Shown piece by piece: positions 1 to 64,000 of a stretch of 64,000 bases of DNA. Origin of the DNA: Geomonas limicola. GTDB taxonomy: Bacteria; Desulfobacterota; Desulfuromonadia; Geobacterales; Geobacteraceae. The stretch is taken from the NCBI RefSeq assembly GCF_014193675.1, contig NZ_BLXZ01000001.1, forward strand, positions 124,001 to 188,000. The letters run 5' to 3'. Each line of letters opens with the position of its first letter. The stretch's first letter is position 1. The notes under the pieces are model-generated. The model saw nothing but the letters and a program-made list of their open reading frames with translations. It was not told the DNA's origin and ran no database searches. Both the position numbers and the translations under genes were made by a program.

Positions 1-1394
1 GAGGCAATCCCGATGGCACGGGCCAGCATGAGCTTGGCCAGGTTGAGCCGGTACTGGCTGTCCACCACCCCTTCCTGCGCCGCGGCAACTGACTGCTGGG
101 CCTGCACCACTTCGAGGTTGTCGTTGAGCCCCGCCCGGAAACGCTCCTCCGCCTGCCAGAGGTTGGTCTCGGCCAACTCCACGGTCTGGCGCGCCACCGA
201 TACTTCGAGTCGCGCGGCACCCAGGTCGAGCAGCGCGCTTCTGATTTCGTACTCGATGCGTCCCCGCAGATCGGCAAGTTCTGCCTCACGCTGCCGCACC
301 TGGGCCTCGGCCCGCACCACGTCGCCGTGGATGCGCCCCCCCTCGAAGATGGGAATGCTGAGGCTCCCGGTGATCTGGTAGGTGGCTTCGAGCTGGGAGA
401 GGGTCCTGCCGATCTCCCCGTAGTCGGCATTGAGCACGAGGCTCGGCATCCGCTGGGTCCGGGCCGCACGCACCCCGGCATGAGCCGATTCCAGCTCCGA
501 GCGGGCAGCGCGGTAATCCGCCCGGGCCGCCAGAGCCTGCTCCAGATGCTGCCCCAGGGTACCGGTGGTCATGGGCAGAAACGGTTCCCGGTCGACCAGC
601 GCCACCTCTTGCGCCAGCGGGAGCCCGATCAGCCGCAAAAGGCTCAGTTTCTGTTTGGCGAACTCGTTTTCCACCACGATGAGCTGCTGGCTTCGGGTCA
701 GCCACTCGACCCGGGCCCGTACCTCGTCGATGCCGGGGGTGACCCCGGCGCGGTGCATCTCAACGGCGTGCTCGAGCATGGTCTGTGCGGTAGCGAGTTG
801 GGCCCGCACCGTCTCGATGCGCGCCTGTCCTGCCAACGCCTGCAGATAACCGGCACCCACCGTGAGCACCACCAGGTCTTTGGCGTCCTGTTCTGAGAAC
901 TCAGCGGCACTCACCCGATGGGCGGCGGCCCGTTCCCGCTCGATCGCCGAGAGGTCGAAGATCCGCTGGCTCAACGAGACCCGGGCATCGTAATAATTGA
1001 ACGGTCCGACGACGGTAGGGGCTCCGGGGAGGGTGATCCCGGTGCTGGCCAGGCTTTCCTTGAGGTGGTGCGCCGAGGCGCTGCCGGAGAGGTTGGGGAG
1101 CAGTTGCGCGAGGGCGACCCAGCGCTCTCCCCGCGCCGAGGTTACCACCTCCCTGTTGAGCAACAGCCCCAGGTTGTTGGCGAGGCCAAGCTCTACGGCC
1201 CGTCCCAGCGAAAGCGGAAGTACGTCGCTAACCGGCGTGGCACCGGGCACGCTTCCCTGGAAGGCACTGCTCGGTACGAGGTTGGTGGTTGACGGGCTGG
1301 CGGGTTCCTGGGCTGAGAGCGCGGGGGGCTGAGCCAGCAGCCAGAGGAGCAGGCCCGCTCCCCCCACAAGCTTGGCGCCCGCTGCGGCTGTCAT
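1..1394 (-). CDS. Outer membrane efflux protein, TolC family (3' end outside the window)
   Basis: The minus-strand frame from the ATG at 1394 stays open to the window edge and gives about 464 residues. It begins with a signal-peptide-like stretch (positive start, then a Leu-rich core ending near ALSAQE, about residues 1-32). The body is Ala/Leu/Glu-rich and helical, with the two-fold pattern of the outer membrane efflux protein family (PF02321): an EFSEQD...GYLQAL segment in the first half and an IEYEIRSALLDL segment in the second. Such proteins form trimeric outer-membrane channels for RND, ABC or MFS exporters. No inner-membrane partner is visible, so the substrate is unknown. Its ATG overlaps the stop codon of the upstream FNT gene (ATGA, 1391-1394), suggesting coupled translation. 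The last residues (LNLAKLMLARAIGIA) suggest the gene end is close to the window edge. Confidence 0.85.
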   Translation of the reverse strand, partial: MTAAAGAKLVGGAGLLLWLLAQPPALSAQEPASPSTTNLVPSSAFQGSVPGATPVSDVLPLSLGRAVELGLANNLGLLLNREVVTSARGERWVALAQLLPNLSGSASAHHLKESLASTGITLPGAPTVVGPFNYYDARVSLSQRIFDLSAIERERAAAHRVSAAEFSEQDAKDLVVLTVGAGYLQALAGQARIETVRAQLATAQTMLEHAVEMHRAGVTPGIDEVRARVEWLTRSQQLIVVENEFAKQKLSLLRLIGLPLAQEVALVDREPFLPMTTGTLGQHLEQALAARADYRAARSELESAHAGVRAARTQRMPSLVLNADYGEIGRTLSQLEATYQITGSLSIPIFEGGRIHGDVVRAEAQVRQREAELADLRGRIEYEIRSALLDLGAARLEVSVARQTVELAETNLWQAEERFRAGLNDNLEVVQAQQSVAAAQEGVVDSQYRLNLAKLMLARAIGIA

Positions 1395-2218
1395 TTGCGC
1401 TCCTTTCCTGCCACCACCTGTGCGTGGTTCAGCGCAGCCACCAGGGAAACCCCGCCCACGATGTTGCCCAAGAGCGTGGGAAGCAGGAACGTAAGCAGAA
1501 AATCCGCAAAACCCAGCAGGCCATTCACCACCAGGTACAGGGTTTCCACGGAACCGGCGATGACATGGCTGAACCCGCCAAGGGCAACGACGTAGGTGAT
1601 GATGACGATGATGCCGACCTTGGAGCCTTCCGCCGAGGGCAGCAGCCAGACCATGAGTGCGATGAGCCATCCCGAGAAGATCGCCATCAGGAAGTGTGTC
1701 AGCGGGGTGGGAACCATGGCCTCCCGGCCGATGTCCTGAAAGGCCTGCAGTACCTCGGATTTGAAGAGCGGAGCACGCAGCCCAAGCGTGAAACAGTACG
1801 CCCCCACCAGGTTTGCCGTGAGTACGATACTCCACAGGCGCAGGACATTTACCAGGGTGCCCAGGTTGCGCCGGTACAAAAGCGGCAGCACCACCGTCAG
1901 GGTGTTCTCGGTGAAGAGCTGCTGCCGCCCCAGGATGACGATGAGAAAGCCGAGAGAGTAACCGAGCTTGGCAAGGAGCGGGCGCCAGCCTGCGTCGGGG
2001 AGGTGGGCGCGCAGCAGCCCCTCGCCCAGGAGAGAGAACCCCATGGAGAGCCCGGAGGCCAACGCGGACCAGGCAAGCGCGGCGTTGGGTCGCTCGAGTT
2101 CCGCCTCTCCCTCCAGGCGGATCACTTCGTGAACGACCACGGCGCCGATCGCTTCCTTGTCCTCGATCTTCTTGCGATCCTTCGGAGAGATTTCCAGATC
2201 GAATTCGCCACCGTCCAT
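1391..2218 (-). CDS. Formate/nitrite transporter (FNT) family channel
   Basis: This predicted 275-residue inner-membrane protein has an acidic N-terminal tail of about 50 residues and then about six hydrophobic segments. The pattern matches the FNT family (PF01226), whose pentameric channels carry formate, nitrite or other small monovalent anions. The ATG at 2218 is preferred over an in-frame GTG at 2239 because GGGAGGGG lies just in front of it. The acidic tail resembles the YfdC-like branch more than FocA/NirC, so the transported ion cannot be named. The gene overlaps the downstream TolC-like gene by four bases, an unusual pairing for an FNT channel. Confidence 0.85.
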   Translation of the reverse strand: MDGGEFDLEISPKDRKKIEDKEAIGAVVVHEVIRLEGEAELERPNAALAWSALASGLSMGFSLLGEGLLRAHLPDAGWRPLLAKLGYSLGFLIVILGRQQLFTENTLTVVLPLLYRRNLGTLVNVLRLWSIVLTANLVGAYCFTLGLRAPLFKSEVLQAFQDIGREAMVPTPLTHFLMAIFSGWLIALMVWLLPSAEGSKVGIIVIITYVVALGGFSHVIAGSVETLYLVVNGLLGFADFLLTFLLPTLLGNIVGGVSLVAALNHAQVVAGKERK

Positions 2219-2313
2219 AGCCCCTCCCGGATGGGACACCAGGTTAGTTGCGGACCTGCCCGGGTATCGTCAGCCCTGTCCCGGCCTTCCCGCTCCCGTC
2301 GATCCGCCAGACG

Positions 2314-2349
2314 AAAAGGCCCCGCCACTGGTATCCAGCGGGCGGGGCC
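2314..2349 (-). terminator. Intrinsic terminator downstream of the SDR gene
   Basis: On the minus strand a perfect 9-bp GC stem (GGCCCCGCC / GGCGGGGCC, plus-strand arms 2341-2349 and 2318-2326) with a 14-base loop is followed by TTTT (2314-2317). It lies about 20 bases after the SDR stop and before the FNT gene, separating the two units. Confidence 0.8.
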
Positions 2350-2369
2350 ATGGCGGAGGGTATCTCGCA

Positions 2370-3224
2370 TCAGCCTCCGACGATGGTGCCGCCGTTGGGA
2401 TGCAGGATCTGTCCGGTCATGAACGAGGCACCTTCCGAAGCGAGGAAGACGTAGCTGTGGGCGATCTCTACCGGCTGGCCGGCACGCTGCAAGAGGACCT
2501 CCTTGCCGAACTCCTCGGTCTTCTCCTCGGGAAAGGTCGCAGGGATGAGCGGGGTCCAGACCGGCCCGGGTGCCACGGCGTTCACCAGGATGCCGCGCCT
2601 GGCGAGGGAGAGCGCCAGGGACCGGGTGAAGGCGACAATGGCCCCCTTGGTCGCGGAATAATCCACCAGCATCGGGTTCCCCTTGAAGGCGGTCACCGAG
2701 GTGGTGTTGATGATCCTCCCCCCCTCCCCCATCTGCTCCAGCGCAGCCTTGGCCAGGTAGAAATAGGCGAAGATGTTGGTGCGGAAGGTGCGTTCCAGCT
2801 GCTCGGCCGTGATCTGGTCGAACTCGCCGTAGTGCTGCTCGGCCGCGTTGTTGACCAGGATGTCCAGGCCCCGAAACTCCCCCGCGGTGCGCTGCACCAC
2901 CTGGCGGCAGAACCCCTCGTCGCTTACGTCCCCCTCGAAGTTGAGGACCCGCACCTGCTCCCGCAGCAGGATCTCCCGGGTCTCCCGGGCGTCCTGTTCC
3001 TCCTTAAGGTAGACGAAGGCCACATCGGCCCCTTCCCGGGCGAAGGCTATCGCGACCGCGCGTCCGATACCGCTGTCGCCTCCGGTGATAAGGGCGCGCT
3101 TCCCCTGCAGTCTCCCGCTCCCCCGGTAGCTTGTTTCGCCACAGTCGGGGCGTGGTCTCATCTCCGTCTGGATACCGGGTTGGGCTTGGCGCTGCCCCGG
3201 AAATGCCTTCTCCTTAGCTCCCAT
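2370..3224 (-). CDS. Short-chain dehydrogenase/reductase (general-stress type)
   Basis: The 284-residue protein has a classical SDR fold. The cofactor motif TGGDSGIG is at 47-54, NNA at 125-127, and the catalytic Ser176, Tyr189 and Lys193 (YSATK) are in place. An extra polar N-terminal extension of about 40 residues before the Rossmann fold is typical of the YghA/YdaD/GsiB-linked stress SDR group, which act as NAD(P)-dependent alcohol or sugar dehydrogenases with poorly known substrates. It is a single gene with its own terminator downstream. A spaced AGGAGGGTG in front of the ATG at 3224 supports the start. Confidence 0.88.
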   Translation of the reverse strand: MGAKEKAFPGQRQAQPGIQTEMRPRPDCGETSYRGSGRLQGKRALITGGDSGIGRAVAIAFAREGADVAFVYLKEEQDARETREILLREQVRVLNFEGDVSDEGFCRQVVQRTAGEFRGLDILVNNAAEQHYGEFDQITAEQLERTFRTNIFAYFYLAKAALEQMGEGGRIINTTSVTAFKGNPMLVDYSATKGAIVAFTRSLALSLARRGILVNAVAPGPVWTPLIPATFPEEKTEEFGKEVLLQRAGQPVEIAHSYVFLASEGASFMTGQILHPNGGTIVGG

Positions 3225-3454
3225 GACACCCTCCTTAACTCCGGTTGGCCGACCGTCTTATGAAAAACCATTCACTTGTATCAAGACGGCAGGGGTTGTC
3301 AAGATAGCCTGCAGGGGATGCAAAACCAGGTTCTAGGCAGCATTGACTTTTGTTAGCACTCTCTTAGAATTCACGAGTCGCGACTTCAATGAACAACTTC
3401 CAGCGCTCAAACACCGGCCGCGGACCCGGGCGCCTAACGGGAAAGGAGCACCAG

Positions 3455-3895
3455 ATGTTGGCCAAGGCACGTATCTCCAAACACCCCATCCACCCCATGA
3501 TCGTTCCCTTTCCCATAGGCCTTTTGGGTGGGTCACTCATCTGCGACCTGATCGGTCTTTGGACCCGAAACCCGCTCTGGCCTGTCTTCGCGGCCTACCT
3601 GATAGCGGGCGGCGTCCTCGCGGCGCTCGCCGCTGCGCTCCCCGGGCTCATCGACCTGGTGGCGATCCATCGCGAACCGGTCAAAAAGCTCGGCATCTAC
3701 CACATGAGCTGTAACCTGCTGGTGGTCGCGATCTTCCTGGTCGACCTCTGGTGGCGCCTGAGGGTCCCCTTTTCGGCTGGCCAGGTGCTGCTTTCGGCGG
3801 GGGGCATCCTGCTCCTCATGATTTCCGGCTGGTTGGGCGGCGAACTGGTCTACGTCCACCGTGCCGCCGTCGACGAGACACCCCGAACCGACTAA
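3455..3895 (+). CDS. DUF2231-type four-helix membrane protein
   Basis: This small 146-residue integral membrane protein starts at the ATG at 3455, which has a good AAAGGAG upstream. An in-frame upstream ATG at 3389 has no such site. The N-terminal HPIHPM motif followed by hydrophobic helices is characteristic of the DUF2231 family, possibly haem-binding membrane proteins of unknown function that often sit in stress or respiratory neighbourhoods. About four hydrophobic segments are visible. It lies 52 bases ahead of the antiporter-like gene and may be cotranscribed with it and the glycosyltransferases. Confidence 0.8.
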   Translation: MLAKARISKHPIHPMIVPFPIGLLGGSLICDLIGLWTRNPLWPVFAAYLIAGGVLAALAAALPGLIDLVAIHREPVKKLGIYHMSCNLLVVAIFLVDLWWRLRVPFSAGQVLLSAGGILLLMISGWLGGELVYVHRAAVDETPRTD

Positions 3896-3947
3896 CCACA
3901 CCCCCTGCTTCCTTTCCCTGCAGAGCACCTGAACACCCGGTGAAGCG

Positions 3948-4379
3948 ATGCGAGCACACCTTCTCAAACCTCTGGTCAGCTGGGCCGTTTTTTTGGCTTG
4001 GTACCTCTGTTTCACCGCGAGCCTGGACCACGCCGAACTGGTAGCCGGGGCGGTTTTTGCCGCAGGGGTGCTGCATCCGATGCATTACCTCAACCGCGAC
4101 CAGGTTGCGGCGCTTCGCTTCCGGCTCCCCTGGCTCATCCCGCTCGTGAAGATCCCCTGGGCCATGTTCCAGGAATCCTGGCTCCTCTGCCTTGCCCTAG
4201 TTGCGCGCCTGGTGCACGGCGAGGCGCAGAGGGCTTTCCACGAATGGCACAGTGTCGGGCCGGCGGACTCAGCGGGCACTGCCCGCCGCGTGCTCCTCAC
4301 CTTCGGCGTCTGTATCACCCCCAACAGCTACCTGGTGTATCTGGACCCGCAGCGCGGCGTCGCCGTGGTACGGCAACTG
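3948..4379 (+). CDS. Na+/H+ antiporter subunit E-like (MnhE) protein, 3' end disrupted
   Basis: About the first 140 residues read as an MnhE/MrpE-like protein (PF01899): two N-terminal membrane segments, then LIPLVKIPWAMFQESW, an FGVCITPNSYLVYLD segment matching the ITPGT region of the family, and a short soluble tail. Family members are usually around 160 residues. After about position 4375 the frame continues without a stop but becomes an Arg/Gly/Pro-rich shadow translation, then runs straight into the next glycosyltransferase (open to 5798). The sensible continuation is in the +1 frame (next entry). The marked end is therefore a judgement about where the plausible protein stops, not a stop codon. 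A gene caller may report one 616-residue fusion from 3948 to 5798, which I think is an artefact. Confidence 0.6.
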
Positions 4380-4641
4380 GACCGCGGGAGGCGCATCCTT
4401 CCGCAACGTCGAGGGGTCCTTCTACGATTTCGCCGCGGAACGATTTCGCGGCACCTCACGGGAGGCGCTCACCGCACCACCCGACGACTGGGGGGGGCGT
4501 GCCGCCATCGCCTGGGCGCGCGAGCTCGCAAGCGGCGGGGCTTACAACCCGCAGGCCGAGCGCCTGATCGACGTGGCGCAGGCCCTGGAGGCGGCCTACC
4601 GCCAGGCCCAGGATCCCGCCCTGCACGGAAAACTCGCATGA
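4366..4641 (+). pseudogene. Out-of-frame 3' gene fragment, possibly a Gfo/Idh/MocA oxidoreductase C-terminus
   Basis: In the frame +1 relative to the MnhE-like gene, about 90 residues look like real protein (SFYDFAAERFRGTSREAL, then PPDDWGGRAAIAWARELA, ending QDPALHGKLA). They stop with TGA at 4639-4641, which overlaps the ATG of the next gene (4638) as ATGA, the arrangement of a real operon junction. The fragment has no start codon of its own. The sequence reminds me of the C-terminal segment of Gfo/Idh/MocA family sugar oxidoreductases, but this is recollection, not a search result. It is either the end of the MnhE-like gene after a one-base frameshift or the remnant of a second gene joined by a deletion near 4366-4380. 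Confidence 0.45.
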
Positions 4642-5798
4642 ACGAGGGGGGAGCGGGCGAAGTCACCTTGACGCTCCCGCGCAAGGTGCTCATGACTGCC
4701 GACACCGTCGGCGGCGTCTGGACCTTCGCCATGGAGCTAGCGCGCGGTTATCTCCCCTACGGGATCGAAGTGCTGCTGGCCACCATGGGGCCGCTCCCCA
4801 CCCCCGAGCAGCGCCGCGAGGCCGCGAGCCTCCCCAACGTGACACTCTTTGAAAGCGGCTACCAGCTCGAGTGGATGGAGGACCCCTGGGACGACGTACA
4901 GCACGCGGGGTCCTGGCTTTTGTCCCTCGAGGACCGGCTGCAACCGGACCTGGTGCACCTGAACGGGTACGCCCACGCCGCCCTCCCCTGGCGTACCCCG
5001 CGGCTGGTCACCGCCCACTCCTGCGTACTCTCCTGGTGGACCGACGTGAAGCAGAGCGAGCTCCCGGGACGCTTTCGGCACTACCGGCAGGAGGTCGCCC
5101 AGGGTCTGGCCGCGGCGGACCTGGTCACCGCTCCCACCCTCGCGATGCTTCAGGCGCTCGAGTCCCACTACCTGGCGCTCCCCAGGGTGCGGGTGATCCA
5201 CAACGCGCGCTGCCCTGACCTCTATTTCCCGGTAGCCAAGGAGGCCTACCTCCTTTCGGTGGGCCGCATCTGGGACGAGGCGAAGAACCTCGCCGCGCTG
5301 GCCGGGGTGGCTTCCTACCTCCCCTGGCCGGTCTATGTAGCCGGCGACCCGGTGCACCCCGACGGCGGCCGCGTCCAGCTGGAGAACGTGACCCTGCTGG
5401 GGAAGCTCTCGCCACGCCAGTTGGCCGGGTGGTTCGAGAGAAGCTCGATCTACGTGCTTCCCGCGCGCTACGAGCCGTTCGGCCTGTCGGTCCTGGAAGC
5501 TGCCCTGTGCGGCTGTGCCCTGGTACTCGGAGATATCCAGAGCCTCAGGGAGCTCTGGGACGAGGCCGCCCTCTTCGTCCCCCCGGACGACCTGGGCGCC
5601 CTCTCGCAGGCGCTTACGCTTTTGTGCTCTGACCACGACCTGCGCAGTTCCCTGGCCCAGAAGGCACTGCATCGCAGCGCGCGTTTCAGTCCGACCGTGA
5701 TGGCCGCCCAGTACCTGGAGGCCTACTCGGTAGCAGCGGCACATTTTCACCAGTCTTCCTCCTCTGAAGAGAAAAAGGTAAAGCCATGCATTTTGTAA
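4638..5798 (+). CDS. Glycosyltransferase family 4 (GT-B) protein
   Basis: The 386-residue GT-B glycosyltransferase starts at the ATG at 4638, coupled by ATGA to the preceding fragment. Visible features are a glycine-rich N-terminal segment (TADTVGGVWTFAMELARG), LLSVGRIWDEAKN at the start of the C-terminal nucleotide-sugar domain, and the E-x7-E signature EPFGLSVLE followed by GCALVLGD. These match PF13439 plus PF00534. It would transfer a sugar from a nucleotide donor to an unknown acceptor in the cytoplasm. It is first in a run of four glycosyltransferases and overlaps the next by 13 bases. It lacks a membrane segment. Confidence 0.85.
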   Translation: MNEGGAGEVTLTLPRKVLMTADTVGGVWTFAMELARGYLPYGIEVLLATMGPLPTPEQRREAASLPNVTLFESGYQLEWMEDPWDDVQHAGSWLLSLEDRLQPDLVHLNGYAHAALPWRTPRLVTAHSCVLSWWTDVKQSELPGRFRHYRQEVAQGLAAADLVTAPTLAMLQALESHYLALPRVRVIHNARCPDLYFPVAKEAYLLSVGRIWDEAKNLAALAGVASYLPWPVYVAGDPVHPDGGRVQLENVTLLGKLSPRQLAGWFERSSIYVLPARYEPFGLSVLEAALCGCALVLGDIQSLRELWDEAALFVPPDDLGALSQALTLLCSDHDLRSSLAQKALHRSARFSPTVMAAQYLEAYSVAAAHFHQSSSSEEKKVKPCIL

Positions 5799-6973
5799 TG
5801 TTCTACCACTCGCTGCTCTCGGACTGGAACCACGGCAACGCCCATTTCCTGCGGGGGGTGGCCAGCGAACTCTTGAGCCGGGGACACCAGGTCGAGGTCT
5901 ACGAGCCCAAGGACAGCTGGAGCTACCAGAACATGATGCGCGACCGCGGCGAACCGGCGTTGCGCCGTTTCAAGGAGGTTTACCCGCAGCTCGAGGGACG
6001 GACCTACCAACCCGAGCGACTCGACCTGGACCGGTTGCTTGCCGGCGCCGACCTCGTGTTGGTGCACGAGTGGAACGATCTCGCCCTGGTCCGGCACCTT
6101 GGGGAACACCGGAAGAAACATCCGCACTACCGGCTCTTGTTCCACGACACCCACCACCGCAGCGTCACCGACCGGGACTGGAGCGCGAACTGTGACCTCT
6201 CCGGCTACGACGGGGTGCTCGCCTATGGCAGGAAGATCAGGAACCTCTACCTGGCCTCCGGGAGGGTGCGCCAGGCCTGGGTCTGGCACGAGGCTGCCGA
6301 CGTCAGGGTTTTCTATCCCCAGCCTGCGCTGGAGAAAACCGGGGACCTGGTCTGGATCGGCAACTGGGGGGACGAAGAGCGCAGCGAGGAGCTGCGCGAA
6401 TTCCTGATCGAACCGGTACGCCGCCTGGGGCTCAAGGCGATGGTTTACGGGGTGCGCTACCCCGACCAGGCACTGCGCGAGCTCAAGCAGGCCGGCATCC
6501 GCTATGGCGGCTGGCTTCCGAACTTCGAGGTCCCCCGGATCTTCGGCCGTTACCGGGTCACGGTGCACATCCCCCGGCGCCCCTACGCGACGAAGCTCCC
6601 GGGGATTCCCACCATTCGCCCCTTCGAGGCCCTGGCCTGCGGTATCCCCCTGGTCTGCTCGCCCTGGGAGGACTGCGAGCACCTCTTCACCCCGGGAAGC
6701 GACTACCTGGTTGCGAGCGACGGCGAACAGATGGTGCGGCAGCTCGAAAAGCTGCTCGCCGACCCACAAGGGGCGGCAGCCCTCGCGGAGCACGGGCGCC
6801 AGACGGTCGTGACCCGGCACACCTGCGGGCACCGGGTCGACGAACTGCTCGCCATCTGCGACGAGATTGGCGATCAGCAGCCCGGGATCGGTATCCCCGT
6901 GAACACGCGGTCCGACCAGTTGGCCGAGCCAGTACGGGACGAGAGGCACGGACCGGTGCAGCACGAAGCCTGA
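5786..6973 (+). CDS. CgeB-like glycosyltransferase
   Basis: The 395-residue protein resembles the CgeB / 'spore maturation' glycosyltransferase group (GT-B; PF13524 C-terminal domain). Diagnostic stretches are SLLSDWNHGNAHFLRGV at the N-terminus, DLVWIGNWGDEERSEEL at the start of the second domain, and IRPFEALACGIPLVCSPW near the nucleotide-sugar site. It starts inside the 3' end of the preceding glycosyltransferase (13-base overlap) with AAGGTAAAGCC before the ATG. About 45 residues at the C-terminus (QQPGIGIPVNTRSD onward) are low in conserved pattern and may be a readthrough tail. CgeB proteins are usually single genes; here they form an array with the next two genes. Confidence 0.8.
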   Translation: MHFVMFYHSLLSDWNHGNAHFLRGVASELLSRGHQVEVYEPKDSWSYQNMMRDRGEPALRRFKEVYPQLEGRTYQPERLDLDRLLAGADLVLVHEWNDLALVRHLGEHRKKHPHYRLLFHDTHHRSVTDRDWSANCDLSGYDGVLAYGRKIRNLYLASGRVRQAWVWHEAADVRVFYPQPALEKTGDLVWIGNWGDEERSEELREFLIEPVRRLGLKAMVYGVRYPDQALRELKQAGIRYGGWLPNFEVPRIFGRYRVTVHIPRRPYATKLPGIPTIRPFEALACGIPLVCSPWEDCEHLFTPGSDYLVASDGEQMVRQLEKLLADPQGAAALAEHGRQTVVTRHTCGHRVDELLAICDEIGDQQPGIGIPVNTRSDQLAEPVRDERHGPVQHEA

Positions 6974-7060
6974 TCCCCCGTACCTGCGACGCACGCCACG
7001 AACTACCACCACGCGAGCTGCCGCGAACATCACCTACCCAAGGAAAGGAATCAACACGCC

Positions 7061-8173
7061 ATGCCAGCCCGCCTCGAAATCGCCTTCTTCGCCTCAAGCC
7101 TGGTCTCCTCGTACTGGAACGGTGCCGCCACCTACTACCGTGGTATGGTGAAGGCCCTCAGCGACCTGGGGCACCGCATCACCTTCTTCGAGCCCGACGC
7201 CTACGAGCGCCAGTCGCACCGCGATCTGCCTGACCCCGACTGGGCCCGGGTCGTAGTGTACCGCCCTACCCTGGACGACGTGCACCGCTCGCTGTCGCGC
7301 GCCGCGCGGGCCGACCTGGTCATCAAGGCAAGCGGCGTCGGGGTCTTCGACGAGGTACTGGAGCGCGAGGTCCTCTCCCTGAAAGGTCCCGGTACCCGGG
7401 TGATCTTCTGGGACGTGGATGCACCGGCCACCCTGGAGCGCGTGCGGTGCAACCCGCAGGACCCCTTCCGTCCCCTGATTCCGAAGTACGACCTGGTGCT
7501 CACCTACGGCGGCGGACAACCGGTGGTGGACCGCTACCGTGCCCTGGGGGCCCGGGAGTGCGTCCCCATCTATAACGCCCTGGACCCTGCGACCCACCAC
7601 CCGGTGGCCGCCCAGCCGCGTTTCAGATCCCAGCTCTCCTTTCTGGGCAACCGGCTGCCGGACCGCGAGGCCCGGGTCGAGGAGTACTTCCTGAAGGCCG
7701 CCCGGCTCTTCCCCGGCGGGGATTTCCTGTTGGCCGGCAGCGGCTGGGGGGACAAGCAGTTCCCCCCCAACGTGAGGTACCTGGGGCACCTGGGGACCGC
7801 CCAACACAACGCCTTCAACTGCAGCGCCGGGGCCGTGCTCAACATCTGTCGCGATTCCATGGCCGAAAACGGTTTCTCGCCGGCGACCCGGGTCTTCGAG
7901 GCGGCCGGCGCCGGGGCCTGCATCGTCACGGATTGCTGGACCGGGATCGAGCAGTTCTTCGCGCCGGGTCGCGAGATCCTGGTCGCCGATTCCGGGGAGG
8001 CGGTGGCGCGCCTACTTGGGGAACTCACTCCCGAGCGCTGCGCCGCCATCGGCGTCAATGCCTACCACCGGGTAATGGCCCAGCACACCTACGCCCACCG
8101 TGCCCGACAGTTCGAGGAGGTGCTGGGGGTCGGCCACAAAGCGACGCCGACACTGGCCGGGGTGGCTCCATGA
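7061..8173 (+). CDS. CgeB-like glycosyltransferase, second copy
   Basis: The 370-residue paralogue of its neighbours has an N-terminal SYWNGAATYYRGMVKAL, a central SFLGNRLPDRE, and a C-terminal RVFEAAGAGACIVTDCW followed by FFAPGREILVADSG. These are CgeB-family marks (PF13524). AAGGAAAGGAATCAA precedes the ATG. Its stop overlaps the next start as ATGA (8170-8173), so the two are translationally coupled. Donor and acceptor are unknown. The repeated NGxATxYRG motif in this array may be a shared donor-binding or catalytic feature. Confidence 0.82.
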   Translation: MPARLEIAFFASSLVSSYWNGAATYYRGMVKALSDLGHRITFFEPDAYERQSHRDLPDPDWARVVVYRPTLDDVHRSLSRAARADLVIKASGVGVFDEVLEREVLSLKGPGTRVIFWDVDAPATLERVRCNPQDPFRPLIPKYDLVLTYGGGQPVVDRYRALGARECVPIYNALDPATHHPVAAQPRFRSQLSFLGNRLPDREARVEEYFLKAARLFPGGDFLLAGSGWGDKQFPPNVRYLGHLGTAQHNAFNCSAGAVLNICRDSMAENGFSPATRVFEAAGAGACIVTDCWTGIEQFFAPGREILVADSGEAVARLLGELTPERCAAIGVNAYHRVMAQHTYAHRARQFEEVLGVGHKATPTLAGVAP

Positions 8174-9240
8174 AGCTGGTGATCTTCGGGCTGACCATAA
8201 CCTCCTCGTGGGGCAACGGCCACGCCACCACCTACCGTGGCCTGGTGCGCGAACTGGAGCGGCGCGGCCACCAGGTAACCTTCTTCGAGCGCGAGGCCCC
8301 CTGGTACTCAGCGAACCGCGACCTCCCCGAGCCACCCTACTGCCGGACCATCCTCTACAACTCCATCGACGACTGCTTCGCCACCTTCGCCTACGAGATC
8401 GCCGGTGCCGACTGGGTGATCATCGGCTCCTATGTCCCGGACGGGATCGAGGCGGCCGAACGGGTCACCGACCTGAAGGATGTGCCGGTCGCCTTCTACG
8501 ACATCGACACCCCGGTGACCCTCGCCAACCTGGCCTCCGGCACCTGCCAGTACCTCCGCCCGGAATTGATCCCCCGGTTCCAGCTCTACCTCTCCTTTAC
8601 CGGCGGCCCCACGCTGCGCGAGATCGAGGACCGCTACGGTGCGCTTGCGGCGCGTCCGCTGTATTGCAGCGTCGACCCTGAACTGCACTACCCGGAGCCG
8701 AAGATCGCGCAGCGCTGGGACCTGGGCTACTTGGGGACCTACAGTCCGGACCGCCAGCCCCCGCTGGAGCGGCTGTTCTGCGCCCCAGCCCGGGACTGGC
8801 CTAAGGGGCGCTTCGTGGTTGCGGGCCCCCAGTACCCGGCGGGGATCGACTGGCCCCTTAACACCCAGCGCATCGAACACTTGGCGCCCCAGGAGCATCG
8901 TGGCTTCTACTGCGCGCAGCGCTTCACGCTGAACGTCACCCGCGCCGACATGGTCCGCGCCGGATATTCCCCGAGCGTGCGGCTTTTCGAGGCGGCAGCC
9001 TGTGCCGTCCCGGTGATCAGCGACCGCTGGGAAGGGCTGGAAAGTTTTTTCGCTCCCGGTAGCGAAATCCTCGTGGCCGACGGCCCGGCCGACGTCATGC
9101 GCTACCTGCGCGAGGTTCCGGAACCCAGGCGCCGCGAACTGGGCGCGAAGGCTCGTGCCCGGGTGCTTACCTCTCATACCGCGGCACACCGTGCGGCCGA
9201 ACTGGAGGAATACCTGGTGCGGGCCGCCTTCAGCTACTGA
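8170..9240 (+). CDS. CgeB-like glycosyltransferase, third copy
   Basis: This 356-residue protein starts at the ATG at 8170, which overlaps the previous stop. A longer in-frame extension back to 7933 is a shadow of the previous gene and is rejected. It shows the same plan as its neighbour: SSWGNGHATTYRGLVREL at the N-terminus, LGYLGTYSPDRQP at the domain boundary, RLFEAAACAVPVISDRW and FFAPGSEILVADGP near the end. It is followed 12 bases later by a methyltransferase with AGGAAGCCCT before its ATG. The three copies are clearly paralogous and probably act in one pathway on related acceptors. Confidence 0.85.
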   Translation: MKLVIFGLTITSSWGNGHATTYRGLVRELERRGHQVTFFEREAPWYSANRDLPEPPYCRTILYNSIDDCFATFAYEIAGADWVIIGSYVPDGIEAAERVTDLKDVPVAFYDIDTPVTLANLASGTCQYLRPELIPRFQLYLSFTGGPTLREIEDRYGALAARPLYCSVDPELHYPEPKIAQRWDLGYLGTYSPDRQPPLERLFCAPARDWPKGRFVVAGPQYPAGIDWPLNTQRIEHLAPQEHRGFYCAQRFTLNVTRADMVRAGYSPSVRLFEAAACAVPVISDRWEGLESFFAPGSEILVADGPADVMRYLREVPEPRRRELGAKARARVLTSHTAAHRAAELEEYLVRAAFSY

Positions 9241-9252
9241 TCAGGAAGCCCT

Positions 9253-10032
9253 ATGACCGACTACCTCGACCCGACCATTGCCGCGCTCGGCCCCTGGTTC
9301 CACAACCTGCACCTTCCTGACGGCCGCCAGACCGCACCCGACCACTACCTGGGGGACTTCCCCAACTTCAAGTGGCAGGAGATAGCCGGGCATATCCCCG
9401 CGGATCTCTCCGGGTGGCGCGCCCTGGACGTCGGCTGCAATGCCGGGTTTTACAGCTTTGAACTCGCCAAACGGGGCGCCCGGGTGCTCGGCATCGACCT
9501 GGACCCGCGCTACTTAGACCAGGCACGCTGGGCAGCCGGGGAGTTCGGTTTAAGCTCCCGGGTCGAGTTCCGCTGCCAGCAGGTCTACGACCTCGTCCGG
9601 GAAGAGGAGGAGTTCGACCTGGTCCTTTTCATGGGGGTGCTCTACCACCTGCGCTATCCCCTTTTGGGGCTGGACATCGTCACCCAAAGGGTACAAAGGC
9701 TCCTGGTGTTCCAAACCCTCACCCTGCCCGGGCGCGAGGTAGCGGACCAGCCGGACCACTGGATCAACGAGCGCGACGCGCTGCTGCAGACGGGGTGGCC
9801 CAAGGCGGCCTTCATCGAGCACCGCTTCGCAGGCGACCCCACCAACTGGTGGATCCTGAACCACGCCTGCGTGGAGGCGCTCTTGCGCTCCTGCGGGATG
9901 AAGATCACTGCGTACCCGGGACACGAGGTCTACCTGTGCGAGCCTGATCCCGGACGCCCGAGCTGCATGACCACCTGGAACCGGGGCGAGTTCCTCTCGG
10001 CCACCGGCCAGCCCTGGCAGCAAACGACCTAG
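9253..10032 (+). CDS. SAM-dependent methyltransferase (TIGR04290-like)
   Basis: The 259-residue class I methyltransferase has motif I LDVGCNAGFYS at 58-68, an acidic D after LGID, and GVLYHLRYPLLGLD, a segment shared with CmoB-type enzymes. The overall sequence matches my memory of the TIGR04290 (Rta_06860) methyltransferases, which are found beside glycosyltransferases in several proteobacteria. It probably methylates, or otherwise alkylates, a sugar or glycan product of the adjacent glycosyltransferases. CmoB itself (tRNA wobble carboxymethylation) is less likely because the expected CmoA partner is absent. Confidence 0.8.
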   Translation: MTDYLDPTIAALGPWFHNLHLPDGRQTAPDHYLGDFPNFKWQEIAGHIPADLSGWRALDVGCNAGFYSFELAKRGARVLGIDLDPRYLDQARWAAGEFGLSSRVEFRCQQVYDLVREEEEFDLVLFMGVLYHLRYPLLGLDIVTQRVQRLLVFQTLTLPGREVADQPDHWINERDALLQTGWPKAAFIEHRFAGDPTNWWILNHACVEALLRSCGMKITAYPGHEVYLCEPDPGRPSCMTTWNRGEFLSATGQPWQQTT

Positions 10033-10086
10033 CCACAGAAACGACGGCAGCTCTCAAAGCCGGGCTGCCCGACAAGGGGGTACCAC

Positions 10087-10548
10087 ATGCAAGATCAACA
10101 GGAGATGCGGCTGACCAGCCCGGCGTTCCAGGAAGGGCAAGCGATCCCGGAGAAGTACACCTGCGACGGTGAGAACGTGAACCCGCCCCTCACCATCGCC
10201 TACGTGCCGCCCGGCACCAAGTCTCTCGCCCTGGTCATCGACGACCCCGATGCACCGCACGGAACCTTCACCCACTGGATGGTTTGGAACCTAAGCCCGC
10301 GCCAGGAGAGGATCGAGGAGAACGCTGAGCTGCGGGAAACCGTCTGCGGCAAGAACAGCTGGGGACACAACAGCTACGGAGGGCCCTGCCCCCCTTCCGG
10401 GACGCACCACTATCACTTCATGCTCTACGCGCTGGATTCCACCCTGGACATCTCCGGGAATTCGAACCGCGAGATGCTGGCAAATGCCATGGAGGACCAC
10501 ATTATCGCGGTGACACAACTGGTGGGGCTCTACTCGAAGAAGGGGTAG
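10087..10548 (+). CDS. YbhB/YbcL-type PEBP (Raf kinase inhibitor-like) protein
   Basis: The 153-residue cytoplasmic protein carries the PEBP signature DDPDAPHGTFTHW followed by NLSP, and GGPCPPSGTHHYHF, which forms the anion-binding pocket in the family (PF01161). Bacterial members bind small anionic ligands; their cellular role is unresolved. The length is normal for YbhB. It lies 54 bases after the methyltransferase with a GGGGGT before the ATG and ends just ahead of a bidirectional terminator, so it is probably the last gene of the unit starting at DUF2231. Confidence 0.9.
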   Translation: MQDQQEMRLTSPAFQEGQAIPEKYTCDGENVNPPLTIAYVPPGTKSLALVIDDPDAPHGTFTHWMVWNLSPRQERIEENAELRETVCGKNSWGHNSYGGPCPPSGTHHYHFMLYALDSTLDISGNSNREMLANAMEDHIIAVTQLVGLYSKKG

Positions 10549-10573
10549 CAACCATTTATGAATCGGGCACGAG

Positions 10574-10603
10574 AAAAGGGGCCAGCGTACGCTGACCCCT
10601 TTT
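10574..10603. terminator. Bidirectional terminator between convergent genes
   Basis: A near-perfect 30-base palindrome (AAAAGGGG...CCCCTTTT, one C-A mismatch) lies between the plus-strand PEBP gene and the minus-strand DUF4142 gene. The T-run on one strand and the A-run on the other let it stop transcription from both sides. Confidence 0.85.
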
Positions 10604-10627
10604 GTGTTTCACCGCCGGAAAAAGGCG

Positions 10628-11161
10628 TTACTTGCCGCTTTTGGTGCCGAGGTTCTTGGAGACTTCCTTGGCCTGTTGCAGGTGCTGCTCGAGAACCGGC
10701 AGGGTCTTGGCGGCAAAGGCGTTCAGATCCGGGTCCTTCACCTTCTTGGTGGCCTTGCGGAACTCGGCCACGTCCTTTTCATGATCCTTCACCATCATCT
10801 TCATGTAGTGGCGATCGAAGTCGGCGCCGGACATCTTGCCGAGTTTGTCAGCCTCGGACTTCTGCTTGTGCTTCATCTCGGTGGGAAGCGTGATCCCCTT
10901 TTGCTGCACCAGCGACTTCAGTTCGTCGTTGGCCTTGGTGTGGTCGGTGACCATACGCTGCCCGAAGTTCTTCACGTCCTGGGATTGGGCATTTTGCTGG
11001 GCCAATTGACCCAGCTGGACTTCCATCATGCCCCCTTCGGCTGCGTCCATGACGAACTTCTGATCGGCCTTGGCCAGGGATCCCTGGGCGGCGTAGGCGG
11101 TGAGGGCCGACGCCACCAGGGCGACAGCCAGCATGAGGGTGAACCAGAGTTGTTTTTTCAT
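10628..11161 (-). CDS. Secreted DUF4142 protein
   Basis: The 177-residue protein has a clear Sec signal peptide (MKKQLWFT, hydrophobic core, cleavage after AYA at about 24). The mature part is a helical bundle typical of DUF4142 (PF13628), with ADQKFVMDAAEGGMMEV, FGQRMVTDHTKANDEL and HEKDVAEFRKA. The domain resembles the ferritin-like/DUF305 bundles, and members occur in periplasmic stress clusters with no defined activity. His and Asp residues in VTDHTKAND and VKDHEKD could be metal ligands, but this is untested. GGAGAAAACG precedes the ATG. The gene ends at the shared bidirectional terminator. Confidence 0.88.
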   Translation of the reverse strand: MKKQLWFTLMLAVALVASALTAYAAQGSLAKADQKFVMDAAEGGMMEVQLGQLAQQNAQSQDVKNFGQRMVTDHTKANDELKSLVQQKGITLPTEMKHKQKSEADKLGKMSGADFDRHYMKMMVKDHEKDVAEFRKATKKVKDPDLNAFAAKTLPVLEQHLQQAKEVSKNLGTKSGK

Positions 11162-11225
11162 CGTTTTCTCCTTTTGTCAGTGACTGACGTTTAGTCTGCA
11201 GCCCCTTGCGGCTGCATGCGGAATG

Positions 11226-12257
11226 CTAGATCTCGTTGTTGCGTCGGGCGGCGCGGTCAGCGAGACGGGTGAGTACCGAGGGGGCCAGGAGCGAACCGCT
11301 CTGCTTCCCGGTCCTCAGCCGGTTCTCCCGCGCAGCCACCGGTGCTGGCAAGAGCCGTCCGGCGAGTTTGCTCCCCCAACTGAAAAAACCGGGCAACAGC
11401 ACGCTGGTGAAATAGAGGAGCTGCGCCGGCAGGGTGATGATGAGCCGCGCTTCGCCGTACCGGCAGGCCTCGACCACCCGGCGGGCCGCGTTCGAACTGT
11501 TCACGGAGAGAAGCGGAAAACCGTCCGAGATGGAAAACCAGGCGAATTCGCGCCGGTTGTTCCCCTTGAAGTAGGCGTTCAGGTGGCTGCCGGTGCGCAT
11601 CAGTCCCGGAGCCACCGTGGTGACCCGGATGCGGTCTTTGGCGAGCTCGGCCCGTAACCCGTCGGAAAGCCCGGTGAGGGCGAACTTGCCGACGCAGTAC
11701 GGGAGCAGGTGCGGCACCGAGACCAGTCCCCCTATCGAGGAGATGTTCACGATGCGGCCGCCCCCTTGGCGCTTCATCTGCGGCACCACTTCCCGAACCA
11801 GGTGCAGCGGCCCCCAGACGTGGATGTCGAGGGAATCCTCGAAGTCCTCCGGATCCTGGTTTTCAAACGGTGCGACCTGCACGATGCCTGCGTTGTTGAT
11901 CAGGACGTCGACACCGGCCCGGTCCGCCAGAACTTGGCGCACCATCTCCTTCACCTGGCTCGGCTTGGTGAGATCGCAGGGGTAGCTGCGGGCATCGATT
12001 CCCTGCGCCTTGAGCTCCGCAAGCGCCCGTTGCAGCGCCTCGGCATCGCGGGCCACCAGTGACAGCCGCGCTCCTTCGGCACCCAGCCGGCGAGCCAGTT
12101 CGAGCCCCAGCCCTCGCGAAGCGCCGGTGATCAGCACCGAGAGACCGGCGAAGTCCTCCCGTCGCCGTTGACGCAGCAGTCGGGCGCCCCCCAGTGCCAA
12201 AAGCACGCCCCCTGCGCCTGCGAGAACCAGGCTGAGTTTGCGGCCCGTTGGTTTCAT
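11226..12257 (-). CDS. Membrane-anchored short-chain dehydrogenase/reductase
   Basis: The 343-residue SDR starts at the ATG at 12257 with GAAGGAGAGGC upstream. A longer frame reaching 12785 is a shadow of the hemerythrin gene. A hydrophobic anchor lies at about 8-27 (LSLVLAGAGGVLLALGG), then TGASRGLG at 44-51, NNAG at 121-124, Ser173-174, Tyr187 and Lys191 (YCVGK). A C-terminal extension of about 80 residues past the core contains another hydrophobic segment (LPAQLLYFTSVLLPGFF). The arrangement suggests a membrane-associated lipid or ketone reductase, but the substrate cannot be read. A small hairpin (11197-11216) without a T-run follows the stop. Confidence 0.88.
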   Translation of the reverse strand: MKPTGRKLSLVLAGAGGVLLALGGARLLRQRRREDFAGLSVLITGASRGLGLELARRLGAEGARLSLVARDAEALQRALAELKAQGIDARSYPCDLTKPSQVKEMVRQVLADRAGVDVLINNAGIVQVAPFENQDPEDFEDSLDIHVWGPLHLVREVVPQMKRQGGGRIVNISSIGGLVSVPHLLPYCVGKFALTGLSDGLRAELAKDRIRVTTVAPGLMRTGSHLNAYFKGNNRREFAWFSISDGFPLLSVNSSNAARRVVEACRYGEARLIITLPAQLLYFTSVLLPGFFSWGSKLAGRLLPAPVAARENRLRTGKQSGSLLAPSVLTRLADRAARRNNEI

Positions 12258-12318
12258 GTGCCTCTCCTTCTGAGCGGTGCGGCCAGGCGTTTGAACCGCC
12301 GCACCATAGACAAGGAAA

Positions 12319-12350
12319 GGGGCACCGTCCGTGAGTACCGGAGGCGCCCC
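12319..12350 (-). terminator. Probable terminator after the hemerythrin gene
   Basis: A GC-rich imperfect hairpin (arms GGGGC.CC and GG.GCCCC on the minus strand) followed by TTTCC lies about 20 bases after the hemerythrin stop. The T-run is short, so efficiency is uncertain. Confidence 0.45.
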
Positions 12351-12370
12351 CTGCCCGGGCCGTTGCGCCG

Positions 12371-12838
12371 TTACTTTTTCCCCTTGCTGCCGGAACTGCG
12401 CGAGGTCGTGGTCTGTTCCTTCTCCTGAATGCACTTCTCGCCGATTTCCTGCAGCAGTTTGGCGTCCATGTGCTGGGTGCACCCCGGGAAGACCTTCTTC
12501 TCCTCGTCCTGGACGTGATGCAGGATACCCTGGCGCATCTCCGCGAAGCTGGTGAGCCACTCCTCGTCGTCCAGGTCCATGTCCTCGAGCTGGGACAGGA
12601 AGTTCTTGGTCTGTTCGTGCTCCTCGATGGCGTCGGTTGCCAGGTCCTTCAACTCCTTGATTTTCTTGACCTGCGGATAGAAGTGCTTCTCCTCGAGCTG
12701 CATGTGTTTCTCGAGGGCGTCCTGCAGCGTGGTAAAGAGCTCTTCGCGCTGGTTCACCGGGCCGTCCTCTATCTGCGTCATCCACTTTTCAACCTGCCGG
12801 TGATCCCGCTTCAGTAAGTCAAACAGTTGCTGTGCCAT
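12371..12838 (-). CDS. Hemerythrin-like HHE domain protein
   Basis: The 155-residue helical protein has the spaced ligands of an HHE domain (PF01814): DHRQVEKW near the start, HMQLEEKHFYPQ, EEHEQTKNF and HHVQDEEKKVFP. These would bind a di-iron centre that reversibly binds oxygen or nitric oxide, or senses iron or redox state. The C-terminal tail (TTTSRSSGSKGKK) is Ser/Lys-rich and probably disordered. AAGGAGGAAACC gives a strong ribosome site before the ATG at 12838. It sits between a zinc alcohol dehydrogenase and the SDR, all on the same strand, as in known stress-response clusters. Confidence 0.92.
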   Translation of the reverse strand: MAQQLFDLLKRDHRQVEKWMTQIEDGPVNQREELFTTLQDALEKHMQLEEKHFYPQVKKIKELKDLATDAIEEHEQTKNFLSQLEDMDLDDEEWLTSFAEMRQGILHHVQDEEKKVFPGCTQHMDAKLLQEIGEKCIQEKEQTTTSRSSGSKGKK

Positions 12839-12874
12839 GATAGGTTTCCTCCTTGTCGGCGGCCGTTCCCGTGA

Positions 12875-14068
12875 TCAGGCGCTGGCGCCGCTTGCCAGCC
12901 TGGGGTTGAGGACGATCTTGATGCAGCCGTCCTTTTTCTCGTTGAAAAGCCGGTAGCCGGCCGGTGCATCCTCCAGTGCCATCCGGTGCGTGATGATGAA
13001 GGAGGTGTCAATGGCGCCGCTGACGATCAGCTTCATGAGCGGGTCGAGGTAGCGGTGCACATGGGTCTGGCCGGCCCTGAGGGTGAGCCCCTTGGCGAAG
13101 ACGGACCCCATCGGCATCTTGTCCACGAAGCCGCTGTAGACCCCCGGGATGGAAACGGTCCCCCCCTTGCGGCAGGCCCTGATCAGCTGGCGCAGCGCGA
13201 TGGGGCGGTCCGACTCGAGCCTAAGGGTTTGCTTCACCATGTCGTAGGCGGCCTCCATGCCGCTGCCGTGAGCCTCGGTACCCACCGCGTCGATACAGGC
13301 GTCGGGACCGCGACCGCCGGTCATGTGGTGCAACGCTTCGGTCACGTCCTGTTCCTCGTAGTTGATCACCTCGGCGTCGCAGTGCCGCTTCGCCATCTCC
13401 AGGCGCTCGGGGAACCGGTCGATGCCGATCACGTTGGTCGCCCCCAGGTGCTGCGCGCTCTTCATCGCCAAAAGCCCCACCGGCCCGCAGCCCCAGACGG
13501 CTACGGTGTCACCGTCGCGGATCGAGCAGTTCTCGGCAGCCTGGTACCCGGTCGGGAAGATGTCGGTGAGAAAGAGCACCTGCTCGTCGCTCAGCTCCTC
13601 GGGGACCTTGTGCATCCCGACGTCGGCGTAGGGGACCCGCACGTACTCGGCCTGCCCTCCCGCATAGCCGCCGTAAAGATGGGAATAGCCGAAGATCCCG
13701 GCGCCGGTATCGCCGTAGAGCTTCTCCAGCAGGAAGGAATTCGGGTTAGAGTTGTCGCACAAGGACCAGAGTCCCTGCTTGCAGTACCAGCAGTCGCCGC
13801 AGGAGATGGGAAAGGGAACCACTACCCGGTCCCCCTTGGAGAGGTTGGTGACTCCCGAGCCCAACTCGACCACCACCCCCATGAATTCGTGCCCCAGGAT
13901 GTCCCCCTCCTTCATGGTCGGGACGATTCCGTTGTACAGATGCAGGTCCGACCCGCAGATACCGCTCAGGGTGACCCTGATGATGGCGTCGCGCGGGTTG
14001 AGGATCTGGGGATCAGGCACCCGGTCCACCTGCACGTTGTGCTTGCCGTGCCAGACGACAGCTTTCAT
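12875..14068 (-). CDS. Zinc-dependent alcohol dehydrogenase (formaldehyde dehydrogenase-like)
   Basis: The 397-residue MDR-superfamily dehydrogenase has catalytic zinc ligands Cys38 and His60-Glu61 (GHEFMG), structural zinc Cys90, 93, 96 and 104, and an NAD(P)-binding [10 protein letters not shown]. The length and the loop around [12 protein letters not shown] fit the glutathione-independent formaldehyde dehydrogenase/threonine dehydrogenase-like branch, which oxidises aldehydes or secondary alcohols. AAAGGGGGAACT precedes the ATG at 14068. It is followed 36 bases later by the hemerythrin gene and preceded by the SRPBCC gene, forming one minus-strand set. Confidence 0.9.
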
Positions 14069-14115
14069 AGTTCCCCCTTTAACTCGCCCGCCGGCGAAGA
14101 TGGCCGGCGGAGCCG

Positions 14116-14844
14116 CTAGTGGTTGTTGGTGCGCTCGGCGGTTGCCGTCTCGCCGGTCTCCAGGATCTGTTTGAGCCGTTTGAGATCCTCCTCGATCTGC
14201 GCCCCGGTAATGGCATTGGCCATCTTGGCTGCCGCCTTGCCCGGGCCGTCGCCCGGCGGATAGTAGCGGATGCTGACCTTAAGTTCGGTGCCGCGGTCGC
14301 CTGGGGCTTCGCGGAATTCCACGGTCCCCTCGTTAGGAAGCGCAGCCTCGCCGGTGGAGCGCCACAGGATGAGCTGCCCCGGGTAATCCGCCACCATTTC
14401 GGCGTCCCACTCGACCGTCACGCCGGCAGGTCCCCGCGCCTTCCAGTGCGAGGTGTTCTCGCCGGTCACCTCGACCGACTCCAGGTGACGCATGAAACTG
14501 GGAAGGTTCTCAAGGTTGCGCCAGAACTCGTAGACCTGCTGGGGAGTCCGGTTGATGGTGACGAACGTCTCGATGAGCACGCCCCCTGCAGCATTCTCGC
14601 TGGTGTCGACCCCCAGCGCCTGATAAAGGCCGCAGAACCCGGTCTTGCCGCGATACAGGAACATCCCTCCCGCAACCATCATGGCGAGCCCCGGCAGGTA
14701 GCGCCGGCCGGTTAACGCCTTGATGCCCGTGACCGCCAGCGCGGCCCCCCCCACCAGTGACGCGTTTCTTTCGGTGTGACCAACGTTCACCTTCCGGCTT
14801 TTCATGCGTGCCCCGATCCGGGACACGGCCTCGGTCAGTTCCAT
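14116..14844 (-). CDS. SRPBCC-family protein with N-terminal DUF2892 membrane segment
   Basis: The 242-residue fusion starts at the ATG at 14844, preceded by a perfect AAGGAGG. An in-frame extension to 14916 lacks a site. Residues 1-85 contain two short hydrophobic stretches and resemble the DUF2892 (YgaP transmembrane) domain. About residues 95-225 form a START-like SRPBCC domain (polyketide cyclase/dehydrase family 2), with [19 protein letters not shown] and [17 protein letters not shown]. The combination is common in bacterial stress clusters, is probably membrane tethered and lipid binding, and has no assigned substrate. Confidence 0.85.
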
Positions 14845-15223
14845 ATCGATCCTCCTTGTAGGTATGTGGGTAGTAACGTCAACTGCCGGGACACGACAAT
14901 TAGAGATATTTAACATGTTTCATTTCGTTTGCAACCAGGTCGGCAGATTGCCGCGCCCCGGAACCTCCGCGCTGGTGGGACCATCCGGTACCGACCGGAA
15001 AGATGGCGCAGAGTATTCCCACGCCGACGGTCCATCCCCTGGAGCTCTTCATAGAAAAGACCAGGTGGTAACAGACACGGAAGCCTCGGCTCTGAAAAAT
15101 GATAAAAACTGGAGTTTGTGACTTGGAACACTTACCGGATGGCGAAATTACCCTATGCTCGGGCAGTCTCAGATTCCCGCCACGGAGGTGTACGGCGGGA
15201 GCTCAACAACGGGAGGGCGCTGC
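14845..15223. other. Intergenic region between divergent genes
   Basis: About 380 bases separate the minus-strand SRPBCC gene from the plus-strand DUF922 gene, so promoters in both directions must lie here. The part near 14880-14930 is AT-rich. I could not assign a convincing -35/-10 pair or an operator, and I see no RNA gene. Confidence 0.4.
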
Positions 15224-15919
15224 ATGGTGGCACGGTGGGTGGTTGGAGTATGTCTGGCAGTAAGTTGTGCAGTGCCCGCCTGGGGCGCAGCGGAACCGGT
15301 CCCTGCCGAGGTGCAGGTGGCTAAATTCGTGGAACCTGGGCTGCCGGGGAGCGAGCGGAAGCTTACGGTGCACCCGGAACAGGTCAAGGTGCAGGAACGC
15401 TACCAGTACTACGATATTGACGGGGTCAGTGCGGATGACCTGCGAGCCCAGATGAAACGTAACGGCACGACCTGGAACGACGGCAACGTCTACGCGGCGC
15501 TGACCACCTGGGACATCCGCTATCACTACGACATCACGAGCAAAGACGGGCGCTACGAGCTCTGCGACATCAGCACCGACGTGGACATCGTGTTCCACAT
15601 GCCCCGGCTGAGCCCGGGCGCCAAGGCTCCCCTGCCGTTGAAGACAACCTGGGAGGGCTACTACCAGCACCTGCAGACCCATGAATCCGGCCACCGGGAC
15701 ATCGCAGTGCGCATCGGAGAAGACCTTTATCGGGAACTCGCGGCACTGGGAAGTTCCGCCAGCCGTAAGGACCTCGACCGCGAGGCGCAGACGCTCATCA
15801 AGACCGAGTTTCGCAAGCTGAAAGCGGAACAGATCGAGTATGACGCCGAAACGCATCACGGCATCAAGCAAGGTGCGGTACTGAGCGAACCGACGTTGGC
15901 AAGCAGCGCGGAGCAGTAA
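15224..15919 (+). CDS. Secreted DUF922-type putative zinc protease
   Basis: The 231-residue protein starts at the ATG at 15224 with GGGAGGG upstream. A longer frame from 15155 has no site. A signal peptide ends at about residue 21 (VPAWG). The mature region holds HESGH at 153-157, a HExxH-type zinc site, within the pattern of DUF922 (PF06037), annotated as secreted Zn-dependent proteases. The N-terminal half (YQYYDIDGVSADDLRAQM, WDIRYHYDI) also fits that family. The activity is family inference only. It converges on prsR across a shared terminator. Confidence 0.82.
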   Translation: MVARWVVGVCLAVSCAVPAWGAAEPVPAEVQVAKFVEPGLPGSERKLTVHPEQVKVQERYQYYDIDGVSADDLRAQMKRNGTTWNDGNVYAALTTWDIRYHYDITSKDGRYELCDISTDVDIVFHMPRLSPGAKAPLPLKTTWEGYYQHLQTHESGHRDIAVRIGEDLYRELAALGSSASRKDLDREAQTLIKTEFRKLKAEQIEYDAETHHGIKQGAVLSEPTLASSAEQ

Positions 15920-16069
15920 GGGAGAAATGAAAACGCGGGAATGGCGAGGCGACCCGAAGCCGGGGCAAGTTCCGATGACCGGAAAAGCCAGCGGGTCCCG
16001 CCGGAGCATGGTGCGCGTCTGGCGAATGACGACGTGCCCCTGCAGGTAGCATCGGCAGCACTGCACACG

Positions 16070-16104
16070 AAAAAGCCCCATCCATTACGGACGGGGCTTT
16101 TTTT
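16070..16104. terminator. Bidirectional terminator between DUF922 and prsR
   Basis: A stem AAAAAGCCCC(A)TCC / GGA(C)GGGGCTTTTT with a five-base loop is followed by a T-run on the plus strand and by an A-run reading as T on the minus strand. It sits between convergent genes and can end both transcripts. Confidence 0.85.
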
Positions 16105-16131
16105 ATTGCGGCACCGGGGAAGCGGCTCTGG

Positions 16132-17502
<1,371 letters not shown>

Positions 17503-17512
17503 GGTTCCTCCT

Positions 17513-19600
17513 TCAGGCAGCCTGAGTCACCCAACCGGTCCCCGCCGACGGCGGTTGCAGCCAAACGGTAAAAGTGGTTCCCTGCCCCTCGACGCTGGTC
17601 ACGTCGATCCTTCCGCCATGGGCCGCCACGATCTGCTGGCTTTGGTACAGCCCGATGCCGAGTCCTTCTTTCTTGGTAGTGTGAAACGGGGTAAAGAGAT
17701 CCTTGCGGATGAAGCGTTGCGACATGCCGCAGCCGGTGTCGGTGACCCGGATGTAGGGGGCGCCTTCGAAGCCGACCTCGGCCAGCACCACCTTGCGCTC
17801 CCCCTGGGAGGCCTCGATGCCGTTGATGAACAGGTTCAGGAGCACCTTCTGCAGTTCGCGTTCGTCGGCAAGGGCGACCTCCGGTGTTCCCTGGACGGTG
17901 ACGCCGCTCGTGGCGGTGAGCGAGCTCCCCACCATGCGGGCGCTCTTTTGCACCAGGGGAAGCAAATCCGTGGGGCGCAGGTTGTACAACTCGCTCTCCC
18001 CAAGGTTCTTAAGCCGTGCGATGAGCCCCTGCATCTTGTCCGCGGTGTTCTTGAGCGAACCCAGCATGTCCTGCTGGAACTCGGGGTTGTCCAGGTGCTG
18101 CCGGGCGTTCTCCACGATGAGGGAAACCGTCGCCACCAGGTTTTTCAGATCGTGCACCACGAAGGTGGCAAGGCTCCCCACCGCCTCCATGGCACGGGCC
18201 TTAGTGAGCTCCTCGGAGAGCCGCTGGTGCTGGATGGCGATCGAGGCCTGGCGCGCGATGGTCTTCATGAGGTCGTAGTCCTCGTAGCGGTACTGCTCGC
18301 TGGGGACCACCTGCTCGCCCAGGGCGATAAACCCGGTGAGCCGTTCCGCCTCGAAGAGCGGAATCACGAAGGATAACTTGTGCTTGACCAGTAACTCCCG
18401 GTTCTCGTCCAGGATATCCGGGTTGTCATCGGTGCGGCAGAACACCCACCCTTTCTGCTTCATGTAGGCCACCAGGGAGTTTCCCTGCGAGATGGTCTCC
18501 TGCAGATGGGTCATGTCGAGAATCGAGGTGGCGCAGTAGAAGTACCCCTCCTGCTGCAAGAAGAGCGCGGCGCCGCTCACCCCGAAGATGTCGCAGTAGG
18601 CCCCCAAAACCCGTTTCAGGAGATCCTCGCCCGACTCGAAGGCAGAGAGGCGCTGGGTGAGACCCAGCCACTGGGCGCGGTAATCGTACTTGCTCTGGTA
18701 GAAATTCTTGTGCAGGATGACCTTGAGCTCGCGCTTGACCCGCTCCGAGAGAAAGAGGAGCAACAGCCCCACTCCGGCAAGAAAGGCGCAGGAGTAGGCA
18801 AGCACCCGCGGGAAAAAGGGCCCCAGGTGGCGCATCCCCTCGCCGAGGACACCCAGGAGGATCAGGTAGCCGGCCACCACGAAGGTTGCAACCGACTTGA
18901 CCTGCACCCGCTGGGATACCTTGACCCGTGCCCCGCCGCGCCAGTGCAGCCGCGCGTAGGCCATCATGCCCGCGCCCACCACCAAAAGCAGGCTCCTCAG
19001 GGGAACCAGTTCCATGTGCAGGGTGCGGTACAACAGGGCGTTCGAGTAGTAGAAGACCTGCACCGCGAGCATGGTCCCCAAGGCGACGATGTCCAGCTTG
19101 ACCCGCCACAGCGCATCGGGCGAGGCGTTCACCAAAGTAGCCTCGAACTGGGTGAGTGCGATCACCAAGAGGACCATCACCAGGGTATAGAAGTAGTAGC
19201 CGACATCGGTAAGAAAGAGGATCGGCTCGACGGGGAAATCCGGGGAGTAGAAGACGCTTTCGGCGGGGAAGGCCAGCGGTACTGCCACAAGTACCAGGGC
19301 GCAGGCAGCCAGACGGCGCGCGATCCGTGAGCTGGTCCGGGGACCGTTATCGCGGGCGTAGCTCAGCGAACAAAGGAGCCACAGGGCGGGCAGAACAGCC
19401 TCGACGAAGAGCGACCCGCGTTTCCAGGGCAAGGGATCGAAGTAGTCGCTCAAGGCGGCCAGGTCGCAGAGCTCCAAGAGTGCCGTGCCAAGAAGCGGCG
19501 CAGCGAGGATGAACCCGCCACGGCTGCGTTCCTTCTGGATCACGCGCACCACGCCGATCAAGAGCAGTACGATAGCAGCTATGGAAACGAGCATCCCCAC
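17513..19600 (-). CDS. prsK: PrsK, membrane sensor histidine kinase of the XrtA/PEP-CTERM system
   Basis: The 695-residue kinase has about 290 N-terminal residues with eight to ten hydrophobic segments, then a GAF-like domain (about 320-470) and a kinase core. Visible motifs are the H-box VVHDLKNLVA with His483, N-box NLFINGIEAS, G1 DTGCGMS, F-box region FTPFHTTKKEG, and G2 GLGIGLYQSQQ. This architecture is that of PrsK (TIGR02916). It would phosphorylate PrsR in response to an unknown envelope or intracellular signal. The His-Asp-Leu-Lys-Asn H-box is the form seen in this kinase group. It starts with an ATG at 19600 after AGAGGTGGGG. Confidence 0.93.
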   Translation of the reverse strand: MGMLVSIAAIVLLLIGVVRVIQKERSRGGFILAAPLLGTALLELCDLAALSDYFDPLPWKRGSLFVEAVLPALWLLCSLSYARDNGPRTSSRIARRLAACALVLVAVPLAFPAESVFYSPDFPVEPILFLTDVGYYFYTLVMVLLVIALTQFEATLVNASPDALWRVKLDIVALGTMLAVQVFYYSNALLYRTLHMELVPLRSLLLVVGAGMMAYARLHWRGGARVKVSQRVQVKSVATFVVAGYLILLGVLGEGMRHLGPFFPRVLAYSCAFLAGVGLLLLFLSERVKRELKVILHKNFYQSKYDYRAQWLGLTQRLSAFESGEDLLKRVLGAYCDIFGVSGAALFLQQEGYFYCATSILDMTHLQETISQGNSLVAYMKQKGWVFCRTDDNPDILDENRELLVKHKLSFVIPLFEAERLTGFIALGEQVVPSEQYRYEDYDLMKTIARQASIAIQHQRLSEELTKARAMEAVGSLATFVVHDLKNLVATVSLIVENARQHLDNPEFQQDMLGSLKNTADKMQGLIARLKNLGESELYNLRPTDLLPLVQKSARMVGSSLTATSGVTVQGTPEVALADERELQKVLLNLFINGIEASQGERKVVLAEVGFEGAPYIRVTDTGCGMSQRFIRKDLFTPFHTTKKEGLGIGLYQSQQIVAAHGGRIDVTSVEGQGTTFTVWLQPPSAGTGWVTQAA

Positions 19601-19660
19601 CTCTTAACACTACGAAAACCCGGACCCACTCCACGGTTGGGAGCGGGCAGTCCGGCAAAT

Positions 19661-20947
<1,287 letters not shown>

Positions 20948-21107
20948 GGATACCTCCAGGTAACACTCTCAGCAAAAATTCACAACCACCCGGTTAAAAC
21001 CGGCCGGCGTGGTCAGGGTCGATATCGACAGGTTTTCAAGGCATCCCGCGCCCAATCCCGGGGGGACCTTGCAGCCAGGTAGCGCCGCAAGGCCCGAGGG
21101 GCGGCCG

Positions 21108-21740
21108 CTAGATAGGGAGGAACTCGCGAATCACCGGGTAGAACTCGGCGACGAAGCGCTCGCCCGTCTTCTGGGCATTTTCTTCGGAGCCGCCGAAGGG
21201 GACGGAGATCCGGACGAATGCGGCGTCGCGGCGGCCGTAGAGCACCGAGTTTGCGATCTCGGCGAGCTTAAGCGAGTACTCTTCGGAAATGCTCTGGCCG
21301 CGTACCTGGTACCAGTACAGGAAAAGCTCCTTGCTTTCCCCCTTTTGGTAGATTGCCCGCACCAGGTTAAGCGCCCCTCCCGGGACCTCGACGCGGGTGC
21401 GCCGGCTGGAAACCTCAAACCAGCCGCTCCCCGGCAGGCAGTGCTTGGGTGAGTGAATCTCACCGGCATCCTTGCCGCCGTCGTGGTAGCCGATGTAGAA
21501 GGTGACCCGGTCCCCGCCGGAACCCACGTACTGGCGCAACAGCACATCGGAGGCCTTGAGTACCGCCTGGACATCGGCAGAAAGGACGTTCTCCCCCTGC
21601 ATGCGCCAGCTCCCGACATTCGAAGGGAACTGTTCGAACGGGCGCTTCATCGGTACCCCGGTGTCCCGGTGCAGGTTAAGGTAGAGCGCCGCCACGACGA
21701 GCAGGGCGTAGACTGCCAGGAACTTGCTGCGGCCGATCAC
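21108..21740 (-). CDS. epsI: EpsI, exosortase-associated protein
   Basis: The 210-residue protein has one N-terminal membrane anchor (about 8-24) and a periplasmic domain with the conserved block IHSPKHCLPGSGW, the hallmark of the EpsI family (TIGR02914/PF11984). EpsI proteins accompany exosortases and are sometimes fused to them; their exact role is unknown. The ATG at 21740 overlaps the exosortase stop (21737-21740), so it is translated with xrtA. Length is normal. Confidence 0.93.
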   Translation of the reverse strand: MIGRSKFLAVYALLVVAALYLNLHRDTGVPMKRPFEQFPSNVGSWRMQGENVLSADVQAVLKASDVLLRQYVGSGGDRVTFYIGYHDGGKDAGEIHSPKHCLPGSGWFEVSSRRTRVEVPGGALNLVRAIYQKGESKELFLYWYQVRGQSISEEYSLKLAEIANSVLYGRRDAAFVRISVPFGGSEENAQKTGERFVAEFYPVIREFLPI

Positions 21741-22582
21741 GCGGACCTCCCGGTGCCCCGGGAAAGGAGCGTCCCCAGGGAGACCATCAAGACGATGGCC
21801 ACCGCGAACACCGCCAGCCCGGCAAATTCGTGGAAGAACCCTTCAGCAGCCCGGGCGCCCCAGTACTGGGCGAGGAAACCGGTGCCGATCACCCTGAGGG
21901 CGTTGGCGGCCACGGCGATGGGGATGGCAGCCAGGACCAACAGCACGCGCCGCGCCGTGGTCAGCCTGATGAAAAAGGAGTAGGCAACCGCCAGCGCGAT
22001 GAGGGAGATGAGGGAACGGATACCGCTGCAGGCGTCTGCCACCTCCAGGGTGGTGGACGGAAGCTGGATCACGTTCCCTTCGCGCAGCACCACGACACCG
22101 CAAAGCTTCAAGAAGCCGATCGACACCTTGGTGACGAACAGCTTGAGCGGGAAGGCGACCATGTCATAGACGATGTAGGGGAGCGGCACCATAAAGATGA
22201 GGTAGGCCAAGGGAAGGGACATGAGGCGAAAAAGGCGTTTGCCGAAGAAAAAGAGGGTAAGGCCGGCCAGGATGACCACCAGCGAGCTGCGCATGGTGAA
22301 AAACTCGGCCGCCAGCCAGCCCAGGACAAGCTGCAGCACCCCGCATGAGGCCAGGAGAAAACCGGGCCACCAGGGTGCCACCTGGGCCTCGGCCAGTTCG
22401 CTGCGCCGCTCGTACAGGAAGTAGCCGGCCAGGATGGGGACCACAAATCCGTGCGAGTAGTTGGGATCCTCGTACCACTGGTGCACCATGTCGGGGACCA
22501 CACCGCGGTAGAGCACTCCGATCAGTAGCAAGGAAAGCAAGAGCCAACTGCGGTTCTGTTGTAACGATTCGCTAAAAGTCAT
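21737..22582 (-). CDS. xrtA: Exosortase A (XrtA), membrane transpeptidase-like protease
   Basis: The 281-residue protein has about eight hydrophobic segments and the exosortase catalytic signature: Cys185 in ADACSGIRS, and Arg230 in ANALRVIGTG. Exosortases (TIGR02602, TIGR03109 for type A) cut PEP-CTERM tails and are thought to attach the protein to an extracellular matrix or lipid. The start is uncertain: the ATG at 22582 is chosen, but a TTG at 22633 gives 17 extra residues, and neither has a strong ribosome site. It overlaps epsI by four bases. No PEP-CTERM substrate gene is visible in the window, so its targets must lie elsewhere. Confidence 0.92.
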   Translation of the reverse strand: MTFSESLQQNRSWLLLSLLLIGVLYRGVVPDMVHQWYEDPNYSHGFVVPILAGYFLYERRSELAEAQVAPWWPGFLLASCGVLQLVLGWLAAEFFTMRSSLVVILAGLTLFFFGKRLFRLMSLPLAYLIFMVPLPYIVYDMVAFPLKLFVTKVSIGFLKLCGVVVLREGNVIQLPSTTLEVADACSGIRSLISLIALAVAYSFFIRLTTARRVLLVLAAIPIAVAANALRVIGTGFLAQYWGARAAEGFFHEFAGLAVFAVAIVLMVSLGTLLSRGTGRSA

Positions 22583-22840
22583 AGGCTCAGGTACAAGAAC
22601 CGACCGTGGCAGCGCCGAATGAATTTCGGACAAGCGACGTCAGCAGTAGCAAATGTTAATAACTAGGAAGCAATTCTTGGAATGTCTCACCTGCAACCGC
22701 CACCCTCTCATGAAGAAATGATGCTGGCACAGCAAGAACTTACGCCATAATACATTTTTTTTATGATTATGCAACTGATTGCTTTGCCAGTTGGTAATTA
22801 TGTGTTATTCATTGTCCCAGGTACACGGTGGAGGTGGCAA

Positions 22841-23584
22841 ATGGTCATTAAAGCATTGCCCCGGTTGCGTCAGGACAATCATCTCATCAGCAGCATCCCC
22901 TTTTTCTCGTCTTTATCAGCCGACGAGGTCGAACAGGTCGAGAAGCTCCTGGTCAAGAAACACTACACCAAGGAGCAGATTGTCCTCTACGAGGAGGACA
23001 CCTCTAATTTCATGTACCTGATCTATTCGGGCAAGGTTCGGGTAGTGAAGATGAACGACGAGGGGAAAGAGCAGATCATCACCATCCACAAAAGGAAGGA
23101 CTTCTTCGGCGAGATGTCGCTTTTGGACGGCAAGACATCGCCGGCCACCATCATCGCCCACGAGGACTCGGTGATCGGCTTTCTCGCCAAACGGGATTTC
23201 GACGAACACCTGATGACCAACGACGGGATCCGCCGCAAGATCATCGACCTGCTCTGCGCCCGTTTGCGCGAATCCTGGGAGATGATCCGAATCCTGAGTT
23301 TCAACACCGAAAACGCCCAGGATCGGGTGCTCTCGCTTTTGGAGCGCCTGGGGGAACTCTATGGTGTGAAGGACGACCGCGGCCGGATCATCGATGTGAA
23401 ATTCACCCACCAGCAGATGGCCAGCTATGCTTCGGTGACCCGGGAAACCATGAGCCGGGTGCTGAGGAACCTGGAAAAATCAGGAATGATCGAGATCCTG
23501 GAAGACAAGGCGATCCTGCTTACCCGGCAGTTCTTTGCGGAACGCTGCCGACGCTCAACCGACCGCGAAGCCTCGGGCTACTGA
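22841..23584 (+). CDS. Crp/Fnr-family transcription regulator
   Basis: The 247-residue protein starts at the ATG at 22841 behind GGAGGTGGC. An in-frame extension to 22763 lacks a site. It has a cyclic-nucleotide-type beta-roll (GKVRVVKMNDEGKEQIITI, FFGEMSLLDGKTSP), a long dimer helix and a C-terminal winged helix with recognition helix RETMSRVLRNLEKSG at 201-215. The R-E-x-x-x-R pattern is the one that reads TGTGA half-sites in CRP. It has no Cys-rich N-terminal motif, so it is not an iron-sulfur Fnr. The sensory pocket glutamate-rich loop (GEMSLL) resembles CRP, but the ligand is unknown. It is divergent from xrtA. Confidence 0.9.
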   Translation: MVIKALPRLRQDNHLISSIPFFSSLSADEVEQVEKLLVKKHYTKEQIVLYEEDTSNFMYLIYSGKVRVVKMNDEGKEQIITIHKRKDFFGEMSLLDGKTSPATIIAHEDSVIGFLAKRDFDEHLMTNDGIRRKIIDLLCARLRESWEMIRILSFNTENAQDRVLSLLERLGELYGVKDDRGRIIDVKFTHQQMASYASVTRETMSRVLRNLEKSGMIEILEDKAILLTRQFFAERCRRSTDREASGY

Positions 23585-23875
23585 GGCCCAGCCAAGCCGG
23601 AACTGCGGGTCGCGCAGCAGCTCACTGAAAGGGTATCGGACTGAAGGTAGCGTCCAGCACCTGGTTCAGTATGACCTGGATAGCGACTGTTTGCGCACCT
23701 GCTCCCCTCCTCTGGTCGTCTCTCCTACACAACGCCCCACAACCCACCCGCTCTCGATCACCAGTCTCAGCAGTGCCACCACCTGACGGCTCACTCCAAC
23801 CACACAAACAACAAAGGGAGACAGTGCCCAAAGCACAGCCTCCCCTGTCAATCCTTCCAGTATCCCGAGAAACAG

Positions 23876-25411
23876 TTACAACTTCCCTACCAGTTTAAGA
23901 AGAATCACAACCACGTCCCCAATGTCCACTAGCCCGTTAGGGTGTGACTGACCGTCTACGTAGGGCGCCACGTCCAGCCGTGCCAACTGTTCGGGAGTCG
24001 GCGTTGTCCCCCGGGTCGCGATTTCGAGGGCGAGTTGGGCATCTGCCAGGGTTAGAGGAACCTGAGACGGGGTAAGCACCTGTATGGCAGTCGTCGCCGT
24101 AGCAAGGTTCCCGGAGCGGTCGTTGGCACGCACGGTGATCAGGTTCTGCCCCAAGGCAAGACCGGTGAGTTGGAGACTCCAGGAGCTGGCGATTACCGTG
24201 GCATTGAGCGGGGCCTGGGAGCCAATCTGCACGGTCACCGAGGCTACTTGGTCATCGTCTTGTACAGATCCGGAGAGGAGCTGGCTGGCCGAGGTGCTCG
24301 GGGAGGTGGCCGGGTTGATACTGAGGGTGGGCGGCGTGGTGTCGTTGAGCACCTGGACCACCCGTTCGACCGCGGTCCCGAGGTTCCCAGCGGCATCGTA
24401 GGCCTTAGCACTCCAACTGTAGTTACCGTTGGCGACCCGACTGGTGTCCCAGGCGTAGCTGTAAGGGGCGGCGTTCAAGGTCGCCTGCAGCAAGCCGTTC
24501 AGGTAGAGTTCAACCCGACTAACGCCGACGTTGTCGCTGGCCGTAAGAGTGACCGGGACGCTGCCCTTCACCACCTGACCGGCGCCGGGAGCGCTAAAGG
24601 CGACGATCGGGGGGACAGTGTCGTTGAATACGGCGACGTTTATCGAAGACTCAGCGACGTTGCCGGCAGCGTCGAAAGCCTTGGCGCTGAGGGCATAGCT
24701 GCCATTAGCAAAGATAAGGGTGTTCCAGGTGAAGAGATACGGGGCGCTGTTGCTGGTTGCCTGCAGGACACCATTTACGTAGAACTCGACGCGGGCCACT
24801 CCGACGTTGTCGGTAGCGGAGGCGCTCACCGTAACACTCCCAGCCAGAGTGGCTCCGGAAAGCGGTGCAGCGATGGACAACACCGGACGCTCGGTATCGG
24901 TGGTCGACACCGGATCCTGGGCCGACACGCTTACCGTTATCGGGTCGGAAACCAATTCACCGCCGGTGTTATCGGTGGCCTTTACCGCCACCTGGTAGTC
25001 GCCGGGAGCGAGTTGTGCGGTGCTCCAGGAGAATGCGAAGGGAGTGCTGGTGGACTCGCCCTGGGAGACGGAATTGACCAAGAACTGCACCCGAGTAATC
25101 TGTACCCCGTCCGGCACCTGCACCCGTATCGCGGTGATGCCACTTACCGGCAGAGGATCGGTGGCGGTATTCACCACGACCTCGGGCGGGTTGGGATCAG
25201 CATTGTCCACCACGCTGAAACTAATGCTCTCAAGGCCAGTCGCTCCATAGGAGGTGACCGCGAAGAAATGGGACGCCGCAGGATCGAGTTGGGATATGGC
25301 TGCCGAAGCGGCAGAAGGAAGCAGCAGGCAGACGGCCAGTGCCCAAAATACCAAGAGCTGTGCGGGGAGCCTAATGGGGCAGGTATTGGTAAACGGTGGT
25401 GAGATTTTCAT
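23876..25411 (-). CDS. Secreted Ig-repeat protein with dockerin-like C-terminus
   Basis: The 511-residue protein starts at the ATG at 25411 after GAGGGCACC. A signal peptide ends near SAASAA (about 37). It contains Ig-like repeats of about 92 residues, each with a TLSIAAPLSGATLAGSV-type start and a conserved ASDNVGV-RVE-YVNG-L-A core. The C-terminal 60 residues (QLALEIATRGTTP, then LVDIGDVVVILLKLVG) look like a dockerin-type or EF-hand-like calcium site. It would be an extracellular adhesin or matrix protein. It shares its repeat family with the next upstream gene, and a GEMM-I riboswitch with a terminator lies just upstream. Confidence 0.88.
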   Translation of the reverse strand: MKISPPFTNTCPIRLPAQLLVFWALAVCLLLPSAASAAISQLDPAASHFFAVTSYGATGLESISFSVVDNADPNPPEVVVNTATDPLPVSGITAIRVQVPDGVQITRVQFLVNSVSQGESTSTPFAFSWSTAQLAPGDYQVAVKATDNTGGELVSDPITVSVSAQDPVSTTDTERPVLSIAAPLSGATLAGSVTVSASATDNVGVARVEFYVNGVLQATSNSAPYLFTWNTLIFANGSYALSAKAFDAAGNVAESSINVAVFNDTVPPIVAFSAPGAGQVVKGSVPVTLTASDNVGVSRVELYLNGLLQATLNAAPYSYAWDTSRVANGNYSWSAKAYDAAGNLGTAVERVVQVLNDTTPPTLSINPATSPSTSASQLLSGSVQDDDQVASVTVQIGSQAPLNATVIASSWSLQLTGLALGQNLITVRANDRSGNLATATTAIQVLTPSQVPLTLADAQLALEIATRGTTPTPEQLARLDVAPYVDGQSHPNGLVDIGDVVVILLKLVGKL

Positions 25412-25460
25412 GGTGCCCTCACGGTCGGTGTGCTTTACCCATCTGCTTGCCTGGAAACTG

Positions 25461-25509
25461 AAAACAGCCGGGCCGCACACCTCGATCGGTAGTTCGGCAT
25501 CCCGGCTGT
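25461..25509 (-). terminator. Riboswitch expression-platform terminator (RS1)
   Basis: On the minus strand, ACAGCCGGG (the 3' strand of the aptamer, plus-strand 25501-25509) can pair with CCCGGCTGT (25464-25472), followed by TTTT. The hairpin uses bases that belong to the aptamer, so aptamer folding and termination exclude each other. That is the design of an ON switch when ligand is bound. Confidence 0.75.
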
Positions 25510-25568
25510 CTCAGTAAGACCCATAGGCTTTCCGCCCCATTCTCGCGAATGGTTTAGTATTGTCGTTT
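25491..25568 (-). promoter_or_regulatory. GEMM-I riboswitch RS1, cGAMP-type variant
   Basis: Reading the minus strand from about 25568: AATACTAAACC, a first hairpin closed by a GCGA-type loop, GGGGCGGAAAGCC, a second hairpin, then GACAGCCGGG and ATGCCGAA. This is the GEMM-I fold (RF01051). The A-rich 5' strand (AATACTAAACC rather than GGGCAAACC of c-di-GMP aptamers) is the form reported for Geobacter riboswitches that bind 3',3'-cGAMP. It lies in the leader of the Ig-repeat/dockerin gene. Ligand choice (cGAMP or c-di-GMP) is inference. Confidence 0.88.
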
Positions 25569-25927
25569 ACCCGTATTCAGTTTTGGATCCCGCACTGGCG
25601 GGAGATTACTCATTGTGTAGTACCAGTCTCGCACAGGAGGGGATCAGATTATGTGTTTCAAATTACATTTCTCAGTGTTTCCATACTAAGAGACACTACT
25701 GTTCAGGCGGTTATTCCCAATTATCAGTTTCGACAAGCCTCCTTGGCTTGAAATCGGATCATGAATTGGCGTTACGCACTTTACTACAGATTGCTTGAGC
25801 TTTCCAAGCCTTTCTCACCAAGTGCGAGAAGCGCCCCCAACCCGTTCGGTCGGACCGCCTACAACCATATGGGGCGAACCCTCACAATATCAAGCACCTA
25901 CCAACTCAGCAAGGGAATCTGAAGATC
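25569..25927. other. Intergenic stretch upstream of RS1
   Basis: About 360 bases between the RS1 aptamer and the terminator of the large Ig-repeat gene must hold the promoter of the RS1 transcript. Short plus-strand frames here (for example near 25560-25800) have no ribosome site or family resemblance. I see no gene and could not assign a confident promoter. Confidence 0.45.
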
Positions 25928-25960
25928 AAAAAAAGGGCACGGAACCTGTCCGTGCCCTTT
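25928..25960 (-). terminator. Intrinsic terminator after the large Ig-repeat gene
   Basis: The minus strand reads AAAGGGCACGGA, a short loop, TCCGTGCCC and then TTTTTTT (25928-25937). It starts about 25 bases after the stop of the large Ig-repeat gene. Confidence 0.9.
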
Positions 25961-25984
25961 CGGGCATATTGCCCGATGAAGTCG

Positions 25985-28828
25985 TTACCTGTAGAAGCTC
26001 ACCGACTGGGTCCTTGTGTTACCGGCGGCATCGTAGGCCTTTACCGTAGCCGTATGGGTACCCGTACTGCTCACGGTCCAGCTGTAGGAGAGCGATCCGG
26101 AAGCAACCTCTGTTTTCAGGACGCCGTCTACGTAGAGCTGGAATTTGGTGACCCCGACGTTGTCGGTTGCCGAGGCTTTGATATTCACAACGCTGCTGGA
26201 GCGTGACAGCGACATCGATTTAATGGCGGGCAGCGTAGTATCGATCAGCACGGAAGCCGACTTGGCGGCGGAGACGTTGCCGGTGGCATCCTTGGCCCAA
26301 GCGTAGGCGGTGCGCAGCCCGGTACCCGAGAAGGTGAAGCTGGTTGGGGCGGAGGCGTTCCAGCCGACGGCCGAGGAACTGGGGGCCGTAGCGCTTTCAC
26401 TGATCAGGTATCCGGCGACGGCAACGTTGTCGCTCGCGCTCAGGCTGGTTATCGCCACCGTGGTGGAGTTGACATTGGCCGGCAGGGTGAAATTACCAAG
26501 CGTGGGGGCCTGTACATCGTTGAAAACGCTTACCGTGATTGCGCTCGAGGTGCCGATGTTACCGGCCATGTCGTATGCCTTGGCGGTCAAGATGTAGGAG
26601 CCGTTGGTCGCCGCTAGTGTGTTCCAGATGAAGCTGTAAGGGGCGCTGGTAGCGCTGCCCAGAAGCACGCCGTTGGCGTAGAGTTCGACTCTGCTGACCC
26701 CCACGTTGTCGCTGGCCGTGACCTGGATGGTGGCAGTCCTGCTCACGACGCTGCCGTTGCTCAGGGAGTTGAGGGAGACCAGCGGGGCACTGGTATCGTT
26801 GAAGACCGTCACGGCGATACCGGCGGACTGTCCCACGTTGCCGGCCGCGTCATAGGCCTTGGCGGTCACCGTGTAGGATCCATTTGCGTTGGAAAGGGTG
26901 TTCCAGGAGAACGCATACGGGGCAGAGGTGGCGCTACCCTGCAGAATGCCGTTCAGGTAGTACTCGACTTTGGTCACTGCCACGTTATCGCTGGCAGCGA
27001 TTTGCACCGTTGCGGTTTGCCCGAGAGTGCTACCGGCGCTCGGAGAGGTGATGGAAACGGAAGGGGGAGTCGTGTCATTGAATACGATCACGGTGACGCT
27101 GGCAGACTGTCCCACATTGCCGGTCGCATCGTAGGCCTTGGCGCTCAGGGTGTAGGTGCCGTTAACGCTGGAAAGGGTGTTCCAGGAGAAGGTGTACGGA
27201 GCCGACGTCGCGCTCCCCTGCAGGGTGCCGTTCAAGTAATACTCGACCTTGGTTACCCCAACGTTGTCGCTGGCGGCAACCTGCACGGTTGCGCTCTGGC
27301 CGATAGTGCTGCCGGTACTCGGGGAACTGATGGCTACCGTGGGAGCGGTCGTATCGTTGAAGACACTCACGGTGACGCTGGCGGACTGTCCTACATTGCC
27401 GGCCGCATCGTAGGCCTTGGCGCTCACAGTATGGCTGCCGTTAGCGGTGGAAAGGGTGTTCCAGGCGAAGTTGTAGGGAAGGCTGGTTGCGGTCGCCTGC
27501 AGAGTGCCGTCAAGGTAGTACTCAACTTTGGTTACACCAACGTCGTCACTGGCGGACGTCAATACTGTTACCGTTTGACTGAGGATGCTACCGGAACTGG
27601 GAGCTACAATGGAGACCGTAGGAGCGGAGGTGTCGTTAAAGACGGTAACGGCAACATTGGATGAGACCCCTACGTTCCCTGCTGCGTCGTAAGCCTTAGC
27701 AGTCAGGATGTGCGCGCCGTTTGCACTGGCAAGGGTGTTCCAGGAAAAAGTGTAGGGATTGTTAAGACTGCTCCCCTGAAGAATACCATCAATGTAGAAT
27801 TCCACTTTAGTTACAGCAACATTGTCAGTAGCAGCGGCCAGAACTGTAACATTACCACCAACAGTAGCACCTGAATATGGAATGGTAATTAATGCAGCAG
27901 GGGGAGTTGTATCATTAGCAACGACTACTTGAATTGTCGGTGCATTGCCCACATTACCAGCGGCATCGTAAGCTTTAGCATCAATAACATGAATGCCGTT
28001 GCCGTACGAGAGAGTGTTCCAGGAATATGCAGTCGAAATTTGATTTGTTGCCAGGACCAGAACGTTATCAAAAAATAGTTCAGTCCGTGTCACACCAACA
28101 TTATCGCTTGCTGAAATGGTAACAGGAACAGTCCCATTTACTGATCCATTATTGGTAGGATTAGTAACTACTACTGTAGGAGGTGTAAGATCATTAACCA
28201 ATGAGACCGTGACAGGAGTGGAAATACCTTCATTGCCAGCAGCATCAAGTGCCCGTGCGGTGATTGTGTAGGCACCGCCATTAAGGGAGGAGGTGTCCCA
28301 CGAAAAAACATACGGTGAGGTAGGAGTGTCACCCACCAAGTTTCCGTTAACAAAAACTTTAACATTGGTTACAGCTACATTATCTGTCGCGTTAACGGCT
28401 ATTGAAACAGACCCATTGACGAGACTGCCATTAACTGGAGTACTAATGGAAACAACCGGAGGAGTTAACTCTTTTATTTGGACAACGTTGGAAAAGACGC
28501 TTTCATAACCAGAAGCGTTGATAGAGGTTACGGCGAAATAGTAAATAGAACTTGCATCCAAGCCGTCGAGAGTCGTAGTGTTCAGGTTGCCGACTGATAC
28601 CGGCGAGTTGCCCTGAGTAGCTCCCGTGCCATTGAAGGGGAGAGTGAGGCCGCCACGTTGGTAGTAAACATTATATCCTACGACATCAGGATCGGAACTT
28701 GCCGGCCAAGATAATTCAACGCTCGCCGCTAAGCATACACTAGAATAGAGCAGTACTGCGACAAGCAGTGTCAGAATTAAGGCAGCAGCTCTTACACTCT
28801 GCCATTTTTCTTCTCTCTTCGTGGCCAT
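25985..28828 (-). CDS. Large secreted fibronectin/Ig tandem-repeat protein
   Basis: The 947-residue protein starts at the ATG at 28828 behind GGGAGGCGAA. Other in-frame starts (28840, 28846) are less well placed. A signal peptide ends near VCLAAS (about 35). A fibronectin-III-like domain (about 40-120, SSDPDVVGYNVYYQR) is followed by seven Ig-like repeats of about 93 residues (ATDNVAVTKVEFYIDG, WNTLASANGAHILTAKAYDAAGN) and two divergent end domains. The central copies repeat at an exact 279-base period. It would be an extracellular, fibre-like or adhesive surface protein. A GEMM-I riboswitch lies just upstream, and codon use shifts from AT-rich to GC-rich along the gene. No PEP-CTERM or other sorting tail is seen. 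Confidence 0.9.
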   Translation of the reverse strand: MATKREEKWQSVRAAALILTLLVAVLLYSSVCLAASVELSWPASSDPDVVGYNVYYQRGGLTLPFNGTGATQGNSPVSVGNLNTTTLDGLDASSIYYFAVTSINASGYESVFSNVVQIKELTPPVVSISTPVNGSLVNGSVSIAVNATDNVAVTNVKVFVNGNLVGDTPTSPYVFSWDTSSLNGGAYTITARALDAAGNEGISTPVTVSLVNDLTPPTVVVTNPTNNGSVNGTVPVTISASDNVGVTRTELFFDNVLVLATNQISTAYSWNTLSYGNGIHVIDAKAYDAAGNVGNAPTIQVVVANDTTPPAALITIPYSGATVGGNVTVLAAATDNVAVTKVEFYIDGILQGSSLNNPYTFSWNTLASANGAHILTAKAYDAAGNVGVSSNVAVTVFNDTSAPTVSIVAPSSGSILSQTVTVLTSASDDVGVTKVEYYLDGTLQATATSLPYNFAWNTLSTANGSHTVSAKAYDAAGNVGQSASVTVSVFNDTTAPTVAISSPSTGSTIGQSATVQVAASDNVGVTKVEYYLNGTLQGSATSAPYTFSWNTLSSVNGTYTLSAKAYDATGNVGQSASVTVIVFNDTTPPSVSITSPSAGSTLGQTATVQIAASDNVAVTKVEYYLNGILQGSATSAPYAFSWNTLSNANGSYTVTAKAYDAAGNVGQSAGIAVTVFNDTSAPLVSLNSLSNGSVVSRTATIQVTASDNVGVSRVELYANGVLLGSATSAPYSFIWNTLAATNGSYILTAKAYDMAGNIGTSSAITVSVFNDVQAPTLGNFTLPANVNSTTVAITSLSASDNVAVAGYLISESATAPSSSAVGWNASAPTSFTFSGTGLRTAYAWAKDATGNVSAAKSASVLIDTTLPAIKSMSLSRSSSVVNIKASATDNVGVTKFQLYVDGVLKTEVASGSLSYSWTVSSTGTHTATVKAYDAAGNTRTQSVSFYR
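26550..28470 (-). repeat. Tandem Ig-domain coding repeats, 279-base period
   Basis: The stretch GACTGTCC[CT]AC with its downstream CATCGTAGGCC recurs at 26826, 27105 and 27384, exactly 279 bases (93 codons) apart. More diverged copies continue toward 28470, one roughly every 280 bases. The middle copies are nearly identical at DNA level, which indicates recent duplication or gene conversion. It lies inside the large Ig-repeat gene. Confidence 0.85.
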
Positions 28829-28871
28829 TTCGCCTCCCATTGCCAAAACGCACTACGCGATTGGCTGGTAT

Positions 28872-28947
28872 TTCGGCGACCCGGCTGTCTCAGAGAGACC
28901 CAATGGGCTTTCCGTCCCACCCTCGCGGATGGTTTAGTATTATCGTC
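28872..28947 (-). promoter_or_regulatory. GEMM-I riboswitch RS2, cGAMP-type variant
   Basis: Minus strand from 28947: AATACTAAACC, hairpin with a GCGA loop, GGGACGGAAAGCC, a second hairpin closed by GGGTCTC...GAGAC, then AGCCGGGTCGCC. It matches RS1 and RS3 in the aptamer core. It lies 44 bases before the ATG of the large Ig-repeat gene. Unlike RS1 and RS3, no CCCGGCT-type partner with a T-run follows. Instead TCGCC at the aptamer end is complementary to GGCGA in the ribosome site, suggesting control of translation. Confidence 0.88.
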
Positions 28948-29361
28948 TACCGATTTGTGTGTTGCGGAGCGATTTCCGCTCAGCCCAAGCAGGGGGCCAA
29001 GCTTAGTCTTTCACATGACGCTCCGTTTTAATGTATTTAGAAATACAAAAATGACTTTTACCCCACACCATCGACCATTTTTTAAAACCCGAAGTGTTTA
29101 CCGCTCGGCACCTGATAACGCATCCGCAAGCATGATGCCAGAAACTGCAGCAGCCCAACAACTAAAATACTGTATGATTACGCAAGATTACGGCCATCAA
29201 CCACGGAAGCCCTGCCTAAGTTACAATCTCCAATTGGCTTCAGGGTGAACAGCACCCCAAAACGAGGCTAAATAAACAGCAACTTACGGATGTTCACCAG
29301 TGGTTCGTCTGTCCAAATCCTGCACAAAGCCTGAGGTAATATTAGAGGTATCAATATGGAC
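28948..29361. other. AT-rich region between RS2 and the RS3 terminator, no gene found
   Basis: About 410 bases downstream (minus sense) of the third riboswitch and upstream of RS2 contain no convincing gene. The longest plus-strand frame (28955-29248, 97 codons) has no ribosome site and no family resemblance. The region must hold the RS2 promoter. It may be the remains of the gene once controlled by RS3. Confidence 0.5.
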
Positions 29362-29406
29362 AAAAAAAACCGGGTCCCGCTTGCCCTTGGCAATTCGGCG
29401 ACCCGG
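29362..29406 (-). terminator. Riboswitch expression-platform terminator (RS3)
   Basis: Minus strand: CCGGGTC (plus-strand 29400-29406, part of the aptamer 3' strand) pairs with GACCCGG (29370-29376), followed by eight T (29362-29369). An inner hairpin TTGCC/GGCAA lies in the loop. The terminator competes with the aptamer, as in RS1. Confidence 0.78.
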
Positions 29407-29468
29407 CTGTCTCAGAGAGACCCTTTAGGCTTTCCGTCCCATTCTCGCAAATGGTTTAGTATTATCGT
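29392..29468 (-). promoter_or_regulatory. GEMM-I riboswitch RS3, cGAMP-type variant, no downstream gene
   Basis: Minus strand from 29468: ACGATAATACTAAACC, hairpin with GCGA-like loop, GGGACGGAAAGCC, GGGTCTC hairpin, then ACAGCCGGGTCGCC. The core is almost identical to RS2. It lies downstream of the YdcF-family gene's stop (29569), so it is not that gene's leader. Past its terminator no open gene is found before RS2. Either it is a relic or it acts with RS2 in tandem on the large Ig-repeat gene about 530 bases away. Confidence 0.85.
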
Positions 29469-29568
29469 ATACTCTGGAAACTATACGTTGGCTGGGTAAA
29501 GAAGTAGCAACCACAATGTAAGTATTTAGTAAATTTACTTTTTAAAAAAGTAATTGCACCATTCATAC

Positions 29569-30213
29569 TTAGATATGACTAAGCAAGGCTAGAAATTGGT
29601 AGAGAGAAAGCTTTAAATACTCCAACCAAATCGGATGGAAAAATTCGTAGCTATCTGAAAGTGTTGACGCAGCATAAGGCACAACCTTGACATGCGTTGG
29701 CAGTAAAGTACGAAAAGCTAAAACGGCCCTCCTCATATGAGGCGCTGAGCTTACGATAACAACTGTATCGATTTGTCCAGCAAGGTTTTTCCCCAAGGTA
29801 CGTGCCTCGGTCCAAGTTCCGAGTAAACCCGGCTCGCGAGAAATCCAACCGATGGATTCCACCTCTACCCCACGCCAAAGAAGATATTTAATCCGCCACT
29901 CCGAGCCCGTCAGCGCTCGTTGTGCTTTGAAGCAATAACGGCCGCGGGTATCATCTCTTTGTAGCAGAATTTTCGATACGCGCCCGGTCTTAAGTAAGTC
30001 GGATGCGGCATCAAGACGCTCCCAGATGGCCCCGCCTCCGTCCAGGACGTAGCAAATTTTTCCGCGTGCCTGCGGCTCATGCAGCACTAAGGGAGTAGCA
30101 AAAATATTTCGAAAGAAAGGGATGGAAGGGAGGACAACAAATATACAACCAATGACAGCAAATTTGGCGCACCAGCAGAAAAAAGCCTTACTTTTTAGCG
30201 CAGTAGCATACAT
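29569..30213 (-). CDS. YdcF/SanA (DUF218) family membrane-anchored protein
   Basis: The 214-residue protein has an N-terminal membrane segment (about 12-35, FAVIGCIFVVLPSIPFF). The soluble part follows DUF218 (PF02698): ICYVLDGGGAIWERLDAASDLL, GRVSKILLQ, ARTLGKN and TVVIVSSAPHMRRAVLAF. SanA/ElyC/YdcF proteins are envelope-linked and affect peptidoglycan or polysaccharide handling, but no enzyme activity is established. The gene is AT-rich, like its neighbours. It lies about 90 bases downstream of the secreted protein gene. Confidence 0.85.
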   Translation of the reverse strand: MYATALKSKAFFCWCAKFAVIGCIFVVLPSIPFFRNIFATPLVLHEPQARGKICYVLDGGGAIWERLDAASDLLKTGRVSKILLQRDDTRGRYCFKAQRALTGSEWRIKYLLWRGVEVESIGWISREPGLLGTWTEARTLGKNLAGQIDTVVIVSSAPHMRRAVLAFRTLLPTHVKVVPYAASTLSDSYEFFHPIWLEYLKLSLYQFLALLSHI

Positions 30214-30246
30214 AAAAAAGATGTTGCCTCTAGTGAGAACCGACGA

Positions 30247-30286
30247 TCACAGGCAGCCATGCCGTAAAATGCACAGCCGCCTGTGA
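30247..30286. repeat. Inverted repeat between two genes
   Basis: Perfect 8-base arms TCACAGGC and GCCTGTGA lie around a 24-base centre, between the secreted-protein gene and the ydcF-like gene. No T-run follows on the minus strand, so it is a weak terminator or an RNA-stability hairpin. Confidence 0.4.
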
Positions 30287-30301
30287 ATCAATAACAACGC
30301 G

Positions 30302-31354
30302 TTATTTTGCAGCTTTCGGCGCAGCATTAAGTTCAACAGGAGTAGGACCGCCAACTTTATAGGTAAAAGGAATGGGAGTTGTGCTGATGACGAAATCATC
30401 GAATGCATACCACTGTTCCGCTTTATCACTTATAGGAGCATAGCTATTGAAACAATTGCCTCCTAAGTAAACAGTGTTCCACCCCACCATCGGGGCTGCC
30501 TTTACGAAAGGTATGTTTGTAGTGCTGGTCTGCAGAACACCATCGTACCAGAAGGTGGTTACACCATCAGCGACTCCAGGAGCACTATTCATTTTTACAT
30601 AAAATGAGAGTTGATGCCAATTGCCATCTCCTATGGATTGAGCAAATCCGGGGCTTCCGACATATTTAGCTGAAGTTTTTTGTCCGGGCAGGTAGTAAAG
30701 ATTCGCAGGGGCGAATCTGAAGGCATGTGCTTGCGTCAAGCCGTACTCATCCATGTAGTTATCAAAGAAATACATAGGAGCGTTTTGGAAACTTGTCCCA
30801 AAGCCAAATGGCCGTATGGGATCTCCATTATGCCCAAATCTCACTAATTTTTGTGTAACGCCGTTACCACCTACAGTCCAGTGCAACTGAAATCCTGGTT
30901 GGTATTTAATTTTTACATTTACATACAACTCCTGGAAATCTTTACCCAGGGATTTTGCCAAAATACCGTCAGCACCAAAACCATCACTGCCGTCTCCGTT
31001 GTTGGACTCATTATATACCGTGAGCGCTTTTCCGGTGGTCCCATAGTGATTAAAACTGGAGATCTGGATAGTGGGTTTCGAAGAGGCGGTGCCTGCCCCA
31101 TAGCCTCTATCTGTGAAATCGTAAGGACTCCAGAATTCGTCGTTTCGCCACCAGTCCCACCCCACTGGAGTTCCTGAAGCATCGCCACCGTTGTAGTACC
31201 CCCCCCCGTTGCGGTTGCAGTTCAGACATTTTGGAGCCCAATCTGCCTGTGTATCGAAGTTGTCCTCAAAAAGTACCTGTGCATTTGCCGAACTGCACAG
31301 CGACACCCACACTAAAGCAATGAGGACTTTTATCCCAAGCGTTCTTTTTCCCAT
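30302..31354 (-). CDS. Secreted protein of unknown function, possible jelly-roll carbohydrate-binding or lyase fold
   Basis: The 350-residue protein has a signal peptide (MGKRTLGIKVLIALVWVSLCSSANA, cut near 25). It is rich in Trp, Tyr, Gly and Asn, with a CLNC pair, RNDEFWSPYDFTDRG, LYVNVKIKYQPGFQLHW and WHQLSFYVKM, the beta-strand pattern of concanavalin-like/jelly-roll domains found in polysaccharide lyases and binding proteins. I do not recognise a specific family or active site. It sits at the 3' end of the polysaccharide operon, so a role in modifying or binding the polymer is plausible. Two CRP-like palindromes and a possible promoter lie upstream. Confidence 0.7.
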   Translation of the reverse strand: MGKRTLGIKVLIALVWVSLCSSANAQVLFEDNFDTQADWAPKCLNCNRNGGGYYNGGDASGTPVGWDWWRNDEFWSPYDFTDRGYGAGTASSKPTIQISSFNHYGTTGKALTVYNESNNGDGSDGFGADGILAKSLGKDFQELYVNVKIKYQPGFQLHWTVGGNGVTQKLVRFGHNGDPIRPFGFGTSFQNAPMYFFDNYMDEYGLTQAHAFRFAPANLYYLPGQKTSAKYVGSPGFAQSIGDGNWHQLSFYVKMNSAPGVADGVTTFWYDGVLQTSTTNIPFVKAAPMVGWNTVYLGGNCFNSYAPISDKAEQWYAFDDFVISTTPIPFTYKVGGPTPVELNAAPKAAK

Positions 31355-31395
31355 GCGGCACCTCGTTTCGTGTTAACTGATGGAAAGGCCATCTA

Positions 31396-31423
31396 AATTT
31401 ACCCGCACCAAACCAAGATGCAA
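31396..31423 (-). promoter_or_regulatory. Possible sigma-70-type promoter for the secreted-protein gene
   Basis: Minus strand: TTGCAT (31418-31423), a 16-base spacer and TAAATT (31396-31401), about 40 bases before the ATG at 31354. The match is partial (-10 box 4 of 6). It is suggested mainly because CRP-like sites lie upstream. Confidence 0.3.
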
Positions 31424-31467
31424 GAGGTAGTGCAGCTCCAATGAGGGAACCGGTCGTGGGGCGTCCC

Positions 31468-31479
31468 TGTGATATCACA
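31468..31479. promoter_or_regulatory. CRP-like palindrome, short spacing
   Basis: TGTGATATCACA is a perfect 12-base palindrome made of TGTGA and TCACA half-sites with a two-base centre. It lies upstream of the secreted-protein gene, 25 bases from a second site with standard spacing. Confidence 0.45.
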
Positions 31480-31503
31480 AATAACAAACCCAAAGAATCG
31501 CGG

Positions 31504-31519
31504 TGTGATTACCATCACA
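31504..31519. promoter_or_regulatory. CRP-like operator TGTGA-N6-TCACA
   Basis: A perfect match to the CRP consensus arms with the standard six-base centre (TTACCA). It overlaps the stop codon of the CapA-like gene and lies upstream of the secreted-protein gene. The nearby Crp-family protein has the recognition helix (RETMSR) expected to read these arms. Confidence 0.55.
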
Positions 31520-32627
31520 AAAACTTCAAAAAACGTATGGTTCTGCCCCAAAAACTGTTAAAGAGGCCTAGCGCCGCACTACCCACAATTTTAGAGAGAA
31601 CCAACAGATTATACTTGTAAAAATTTAACATTATATATCCATAACCAAGTCGGCAGTTTTGTGTGACCCTCATGGATACTAACTTTTGGTAACTTTGCAC
31701 GTTTTTACAGAAATTGACATCATCTGCAACATAGGCAGTCAATTCAGGTATTGAAATCACCTTCAATTGTGGTTGAAACAGTTCATCAATATTGACTTTA
31801 TACAATTCAACAACACCAACAATTGGTTTTAATAGATGGAGAGAGACCAAAAGTCCCTCTTGCGCGCGGCGATGCCAGACCATGTCGGAGACAAAATTTC
31901 CGAGGCTATAACAAACTGTGCCATTACCATATGCCTCTATTTCCTGCACAACATGGGGATGATGGCCTAACACCACATTTACCCCGGCATCGACAAGCTC
32001 TCTTGCAAATATGCGTTGCAGGGGGGAGGGAGAATGAACAAATTCATCGCCCCAGTGCAAGCTAATCACTATGAAATCGACGAGATGAGACAGTCGGCGA
32101 ACGTCATCTAATACACGATCTGGCACGAGCAAGGCATACGCTGGAATGTGACCATAATTATCAGAGGTGGCGTACCCGAGCAGACCAACTGTCTTACTTC
32201 TGATCTCAACTTTCACCGGTGCACACTGCCAACCTCCCTCCCCTCTTTTCCCAACTATGTTGATGCCATTTTGAGACAGCAACTCACAGGTCTGCACGAA
32301 CGGAGTCAATCCGTACTGCATCATGTGGTTATTGGCAACACTAAGAAAATTAAAGCCAACCTGTCGCAGTACGGCGCCGAGGGACGGCCTACCGCGCAGT
32401 TGAGCTTTAGAAAAAGAGCCCGACTCAAAACCATAATCAGAGAGCACACCTTCAAGATTTCCGAAAACGATGTCTCCTTTGAGAGCTGCCTGACTCAGGT
32501 TAAAAAGAGCAGCACCATTTTGTTGCGTACTATGCCGAACACCTCTACCAATCATCTTAGGTGAGTCTCCTAAGCTAAGATCACCCACCGCAACTAAAGT
32601 AATTGGATCATCGATGTGTGAAGACAA
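31515..32627 (-). CDS. CapA-family (poly-gamma-glutamate synthesis-like) metallophosphoesterase-fold protein
   Basis: The 370-residue protein has CapA (PF09587) motifs: VAVGDLSLGD at the start, ANNHMMQYG, SLHWGDEFV and LGHHPHVVQEIE, which form a metal site. CapA proteins take part in capsule or polyglutamate export and occur in polysaccharide operons. The start is set at the TTG at 32627 because AGGGGGG sits six bases upstream; a TTG at 32633 is less well placed. It overlaps the GT2 gene by 20 bases. It lies in the AT-rich part of the operon. Confidence 0.82.
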   Translation of the reverse strand: MSSHIDDPITLVAVGDLSLGDSPKMIGRGVRHSTQQNGAALFNLSQAALKGDIVFGNLEGVLSDYGFESGSFSKAQLRGRPSLGAVLRQVGFNFLSVANNHMMQYGLTPFVQTCELLSQNGINIVGKRGEGGWQCAPVKVEIRSKTVGLLGYATSDNYGHIPAYALLVPDRVLDDVRRLSHLVDFIVISLHWGDEFVHSPSPLQRIFARELVDAGVNVVLGHHPHVVQEIEAYGNGTVCYSLGNFVSDMVWHRRAQEGLLVSLHLLKPIVGVVELYKVNIDELFQPQLKVISIPELTAYVADDVNFCKNVQSYQKLVSMRVTQNCRLGYGYIMLNFYKYNLLVLSKIVGSAALGLFNSFWGRTIRFLKFL

Positions 32628-33588
32628 TAGCAACCCCCCTAGATACCAAATATGCAGTAAACAGTAACCAGATTTGGCAGACCAGCGCCCCTCCCCTCAC
32701 TCCTTTTCTTAGAACCATTAAAAGAGGCAGCACGATGAGAAACAACAGGACCGGCAGGAAAACTCTTGAATTTGCTGCATGAAATCCCCAATATATTATC
32801 ACCTGCATTATCAAAAAAACAGAAAGGACCAGATAGACAACGGGTATCAACACGCTTGGTAGTTCTGCCAACTTACAGCCATTTTTTAGAAACGAGGTTA
32901 AACTGTTTTTCCCTCTCCAAAACTCCTTTCGTACAAAACTACTGACGGTTTTCACTGTACCGAGATGACGGACATGACAGCAGTCGCTCAACAAAAGACG
33001 CGAAAATTCTGAAAGTCTGGTCCCCAGATCAGCATCTTCGCAGGTTACAAGGTTCTCGTCAAAGCCCTGGACGGCCTCAAAAAAATCACGACGTACTAAC
33101 ATATTAAAGGACGACAACCACCGCACCTCGACAGTACCCCGATGTTTTCCTGTGCTGCTGATCGGAAACCAAGCTTTTTCCACCCACGTGTCACTTGCAA
33201 GAGGGGGTGCTGCAGAAAAACCAACGCACGAAATGTCAGGTGCCGCCCCGAGCAAGGCAACCCCCTCTCTAAGCCACGACGGTTCCGGGACACTGTCTCC
33301 ATCCAAAAATGCCAGAACCTCTCCCCGTGCATGGTGCCATCCAGCATTACGAACGGAAGCAATCGTGCCTTCTGGTTTAAAGATGACTCGGCCACGATCA
33401 AACGAGGAAAAATAGTCTTCCACAATAGGAACAGTGCGATCGGAACTGCCATTATCAACAACTAAAACTTCGAAGTCTCCAACGTAATCTTGCTTCATAA
33501 CGGCTGAAAGACAGGCACTAATGTACATTTCTTCATTTTTCACAGGTATTACCACTGAAACAAAAGGCGCTAAGCACAAATCATTCAT
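32608..33588 (-). CDS. Glycosyltransferase family 2 with C-terminal membrane segments
   Basis: The 326-residue GT-A enzyme has VSVVIPVKNEEMYISACL at the N-terminus, VVDNGSSD, LDGDSVPEPSW (DxD-type) and TCEDADLGTRL. The last 100 residues have two or three hydrophobic segments (VLIPVVYLVLSVFLIMQV, VFLPVLLFLIVLP). It would add a sugar on the cytoplasmic membrane face. A similar architecture is seen in the GT2 gene at 53966-54904, suggesting they are related. It overlaps the PaaK-like gene by eight bases. Confidence 0.88.
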   Translation of the reverse strand: MNDLCLAPFVSVVIPVKNEEMYISACLSAVMKQDYVGDFEVLVVDNGSSDRTVPIVEDYFSSFDRGRVIFKPEGTIASVRNAGWHHARGEVLAFLDGDSVPEPSWLREGVALLGAAPDISCVGFSAAPPLASDTWVEKAWFPISSTGKHRGTVEVRWLSSFNMLVRRDFFEAVQGFDENLVTCEDADLGTRLSEFSRLLLSDCCHVRHLGTVKTVSSFVRKEFWRGKNSLTSFLKNGCKLAELPSVLIPVVYLVLSVFLIMQVIIYWGFHAANSRVFLPVLLFLIVLPLLMVLRKGVRGGALVCQIWLLFTAYLVSRGVAIVFTHR

Positions 33589-34897
33589 GCGTAAACTCCT
33601 TTATTTCTGAACGAAAATACCTCATTTTCCCTGATTTTTCACGGTCAATATGATCCACCTTAACAAACTCAATCACAAGTGAGTTGCTCAAAGCATCTTG
33701 TAGTATGCTTTTGTACATCTCTTCCAAGTGAGTAGAAAATTTATCATCAGTTACAATGTCTATCCTTAGTTTGTCCAAGGTGGGTTGTACGGCTTTGAAC
33801 TGAACAATCCCCCTTTTGAGAGTGTACGCAAGAATTGCGTCATAGACTATTTTCCCTTCAGGCGTACGGATATAGTCATCCTTACGCCCGGCAGAAATTT
33901 TCAGAAGGGGAAGATTTCTACCACAGGAACACCCGGAAGGCAAAAGGATCCCACGATCACCAAGACGGTAACGAACAAAAGGAACAGCCTTGGCGTGCAA
34001 CTCAGTGACCACAACTTCCCCCTCCTCCCCCTCAGGAACAGTTCTTCCATGGTTATCTACAATCTCCACAATCACATTGGATGCGGTCACATGCATGTTA
34101 CCATGCTGGCAATCAAAACCTATTACTCCCACCTCTGAGCAACCGTATTCGGAGACGAATCTGCACCCCAACCGTTCTTCAAGCTCCAGTTTTTCTTCCG
34201 CATAAACGAACTCTCCGGTTCCGATGACCACTTTGAGTGGAATGTTTTTAAGCGACAGATTATGCCGGTCAAGAAACCTGGCGAAATGCAGTATCAAGCT
34301 AGGGTAGCCATAGAAATACGTGGGGTTGAACTTCAAAAGCTTCCGGTGGAACGCCAGACAGGCGGCCTCGCTTAGATCGAATGCGGAAAAACGTATGCGA
34401 TTTTTTAAGATGTCTTTACATCGTGCTAGAACTCCACTACCGCCGCGAGGCATACCCCAAAAACGGGCCTGAGGTTCGCCTACATTAATCCCATGCCAGG
34501 CATATGCATCATTTTGTACGGCCTCCATAAAGCCTGTTGCCATCCGGTCTTTATAGAAGCTAAAAGGTGATCCCGTTGAACCACTCGTACTGCGGTGGTC
34601 CATTCGCCAAAAGGGTGCCTCTGATAAATATGCTGTTTGCTGGCGATAGATGTCTTTGGATACAAGAGGTAACTCCGAGAGAACCACCGGTTTTCCTGGC
34701 AAACCACCTGTAGAGCCTCCCCCCCGGCCCATACAGTTCTCGAAAAGTTGAACAAGTTTGCGCTGATGGTATTCGACAAGCTCTGTACTGTTCATAGACG
34801 CGACCCTGTTTATTTCCAAGCGATTCCGAGAAAGAAACTCACCGCGTATAAAGTGCACAGGCTTAATCAGCAATGAGTTCGCAAGCTTTCCATTCAT
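33581..34897 (-). CDS. PaaK/CapK-like adenylate-forming ligase
   Basis: The 438-residue protein belongs to the phenylacetate-CoA ligase-like ANL family. It has the P-loop-like RSTSGSTGSPFSFYK, the SEYGCSEVG motif, VRYRLGDRG, and a CSCGRNLPLL Cys pair typical of PaaK/CapK. CapK-type members occur in capsule operons, where their substrate is unknown; one suggestion is activation of a carboxylate decorating the polymer. The first residues (MNGKLANSLLIKPVH) are less conserved. It is AT-rich compared with the operon around it. AGGGAAAGGTTG precedes the ATG at 34897. Confidence 0.85.
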   Translation of the reverse strand: MNGKLANSLLIKPVHFIRGEFLSRNRLEINRVASMNSTELVEYHQRKLVQLFENCMGRGGGSTGGLPGKPVVLSELPLVSKDIYRQQTAYLSEAPFWRMDHRSTSGSTGSPFSFYKDRMATGFMEAVQNDAYAWHGINVGEPQARFWGMPRGGSGVLARCKDILKNRIRFSAFDLSEAACLAFHRKLLKFNPTYFYGYPSLILHFARFLDRHNLSLKNIPLKVVIGTGEFVYAEEKLELEERLGCRFVSEYGCSEVGVIGFDCQHGNMHVTASNVIVEIVDNHGRTVPEGEEGEVVVTELHAKAVPFVRYRLGDRGILLPSGCSCGRNLPLLKISAGRKDDYIRTPEGKIVYDAILAYTLKRGIVQFKAVQPTLDKLRIDIVTDDKFSTHLEEMYKSILQDALSNSLVIEFVKVDHIDREKSGKMRYFRSEIKEFTHE

Positions 34898-34956
34898 TTT
34901 GTCAACCTTTCCCTCGGCTTTTCAGAAGAGGCTATCGTGCGTCAGAAATGCGACAC

Positions 34957-36537
34957 CTAATCAACCAAAGAACGGACGGTTCTTAGAGCCAACACCAATT
35001 GGTTCATGGTTAGTGCGACCAGCGTGTCGGACCCAATGCTTACCGCACCCAAGGCGTCGGCGATCTTTTTCTGTTTATCGTCGTCAGCTCCGGAAATGAG
35101 CACGCAAGGGCCCGGGTGGCGAACTAGGATGCGTACGGCGTTAGCAAACCAGCTTTTCCACCGTTTATCCACCGGGACCGTGACTATCCGCGCTGAGGTT
35201 AGTGCTTCGGCTTCGATCAGGCAGTCCTCAGGCAGATAAATCTCGAAAGAGGTGTAGGGAAAGCTCTCCAGCAGAAATGTCACGTCCTCCGCCCAACGCC
35301 CTACCCCGACCGCAACGAGAATACGGATTTGGGCAGCGTCGTGATTGCGTTCAAACCACGGAGCCATCTTGCGCGCAAGGTCCTGTACTCGGCGGCCAAT
35401 GGCAACGGTGGCCGCCTGTTCAACCCTGCAATCGGGAAGCGCTAACACCCGGTACATCACCTCTGCATAGCCCTCCGGTGTTTGGGCGAGTTTGCTGCCG
35501 CAGGCCTCTACCTTGCGCCGAATAGGGTCGATTTTGAACTGGGACCTGAACAGGGTAAGTAACTGTAACTTCAGGTTCATTACCTGGGTGATGTCCACCC
35601 TTTGTTCTTCGAAGGTCGCTCCAGCGCCCTCCAGAGCCTGGATCAGTTGATCCGCATGGAACGGTGCAATGGCCGCATAGGGAACGTCTTGATAACAGTA
35701 GAGCTCGAGCCCCTTGAAGAGCCAGGGTTTTTCGAGGGCCAGTCCCAAAAACGCATTGCGAGTCAATTCGTGGTCCACGTGATAGCCAAGCCCCAGGGGT
35801 ACCCAAAGCTGTTCGGGCTTAAGCTCGAGTATGGTCTTCTCGATAAGTGCCGCCCAGTCCTGGTGCTCCTCGGGACCAGCCGTGTGGTTCACGAAGGCCC
35901 CCACGGCCTTCTTGTTACGCTGGTACCAGGCAAGGGTCCAGGGCTCATCACTGAAACGAAGCGGCGCCTCACGCAAGGGGTGGGTGTAGTGGCACGCGCC
36001 CACGTGCCGCGCCCAAAGCACAGACTCGTCCCGGCGCAAACCGGAAACAGTCTCCGGGTCGAAGTAATCCCGGCCTATGGTTATCTGCGTGGTAAAGTTG
36101 GTGACGCCAACCAGGGTGACGATGTGGAATTCGCACTCGCGCCGGCGTAGCCACATGATGCCCCCCACGCTGAGGGCAGCATCATCCATGTGCGGCTCAA
36201 GCACCACGACCCGCTGTCGCCCGGCAGGGTGCGCACCAGGCACCAGTTCGCAAAGCGACAGGTCTATAAAACGCAGCAGTGCCCGGTCCAGGTCCGTGCC
36301 GAGACGCTGACGCAGTGCACAGACGCTCAACTGCCCGTCGATGGCCTCCCAGACCCGGCGCTCCCCTTCGTCGAGGCGGGCCAAGGGATTCGACGAAGTG
36401 AGGAAGTAGAGCGCCTCGCCCTGGAGCCGGTAATGCGGCAAACGAACGGGCACGGCAGCGTCGCTGGGCGTCCCCCCTGGAAACAGTTCCGGATGCAGCT
36501 CTTTTGGTCGCGAAACAAATCCTGCAGACTCTGCCAT
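34957..36537 (-). CDS. PIG-L deacetylase with PqqD-like N-terminal and Rossmann-like C-terminal domains
   Basis: The 526-residue protein starts at the ATG at 36537, joined as TGATG to the flippase stop. A GTG one codon upstream is possible. Residues about 30-105 (LARLDEGERRVWEAIDG, LRQRLG) resemble a PqqD-like winged helix. Residues about 108-340 form a PIG-L N-acetylglucosamine deacetylase-like domain with the zinc motif EPHMDDAALSVGG and GYHVDHELTR. The last 150 residues (ILVAVGVGRWAEDV, VLISGADDDKQKKIADAL) look like an extra alpha/beta domain. It would deacetylate an amino sugar or lipid-linked glycan. Confidence 0.82.
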   Translation of the reverse strand: MAESAGFVSRPKELHPELFPGGTPSDAAVPVRLPHYRLQGEALYFLTSSNPLARLDEGERRVWEAIDGQLSVCALRQRLGTDLDRALLRFIDLSLCELVPGAHPAGRQRVVVLEPHMDDAALSVGGIMWLRRRECEFHIVTLVGVTNFTTQITIGRDYFDPETVSGLRRDESVLWARHVGACHYTHPLREAPLRFSDEPWTLAWYQRNKKAVGAFVNHTAGPEEHQDWAALIEKTILELKPEQLWVPLGLGYHVDHELTRNAFLGLALEKPWLFKGLELYCYQDVPYAAIAPFHADQLIQALEGAGATFEEQRVDITQVMNLKLQLLTLFRSQFKIDPIRRKVEACGSKLAQTPEGYAEVMYRVLALPDCRVEQAATVAIGRRVQDLARKMAPWFERNHDAAQIRILVAVGVGRWAEDVTFLLESFPYTSFEIYLPEDCLIEAEALTSARIVTVPVDKRWKSWFANAVRILVRHPGPCVLISGADDDKQKKIADALGAVSIGSDTLVALTMNQLVLALRTVRSLVD

Positions 36538-38072
36538 CACTTATCCCCTTGCGATTGAAGTCTCCCCGGTAGCGCCCGTTTGATCCGCCCCAGCAGGAGC
36601 CAGCGGGACATAGTCTCCACATCCTCGGGATCGAACAAGGTAAAGCGCAGTGCGAGGGTGCCGTAACAAGCGGCGTAGAGTGCGAAGTAAACCAGGACGT
36701 GGAACCCGTGCAAAAGCTCCTTTTGCGGGATCAGGGTGGCCAGGTACCCTCCGGTCCCCCAGAGCAGCACGCCGGGCAGGACCCCGGCCACAACCGCGAC
36801 CAGCAGGATCGAGCCCAGGCGCCGCCAGGGAAAGACCCGAGAAAGCTTCAGTTTGAAGATGCGGGCAATGACGAAAAGCAGGTAACCGGTCCAGAGGTAC
36901 ATGCTGAGCACCGAGACCAGCGCCGGGCCGGACCACTCGAAGTAACGCACGGAAACGGCGCTAAGCACAAGACTGACGGGGAGTTGCACCAGGTACCCTA
37001 TGAGGACCACGCGATTTTTGCCGGTGGATTCGACGATGGCGGTGTACGAGGTCACCTGCAGCGGGAGCATGAGCAGATAGATATGGAAGATTTCGGCGCT
37101 TTGCAGGTACTGGTCGGAGTACAAAAGGGCGATGAACTCTCTGCCCAGGATTTCCAGGAAAACAAAGGCCGGGAAGATGATGAGCGACGCCTTGACGATG
37201 GTGTGATGCCACCCTTCGATAAGCGCGCTGGAACTTCCCCTGTCCCACTGTGCCACCCAATCCGGCAGTTTGAGCTGCGAGATGGTGCTGGCGAGGATGT
37301 GCACCAGCGGTATCTCGATGGCTCCCCTCGAGTACAGGGCAAGCCGGTCCGGGTTCATGTAGTGGGAGATCACGTACTTGTCGAGTTCGCGACCCGCGTA
37401 CCAGCAAAAGGCAAGGCTTCCAAGGGGAAACGAGTAGCCGATCTGTTCCCCCAGCGGTACTGCGGGACTCGTGGTGCCGCGGTTCGCCGAGACCGCCTTG
37501 AGAGCGACCAGCACCGAGACGACGAAATCAAAGAAAAAGGATGCGGTGAGGATCAGGATCACCGTGGAGAGTGCGACAGACAGAAGTGCGCAGGCCATCA
37601 TGGCCGCCAGAAACAGAACCGAGCGCAGTATCTCGATCTTGGCCAGCAAGAGTGTGGACCTGGCATACATCAGAATAGGCCGGGTAAGCTGCGAGGAGAG
37701 GAAAAAGAAGACTCCGAACGCTGCGTACATCACGAATTCGCCCAGGTGGTGGTTGTTGAAAAAGCGGGCAAGGTACTCCCGTCCCCCAAAAAGGCTGATG
37801 GCGCCCAGACACCCCACCGCCAGCATAAGCAGGTAGGAACGCGCGATCAGCCGGCTCTTGTCATAAGCCTTGGGAAGGAAATAGGTAATGCTGGACGGTA
37901 TCCCGAGGGTGAGCAGGAAGCCGGCCAGTTGCACCAGCATGCTGGTCTGCACGTAGGTCCCGTAATCTGCCTTGGACAGGGATCTGGCCAACATGATGGA
38001 GATCAGCATGACCGTGGACGACCCGAACGCGCGGCCTAGCATCAGGATGATAGTTTTGTCGATGCTCTTCAT
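36537..38072 (-). CDS. Oligosaccharide flippase (Wzx-type, MOP superfamily)
   Basis: The 511-residue membrane protein has about 12-14 hydrophobic segments and the polysaccharide biosynthesis protein start SMIMLARSLSKADYGTYVQ (PF01943/PF13440). Wzx proteins flip undecaprenyl-linked repeat units to the periplasm. It is the only flippase in the locus. It lies downstream of the O-ligase, phosphotransferase and methyltransferase, 17 bases after the methyltransferase stop, and overlaps the PIG-L gene by one base. Confidence 0.88.
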   Translation of the reverse strand: MKSIDKTIILMLGRAFGSSTVMLISIMLARSLSKADYGTYVQTSMLVQLAGFLLTLGIPSSITYFLPKAYDKSRLIARSYLLMLAVGCLGAISLFGGREYLARFFNNHHLGEFVMYAAFGVFFFLSSQLTRPILMYARSTLLLAKIEILRSVLFLAAMMACALLSVALSTVILILTASFFFDFVVSVLVALKAVSANRGTTSPAVPLGEQIGYSFPLGSLAFCWYAGRELDKYVISHYMNPDRLALYSRGAIEIPLVHILASTISQLKLPDWVAQWDRGSSSALIEGWHHTIVKASLIIFPAFVFLEILGREFIALLYSDQYLQSAEIFHIYLLMLPLQVTSYTAIVESTGKNRVVLIGYLVQLPVSLVLSAVSVRYFEWSGPALVSVLSMYLWTGYLLFVIARIFKLKLSRVFPWRRLGSILLVAVVAGVLPGVLLWGTGGYLATLIPQKELLHGFHVLVYFALYAACYGTLALRFTLFDPEDVETMSRWLLLGRIKRALPGRLQSQGDK

Positions 38073-38089
38073 GGGTTCCGGGTGTTACC

Positions 38090-38782
38090 TCATATCTTGC
38101 GGTACTGGGCAATCCACTTGTAGGCAAAGCGTTCCAACACCGGGACCCGGGCCAAGGATGAGTACAAGCCGGCCAACCCCCTCGAAACCCGGAACAGAGT
38201 CTTGGTCTTGGGAAGATAGGTGCCCACCACCTTCTCCAGCCGCATGGTACTACTCATACGGGGCAGTTCGTCGAAGCTGTTGCCCAGTTCCTTGAGAAAC
38301 CGCTTGTTGTCAAACTCGATGACGACGCGTCCCCCTTTCTTGCAAACCCTTTCCATCTCTGCGACCAGCGCAATCTGCCGGTCCAGGGAAAAGGCGGCAA
38401 AGAGGTGGATGAAATTCAAGGAGATGACATGATCAAAGCTCTCGTCGTCGAAGGGAAGCTCGAAGGCGTTACCTTGGATCAGCCGGACGTTGTCGATTCC
38501 CAGGGTTTCCATCTTCGCCCTGGCCTTATCCAGCATTGCCGCCGTGGCATCCAGCCCCACCATGCTCTTCACCGACCGGGCGAAGAACATGATGCCACTT
38601 CCGGTTCCGGTGCCGACGTCGATGATCTCCATCTCCCGGGTAGGACACAGCAACTCCCTCATGGCCTGGTGGCGCAAGTGGTCAAGGTAGAGTTGCCCTT
38701 CCTCCGTGTAGCGCAATGCGTCATAGTCAGAGGCCAGTAGTGTGTAATCCTGAACTCCGTCTTTTCCCATCTCTGTGCTCAT
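38090..38782 (-). CDS. Class I SAM-dependent methyltransferase
   Basis: The 230-residue protein has motif I IDVGTGTGSGIMFF, an acidic loop VGLDATAAM, IQGNAFELPFDDESFDHVIS and a post-motif III region typical of UbiE/COQ5-like enzymes (PF08241). It probably methylates a sugar or lipid-linked intermediate of the polysaccharide. Its ATG overlaps the stop of the phosphotransferase-like gene by four bases (ATGA at 38779-38782), so the two are coupled and may act on the same product. Confidence 0.85.
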   Translation of the reverse strand: MSTEMGKDGVQDYTLLASDYDALRYTEEGQLYLDHLRHQAMRELLCPTREMEIIDVGTGTGSGIMFFARSVKSMVGLDATAAMLDKARAKMETLGIDNVRLIQGNAFELPFDDESFDHVISLNFIHLFAAFSLDRQIALVAEMERVCKKGGRVVIEFDNKRFLKELGNSFDELPRMSSTMRLEKVVGTYLPKTKTLFRVSRGLAGLYSSLARVPVLERFAYKWIAQYRKI

Positions 38783-39732
38783 ACATCCTCCGTAAGGGAC
38801 CTTAAGTAACTCCAGTAACGTGCAGCCTGGTAGTGGTTGGAAGCGCGGGACATCAACCTGCGGACGGGGTTGTTGCTGCCGCTGGGATGCTGTTCCACGA
38901 ACAGGATCATGCAGACCAGGTCGCGGATCAGGTAGACAAGAAACTCTGGTTGCCCGGGGGCCGCGGTACCGAACCCCTCCAGGAACGCCGAGAAGTAGCG
39001 TGCGGTGAGCTGGCGTTTTTCCAGGTACTGCTGCAAAGGGCCGAACTTAAGCGAAAGATAGACGGCGGCAAGATTGGAGCAGCTCGAGCCATTGTAGGCA
39101 TCCCCCAGGTCCAGGAGCACGAACTGCTGCTCGGCGTCGAGGTGCAGATTCCCGAGGTTGTAGTCGCTGACCAGGCAATGCAGTTCCGGCTTGTGATCAA
39201 GCGTGGCGGTTAAAGCCGCCGTCCGCCGCCAGAGCAGGTCCTTGTCACGCTGTGTAACACTGGCCATCTGCTGTATCCGCGGTGCCAGGTAGGCGTCGAA
39301 GGCCTCCTTGTCAAAGTGCGCCTCCCGGCGGGTCTTTTCCTCCACGTCTTTCAGAAAACGGCCCAGTCTGAAGAAATAACCGGATATTTCCTCAATGGAG
39401 CCTACGGACCTGAGCACCTCGGGCAGATCCCGCAACTCTTCCTTTACAGTGACCAGGTAGTTGTGGCTCCCCGAAAACAACACCGGGGTGAGAGTCCGAA
39501 CTCCAAGCCGGTTCAACTCGAGGTACATCCGATACTCCCCCTGACAGGACCTCTCGGTAGTGCTCAGCTTAAGGACGTAACGTTTCTCCCCTTCTGCAGA
39601 GGTACCAAGCAACTCGTAGATGTGGGAAAAGTAGCGGCGATCCAGCAGGTTGCTGCCGGTCAACTCCACTCCGAGTTCCGTTTTAAGTCGCTGCGAGACG
39701 TCGTCGAGCAGGACGGCGGGGTCGTGTATCAT
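38779..39732 (-). CDS. Aminoglycoside-phosphotransferase-like kinase with altered catalytic motif
   Basis: The 317-residue protein has an APH/choline-kinase-like fold: YVLKLSTTE for the ATP-binding lysine, and a C-lobe with the catalytic loop CLVSDYNLGNLHLD and metal motif VLLDLGDAYN (PF01636). In the usual HxDxxxxN loop the His is replaced by Val, while Asp and Asn remain. It may phosphorylate a sugar or be a weak or non-catalytic binding protein. It is coupled to the methyltransferase downstream and follows the O-ligase by ten bases. Confidence 0.75.
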   Translation of the reverse strand: MIHDPAVLLDDVSQRLKTELGVELTGSNLLDRRYFSHIYELLGTSAEGEKRYVLKLSTTERSCQGEYRMYLELNRLGVRTLTPVLFSGSHNYLVTVKEELRDLPEVLRSVGSIEEISGYFFRLGRFLKDVEEKTRREAHFDKEAFDAYLAPRIQQMASVTQRDKDLLWRRTAALTATLDHKPELHCLVSDYNLGNLHLDAEQQFVLLDLGDAYNGSSCSNLAAVYLSLKFGPLQQYLEKRQLTARYFSAFLEGFGTAAPGQPEFLVYLIRDLVCMILFVEQHPSGSNNPVRRLMSRASNHYQAARYWSYLRSLTEDV

Positions 39733-39742
39733 GATTCCTCCA

Positions 39743-41116
39743 TCAGGCCGGGCGTCCTTCGGGCAGCTCTGCCGTTACACCGAGCACCGGTTCGGCAGCT
39801 TCTGCTGGTTGCTCCGCCTGGCGTTCCAGTTCCCTGACCAAGAAATAGGCAATGGTCAAGTTCCAGTAAAAGAAATCCACCAGCATGAGGCTGTCGAAAA
39901 CCGCCGTTACCAGAAACCCCCATACCCCCACGTTGATGAGGTTGACCATCTCCAGCTGGGGTGGGCGGTCTTTCGGCCATACTTTGTTCATTTTGTGCCC
40001 ACGACGCAGCGGCAGCAGGATAAGCAGGCAAAACGGCAGGGTGGCCAGGATCCCACCTTCGACCAGCAGGTTAAGATAGGTATTGTGGGTATGGGAGAGG
40101 CCGGGACGACCGGGGCCACCGAAGGTTCCCACGTAAAGCCGATCGTCGATGAACCCCTTGAAGGCGGCACCGTATTCCTTGTTGGCCTTCTCGAAATTGA
40201 GGAACCCCACCCCCAGAAACGGGTGGTCCGGGATCATCTTCAGGGAAAGCTTCCACATCAAAAGCCGTGAAGCTGAGGAGTAATCGGTGATTTCGCTTTC
40301 CTCAACGTTGGCGGTCTGCATCGACTGGAAGCGCTCCATCTGGGTCTCCGGCATGATGGCCAATACGAAGAGGGCGAAAAACAGCGACCAGATTAAAAAA
40401 AACAGTTTTCTCCGCGAATACCAGAACAGTCCTAACAGCACGACCGCAAGCCCTAGCAACCCGGCCCTGGATTCCGTAAAGACAATCATGGTGGCAAACA
40501 CTGCCAGCAGCAGCACCCCGAAAGCCTTGCTGCGCGCACTAGGCTTCTTGATGTAGTGCACCGACCAGGGGAGATAGAGCACGAATACGCTGGTTACCGC
40601 ACAACGGTCGTAACCGAAGAGCTTTTCGACCTGTATGTTCCCGCGGAAGTGCTGATCGATACCCCAAAGGCCCATAAAGCAGACCAGACCGGTCAAAATG
40701 GCCAGGTACTGTTCGAATTGCGCCGGTTTGAGCCGGATCAAAACGGCGTACAGGCAGAGGCAAAAGCAGCAGATCTGCGGCAACTGGTTCAGGTAATAGA
40801 AACTGCCACGCTCCTCCCCGAAAACGGTATGGCCTGCGATCGCGGTGGCCAGGTAGCAGGCCGCAACATACGCCAGGAACAGGACGAAAAAGCGCTGTTT
40901 CAGGGCCCCGACCAGATTTTCGCCTCTGAGCAGACAGGATAACAACAGGCAGACGATAGCAATGGCAAAGACATAGGAGATGCTGGACACCCCGTAGGTA
41001 AGCTGCTCGGGACGCACGACCGAAACGAAGGTGTAGTTCAACACCCCAAAGTACGGGTTGATAAAGCTGCTGAGCGCCAACAGCGGATACAGCGCGGTAA
41101 GGATGGCTACACGCAT
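39743..41116 (-). CDS. O-antigen ligase/polymerase-like protein, exosortase-A associated (TIGR03097-like)
   Basis: The 457-residue protein has about 10-12 membrane segments and a large periplasmic loop with GVGFLNFEKANKEYG and the ligase hallmark SHTHNTYLNLLVEGG (PF04932). The start MRVAILTALYPLLAL and following NPYFGVLNY fit the group named 'O-glycosylation ligase, exosortase A system-associated'. It would polymerise or transfer polysaccharide repeat units in the periplasm, or attach glycan to protein. It lies between the GT4 gene and the kinase-like gene. Confidence 0.88.
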   Translation of the reverse strand: MRVAILTALYPLLALSSFINPYFGVLNYTFVSVVRPEQLTYGVSSISYVFAIAIVCLLLSCLLRGENLVGALKQRFFVLFLAYVAACYLATAIAGHTVFGEERGSFYYLNQLPQICCFCLCLYAVLIRLKPAQFEQYLAILTGLVCFMGLWGIDQHFRGNIQVEKLFGYDRCAVTSVFVLYLPWSVHYIKKPSARSKAFGVLLLAVFATMIVFTESRAGLLGLAVVLLGLFWYSRRKLFFLIWSLFFALFVLAIMPETQMERFQSMQTANVEESEITDYSSASRLLMWKLSLKMIPDHPFLGVGFLNFEKANKEYGAAFKGFIDDRLYVGTFGGPGRPGLSHTHNTYLNLLVEGGILATLPFCLLILLPLRRGHKMNKVWPKDRPPQLEMVNLINVGVWGFLVTAVFDSLMLVDFFYWNLTIAYFLVRELERQAEQPAEAAEPVLGVTAELPEGRPA

Positions 41117-41159
41117 GTCGTTTGATCCTCGAAGCTCCGGCTACCCCTTCTTGAATAGA

Positions 41160-42287
41160 TCATCCCTGGTAAAGCTCCTGGTAGCGCTGCAGCATTCGGT
41201 CGAAAGAGAATTCTTCCAGCACCCTGACCCGGGCCCGTGCTCCAAAACCGGCTGCCAGCTGCGGGTCACGTAGCAGGTAGAGGATACGCTCGGCCATCAG
41301 GGCATCGTCGTGCAGAGGGACCAGAAAACCGGTCTCCCCCTCCAGCACAACCTCCGGGTTCCCCCCAACCGCGGTGGCGACTGCCGGGACCCCAGCCGCC
41401 ATAGATTCCAGCAGGGTGACCGAGATTCCCTCGGTGAGCGAAGAGAGCAGGAACACGTTCATGAGCGGGTAGATCTCGGCCAGGTCGTCGCGCAGCCCCA
41501 AGAACTTTACCTGGGTGCCGATACCCAGCAGCTGAGCGAGTTCCCTGAGTTCCTGCTCCCGGCTCCCCTTGCCGGCTACCAGCAGACAACTATCGGGCAC
41601 CTGCTCGACCACCCGCTGGAAGGCGTGCAGCATCATAGGCAGATTTTTGATCTCTTCGATGCGGCAGGCGGTCCCGACAACCCGGGTTCTGGCCCCAATG
41701 CCCAGCTCGCTCCGCTTGGCCCCTAGGTCGACAGCACGGCCTCGTACATGTTCCAGGCTGATACCGTTGTGGATCACCCGGATGCGCCGGAACGGGAAGT
41801 TGTCATAGCGATGCATGGCACGCGCGGTGCTCTCCGAGATGGTCACCAGGTGCCTGGTTCCAGCGGCAAGCAGCGGGCTGACCAAGCGCTGTTTCCAACT
41901 GCTGCGCTCCGGGTAGAGCCGGCCGTGCTCGGTGTAGACTACCTGCACCCCCGACATACCCAGTACCGCAGGAACCGAGTAAAAAAGTGGCGTATAGGTA
42001 TGGGCATGCACGACCTCTATACGCTCGGCCACGATGATCTCCCTAAGCCAGCGCACGATACCCAGGTCAATCCCCCCCTGGTGGTTACGACAGTAGACCT
42101 TGCCCCCGTCTTTTTTGAGACGTTCGCCCAGTTCGCCCAAAAATAGCAGGCAGCAAACCGCCGGTCGCTGATCCCGCGGACCGGCCAAGGCCATCCGATA
42201 CACCAATTGCTCAGCCCCGCCCACTCCTAGGGTGAGGATGACGTGCAGCACCCGCTTCGGATCGTACCCGGTAGCCGAGGACCTCAT
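41160..42287 (-). CDS. Glycosyltransferase family 4
   Basis: The 375-residue GT-B enzyme starts at the ATG at 42287, coupled by ATGA to the stop of the upstream acetyltransferase. A longer frame to 42323 is a shadow. Motifs are ILTLGVGGAEQLVYRMA at the N-terminus, VVHAHTYTPLF, HNGISLEHVRGR and TEGISVTLLESMAAGVPAVATAVGGNPE, the retaining GT4 signature. It would extend the lipid-linked repeat unit. A second GT4 (47757-48983) in the same operon has a similar ending (SLTEGMPNTLLEAMA). Confidence 0.9.
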   Translation of the reverse strand: MRSSATGYDPKRVLHVILTLGVGGAEQLVYRMALAGPRDQRPAVCCLLFLGELGERLKKDGGKVYCRNHQGGIDLGIVRWLREIIVAERIEVVHAHTYTPLFYSVPAVLGMSGVQVVYTEHGRLYPERSSWKQRLVSPLLAAGTRHLVTISESTARAMHRYDNFPFRRIRVIHNGISLEHVRGRAVDLGAKRSELGIGARTRVVGTACRIEEIKNLPMMLHAFQRVVEQVPDSCLLVAGKGSREQELRELAQLLGIGTQVKFLGLRDDLAEIYPLMNVFLLSSLTEGISVTLLESMAAGVPAVATAVGGNPEVVLEGETGFLVPLHDDALMAERILYLLRDPQLAAGFGARARVRVLEEFSFDRMLQRYQELYQG

Positions 42288-42925
42288 AGGCACTGCTCCA
42301 GCCGGATCCCGTGGCGATGACATCCTCCCGAGGTAAGGACACGCCTGTGGACTGGCAGCAGCACGAATCGACCGACAGGGAGGAAACCTATCCTGACCAC
42401 CCCGTTTATGGAACCGAAATTATTGGCAGCGATGATGGTGAGCAGTTTCTCGTACCCCTGTTCCAAATAGAACCGCATCGCCTGCTGCACGGCGAACGGA
42501 AACAGCTGCCGGCCACGGTACGCGGTATCGGTATAGGCGTTGTAAAGGTAGGCCCCCGTTTCCGGGAATCTCAGGCTGAATCCGTCGGTCACCACGGTGG
42601 GGGTCACCGCGAACCAGCTGAAGTGGACGAGGGTGGTACCGTCCAGGACGCCGTAGCAGCGGTCCCCCTTAGCGAAGGCGCGGCAGGCAAATTCTCGGTC
42701 CATCGTCATGCGCACAGGATCGATCAGATCAAGTAACTCGGCGGGTTCGAGAAACCCGTGACGCAACTCGGAAGGTAGACTCAACGCCGGTTTCAGCACC
42801 GCCTCTTCAGGCATACCGTAGCAGTTGAGGATCTGCCCTTTGTTGAAACGGTAGAGCAGCCTGAGCATGATGTCGAAGCCGGTCCGCACGTATCCATAGC
42901 GGTCAAGCTGGTGCCTGAGGTTCAT
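42284..42925 (-). CDS. GNAT-like acyltransferase
   Basis: The 213-residue protein has a GNAT-like core: LVHFSWFAVTP, then AYLYNAYTDTAYRGRQLFPFAVQQAM with the R/Q-x-x-G/A-like acyl-CoA loop, and IIAANNFGSINGVVRIGFLPVG. It probably acylates an amino sugar. It starts at the ATG at 42925 overlapping the upstream gene's TGA (42922-42925) and ends coupled to the GT4 gene. The family assignment is from pattern, not from a search. Confidence 0.72.
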   Translation of the reverse strand: MNLRHQLDRYGYVRTGFDIMLRLLYRFNKGQILNCYGMPEEAVLKPALSLPSELRHGFLEPAELLDLIDPVRMTMDREFACRAFAKGDRCYGVLDGTTLVHFSWFAVTPTVVTDGFSLRFPETGAYLYNAYTDTAYRGRQLFPFAVQQAMRFYLEQGYEKLLTIIAANNFGSINGVVRIGFLPVGRFVLLPVHRRVLTSGGCHRHGIRLEQCL

Positions 42926-44064
42926 GGCTCGGGTTGCTCCTTTGGGGTGGGACGGGGTCGGGACCCCTTGGCAAAACCTTGCCCCAGGGCCTTAAGGCGC
43001 GGGAACAGTGCGGATTCCTTGAAGCAGCGCACCAACCTGCCATACGCTGAAGGACGGTACACTAACACGGACTGAATGGTAAGGGTGGCATTGGCGTAGT
43101 CGTCCTTGTACTCGCCGGCACCCTCAAAATCGAGCAGGTCTACCTCGCCCTGCAGGATCAGGCGCTCCACGATTTTGTTGAACAAAATCCGCCCCGCGGA
43201 TACGCTGCGGAAGTCTTCATGAAAGGCGGTGTCCACGGCATAGTAGGTGCGCTGGCGCCGGCACCCCAGCAAGTAGGCGACCGGATTACCGTCCACCAGC
43301 AGCAGGTTGAAGTCCTCGCCCCCCGCCCCACGTCCCCGAGCCGATAGGCTCTCATAGAGGGTACCCCGTTGCCTTTCGTTGAAGTGGCTGAGCCCCTGCC
43401 GGTACTGCCAGCTCCCCCGGGCGATACGCAATCCCGCGTCGATGACGCGCTCGGCATCGCGATAGGGATCAAGCACCAGGAACTCCACGTTCCCCAGCCG
43501 GTTCAGCCGGTTTTCTGCCTGGTTCAGGTTGCGCCGGAATTTCCTGCTGCGGGACCCGAGGTACTGCTGGTAATCACCGGGTAGCTCCACCAGGTAATCA
43601 AGGCTCTCCTGCAGGGTGTACCGGCAGCCGACAGCCCGAACGGCCTCAAGTAGCTGGGCAAGTTGTCCGGCGTTGCGTACCCGGTGGAAGCGTGCCACGT
43701 GCCAGGATTCTTCACAAAGCGATCCTACCAGCGCCGGCAAGAACCGATCGGCATCCGGTCCCACCAGCAGATCGTCAGTGCCGATACCGTGACCGACAAG
43801 GTGCAGAAGGCGTACCGGCAGTCCTCCAAAATGCTCCCAGCGACTAAAGAAGGGGGCAGCGGCCGCAATCCTTCCCTGGCTGTCCCGCTGCAGGTAAACG
43901 GTCGCCTCCCCCTGGTCAAGGTAGCTCTCCCACCAAGCGGCAAGCCAGGGGAAGGTCTTACTGTAGTTCTCGGGAAAGAGCCGTCCGGTAAATTCTTCCC
44001 ACTGCGTCTGAGCGCTACAGAACTCGCGGTAGTCGGTCCATTTTTCCAGGGGATGACCAGTCAT
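42922..44064 (-). CDS. GNAT/FemAB-type acyltransferase (cellulose-biosynthesis BcsL-like)
   Basis: The 380-residue protein starts at the ATG at 44064 after AAGGAATACG. A longer frame to 44304 is a shadow of the deacetylase gene. The pattern (FPENYSKTFPWLAAWWESY, SRKFRRNLNQAENRL, LLVDGNPVAYLLGCRRQRTYYAVDTAFHEDF) fits the GNAT_6 (PF13480) family seen in polysaccharide and cellulose loci. It would transfer an acyl group to a sugar. It is one of three GNAT/FemAB-type genes in this operon. Confidence 0.8.
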   Translation of the reverse strand: MTGHPLEKWTDYREFCSAQTQWEEFTGRLFPENYSKTFPWLAAWWESYLDQGEATVYLQRDSQGRIAAAAPFFSRWEHFGGLPVRLLHLVGHGIGTDDLLVGPDADRFLPALVGSLCEESWHVARFHRVRNAGQLAQLLEAVRAVGCRYTLQESLDYLVELPGDYQQYLGSRSRKFRRNLNQAENRLNRLGNVEFLVLDPYRDAERVIDAGLRIARGSWQYRQGLSHFNERQRGTLYESLSARGRGAGGEDFNLLLVDGNPVAYLLGCRRQRTYYAVDTAFHEDFRSVSAGRILFNKIVERLILQGEVDLLDFEGAGEYKDDYANATLTIQSVLVYRPSAYGRLVRCFKESALFPRLKALGQGFAKGSRPRPTPKEQPEP

Positions 44065-44083
44065 CGTATTCCTTGGCCTCGGG

Positions 44084-45118
44084 TTAGGCCGACCTGCCCA
44101 AGCTGTCGCGCAGCCAGGGTATAAACCCGGAGGTATTGAGCCTAAAAAACTCCGGTTCGGAGGTGACGTCGTTCCCGGCCGCAATCCGGGGCACTTGGAA
44201 GAGGTCATCCCCGTCAGACCGGTGCAGCCCGGACCGGGTAGTGAAAGCACAGTGGTACCCCAGGGAGCTGAGGTAAGCCAGATGCTCCGGCCGGTAATCG
44301 ACACCAGGGCGGCCGTTGGGGAAGCAGAAGGCTGTCTGCGGCGCTCCTAGTATCTCCTCCAGCTTGCGCTTTGGTGCGGCGATCTCGGCATCCCACTCGG
44401 ACTTCTCCAGCTCGCTCAGGATCCTGTGCGTAGCCGTATGTACGCCAAAACTCACGAGCCCTGAGTCCCGCATACGGACAACCTCGTCCCACTCAAGCAG
44501 TTGGAAGTCCTCGTCATTGTGGCCCGGGATCAGACGTGAGACCCGCCGCAGGTTTTCCAGGTACGCGGCGCGCTCCCTCGGGGGGGTCAATTTGAGCCGC
44601 TCGGCGCTTAGGTGGTAGGCCTCCCCGACTAGTCCCGCCTGGAAGGCGCGAAAGGCGTCTTCGGTCGGCAACGGCAGTGCGGCATCACGGTTGCCCGGTG
44701 CGCTCAGATGCAGGTACAACTCGTCGAGCCACAGCAGCTGCCGTTTTCCGATGCGGTCTACGGTGAGAAAGACGGTGCTCTGCAGCTCCAGTTCCCTAAG
44801 TACGGGAAAGGCCACCCGGTAGTTGTTACGGTATCCATCGTCAAAGGTAATAAGCGCTGACCGCGGCGGCAGCGCGGTACGCCCCGCCTGGGCCTCCAGG
44901 AACTCATCAAGCCCGATCACCTGATAGTGCGTCTTGAGAAACTCAAGCTGTTGCCGAAAGCAGGCCACCGGCAGGTGGGTCCAGACCGGTGGGTGGTGCA
45001 ACTGGTCGGTGATGGCATGGTACATAAGCACCAATACCCGATCACGGTTTACCCTGCGAAAGAGGTGGTCTACCCCAAGCGAGGTAAGCAGAGCCGTCAC
45101 CAGTCGCTTGCCTGCCAC
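44084..45118 (-). CDS. Polysaccharide deacetylase (NodB-like, CE4)
   Basis: The 344-residue protein begins at a GTG at 45118. It has VLMYHAITD, the catalytic LITFDDGYRNNYR (Asp-Asp), FGVHTATHRILS (metal His pair) and FCFPNGRPG, the CE4 fold (PF01522). It would remove N-acetyl groups from the polysaccharide. The GTG start follows the lyase-like gene stop by three bases. It is distinct from the XrtA-type deacetylase at 55939. Confidence 0.9.
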   Translation of the reverse strand: MAGKRLVTALLTSLGVDHLFRRVNRDRVLVLMYHAITDQLHHPPVWTHLPVACFRQQLEFLKTHYQVIGLDEFLEAQAGRTALPPRSALITFDDGYRNNYRVAFPVLRELELQSTVFLTVDRIGKRQLLWLDELYLHLSAPGNRDAALPLPTEDAFRAFQAGLVGEAYHLSAERLKLTPPRERAAYLENLRRVSRLIPGHNDEDFQLLEWDEVVRMRDSGLVSFGVHTATHRILSELEKSEWDAEIAAPKRKLEEILGAPQTAFCFPNGRPGVDYRPEHLAYLSSLGYHCAFTTRSGLHRSDGDDLFQVPRIAAGNDVTSEPEFFRLNTSGFIPWLRDSLGRSA

Positions 45119-45121
45119 GGC

Positions 45122-47710
45122 TTAGGCCCCCACCCTGGCCCGTAGCCAGGCAGCTTCCCGGCGCAGGTCCAGATGGCCCAGGGCATAGCACAATTCGCCC
45201 ACGCAGCGCGCCAGCACTGGCAAGATACTCAGTACCTGTGCAGGCTGGCCCGGCAGGGCACGGAGTTGGGGTGGCACCGGAGCCAACGGGGGGGCGCCAG
45301 CTTCGAGCGCCCCGCCGATCCAACCGTTTTGCAGCATGAGCGCAACCGGGCGTGTCAGGGTGCTGGTGGGAAAAGCGGCCAACTGCAAGGTCGCCGTGTC
45401 ATAGAGTTCACGCGCCCGCAGCAGGAACCGGGGAGCCAGAGCGCCATCTAAGCGAGCTGCGTGGTAAAGGACCACAGCTTTTCTCAGGTCTTGGCCGGCC
45501 CAAGTCTCGTTGGGGAATTCGAGTTTCTCTGGCTTATCGAGGTAAGGGTATTCGTGATCCAGCATCCAGCGGGCGTAGGCCAGCAGGGAGGCGCGCCCGT
45601 ACTGGTAGGCCTCGTCCAGTTGCCCGAGTTCTTCCTTTTTGTGCAGGTACTTGCCAAGAGCCGCAAGCAAGACGGTGTAGGACCAGCAAATCTCGGCGTT
45701 GAGCAGGTCACGGGCTGCCAAGTCATCGTCAGGATGCAGCGCGCCCAGGATCAGTTCTTCGGCCAAGGCGAGAAACCGCGGTTCCCCGGTTACCTCAAAG
45801 GCGTCCAGACAAGCAGTCAAGCCGTTGCCGGTGCCCCGGGTGAGCGGAAACCGGGGGAACAAGGGACGACTCTCCACGCCGTAGTGCCGCAGCAGTTTCA
45901 GGTTGCGCACCGTCTGGTGCAGGGTAGCCAGCACGGTCCGGGAGCCGGTAAGCGCACGGAAGCACCAAAGCGCGAGCCCCACCACCGCATTGCGATACTC
46001 GGGGTTGCCGGTCAGAAAGTAATGGTAGGCAAGGCCTGTGGTGTAGCAGTGCTCGTAACCGGGGCCACCGCCGTAGAAACGGGGGTCCTTCTCCTTGAGG
46101 TGCTCGCGTGACATGGTGCGGTGGGTAGAGAGGCCTGCATCTATGTAATGACTGGTATGCCAGAAGAGACCGTGATTGTACTCGTCACGGTCTTCATCCG
46201 TGTGGTAGATGTCGATGTCCAGCACGTGCCGCGCCAGATCGCCCGCCAGTTCCCTCCAGCGAAGATCGCCGGTGGCGAAAAACTGCCGGTAAGCGCCACC
46301 ACAGAGATCGTACTGGTTGTTGTAGTGGGAGACGAAGCAGCCGCCCTCCTGGTGGCCAACCGCCTCGTGGTCGGCATAGACCTCCCCGAAGTTGCGCCAG
46401 CCGTACTCGTCGAGCATCTCACGCTTGCCGAGCAAGTCCTGAGGCCCGGTAAACCGGCTCACGAGGTCACCCGGGAAAGGCAGATCGAAGAAGATGCCGC
46501 AGTCACGATAGTGCCGAGGAGCCAGGGTTGCCCGAAGCGGGGCCAGGGCCCCGAAAAGGGGATCAGCTGGGGCCAGGAAGTCAAGTTCGACACAGTGGGT
46601 CTTGCGCTCGCCCCCCTGTAACTCATGCAGATCGGGAAAGCGGCCCGGCAGAAAGCCGACTTCCAGCCATCCTGCGCCGACTCGGAGCTCCTTGGGAAAC
46701 TCCTGCCAACAAGTGGGAAGTGCCGCAGCAAGACCGACTCCGACTGCCCCACCGCACCAAAGGGTCGGCTCCGCGCGCAACCCCGATCCAAGCTTCCGAC
46801 CCTCCGACTCGATCAGGTACCCCCGGTGTTGCAAGGGAACCACCCCGTCCCGGTTGCGGTGGTTGGCACTTTGCCAGTTGGCTCCACCGCTGGATTCCTG
46901 GTACAGGGTGACGCCTTGCCCCCCCGGCATGCGAAAAACATGAGCCTGGTCAGCAGGGAACAGGCTGATGGACTCCCGGCGCGCCTCGGGCAACGACACG
47001 CCCCAGCTCAGCTCGGATATCAGCACGGACCCAGGGTCCCCAAGGTCCCACAGGCCTCCCGAATGCCGAGCAGCTGCGGCGTTGTGCAGGGTGAATTCCA
47101 TCCGCAGGGCAAGCGACCCGGCAAAAAAGTGCAGCCGGCAGGTAAAGCGCAGCTGATGCAGCATGCCGGTGCCGTCGAAGTGGCCGCACAGCCGCAGCAC
47201 CGCGCGAAGCGGGCCCGGGTCCTCCAGCTCGACCACTTCCAGCACCGGGTCCAACTCCCGGCCGTCGATGATCAGCCGGCAACGGCTGGCCCCTGCACCA
47301 AGGAGTTCTTCACCCTCACGGGATACCGAAAGCAGTGGCCGGAAGTTGCGAGCGTCCACAGTAAAGGTTCCAGCACCGGTGCGCACCTCCCAACTGGCCG
47401 GGCCAGCTACAACCTCGAGTCCCGCCACGACAGGCAGGGAGGCAGATACCGGGGCGATCCGGTAGATCGCGGCCCCCCCGGCCGGCACCGCAGCAGGGAA
47501 ATCGATCAACAGCCATTTGGTCGAGCCATCCGGCCAGCGTTTCAGCACCCGTTGTTGGCAGGCGAGCACATCCCCCGCAGGTGGCAGTACCCCTACCAGC
47601 CGGTCAAAAGGGAGGCTGCCGGGTTCGCAGGGAAGCGACACCCGGACCAACTCCCCCAGTCGAGCAACCCCCGCAGTCTCCTGCACCAGTATTTCCTGCT
47701 CCATTCCCAT
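45122..47710 (-). CDS. Large exo-rhamnogalacturonan-lyase-like (PcRGLX) protein
   Basis: The 862-residue protein starts at the ATG at 47710 behind GGGAG. A start at 47767 overlapping the GT4 stop is possible. The N-terminal third is beta-rich (LGELVRVSLPCEPGSLPFDRLVGV, RWPDGSTKWLLIDFPA). The C-terminal part is an alpha/alpha-toroid-like domain with paired His (YNHGLFWHTSHYIDAG, YEHCYTTGLAYHYFLTGN), similar to the PcRGLX-like exo-lyase family. No signal peptide is seen, so the protein may act in the cytoplasm. A lyase-like enzyme inside a synthesis operon could trim or recycle polymer. Confidence 0.6.
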   Translation of the reverse strand: MGMEQEILVQETAGVARLGELVRVSLPCEPGSLPFDRLVGVLPPAGDVLACQQRVLKRWPDGSTKWLLIDFPAAVPAGGAAIYRIAPVSASLPVVAGLEVVAGPASWEVRTGAGTFTVDARNFRPLLSVSREGEELLGAGASRCRLIIDGRELDPVLEVVELEDPGPLRAVLRLCGHFDGTGMLHQLRFTCRLHFFAGSLALRMEFTLHNAAAARHSGGLWDLGDPGSVLISELSWGVSLPEARRESISLFPADQAHVFRMPGGQGVTLYQESSGGANWQSANHRNRDGVVPLQHRGYLIESEGRKLGSGLRAEPTLWCGGAVGVGLAAALPTCWQEFPKELRVGAGWLEVGFLPGRFPDLHELQGGERKTHCVELDFLAPADPLFGALAPLRATLAPRHYRDCGIFFDLPFPGDLVSRFTGPQDLLGKREMLDEYGWRNFGEVYADHEAVGHQEGGCFVSHYNNQYDLCGGAYRQFFATGDLRWRELAGDLARHVLDIDIYHTDEDRDEYNHGLFWHTSHYIDAGLSTHRTMSREHLKEKDPRFYGGGPGYEHCYTTGLAYHYFLTGNPEYRNAVVGLALWCFRALTGSRTVLATLHQTVRNLKLLRHYGVESRPLFPRFPLTRGTGNGLTACLDAFEVTGEPRFLALAEELILGALHPDDDLAARDLLNAEICWSYTVLLAALGKYLHKKEELGQLDEAYQYGRASLLAYARWMLDHEYPYLDKPEKLEFPNETWAGQDLRKAVVLYHAARLDGALAPRFLLRARELYDTATLQLAAFPTSTLTRPVALMLQNGWIGGALEAGAPPLAPVPPQLRALPGQPAQVLSILPVLARCVGELCYALGHLDLRREAAWLRARVGA

Positions 47711-47756
47711 ACCACTCCCAAGGCTGCCTGCACCCGCTACAACGAGGTCCGCGCTT

Positions 47757-48983
47757 TCAACCCCCATGTCCCGCCTGGTCACACTCAGGCAACTCCCCCA
47801 CACCGGCAAACCAGCGGTAGTACCGCTCCATCTGGCGCACACGGCGTCCGAAAGAGAATCTTGCCTCGACCCGCTCCCGGCAGCGCCTCCCACACTCCGC
47901 ACGCAGCCCGGCGTCGCAGACCAGCCGCAGCACGTGACCGGCAAGGGCCTCGGCATCACCAACCGGGGCCAAAAAGCCCCCTTCGCCGTGGACCAGTAGC
48001 TCCGGAATGCCGCCGACCGCGGTGCTCACCGACGGTACACCCAGTGCCATCGCCTCCAGCAGCGTGTTGGGCATGCCCTCGGTAAGGGAGGTCATCAGGA
48101 AAACATCCAGCGAGGCGTACACATCGCGCAGGTCATTGCGATGCCCGGCAAAGTGCACCACGCCGGCAAGCCCCAGGCGGCATGCTTCTGCGCGGGCCAG
48201 CTCAAGTTCGTCGCCATAGCCATCCCCGACGATCACGAACCGGACCCGCGGTTCCCGGTCGACCACCAGACGAACCACTCTAAAGAAGGTGGGAAAATCC
48301 TTCTCATAGGTGATCCGAGCCACGGTACCCACAACCAGCTCTTCTTTCTCAAGCCCCAACTCCTCTTTCAAAACGGGTCGGGTACCTTCGTTCCGCCAGG
48401 TTGCCAGGTCGACCCCGTTATGCAGCACCTGCACCGCGGCAGGCAGTAGGCCGTTATCAACCAACCGCTGCCGGGTGTTGCAGGAGATGGTCACCACGGG
48501 TTGCGGGTACCGTTTCATCAGGAAAATCTGGATCTTCTGGCGCACCTTGAACCTGAGATAGTCGCCAAACCTGGCGAACTCGTGCCGCCCGTGCACGGCA
48601 TGGGAGTGGCAGGTGTACATGATCCGCAGCTCAGGGTTTACAAACCGCAGCAGCCAACCGTAGAGCATGGTCTTGTCGTCATGGGCATGCAGCACCTCAA
48701 GCTGGTGCTCCCGGATCAACCGGTGCAGTTGTTTAAGGCAGCCCCAGTCGATGCCGTTGCCGTCAAAGACATCGACGTAGTTGATCCCGAGCCGGCGTGC
48801 CATTTCAGGGATCTGGAACTCGTCATCCCAGGGCTGGCGCAGGTAGGTCACCAGTACGTGCACCTGGCCCGGGTCGTGTTGCGCAGCCGAATTGAGTACC
48901 GTTTTGTCGGGACCGCCTCCCCCCTTGTAGGTACCTCGCAGGTCCATAACGCGCACGATCTTGCTGGTGGTTTCAGATCCCAT
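47757..48983 (-). CDS. Glycosyltransferase family 4
   Basis: The 408-residue GT-B enzyme has RGTYKGGGGPDKTVLNSA at the N-terminus, VLHAHDDKTMLYGW, VLHNGVDLATW and the E-x7-E signature TEGMPNTLLEAMALGVPSVSTAVGGIPE. It fits GT4 enzymes of exopolysaccharide loci, including the group annotated with exosortase A. It follows the serine-acetyltransferase-like gene by three bases and overlaps (or nearly meets) the lyase-like gene. Confidence 0.9.
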   Translation of the reverse strand: MGSETTSKIVRVMDLRGTYKGGGGPDKTVLNSAAQHDPGQVHVLVTYLRQPWDDEFQIPEMARRLGINYVDVFDGNGIDWGCLKQLHRLIREHQLEVLHAHDDKTMLYGWLLRFVNPELRIMYTCHSHAVHGRHEFARFGDYLRFKVRQKIQIFLMKRYPQPVVTISCNTRQRLVDNGLLPAAVQVLHNGVDLATWRNEGTRPVLKEELGLEKEELVVGTVARITYEKDFPTFFRVVRLVVDREPRVRFVIVGDGYGDELELARAEACRLGLAGVVHFAGHRNDLRDVYASLDVFLMTSLTEGMPNTLLEAMALGVPSVSTAVGGIPELLVHGEGGFLAPVGDAEALAGHVLRLVCDAGLRAECGRRCRERVEARFSFGRRVRQMERYYRWFAGVGELPECDQAGHGG

Positions 48984-48986
48984 CCG

Positions 48987-49514
48987 CTATTCGATCCTCC
49001 CGTCGGAGTACTTGAAACGGCAGGCCCCACCTAAGGCGGTGGTCCCCGCCGGCATGTTGCGGGTCACCACCGCGTTGGCCCCGACCACACAGTGGTCACC
49101 GATCTCTATGGGACCGATGATCTTGGCCCCCGCGCCCAAGAGGACGTGGTTTCCGACACGGGCCGCTCCCCCCTGCCCGCCCCGGTCGCCGATGGTAACA
49201 CCCTGGTACAGGGTGCACCCCTCGCCAAGCTCCACGCTCGGGTGGAAGATAATTCCCCCGAAGTGGTGGATGCGCAACCCTTTGCCAATACGGCAGGCAG
49301 CCGGAATGGAGATACCGCAACAAATTTCAATCAGACGTTCACAAAAAAAGCGCAGCGGTTGTCCCGAGACGCCACGCCGGCGCAACCAGCTGAAGAAGCG
49401 GTAGACCAGGATGGCCTGAAAACCCTGGGACAGAAGTCCGGCCAGCAGGGTACGCAGCGAGGCGTTCCCGTTGGGGGCCAGCCGGTTCAGATCGCCGCGG
49501 ATCAGTTCAAACAT
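48987..49514 (-). CDS. Serine acetyltransferase-like hexapeptide acyltransferase
   Basis: The 175-residue protein has an N-terminal helical region, then a left-handed beta-helix with hexapeptide repeats (IRIHHFGGIIFHPSVELGEGCTLYQGVTIGDRGG, VLLGAGAKIIGPIEIG). It resembles serine O-acetyltransferase CysE but is shorter, and such proteins in exopolysaccharide loci often acetylate sugars. It overlaps the asparagine synthase gene by eight bases. The acceptor is inferred from context. Confidence 0.85.
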   Translation of the reverse strand: MFELIRGDLNRLAPNGNASLRTLLAGLLSQGFQAILVYRFFSWLRRRGVSGQPLRFFCERLIEICCGISIPAACRIGKGLRIHHFGGIIFHPSVELGEGCTLYQGVTIGDRGGQGGAARVGNHVLLGAGAKIIGPIEIGDHCVVGANAVVTRNMPAGTTALGGACRFKYSDGRIE

Positions 49515-51390
49515 GGGAACCTCTCAGATAGTGCTGTTGCCAAAGGGAAAACATAAGGAGGCTCCAAAGCAAGGTACCGTGCTGCACACGACCCGTGAGG
49601 TGCTCCCCCCAGACCCGGCGTAAAACCGTGCCATCCAGGAACTGCCCCAGCTCGGGATCTTCAAGAAGTGCCCGGGAGGCCAAAGGGCGCAACTCGTTTC
49701 TGAACCAGTCGTCGAGCGGGACGGTAAAGCCTTGCTTGGGCCGGTTCAGTACCTCATGTGGCAACAGGCGCTGGAAGCTGTTGCGCAATACGAGTTTCTT
49801 TTCCCCCGCCGGGGAGATCTTCCAGCGCGAGGGGAGCCGGGCAGCAAACTCAACGATCCGGTAGTCCAGGAACGGGGCGCGCACTTCCAGCGAGTGGGCC
49901 ATGCTCATCCGGTCGACCTTCACCAGGATGTCCCCGGGGAGGTAGCTCTTAAGGTCGGTGTAGAGCATGGCGGTCACGTGGTCCGCCCCCGCAACTTTGT
50001 TCCAGTGGCGCCGGGTGTGCTGGGCGGGATCATATCCTGCCACCTCCCGCCGCACCGGTTCAGCCAGGAGCTGGCTGAGGAGCCCGTCGTCCACAAAGGT
50101 GTTAGTGCGGTAAAAGCCCAGGGCCGGCTCAAGGAGTGCACTTTCAGTAAGGGTACGGGCCCGGCGCAGCACCCCGCTGCGCGCACCCACCACCAAGGAG
50201 TGCAACATTCCCAAAAGCGGCCGGGGTACCTTGCGGCGCACCAGGTCCTCCTTGAGCTCGAGCGCGTACTTATGGTAGCCAGCGAAATTCTCGTCCCCAC
50301 CGTCGCCGGCCAGGGCCACGGTCACCGCGCGTCTTGCCAACCGGGAGACGTGGTAGGTCGGCAGCGCCGAGGAATCTGCGAAGGGCTCGTCGAAAAAGTG
50401 CGGCAGGAGTTGTGTCGTGCCAGCGATGTCCTCTTCAACCCGGTACTCGTTGTGCTGGGTTTTGAAGAGCCGGGCCACCTCGCGGGCGTAAGGGGTCTCG
50501 TCGTGGCGCCGGTCGGTAAAACCGATGCTACAGGTCTTCACCGGCTCGGCGGAAGCGCGAGCCATCAGTGCCACGACGGCCGAGGAGTCCACCCCGCCGC
50601 TGAGAAAAGCCCCCAGCGGCACGTCGGCGATCATGCGGCAGGCGGTGCAGCGTCCCAAGAGCTCAAGAAGTTCCTCCTCGGCGTCAGCAAGGGACCCCGT
50701 ACCCCCGGAAAAGTCCACGTCCCAGTACTCCCGAAGCACTGGTTCCCGCCCCGGTGCCAGCAGGAGGTAGTGGGCTGGGGGGAGTTTGTGGACATTGCGA
50801 TAGATGGTCTTGGGGGCCGGGATGTAGAGGTACTTCAGGTAGTCCACCAGCGCACTAGGCTCGACGCAGCGGTCGAAACCAGGCAACTCCAGAAGCGATT
50901 TAAGTTCCGAGGCAAAGGCGATGCGATCGGCGCCACCATGGTAGTAGTAGAGCGGCTTCTTGCCGATACGGTCCCGGGCCAAGAGGAGTTCCCCGCTCTG
51001 CCGGTCGTAGAGCGCGATGGCGAACATCCCGTTCAACCTGTGGAGACAGGCGACCCCGTCGCGGGCGTAGAGCGCGAGGATCACCTCGGTATCGGTGCGG
51101 CTGCGAAACTGCACCCCCTCCCCTTCCAACTCGGCGCGCAGCTCGAGAAAGTTGTAGATCTCGCCGTTGAAGATGATGACGTAACGTCCATCCAGCGAAT
51201 GCATGGGCTGCACTCCCAGGGGGGAGAGGTCCAGTATGCTGAGGCGTCGGTGCGATAGCCCTACCCGATGATCCAGAAACTCCCCGCAGGCATCTGGCCC
51301 ACGGTGGCGGATCGCCTCGCCCATCCGCTGCAACAGTGCCTGATCCCCCTGCGGGACGCAACTTACGGTAAATCCTGCTATGCCGCACAT
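49507..51390 (-). CDS. Asparagine synthase-type amidotransferase, XrtA/PEP-CTERM system
   Basis: The 627-residue protein starts MCGIAGF, so Cys2 is the glutaminase nucleophile. Its class II glutaminase domain (1 to about 210) is followed by an ATP-pyrophosphatase domain with SGGVDSSAVV and GDGGDENFAGY. Length and context fit the exosortase-A amidotransferase (TIGR03108). In such loci it probably amidates a uronic acid, for example the product of the UDP-sugar dehydrogenase at 19661. It lies one base from the GT2 fusion gene. Confidence 0.92.
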   Translation of the reverse strand: MCGIAGFTVSCVPQGDQALLQRMGEAIRHRGPDACGEFLDHRVGLSHRRLSILDLSPLGVQPMHSLDGRYVIIFNGEIYNFLELRAELEGEGVQFRSRTDTEVILALYARDGVACLHRLNGMFAIALYDRQSGELLLARDRIGKKPLYYYHGGADRIAFASELKSLLELPGFDRCVEPSALVDYLKYLYIPAPKTIYRNVHKLPPAHYLLLAPGREPVLREYWDVDFSGGTGSLADAEEELLELLGRCTACRMIADVPLGAFLSGGVDSSAVVALMARASAEPVKTCSIGFTDRRHDETPYAREVARLFKTQHNEYRVEEDIAGTTQLLPHFFDEPFADSSALPTYHVSRLARRAVTVALAGDGGDENFAGYHKYALELKEDLVRRKVPRPLLGMLHSLVVGARSGVLRRARTLTESALLEPALGFYRTNTFVDDGLLSQLLAEPVRREVAGYDPAQHTRRHWNKVAGADHVTAMLYTDLKSYLPGDILVKVDRMSMAHSLEVRAPFLDYRIVEFAARLPSRWKISPAGEKKLVLRNSFQRLLPHEVLNRPKQGFTVPLDDWFRNELRPLASRALLEDPELGQFLDGTVLRRVWGEHLTGRVQHGTLLWSLLMFSLWQQHYLRGSHV

Positions 51391-51391
51391 C

Positions 51392-53806
51392 TCAGGCCGC
51401 CTCCCTGCGCCAAGTCACCCGCTGGCGGCCGGTTATGCCCCGGAAACAGCCGACCAAAGATGCGGTAATCAACATGAAAAAGTAGTGGCAGAAATTGGCT
51501 GGCTTCAGTTTCTTGAGTGCCGGAAAGGCCTGGGTGCACAGCGCCAACAAAGCGGCCCCCGCAAGAAGGCCCAGGATAACCCCGAAAAATGGTGCACCAC
51601 CGTTTGACACGATCACCCCAAGCACCCAGAAAAGGGCCAAAAGAACAAAACCGCTTATCCAGCGCAGCACCTTGTGCGACAGGTAGCAGAAAAGCAGCAG
51701 AGGCTGGTCTAGACGTGGCAGCGCCCTGCCATGCAGCAGACACTGGTAGCCCCCGGCGATGATGCGCACCTTGCGGCGAAATTCCCCATCTAATTCAAGG
51801 TGGTTGTCTTCAAAGCCAACCGCCTCCTTTTCGTGCACCACCAAGTAACCACGTCGAGCGATGGACATGGCAATTACCAAGTCGTCCAGGATGGTGTCCG
51901 GATTGGGGGGCTCAAAGAGGGGGCGTCGCACCGCGTACATGGCACCGTCAGCACCAATCAGGGCTCCCAGCCTGCCTTCCCGCTCCTGAATCCGATGTTC
52001 AAGGCCGTAGTAGGAGGTCTCGGCAGCACCATAACTCAATGCGCCGTTGCGCAGCACCACCTTGCCCGAAACCACCCCCACACGCGGGTCGGCAAAATTA
52101 CGCACCAGTTTTCTCACGGCGTCACTGCAGTACATCACGTTGGCGTCAGAGAGCACCACAATCTCGGAGTCGATGCGTGCTATGGCATCGTTTAAAGCGG
52201 AGATCTTTCCCCGGTTCACGGGGAAGCTCAGCAGTTCAACGCCCCGAGAGGCATAGCCTGCCACGATGGCGTCGGTACCGTCTCGGGAGCCATCCGAGGC
52301 AACCACCAGGCGCAGGAGTTCCTTCGGGTAGTCAAGCTCCAGCGAGTTGAGGACCTTCTCCTCGATCACCGCGGCCTCATTGAAGGCCACCACCAAAAGG
52401 GTCACGGTGGGGAGGTAGTCCGGGTTGTGCTCGAGCGGTTTGCCCGACAGGCGTTGGGCAGGGATGAGCAGAAAGGGGTAGCCCAAAAAGGTGTGTGCAA
52501 GAAGCCCCAGGAGCACCAAGGCCAATATCGGCAACGGCAACAGCCCTTGAGCGACCCCGCTACAGGCCACCAGGCCGGCCAGCGCGGTCCCGGCAAGCAC
52601 CAGACGCGGCCCGAGAACTGACGACCTGGGCTTACTGTTATCAGTCTCGCGCACGGTGGCCCAGGTAGTGATGGTCTTGCCGCGCAACCTGAGCAGTACG
52701 CCAAGCGCCGATGCAAGGTTCATCAATACGAAGTAATAGGGGAGAAACAACAACCCAGGAGCCCGAACAACTCCGCGCAAAAGCCACCCTACCAAGGCCA
52801 GTGCGCCGAGCACCAGGCAGCCTCCCAGGGAGAGCTGGTCCAGCAACTCCACCGGGGCAAAGACCCGATCGACCACCATGAGCACGAACAAGGCAAACAG
52901 CAGGTACGGTGAGAACCAGCGCAGCACCTTGTGCGAGAAAAGCTGCCAGGCAAAACGCGGGTTGCGCAGCGGGTTACCGGCCTGAGGGACGCGCAAGAAC
53001 CCATTGAAGCTGCGGTTCACGATACGCACCTTGCGGGAGAACTCCTTGCCGAACTGCCCGGCAGGGCGCTCGAAGCAAAGGGCTTCAACGTCGAAGATGC
53101 CGCGCCATCCCTTGGCCACGATTTGCAAAGGGTTCACGAAGTCGTTGATGTCGGTCTCCAGCATGGGTTCGTACAGGGTGCGTCGAATGGCGTAGATGGC
53201 GCCGTCCCCACCCACCACCGAGGAGAACTGGGATTCCCACCGTTTCAGCAGGATCTCCAGGTTCCAGTAGGTCCCCTCGGTAGTTCCTGCCGCGCTGACC
53301 GCCTCTTCCTGGTAACAGGCATACCCCACCGCGTAGCCCACCTGGGGGTCTGCGAAGTGTCGTGCCAGGCGGCGTAGCGCCTGCCGTTCGTAAATCGCGT
53401 TGGCATCGGAGAAGACCACCAACTCGGTGTGGATCTCGGCCAGGGCCAGGTTTAGTGCCGCCGTCTTGCCGCGTCGTTCCGGAGAACGTACCAGACGCAC
53501 TCCGCGGTCCGAGAAAGCCAGCACCTCTTCGTCGGTGCCATCGTCAGAGCAATCCGAGACCACCACGATGGAAAGCAGGTGAGCCGGATAGTCCAAGGCG
53601 AGGGAGTTTTCGAGCTTCTCCCTCATCACGGGCCGCTCGTTGTGGGCCGAGATCACCAGGGTAAGCGGGGGAAGATGCCCAGGGTCCACGCGGTGCGCAC
53701 GGGGAAAAATGCTGGCCAAGAGCCCCAATAGCAGCGGATAACCGAGGTAGATGTAACCTAACAACAAAATCAGCAGCAGCATGGTGAGGTCGGTCCAGAG
53801 CATCAC
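51392..53806 (-). CDS. Double glycosyltransferase-2 fusion with two membrane modules
   Basis: The 804-residue protein holds two complete GT2 modules. Module one has LVISAHNERPVM, SDCSDDGTD, FSDANAIY, GGDGAIYAIRR and KVRIVNRSF, followed by KVLRWFSPYLLFALF and more membrane segments. Module two, after about residue 440, has LVVAFNEAAVIEEK, SDGSRDGTD, LSDANVMY, GADGAMYAVRR and KVRIIAGGY, then KVLRWISGFVLLALF. This is an internal duplication in one open frame. Single-module homologues of about 380-400 residues are common in XrtA loci; a tandem fusion is unusual. Start ATG 53806. Confidence 0.9.
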   Translation of the reverse strand: MMLWTDLTMLLLILLLGYIYLGYPLLLGLLASIFPRAHRVDPGHLPPLTLVISAHNERPVMREKLENSLALDYPAHLLSIVVVSDCSDDGTDEEVLAFSDRGVRLVRSPERRGKTAALNLALAEIHTELVVFSDANAIYERQALRRLARHFADPQVGYAVGYACYQEEAVSAAGTTEGTYWNLEILLKRWESQFSSVVGGDGAIYAIRRTLYEPMLETDINDFVNPLQIVAKGWRGIFDVEALCFERPAGQFGKEFSRKVRIVNRSFNGFLRVPQAGNPLRNPRFAWQLFSHKVLRWFSPYLLFALFVLMVVDRVFAPVELLDQLSLGGCLVLGALALVGWLLRGVVRAPGLLFLPYYFVLMNLASALGVLLRLRGKTITTWATVRETDNSKPRSSVLGPRLVLAGTALAGLVACSGVAQGLLPLPILALVLLGLLAHTFLGYPFLLIPAQRLSGKPLEHNPDYLPTVTLLVVAFNEAAVIEEKVLNSLELDYPKELLRLVVASDGSRDGTDAIVAGYASRGVELLSFPVNRGKISALNDAIARIDSEIVVLSDANVMYCSDAVRKLVRNFADPRVGVVSGKVVLRNGALSYGAAETSYYGLEHRIQEREGRLGALIGADGAMYAVRRPLFEPPNPDTILDDLVIAMSIARRGYLVVHEKEAVGFEDNHLELDGEFRRKVRIIAGGYQCLLHGRALPRLDQPLLLFCYLSHKVLRWISGFVLLALFWVLGVIVSNGGAPFFGVILGLLAGAALLALCTQAFPALKKLKPANFCHYFFMLITASLVGCFRGITGRQRVTWRREAA

Positions 53807-53965
53807 AGTGCCCCCTTCTCTTTTCCGAAACGGTACGTCGCCAGCTCCAGCGGTCCGAGGACGACCAGTTCCACAGCGCAGCCGAGGGTCAGGTCAGCGA
53901 CGCTGCCGGCCCCGGATCCACACGCCGTTGTCTGGATAAGGCGCCCTACCCTGGTTTCTCCACCA

Positions 53966-54904
53966 CTAACCACGCGCCACCAGTGTGGTGCCACGCGCAA
54001 AGAAATAGACGTTTAAAAGTACCCAGAGGCGGATCCCCGTCAGCCACTCCCCAGTGCCACATCTGCGCAGTGCCACTGCCCCGAGAGGGAGTTCCCAGAC
54101 CAGTAACAGCGCCAGGCTCGCCCAGAGCACCCGGGTTTCCCCGCCCAGCGCATAAAGCCCCCAAAGTACGGGCAAGGCAATGCTTACCGCCAGCGCGCCC
54201 AAAGGCAACAGCAGGCTGGGTAGCTCCCTCAAGGTCACCCGACGCCGGCCCAGTTCCCGATAGTTGCTAAGTCCTCGCCAGCGTTCCTTCTTGAAGAATT
54301 CGGCGATGGTCGCCGGCTCCCTGAAGTGCAAGGCGGCGACCCGCGCATCGCAGAGCAGTTCCCCAACCTCTCTGAGCCGGGTAGTCAGGTCGTAATCCTC
54401 GCAGGTCACCAGCCGCTCGTCGAACCCCCCGACCTTTTCAAACGCGCTGCGCCGCACGAAAAGATTTGCCGATTCAAGCCACTCCACCGGGACCACCTGG
54501 TTCGGCTTGCCGCGAACCTTGAACCAGGCCGTCTGCACCCAGGTCCCCCCATCCGGGACCAGGACAGGGCTCCCGAAGGCAACGGGGCCATCGGCTGCCA
54601 GGTAGCGCGAGGCAGCCTTGAGCCAGGGTACCGTCACCGCGCAGTCCGCATCGAGAAAAGCGATCAGCTCACCGCTACCCCGGGCTGCCCCCAGATTGCG
54701 CAAGCTGGCAATGGTCGCCCCCGGGGCCTCGAGCACGATAGCGCCCATTTCCCGGGCGATGGCAACCGTAGCGTCGCAGGAGCCGTTGTCCACCACGACA
54801 ATCTCGTACTGGGCCGGATCCCAGTCCAGGGCCGCAAGGGAGTCCAGGCAGCGTCCGATGTGGCGTTCTTCGTTCTTGGCGGGGATCACGACACTAAACT
54901 GCAT
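53966..54904 (-). CDS. Glycosyltransferase family 2
   Basis: The 312-residue GT-A enzyme has FSVVIPAKNEERHIGRCL, VVDNGSCDATV, FLDADCAVTVPW and TCEDYDLTTRL, with two C-terminal membrane segments (LALLLVWELPLGAVAL). It resembles the GT2 at 32608-33588 along its whole length. Its stop at 53966 is followed by about 160 bases without a convincing gene before the double GT2 gene. It follows the FemAB gene by six bases. Confidence 0.9.
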   Translation of the reverse strand: MQFSVVIPAKNEERHIGRCLDSLAALDWDPAQYEIVVVDNGSCDATVAIAREMGAIVLEAPGATIASLRNLGAARGSGELIAFLDADCAVTVPWLKAASRYLAADGPVAFGSPVLVPDGGTWVQTAWFKVRGKPNQVVPVEWLESANLFVRRSAFEKVGGFDERLVTCEDYDLTTRLREVGELLCDARVAALHFREPATIAEFFKKERWRGLSNYRELGRRRVTLRELPSLLLPLGALAVSIALPVLWGLYALGGETRVLWASLALLLVWELPLGAVALRRCGTGEWLTGIRLWVLLNVYFFARGTTLVARG

Positions 54905-54910
54905 GGAACC

Positions 54911-55942
54911 TCACGGGATGTTGCGCACGATGGCCGGGCCCAGGATACGGGTGATCCGGACGGGTAGCCTTTTCCATACCCGGATGGCAGCCTGATACTT
55001 GGGGCTTTTTGGCCCCAGATCGGGGAGTCGGGCATCCTTTGGCATCAAGTACTGCCAGGCCAACGGCACCGGAACGGCACCCCACTGTTTCTTGAAGTTG
55101 AAGGTTCCCTCGTCCGGGGTCGACCGCCCGAAATCGAAATAACTGCACCCCTCGCTGATAGCCCAGCTGATGGCCTCCCAGTAGAGCAGATTGTTGGCGC
55201 AAAGCGGCCGGTATTGCACCAGGGAAGAGGACCAGGGGATTTCCAGGGTATCCCGGTGGCGCGAAACCAGGCCAGCAGCGATGATCATCCCCTGGTGGCG
55301 CACGGCAAAAAGTCGTGTCGACTCCGGAAGCGTGGTCAAGACGTTGTGAAAGAAACTGCGTGCGTAGACAGGTGTACCCAGATCGCGCATGTTGTGGGCA
55401 AAGACATCATAAAAGCCATCGAGCAGTTCCACCCCTCCGAAAACGGCAGTTAGCCCGTTTTTCTGAGCCTTCCTGATATGGTTGCGCAGCTTGAAGTGAA
55501 GTGCCGCCCACTGGCTCTCGACGTCGGTTGCCAGGCGTAGCATCATGGTCACCTTGTGGCGCCGGGTAGCAAGCCCCGGAACCTCGAAGTCGAGGTGCCG
55601 CAACTCGACGTAGTCGGCACCAAGATCCCGGCGCAGCCGGTCCGCGGCCTCTAACAGCGGAACCTGGGCCTCCTGATTTGCCAGCAGCAGCCCGCCGTAG
55701 TTCATGAAGGGCATGGAGACTAGGAAGTTGCCAAAGAGCCTGCTCTTCATGTGCACCAAGGGCAGAACCCCCGCCACCTGACCAGCACCGTCCAGCGCTG
55801 CCAGATAGTGTCCGCAATGACCGAAGCTCTCCTCGATCACCCGGCGCCAGGCGCACAGGTGGTAGGAGGTAGCCTCGGGGTGGGCTTGCACGAATGCATC
55901 CCAGCTGGCCGGGTCAAGATCTTGGATCACACGAACGGTCAT
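54911..55942 (-). CDS. FemAB-family protein, XrtA/PEP-CTERM associated (TIGR03019-like)
   Basis: The 343-residue protein has a double-GNAT FemAB fold: ATSYHLCAWRRVIEESFGH at the N-terminus, FMNYGGLLL, HFKLRNHIRKAQKNGL and YFDFGRSTPDEGTFNFKKQWGA. These are marks of the exosortase-A FemAB proteins. FemAB proteins transfer amino acids or acyl groups, here probably to a sugar or peptide linked to the polysaccharide. It overlaps the deacetylase gene by four bases (ATGA). Confidence 0.93.
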   Translation of the reverse strand: MTVRVIQDLDPASWDAFVQAHPEATSYHLCAWRRVIEESFGHCGHYLAALDGAGQVAGVLPLVHMKSRLFGNFLVSMPFMNYGGLLLANQEAQVPLLEAADRLRRDLGADYVELRHLDFEVPGLATRRHKVTMMLRLATDVESQWAALHFKLRNHIRKAQKNGLTAVFGGVELLDGFYDVFAHNMRDLGTPVYARSFFHNVLTTLPESTRLFAVRHQGMIIAAGLVSRHRDTLEIPWSSSLVQYRPLCANNLLYWEAISWAISEGCSYFDFGRSTPDEGTFNFKKQWGAVPVPLAWQYLMPKDARLPDLGPKSPKYQAAIRVWKRLPVRITRILGPAIVRNIP

Positions 55943-56778
55943 AGCCCCATCACCTCCGACATGGTCCCCCAGCTAAGCCCCTCCAACAGGTAGCGCAGCT
56001 TACCTTCGGTGCGCCGCAGGTTGTTGTAATGTCTGAACCTCGATTTCCAACCAGCCCTGATGCGCGGCTGATCCGGATCGATCTCCCAGGGGTGCAGGTA
56101 GAGCACCGCAGGTTTGCCCTCTAGTTGGTTGATACGCGAAAGCCCCCAGCGGACCAGCGGCGCTGGCAACAACCTGAGGTACCCTCCCCCGGCGATAGGG
56201 AGCCGGTAGTGCAAAGTTCCCAGTCCAACCGGCAAGGTGCTCAGCGGAAACTCCTCGATGCTCCCTGCCGGGCGGGTCACCGTGTGGGGGAAGCGGGGTG
56301 CGTCGGGGATACCATAGGTGTCGTGGTGGATCGGGAATACGCTCGAGTCGTAGCGAAACCCTTCCTCGATCAAGAGGTCGAAAGCCCACAGCGAGTCTGC
56401 GGTGATCGAGTAGGTCGGCGCCCGGTAGCCGCGCACCTCGACGCCAGTGATCCCCTCAAGTACTGCCTTGGCGCGCCGGATATCCTCCCGAAAGGCCGCG
56501 GGGCCAATCCGGAAGATCAGCTGGTGTCCGAATCCGTGACAGGCAATCTCGTGCCCCCGGCACTGGATATCACGCACCAATTGGGGGAGCCGCTCAGCCA
56601 CCCATCCCAGCACGAAAAAGGTGGCGTGTACCTGGCGCTCGTCCAAAAGATCCAGAAGTCGCGAGACGTTCTCCGCGACCCGCAGGGGGTAACTCCCCCA
56701 CTGACTCCGATCCACGTAGGGTTCGAAGGCCTGTACCTGGAAGTAGTCCTCAACGTCGATGGTAAGGGCATTAAGCAT
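55939..56778 (-). CDS. XrtA-associated polysaccharide deacetylase with DUF3473
   Basis: The 279-residue protein starts at the ATG at 56778; a TTG at 56784 is less likely. It has the N-terminal LTIDVEDYFQVQAFEP, FFVLGWVAERLPQL, CHGFGHQL, YRAPTYSIT and a C-terminal HPWEIDPDQPRI (DUF3473) of TIGR03006. These CE4-fold enzymes act in the exosortase-A pathway, probably deacetylating an amino sugar. It lies two bases after the barrel gene stop. Confidence 0.94.
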   Translation of the reverse strand: MLNALTIDVEDYFQVQAFEPYVDRSQWGSYPLRVAENVSRLLDLLDERQVHATFFVLGWVAERLPQLVRDIQCRGHEIACHGFGHQLIFRIGPAAFREDIRRAKAVLEGITGVEVRGYRAPTYSITADSLWAFDLLIEEGFRYDSSVFPIHHDTYGIPDAPRFPHTVTRPAGSIEEFPLSTLPVGLGTLHYRLPIAGGGYLRLLPAPLVRWGLSRINQLEGKPAVLYLHPWEIDPDQPRIRAGWKSRFRHYNNLRRTEGKLRYLLEGLSWGTMSEVMGL

Positions 56779-56780
56779 GA

Positions 56781-58028
56781 TCAAAACACCTTGGCGACTT
56801 CCAGGAGCACCCGGTTGGTCTGTCTGAGGTCGGCGGCGCTCTCGAAGCGGCGGCGGTACTCTACGTAGCCGTAGCTCAGGTTGGCAGTTATCTCGTAGTT
56901 GAAGCGGTAAGAGAGCCCCGCATTGCCGGTCATGTGGTACGGGTAGGCTGAAGTGGCCTCACCGCGCACCCGGTCCCACCCCAGGCCGACCATGGCGCTC
57001 AGTTGGTCCGTGAGATCCCAGCGACCGCTACCGCCGAAAACCAGGCTGGTGCGGTCCGCGATACCATTGAGTGACCCCTGGTACTTGTTGTAGGAACCAT
57101 TAAGAGCTAGGGTCCCGTGGGTAAAGGGCAACTCGAGACGCGCGGAGTGGCTGGTTTGGCGGGTGGAGATGGCCAGGGGGTCCTCGGCATAGATCACCTG
57201 GGATTCCACGCTGGCCGCCAGGTGCTGCCACGTCCGGCTAACCCCCACGTTCCAGAACAAGCTGCTTGTGTTTTTCAGCCCCTCAAAGGACTGCCAGCTG
57301 TTCCCCAGCGTGCCGTAGAGAAAGGAGTTGGTGGCGTATTCGTAGCGGAATCCACCCGAGGCGTCGTGCTGCTGGTAGCGGATCGCCGCGGTGTGTACCC
57401 GGGAGTAACTGTAGTTCGCATTAAGGGAGAAACGTGGTGCAAGCTCGACCAGGTAGTCCGCATACCCTTGGTGCGAACGTTTGTCGATGCCTTGCCCACC
57501 CCAGTAGCTGGTATCTGCGAAGCGGTAACCGGTTTTCAGTACCCCCTTCTCCCCCGGATGCCATACCAGGTAGGGCGAGATCGCGGCCAGGTTCTGATCA
57601 GTCTGGTTCAAAAATAGGCTTTCCTGGGTCACATTGCGGGTGACATTCAAGGAAACCCGGCTCAAGGTATCGCGTAGATCGAGAAACAACCGATTCTCGG
57701 TCAGGGCTGCGGATCCGACCAGGTTAAGGGTGTGCACCTGCTCATCGGACCTGGTCCCCTTCGCATAGGTGCGGTAGTCGAAGGTATAAGAGAGATCCCC
57801 GGTGGCTCGGGGCCCTTGGTAGCCGAGGGAAATCCCCGGCCGCACCCTGGTCACCATATCACTATGCCGGTTGCCGGCGGTTTCCAGGATGTTGTCGTTG
57901 TACTCCTCGCTCAGGGCAAGGCTCGGCGCCGTCTTGAGTTCGCCGGCACAGGCTGCCGAGCAAAAGGCAAAGATCAGGGCCCCGGTCAGGGCACCTCTTT
58001 CAAGGCTTCTGCTGCTCACCGAGTTCAT
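56781..58028 (-). CDS. Outer-membrane beta-barrel protein, PEP-CTERM-associated (TIGR03016-like)
   Basis: The 415-residue protein has a signal peptide (cut near ACAGE, about 28-30) and then alternating aromatic strands (YSYSRVHTAAIRYQQHDASGGFRYEY, NYEITANLSYGYVEYRRRF), ending in Phe (VAKVF), as in outer-membrane barrels. TIGR03016 proteins of XrtA loci have this length and are thought to export the polysaccharide across the outer membrane. It overlaps the ATPase gene by four bases. Confidence 0.9.
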   Translation of the reverse strand: MNSVSSRSLERGALTGALIFAFCSAACAGELKTAPSLALSEEYNDNILETAGNRHSDMVTRVRPGISLGYQGPRATGDLSYTFDYRTYAKGTRSDEQVHTLNLVGSAALTENRLFLDLRDTLSRVSLNVTRNVTQESLFLNQTDQNLAAISPYLVWHPGEKGVLKTGYRFADTSYWGGQGIDKRSHQGYADYLVELAPRFSLNANYSYSRVHTAAIRYQQHDASGGFRYEYATNSFLYGTLGNSWQSFEGLKNTSSLFWNVGVSRTWQHLAASVESQVIYAEDPLAISTRQTSHSARLELPFTHGTLALNGSYNKYQGSLNGIADRTSLVFGGSGRWDLTDQLSAMVGLGWDRVRGEATSAYPYHMTGNAGLSYRFNYEITANLSYGYVEYRRRFESAADLRQTNRVLLEVAKVF

Positions 58029-59143
58029 TTGTCCCCCCCCGCACCGGCTCCAAAGAGACGACGCACGAACCCTGGCTCAGCAGGACGCAACTCAGTTGAC
58101 TGTCGGCTCACCCGATCAAGCTTTTCCCCGAGGCCGGCCACGGTCTCCCCCAGATCGGCAATCTCTGCTTCGGTACGCGCCACGTGGGACTTGAAATCAT
58201 CTCTGAGCAGTGAGAGTGTGGTGCAGACCTCGTCCAGGGTACGGGATAGCCTCCCGGAATCAGTGGCAACTTCAGAAGGAAAGGCTTCGGCCGTACCATC
58301 AACGGCTCCGGCCCGGGGAGAGCCACCCCAGAAGTGGTTGTCGAAGTCAAGGTCACCCACCACGTCGCGGGCCATCTCCAGCGACACCTCGGTGACCTCT
58401 TCGGCAAAGGCGGAGAGCATCAGGAAGTCGCAGATGATGTTGACCAGGCGCGGGATACCGCGGCTGTACTGGTAGACCAGGTCCAGGGTACCGGCGGGGA
58501 AGCGGAGCGCCTCGGGGTTGCCCGCTACGGAGAGCCGGTGCTGGATGTAATCCCCCATTTCCTGACGGGAGAGCGCCTTGAGATGGCAGTTGATGCTGAT
58601 GCGCTGGCGCAACTGCATAAGCTGAGGCAGCGCAAGGGTTTCGCGCAGTTCGGGTTGCCCCACCAGAATGATCTGCAAGAGCTTCGCGTGCGAACTTTCC
58701 AGGTTGGAGAGCATGCGGATCTCCTCGAGAAGCTCGGGTGCGAGATTCTGGGCCTCGTCGATGATCAGAATCGGGTGGTTCCCCAAGGCGTGCTGCTCCA
58801 AAAGGAAGTCGTTAAGCTCGCGGATCAGGGTGATCTTGTCCTTGCCGGTGCCGTCCAGACCGAAGTCCTCGTTGATCATGGCAAGAAGCTGTTCCGAGTT
58901 CACCCGGGTGTTGAAAATCTTCGAGAGGGTGACCCGCTCGTAGCGTTTGCCGAGCAGGTTCCGGATCAGGGTGGTCTTGCCGGAGCCTATATCGCCGGTA
59001 AGCAGAATGAAACCGGCCCGTTCGCGGATGCCATAGTCGAGGTAGGTGAGCGCCTTCTTGTGGGCCCGCCCCAGATAGATAAAATCCGGATCCGGGACCA
59101 GCTCGAAGGGCTTTTTGCGCAGGTTGAAAAATGCCTCGTACAT
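58025..59143 (-). CDS. AAA-family ATPase, XrtA-associated (TIGR03015-like)
   Basis: The 372-residue protein starts at the ATG at 59143 after CTGGAG; a longer frame to 59302 is a shadow. It opens with MYEAFFNLRKKPFEL, Walker A GDIGSGKTT at 50-58 and Walker B ILIIDEAQNL. Residues 1-270 match the GspA/ExeA-like ATPase part. The last 100 residues are coiled-coil-like and low in conservation. It may power assembly or export steps of the exopolysaccharide. Confidence 0.92.
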   Translation of the reverse strand: MYEAFFNLRKKPFELVPDPDFIYLGRAHKKALTYLDYGIRERAGFILLTGDIGSGKTTLIRNLLGKRYERVTLSKIFNTRVNSEQLLAMINEDFGLDGTGKDKITLIRELNDFLLEQHALGNHPILIIDEAQNLAPELLEEIRMLSNLESSHAKLLQIILVGQPELRETLALPQLMQLRQRISINCHLKALSRQEMGDYIQHRLSVAGNPEALRFPAGTLDLVYQYSRGIPRLVNIICDFLMLSAFAEEVTEVSLEMARDVVGDLDFDNHFWGGSPRAGAVDGTAEAFPSEVATDSGRLSRTLDEVCTTLSLLRDDFKSHVARTEAEIADLGETVAGLGEKLDRVSRQSTELRPAEPGFVRRLFGAGAGGDK

Positions 59144-59243
59144 GAAAACTCCAGGTTGCCCAGCCCGAAGGAGGAAGCACTCCCCACTTTCTTCGGGATT
59201 CCGGCGGCAACTGCGGCATAAAAGGTATGCATCCGCCCACGCT

Positions 59244-60110
59244 TTATGCGGGTACCGATTTGTGGTGAGCGTAGTCGCGGTAGTAGGAGTAGCGGCCGTC
59301 ATTATTGTCTACGGTGGCCGCGTTGTACACCATGCCGAGGATCGTGCTTCCCTTGAGGGACTCCAGGGCGTCCCGGATGTTACCCTGCGAGGCCAGCCGT
59401 TCCATTACCACGAAGAGCACTCCGTCCACGAGGTGGGCGAGCGAGCGTGACTCGGCAAAGGGGAGCACCGGCGGGGTATCGAAGATTATGTAGCGGTCCG
59501 GGTAGCGGGTCTTGAGCTCGTTGAGCACCGCCTTGGTGCGCTGGCTGGAAAAGAGTTCCGAGGGGTTGCCGACTGTGTGCCCAGCCCGGATGATTGAGAG
59601 CTTGCCGATCCCGGTTGGGATAATCGTTTCGGCCAGCCCGGCCTGGCCGGTGAGTACTTCGGAAAGGCCGACCCCCTGTTCGACGTTCAGGTAGCAGTGC
59701 ACCGAGGGACGACGCAGGTCGGCGTCCACCAGAAGGACGGTGTGGTCCAACTCCTGGGCGAGGCTTAAGGCGAGGTTCACTGCGGTGAGACTTTTTCCCT
59801 CGCTGGGGAGCGAGCTGGTTACCATGAGGGTGTTGCGGAAGACCTCGCCTGAGGTCATCTTCACCAATACACTCTTAAGCTTCCGAAATTCTTCGGCGGT
59901 GGGCGAGTGCGGGTCGTACAGGTTCACCAAAAAAGGGTTGTTAGGCTCCAGCTTGCCGTACTGCGATGAAGCCGGTATCCGCTGACTGACCGGCAGCACC
60001 GGGTCCTGCGCTAGGACTCCGTGCTCGGCCCCCTGCGCCGGGGCCCCAACACCGGCGGATGCCTCCCTGAGTTGCGCAGCCTTCTCCATCGCCATCTCAA
60101 TCCTGCTCAT
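59244..60110 (-). CDS. Tyrosine autokinase (BY-kinase), XrtA-associated (TIGR03018-like)
   Basis: The 288-residue protein starts at the ATG at 60110 with GAGGAGATAGGT upstream; a longer frame to 60380 is a shadow. Walker A is SSLPSEGKSLTAVNLA, Walker A' VLLVDADLRRPS, and Walker B-like IIFDTPPVLP. The C-terminus has a Tyr cluster (RYSYYRDY), the usual autophosphorylation site. The membrane activator is the separate chain-length protein upstream, as in split CapA/CapB systems. It would tune polymer length by phosphorylation cycles. Confidence 0.92.
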   Translation of the reverse strand: MSRIEMAMEKAAQLREASAGVGAPAQGAEHGVLAQDPVLPVSQRIPASSQYGKLEPNNPFLVNLYDPHSPTAEEFRKLKSVLVKMTSGEVFRNTLMVTSSLPSEGKSLTAVNLALSLAQELDHTVLLVDADLRRPSVHCYLNVEQGVGLSEVLTGQAGLAETIIPTGIGKLSIIRAGHTVGNPSELFSSQRTKAVLNELKTRYPDRYIIFDTPPVLPFAESRSLAHLVDGVLFVVMERLASQGNIRDALESLKGSTILGMVYNAATVDNNDGRYSYYRDYAHHKSVPA

Positions 60111-60135
60111 ACCTATCTCCTCAATGGTGCGGCTG

Positions 60136-61644
60136 TCAGCGCAATAGGCCCTTAAGCCCCGTGGCCAAGTCAGGGGAGTGCATGCTGTCCAGCAGGCGGT
60201 CCATGACGCGCAGGTCAAAAATCTCCATCGCCGGGAAAACGAGCAGAAGCAGCAGGTAGCACCCTGCAGCGACGAAGATACGTAGGGAGCGCCGGCGTTG
60301 CCGGGCCAGCATCTCCTGGTCCTGAAGACGCGGAATAATGGCCAGCACCGGGTGTCCCAGCCCCTTGACAAAATCGACATCTTTGGCGGTGCTGTCCAAC
60401 TGGTCCAGAAGGACCAAAAGGCCGAAGCTCCCGACCAGACCGCCTACCAACCCTATGAACATGATGCGCAGCCGGTTGGGGCTCGAGGGCTTAAGCGGCA
60501 GGACGGCGGGGTCCACCACTCGGAAAGTGGTGGACTTGTCCTGAACCTCCATCTGCTTGGAGACCTCGGACTGCCCCTGGCGGGCGAAGAGCTGATCGTA
60601 GATGTTCTTCTGGTTCTTCTTCTCCAGCTCCAGCTTGTCGAGTCCGGCCTTGGCGGTGGGAATATTCTGCAAGAGCGTCTTGTTGGTATTGATGTAGCGT
60701 TTAAGTCCCGCCTCGGTCACCTTGATGGCGCCTATCTCGGCCTCGATCCTGGCGAGTTCCTGGGGCTCCAAAGGCTGGCTCTGGCCCCCTTTGCGATCGG
60801 CGAGTTGCTGCTTCACGGTTTCGATGTCGCTATTGACCTTAATCACGTCCGGATAGCTCTCGTTGTACTGCATGAGAAGTTCGTCGCGACGTTTTTCCAG
60901 GGTGGTGAGGCGAGCCAGGAGCGGGTCGTTGGTCTTCTGGGTCACCTGGCGCATCCCCTCGAGCTGACGGCGCCTGAGCTCCAGGTCGTAGAGTTTCTGC
61001 TGCGCAATATTGATTTCCTCGAAGAGCTTCCCTTCGTCGATGGCGATAATGCCGCCTTTGTCGCGCTTGTAGGTGTTAACCTCGTCCTCGGCCTTCTTGA
61101 GCTTCTGGTTGAAGGTGTCGATCTGCTCGGTGAGAAACTTCGTGGCATCGTAGGATTCGCCACGCTTGGAGGAGATGCTCTGCTCGATATAGACGCGCAC
61201 CAGGGTATTGACGAAGTCGCGGGCAACCCTCGGATTTTTGTGGGTGAAGGAGATGGTGAAGAGGTTTTTGTCCTTAACCTTCACCTTGGTGTTCTTCTGC
61301 AACTCCTTTATGAGGGTTTCCTGGTCCAGGTCGCTTTTACCGGAGATGTTCATGTCCAGGCTGTCCACTACCTTGGTAAGCAGGGTGCGGCTGGTGATGG
61401 CATAGGTGAGGACGTTGATGGTGTCCTCCATCGAGGGGGTCACCGTGATCCCCTTCACCAGTTCGGAGATCACGTTCTTCTCGATGAAGACCGTACTGGT
61501 GGACTCGTACTTCCTCGGGAGCAGGAAACTCGCCACAAAGAAAGCCGTAGTGATGACCAGCGCGAGGACCACGAAGAGTTCCTTGCGCCGGGTCAACAGT
61601 TGCAGATATTTACGGTACTGAAATTCCGAAGACGTCGGTTGCAT
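60136..61644 (-). CDS. Polysaccharide chain-length determinant (Wzz-like, TIGR03007-like)
   Basis: The 502-residue protein has a first membrane segment (LFVVLALVITTAFFVASFLLP, 17-41), a large periplasmic coiled-coil region (KFLTEQIDTFNQKLKKAEDEV and IAQQKLYDLELRRRQLEGM), a second membrane segment (LRIMFIGLVGGLVGSFGLLVLL, about 400), a short loop, and a further hydrophobic stretch near the C-terminus (about 455-475). It matches the XrtA chain-length family. It would work with the tyrosine kinase encoded downstream. Confidence 0.92.
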   Translation of the reverse strand: MQPTSSEFQYRKYLQLLTRRKELFVVLALVITTAFFVASFLLPRKYESTSTVFIEKNVISELVKGITVTPSMEDTINVLTYAITSRTLLTKVVDSLDMNISGKSDLDQETLIKELQKNTKVKVKDKNLFTISFTHKNPRVARDFVNTLVRVYIEQSISSKRGESYDATKFLTEQIDTFNQKLKKAEDEVNTYKRDKGGIIAIDEGKLFEEINIAQQKLYDLELRRRQLEGMRQVTQKTNDPLLARLTTLEKRRDELLMQYNESYPDVIKVNSDIETVKQQLADRKGGQSQPLEPQELARIEAEIGAIKVTEAGLKRYINTNKTLLQNIPTAKAGLDKLELEKKNQKNIYDQLFARQGQSEVSKQMEVQDKSTTFRVVDPAVLPLKPSSPNRLRIMFIGLVGGLVGSFGLLVLLDQLDSTAKDVDFVKGLGHPVLAIIPRLQDQEMLARQRRRSLRIFVAAGCYLLLLLVFPAMEIFDLRVMDRLLDSMHSPDLATGLKGLLR

Positions 61645-61681
61645 GACATACCCCTACGGGGAGGCTTCTTCCCGGCTGCAG

Positions 61682-62488
61682 CTAGAAGAAGCTCTCCTTC
61701 ACCATGATGTAATCCCCCGGCTGCAACTCGATGTTCTGGCTCAGGTCGCCATCCTTGAAAAGACGCTTGGCCTTTACCTCCAGCGAAACGGCGTCGTTAC
61801 CCTTCTTGCGGCGCACCACGACGTCGTTTTGATCGGCAAATTTGCTGAAGCCGCCCGACTCGAGGATTGCCTCCATGACCCGCATCCCCTCGCGGTACTC
61901 GATAGCCTTGGGAGCATTGACCGCCCCCAGGACGTAGACGCTCTTGTCCAGGTAAAGCGGCAGGAAGAGGGCGTCATTTGATTCAAGCTGCAGGTCCTCT
62001 TCGACGACACCCGAGATGAAGAGGGTGTAGAAGTTCTCCTTGATCTTCTTGCCATTGCGCAATAAGTAGGCCCGGCGCAGATCGGCGGTCTTGAGTTCGC
62101 CGATGGCACAGAGCACCTGCAAAAGCGAGGTACGCCGCGTCAGGTCAAGGACACCAGACTTAACCCCGCTGCCGAAGATGTAGACGCGGGAGTTGGTGAT
62201 CTCCTTCACAGTAACCGTGACGATCGGGTTCTTCACCAGGTCCTTAAGGCGCACCGCCAATTGTTCCTGGAGGGTACTGGGGGTGACGCCGCTGGACGCT
62301 ACGTCCCCAAGCCCGGGGACCGTGATTTTGCCGTCAGGGCGCACCTTCACCGTGACGTTGAGATCCTTCACCCCCCAAACTGCAACCTCGAGGGTGTCCC
62401 CCTCGCCGATTACGTAGTCGGCGGCCCCACAAAGGGCCACGCTTCCAAGCCACACCAACAGGCAGCAAACAAGCATCATAAGGCGCAT
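61682..62488 (-). CDS. Polysaccharide export protein (Wza-like, TIGR03027-like)
   Basis: The 268-residue protein starts at the ATG at 62488, six bases after AAGGAG. The GTG at 62491 is too close. A signal peptide (MRLMMLVCCLLVWLGSVALCGAADY) precedes DYVIGEGDTLEV, the start of the Poly_export domain (PF02563), and SLBB-type repeats (SRVYIFGSGVKSG, VYVLGAVNAPKA). A Cys is present but the lipobox is not canonical. It would form or gate the outer-membrane export channel. Confidence 0.93.
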   Translation of the reverse strand: MRLMMLVCCLLVWLGSVALCGAADYVIGEGDTLEVAVWGVKDLNVTVKVRPDGKITVPGLGDVASSGVTPSTLQEQLAVRLKDLVKNPIVTVTVKEITNSRVYIFGSGVKSGVLDLTRRTSLLQVLCAIGELKTADLRRAYLLRNGKKIKENFYTLFISGVVEEDLQLESNDALFLPLYLDKSVYVLGAVNAPKAIEYREGMRVMEAILESGGFSKFADQNDVVVRRKKGNDAVSLEVKAKRLFKDGDLSQNIELQPGDYIMVKESFF

Positions 62489-62514
62489 CACAAACTCCTT
62501 TACCAGTCCCGGCC

Positions 62515-63894
62515 CTAGCGGCCCCGGCCAAACAAAACGACCTTCACGGTCTCGAACATAATCTGGGTATCCAGCAAAAAGGACAGGTTTTTAATGTAGT
62601 ACAGGTCGTAGCGCAACTTCTCGATGGCGTCCTCGACGGTGGCACCGTAGGGGTAACGCACTTGGGCCCAGCCGGTGAGTCCGGGCTTTATAGTGTGCCG
62701 TTTCGAGTAGTAGTAGATATCCCGTTTCAGATCCTCCACGAACTCCGGGCGCTCCGGGCGCGGTCCAATGAAGCTCATGTCCCCCCTGAGCACGTTCCAA
62801 AGCTGCGGTAGTTCGTCGATGCGCGAGTTGCGGAGAAACCGCCCTACCCTGGTAACGCGGTTGTCGTTTTTCTGTGCCCAGACCGCGCCGTTTTTCTCGG
62901 CGTCCTGGCGCATGGAGCGGAACTTATAGAGCAGAAAGGGCTTTTCGTTGTTGCCGACCCGCACCTGGTTGAAAAAGAGCGGCCCGGGGGAGTCCAATTT
63001 GATAACGAGGGCAATAAGTGGGAAAAAAGGAATGGTGAGGAGGAGACCGACCAGGGAAAGCAGCACGTCGAAGCAGCGCTTGTAGATGTTGACGAGGGCA
63101 GTGCGGTGGAAACCGGTAGAAAAGATAATCCAGCTGGGAGTCATCTGCTCCAGCATGAGTTTGCCCTGCACGATTTCGTAGAAGGTGGGCGCGTCAACCA
63201 CCTCGATACCGGCGAGTTTACAGCGCATCATCTCCTGTAACGGAAGCACTCCACGCCGCTCGGTAAGTGCAACCACGATCATGGAGGCACGGTATGCCTG
63301 CACGATATCCAGTAATTCCGAGTCCTTACAGATGACCTGAGAATCGAACAGGTCCGACTGGTGCACGGTTTCCTGGGGCTTACTGGCATCACAGTCAAGG
63401 TAGCCGGCCAGCTCGAAGGAGCTCGCGTGGGCGCTTAACAGCCCGCCAAGCTGGCAGGCAAGATCGCCGGTTCCCAGAATGAGCACCCGCTGCGCGAAGG
63501 GAGCCCGGTGCACCCCCGAGAAGGGGAGCGCGTGCCAGGCGAACTGCAGGACAATGAAAAGCCCGAGCGAGATGAAGATGATGCCACGCCCCAACATGAC
63601 GCTCGGGTCAAGGTAGTAAACCACCGCAAGCAGGAAAAAGGCGGCCCCACCCGCTTGCAGACAGGTGGCAAAAATTTCCCGCTTCCGGGTGGCCCTGGGG
63701 AGGCTGTATACCTCCATGAGATACGAGGAGAACAGTGTCACCGCGATGAATATGAAAAGCACCTTGAACTGCCCATCCACCCCCCACTCTTCAGGAAAAG
63801 TGAGCGAGCCAAAACGGAGCACCAGTGCGCAAAGCAGCGCAACCAGGGCCAACAGGGCATCGGAAATGAGCATCAATACAGTACGCAATTCCAT
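62515..63894 (-). CDS. Undecaprenyl-phosphate sugar-1-phosphate transferase (TIGR03013-like, XrtA system)
   Basis: The 459-residue protein has four N-terminal membrane segments, a Rossmann-like CoA-binding domain with VLILGTGDLACQLGG, a fifth segment and a C-terminal bacterial sugar transferase domain: KLDSPGPLFFNQVRVG, YKFRSMRQDAE, SRIDELPQLWNVLRGDMSFIGPRPERPEF (PF02397). It would prime the polysaccharide by loading a sugar phosphate onto undecaprenyl phosphate. The sugar is not readable. It is the first complete gene of the operon in the window. Confidence 0.95.
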   Translation of the reverse strand: MELRTVLMLISDALLALVALLCALVLRFGSLTFPEEWGVDGQFKVLFIFIAVTLFSSYLMEVYSLPRATRKREIFATCLQAGGAAFFLLAVVYYLDPSVMLGRGIIFISLGLFIVLQFAWHALPFSGVHRAPFAQRVLILGTGDLACQLGGLLSAHASSFELAGYLDCDASKPQETVHQSDLFDSQVICKDSELLDIVQAYRASMIVVALTERRGVLPLQEMMRCKLAGIEVVDAPTFYEIVQGKLMLEQMTPSWIIFSTGFHRTALVNIYKRCFDVLLSLVGLLLTIPFFPLIALVIKLDSPGPLFFNQVRVGNNEKPFLLYKFRSMRQDAEKNGAVWAQKNDNRVTRVGRFLRNSRIDELPQLWNVLRGDMSFIGPRPERPEFVEDLKRDIYYYSKRHTIKPGLTGWAQVRYPYGATVEDAIEKLRYDLYYIKNLSFLLDTQIMFETVKVVLFGRGR

Positions 63895-63947
63895 GACAGT
63901 TCTCGTTTCTCGGCTGCTATCTGCGCTAGCACCCGCCGGTACTGCGG

Positions 63948-64000
63948 TTACTTCTTAAGTTGGGCAAGCAACTGGCGGGTCGCCTTGCTGTCCGGCCCCT
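63948..64000 (-). CDS. C-terminal end of an upstream gene (partial)
   Basis: The minus strand gives a short open frame ending in TAA at 63948-63950: PDSKATRQLLAQLKK. The helical ending and position just upstream of the priming transferase would suit a TPR protein such as PrsT of XrtA loci. Too little is visible to identify it. Confidence 0.4.
   Translation of the reverse strand, partial: GPDSKATRQLLAQLKK

Follow-up and report, generated by a model that had tools for sequence, protein, structure and literature searches.

The mycobacterial methylmannose polysaccharide cluster, which comprises ManT, methyltransferases and a hydrolase, combines a GT4-type transferase with a sugar methyltransferase and a glycosidase-like protein. 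The system discussed here does likewise, but in its conserved form, an operon of nine genes, it has four different transferases and also sugar-nucleotide enzymes, and the likeness is one of fold similarity to ManT only. The Wzx/Wzy polysaccharide clusters also have several transferases and sugar-nucleotide enzymes per operon, but none of the five genes of our locus or of their near neighbours is a flippase or polymerase. With the Bacillus CgeB spore protein, which has a role in spore coat maturation, three of our transferases have only the domain name in common. By sequence, the tRNA carboxymethyltransferase CmoB is the closest protein of solved structure to the methyltransferase. However, the CmoB model TIGR00452 scores only 64.6 bits (cut-off 275), with a match confined to residues 38-162, and the genomic surroundings are those of sugar metabolism. 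The enzyme belongs to NCBIfam TIGR04290 (meth_Rta_06860), whose description gives a family name without a pathway. Some TIGR04290 clusters contain radical SAM genes of TIGR04295 (B12_rSAM_oligo), again described without a pathway. The preliminary description of this DNA had assigned no known pathway, and our literature searches for the TIGR04290/CgeB cluster likewise found no assigned product.

The window, i.e. the whole stretch of 64,000 nucleotides of Geomonas limicola DNA that was analysed, contains the following array at 4638-10032:

4638-5798, plus strand: GT4 glycosyltransferase (PF13692, PF13439 and PF00534 all above cut-off)
5786-6973, plus strand: CgeB1, CgeB-like glycosyltransferase (PF13524, 134.5 bits), an orthologue group of its own
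7061-8173, plus strand: CgeB2, CgeB-like glycosyltransferase (PF13524, 133.1 bits), an orthologue group of its own
8170-9240, plus strand: CgeB3, CgeB-like glycosyltransferase (PF13524, 133.7 bits), GT-B model with pLDDT 95.5
9253-10032, plus strand: methyltransferase of the TIGR04290 family (341.1 bits, cut-off 300)

All three CgeB copies score far above the Pfam gathering score of PF13524 (133.1-134.5 against 25 bits), and in the profile search the methyltransferase covers positions 3-226 of the 226 of TIGR04290, at 341.1 bits against the curated cut-off of 300. The gene content given before, a GT4 and three CgeB-like genes head to tail with a terminal TIGR04290-type methyltransferase, is thus correct. 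The overlaps said to join the genes exist between GT4 and CgeB1 (13 nt) and between CgeB2 and CgeB3 (4 nt), whereas CgeB1 is separated from CgeB2 by 87 nt and CgeB3 from the methyltransferase gene by 12 nt. The array had also been read as a unit in its own right, without mention of the oxidoreductase remnant directly upstream, which is a sign of deletion. On balance, we favour the view that it is the surviving 3' half of a conserved nine-gene operon, the intact form of which builds a soluble methylated oligosaccharide, and that the normal product is probably lost in this strain.

The nine-gene form emerged from comparison of the best 80 of at least 564 confirmed TIGR04290 relatives; restriction to these top matches skews the sample towards the sequence of the window. 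Matches to GT4 and CgeB1-3 lie near the methyltransferase in 65 of these 80 loci, in named genomes, a count that includes L029 despite deletions in its own CgeB1 and CgeB2. Where at least 9 kb of upstream sequence was available, four extra genes, normally ahead of GT4, were found in 44 of 60 loci of the same best 80; in the other 16, the set of nine is incomplete. The order is identical in 42 of the 44 nine-gene loci: EPI1 (an epimerase), EPI2 (CDP-tyvelose-2-epimerase-like), a zinc dehydrogenase, a Gfo/Idh/MocA oxidoreductase (Gfo), GT4, CgeB1, CgeB2, CgeB3 and the methyltransferase. EPI2 closely resembles CDP-tyvelose 2-epimerase (E 6.8e-89). In one locus (L047), EPI2 is preceded by a domain without a match in the Pfam scan; it is called glycosidase-like on the basis of its stand-alone relative in L014 (PF11790, 21.7 bits, cut-off 21) and of record annotations.

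The five-gene set is spread over at least 10 phyla among the best 80 of at least 564 relatives, with phyla assigned by hand from record titles and several loci being single contigs of metagenome bins. Intact operons in this sample are carried by named isolates, including Geomonas silvestris and Pontibacter and Ramlibacter species, and all nine genes are kept by 14 of the 16 Geomonas genomes with TIGR04290. The cluster is also found on plasmids of rhizobia, Roseomonas, Azospirillum and Paracoccus; in S. meliloti, its locus tags presumably fall in the SMb2022-2024 range. A table in one study gives SMb20231 as an ABC protein that binds sugar, and this passage does not touch on the cluster (PMC12542648). 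The flanking genes of bacterial UDP-apiose synthases are not conserved, according to another paper, in which the TIGR04290 cluster is not described (PMC5607165).

Independent occurrence of the genes in relatives had been named as an observation that would speak against a joint pathway. Occurrence is mostly joint, both in the 65 of the best 80 loci and in the phylum of the window, where the same 5 of 297 genomes carry TIGR04290 above cut-off and a CgeB2 orthologue (E<=1e-140), a co-occurrence that is more than chance. There are exceptions, such as L073 and L080, in which the methyltransferase lies in a locus without the transferases. A private expansion of paralogues can be dismissed, because CgeB1, CgeB2 and CgeB3 form separate orthologue groups across phyla.

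The orthologue sets, from which sequences with stops and weak or partial matches were dropped, comprise 68 GT4, 67 CgeB1, 80 CgeB2, 82 CgeB3 and 89 methyltransferase sequences from 91 sources. The motif NG-x-A-[TH]-x-Y/F-RG, previously ascribed to every CgeB copy, is exact in CgeB2 (WNGAATYYRG) and CgeB3 (GNGHATTYRG), but CgeB1 (NHGNAHFLRG) differs at two positions. Among orthologues, it occurs in 0 of 67 CgeB1, 73 of 80 CgeB2 and 46 of 82 CgeB3 sequences. GT4 has the features of a retaining GT4 enzyme, namely a GT-B model and the E-x7-E pair (E279 and E287), which is present in 68 of 68 orthologues. The pair and the GT-B fold are shared with GT4 enzymes of the MshA/BshA/PimA type. In contrast, in CgeB1-3 the second glutamate is invariant, but the first position is never glutamate in the 67, 80 and 82 sequences aligned; the GT-B fold is nonetheless present in the CgeB3 model. 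A search with the CgeB3 sequence against solved structures returned mostly designed barrels, judged spurious, and the model search was used instead. The fold neighbours of the GT4 and CgeB3 models include enzymes with small soluble acceptors (sucrose-phosphate synthase, BshA and MshA), and ManT (7qsg) is a close match to both. However, PglA, PimA and WaaG, which act on lipid-linked acceptors, score almost as high, so that the fold cannot decide between soluble and lipid-linked acceptors.

In the window, the region upstream of the array is organised as follows:

3948-4380, plus strand: 5' part of an antiporter gene of an Mrp/Mnh-type operon, MnhE-like; as far as 4380, the DNA is 81% identical to that of G. 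silvestris
4380/4381: deletion junction, at which 9,396 bp of G. silvestris are absent (blastn of the window against L161 and a search of the genus)
4381-4641, plus strand: last 86 codons of the Gfo/Idh/MocA oxidoreductase, with a translation almost identical to the C terminus of G. silvestris Gfo
3948-5798, plus strand: predicted open frame of 616 codons, a product of the deletion, which links the antiporter fragment to GT4 across Gfo sequence read out of frame

The assignment of the antiporter fragment as MnhE-like is by position and inspection, the Pfam scan having matched no family to its protein; in G. silvestris, genes for MnhB and Proton_antipo_M follow the gene that is cut here. All five downstream genes are present, and of the four upstream genes only the Gfo remnant is left. 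It is the sole good match of the Gfo query in the strain's own genome (55% over residues 273-348). A relocated copy of the missing 9.4 kb was not found in the assembly; for EPI1 and the zinc dehydrogenase, this search was at the DNA level. Other epimerases of the genome, at best 34% identical to EPI2, might stand in for the missing ones. An assembly error, with a complete operon in the living strain, appears very improbable to us. The deletion does rest on a single assembly, without reads, but the junction is internal to a contig of 931,772 bp, its flanks have no obvious shared run, the 9.4 kb is nowhere in an assembly of stated completeness 100%, and a second Geomonas genome is truncated in the same gene.

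The five remaining frames are intact but, after a probably recent loss of the first four genes, would be orphaned, and the strain has probably ceased to make the normal product. Against G. silvestris, dN/dS is 0.110 for GT4, 0.149 for CgeB1, 0.089 for CgeB2, 0.115 for CgeB3 and 0.116 for the methyltransferase gene; the antiporter fragment gives 0.226 and four neighbours 0.035-0.094. With 13 outgroups, residue changes on the window side and the G. silvestris side number 4 and 6 (GT4), 5 and 8 (CgeB1), 4 and 3 (CgeB2), 9 and 3 (CgeB3) and 4 and 7 (methyltransferase). The low ratios (0.09-0.15) of five intact frames could suggest that the shortened operon still functions. Under the promoter of the antiporter operon, it would draw on housekeeping nucleotide sugars for a methylated glycoside of simpler structure, and the 616-codon frame might anchor GT4 to the membrane. 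A promoter-like site at 3343-3370 (one found, against a mean of 0.3 in shuffles) and the retention of GT4's own ATG are consistent with this. We nevertheless find it rather doubtful. The dead Gfo remnant has an equally low ratio (0.122), which indicates that the low values are older than the deletion, and the only other truncated Geomonas among the 16 has also lost parts of CgeB1 and CgeB2.

If the array is indeed the remainder of the longer operon, EPI1, EPI2, the zinc dehydrogenase and Gfo would, in intact copies, most likely produce or modify unusual activated sugars. In the cytosol, a small soluble molecule would serve as the acceptor on which GT4 starts a short oligosaccharide; CgeB1-3 would then lengthen it, and the TIGR04290 enzyme would add a methyl group. 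In the window strain, a recent deletion would have removed the first four genes and, probably, the product. Of this scheme, the conserved module, its order of genes and, in the assembly, the deletion are observed, whereas the roles of the enzymes, the solubility of the product and the loss of function are inferred. The small methylated glycoside or glycolipid proposed earlier was thus placed on an incomplete unit, but a conserved transferase and methyltransferase module for a small methylated glycan stays the best reading.

The acceptor could also be inositol or another cyclitol, in analogy to the idea of plant galactosyl cyclitols. Inositol-phosphate synthase and histidine phosphatase genes occur in 14 and 11 of the best 80 (of at least 564) loci, and in L073 and L080 the methyltransferase is accompanied by both of these and by a glycosidase-like gene. 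Gfo and the zinc protein resemble inositol 2-dehydrogenase and scyllo-inosose 3-dehydrogenase, both below cut-off, and GT4 is similar to MshA and PimA, although this similarity is common to GT4 enzymes generally. However, no PF01658 synthase gene was found in any of 19 Geomonas genomes, nor in 15 of 40 other cluster-bearing genomes, which weakens an inositol core as a general answer and makes a methylated cyclitol glycoside unlikely. We consider equally unlikely the decoration of a surface polysaccharide or lipopolysaccharide through export machinery encoded elsewhere, although PglA and WaaG are among the fold neighbours of GT4 and the window has a polysaccharide locus (flippase, Wzy_C protein and sugar transferase) at about 31.5-63.9 kb, with these export genes:

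36537-38072, other strand: flippase
39743-41116, other strand: Wzy_C protein

The earlier statement that no flippase or polymerase is near is therefore true of the immediate flanks, but not of the window. The polysaccharide locus is on the opposite strand, at a distance of over 20 kb, and the recurrent neighbour families that could be named among the best 80 of at least 564 relatives include no export gene, be it flippase or polymerase, and no initiating transferase.

The near-constant gene order over many phyla, for which our literature searches gave no product, suggests a glycan of wide distribution and possibly not yet described. Going further is speculative: it is possible, at clearly lower confidence, that the operon makes an undescribed class of soluble methylated oligosaccharide, present in at least 10 phyla and on plasmids, that serves as a protectant or carrier, that some Geomonas are losing it, and that the deletion in the window may yield a membrane-tethered GT4. 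The two Geomonas genomes without the first genes are natural comparison strains, whose metabolites could be set against those of relatives with an intact operon in a search for the product.

The array had been described as set among stress genes. This setting is common to G. silvestris, but absent from six other Geomonas/Citrifermentans loci. In 90 other neighbourhoods (83 not from Geomonas/Citrifermentans), PEBP, DUF2231 and hemerythrin are each present in one and DUF4142 in four, so that homologues lie near the cluster in few other loci. A search of 40 of the 73 non-Geomonas genomes, a subset chosen by us, gave 99 matches to DUF4142. Five matches fall within the cluster loci L081, L095 and L103, against about 0.4 expected from locus length over genome length; as two of these loci are closely related, this argues only weakly for a link to stress. 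The stress-gene setting appears to be mostly lineage-specific.

The preliminary description of the array as a GT4 glycosyltransferase, three CgeB-like (PF13524) glycosyltransferases and a TIGR04290 methyltransferase holds. The genes lie head to tail in the window:

4638-5798, + strand: GT4, glycosyltransferase
5786-6973, + strand: CgeB1, CgeB-like glycosyltransferase
7061-8173, + strand: CgeB2, CgeB-like glycosyltransferase
8170-9240, + strand: CgeB3, CgeB-like glycosyltransferase
9253-10032, + strand: methyltransferase, TIGR04290

CgeB1 does not fit the motif that had been ascribed to every CgeB copy. It shares 26% identity with either of the other two, which are 39% identical to each other. 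The window spans positions 124001-188000 of one contig in a 5.23 Mb assembly, and its closest named match among the best 80 of at least 564 relatives is Geomonas silvestris, with a methyltransferase 89% identical.

The five-gene module is conserved across bacteria. The relatives, at least 564, were confirmed in a scan with the methyltransferase alignment, using one genome per species, and the best 80 were kept. In 65 of these 80, all four transferases were matched in the methyltransferase's own locus. Sorted by hand from record titles, the 65 loci belong to Bacteroidota (22), Pseudomonadota (16), Desulfuromonadota (7), Actinomycetota (7), Verrucomicrobiota (3), Acidobacteriota, Planctomycetota and Gemmatimonadota (2 each), Cyanobacteriota and Chloroflexota (1 each), a 'Deltaproteobacteria' bin (1) and an unidentified bacterium (1). 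Among 297 genomes of the window's phylum, TIGR04290 above cut-off and a CgeB2 orthologue (E<=1e-140) occur in the identical five genomes; beyond those, a single genome carries a distant CgeB2 relative (36%) alone, and one more carries just a methyltransferase that scores below cut-off. Pairwise distances between the five proteins are correlated over 57 loci (r 0.65-0.86), as the shared history of the hosts would also favour. Of 72,556 plasmid records, 131 contain the methyltransferase and 148 contain CgeB3; most come from Sinorhizobium and Rhizobium, with others from Roseomonas, Paracoccus, Azospirillum and further genera. Seven regions were retrieved, one of them without annotation. Three genomes from this phylum (loci L014, L015 and L016) carry an additional, fourth CgeB-like gene in the cluster (45-48% identical to CgeB3), as well as a nucleotidyltransferase.

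The operon extends beyond these five genes. Neighbour clustering and a directed count added four: EPI1, an NAD-dependent epimerase; EPI2; a zinc dehydrogenase; and Gfo, a Gfo/Idh/MocA oxidoreductase. Sixty of the best 80 of at least 564 loci include 9 kb or more of sequence upstream of the methyltransferase; all nine genes are present in 44 of these, and 16 lack one or more. The order EPI1-EPI2-zinc-Gfo-GT4-CgeB1-CgeB2-CgeB3-methyltransferase is found in 42 of the 44. EPI2 closely matches CDP-tyvelose 2-epimerase (E 6.8e-89), and in 29 of the best 80 it shares one frame with a glycosidase-like domain. Variable companions in the same 80 loci are inositol-phosphate synthase (14), NUDIX (13), histidine phosphatase (11), a UDP-xylose-synthase-like gene (6), nucleotidyltransferase (3) and TIGR04295 radical SAM (2); a protein of about 94 residues with no Pfam match lies near the cluster in 10 (e.g. 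L017, 9572-9856).

In the window, the first half of the operon has been lost. Homology to G. silvestris (locus L161, identical to L027 wherever both overlap) extends to 4380 and picks up again at 4381, leaving out 9,396 bp. The skipped segment holds MnhB and Proton_antipo_M antiporter genes, EPI1, EPI2, the zinc dehydrogenase and most of Gfo, of which the last 86 codons alone survive. Elsewhere in the window's genome, we found no orthologue of Gfo (best other match 27%) or of the EPI2 fusion (34%). Searched as DNA, the only level at which EPI1 and the zinc dehydrogenase were sought, the 9.4-kb segment matched this genome in just three stretches of 36-59 bp. With the antiporter genes gone in the same event (window 3948-4380; L161 3911-8108), the strain has probably lost this antiporter system at the deletion site. 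The junction creates a 616-codon open frame from the antiporter fragment into GT4.

Within the genus, TIGR04290 is present in 16 of 19 genomes, and 14 of the 16 keep the nine genes (13 of 14 fetched, plus L161), with the zinc gene matched only partially in two. The other two are the window and G. diazotrophica (L029, the same as L177; 6370-10741), in which the break again falls inside Gfo, and CgeB1 and CgeB2 carry deletions too. This truncation is independent of the window's.

All five retained genes have intact reading frames; compared with G. silvestris, their dN/dS is 0.09-0.15. Because the dead Gfo remnant has a similar value (0.12), the deletion is too recent for dN/dS to separate maintenance from decay. 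At 3343-3370 lies a promoter-like site that could drive the remnant operon. In our judgement, the window's strain has more probably than not lost the normal product.

Our best guess for the product of the complete operon is a soluble methylated oligosaccharide, given four transferases, a methylation step, and recurrent neighbours among which neither a flippase nor a polymerase nor an initiating transferase could be named. The four transferases would add about four sugars, which methylation would modify. GT4 retains the E-x7-E motif (E279 and E287 in 68 of 68 orthologues), whereas CgeB1-3 keep the second glutamate in all aligned orthologues and never have glutamate at the first position. The predicted models of GT4 (pLDDT 93.2) and CgeB3 (pLDDT 95.5) have the GT-B fold. 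Their top fold matches include enzymes whose acceptors are small and soluble (sucrose-phosphate synthase, BshA, MshA, methylmannose polysaccharide mannosyltransferase), with PglA, PimA and WaaG, which act on lipid-linked acceptors, only slightly lower in score. No paper assigning a product to the cluster was found in full-text literature mostly outside subscription journals.

An inositol core or acceptor would account for the presence, in some clusters, of a synthase, a phosphatase and proteins resembling inositol dehydrogenases. The top family of Gfo is inositol 2-dehydrogenase (118 bits, far below the cut-off of 355), and matches of the zinc protein include scyllo-inosose 3-dehydrogenase (93.9 bits, far below the cut-off of 450). 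At two loci without transferases (L073 and L080), TIGR04290 lies with inositol-phosphate synthase, histidine phosphatase and a glycosidase-like gene. However, inositol-phosphate synthase is absent from all 19 Geomonas genomes and occurs in just 25 of 40 others that carry the cluster. Inositol would thus be the acceptor in a part of the carriers at most, unless it is imported.

The window's stress-type genes around the array (SDR, DUF2231, PEBP, DUF4142, hemerythrin, a zinc alcohol dehydrogenase and others) are in part common to G. silvestris, but downstream genes differ in six other Geomonas and Citrifermentans loci. DUF4142 is weakly enriched near clusters. Two of the window's genes have homologues at the L014-L016 clusters: its alcohol dehydrogenase (63%) and the gene at 14116-14916 (45-49%). 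A sigma-54-type response regulator (16132-17502, - strand) belongs to a family that recurs near the cluster at L019, L027, L045, L066, L081, L085 and L087, although such regulators are common. Two large proteins of Big_7 immunoglobulin-like repeats are encoded at 23876-25480 and 25985-28846 (- strand). The window also holds a separate polysaccharide locus (31515-63894, - strand), with a PGA_cap protein, GT2 and GT4 transferases, a hexapeptide transferase, an AAA_31 protein and:

36537-38072, - strand: flippase
39743-41116, - strand: Wzy_C protein
62515-63894, - strand: Bac_transf sugar transferase
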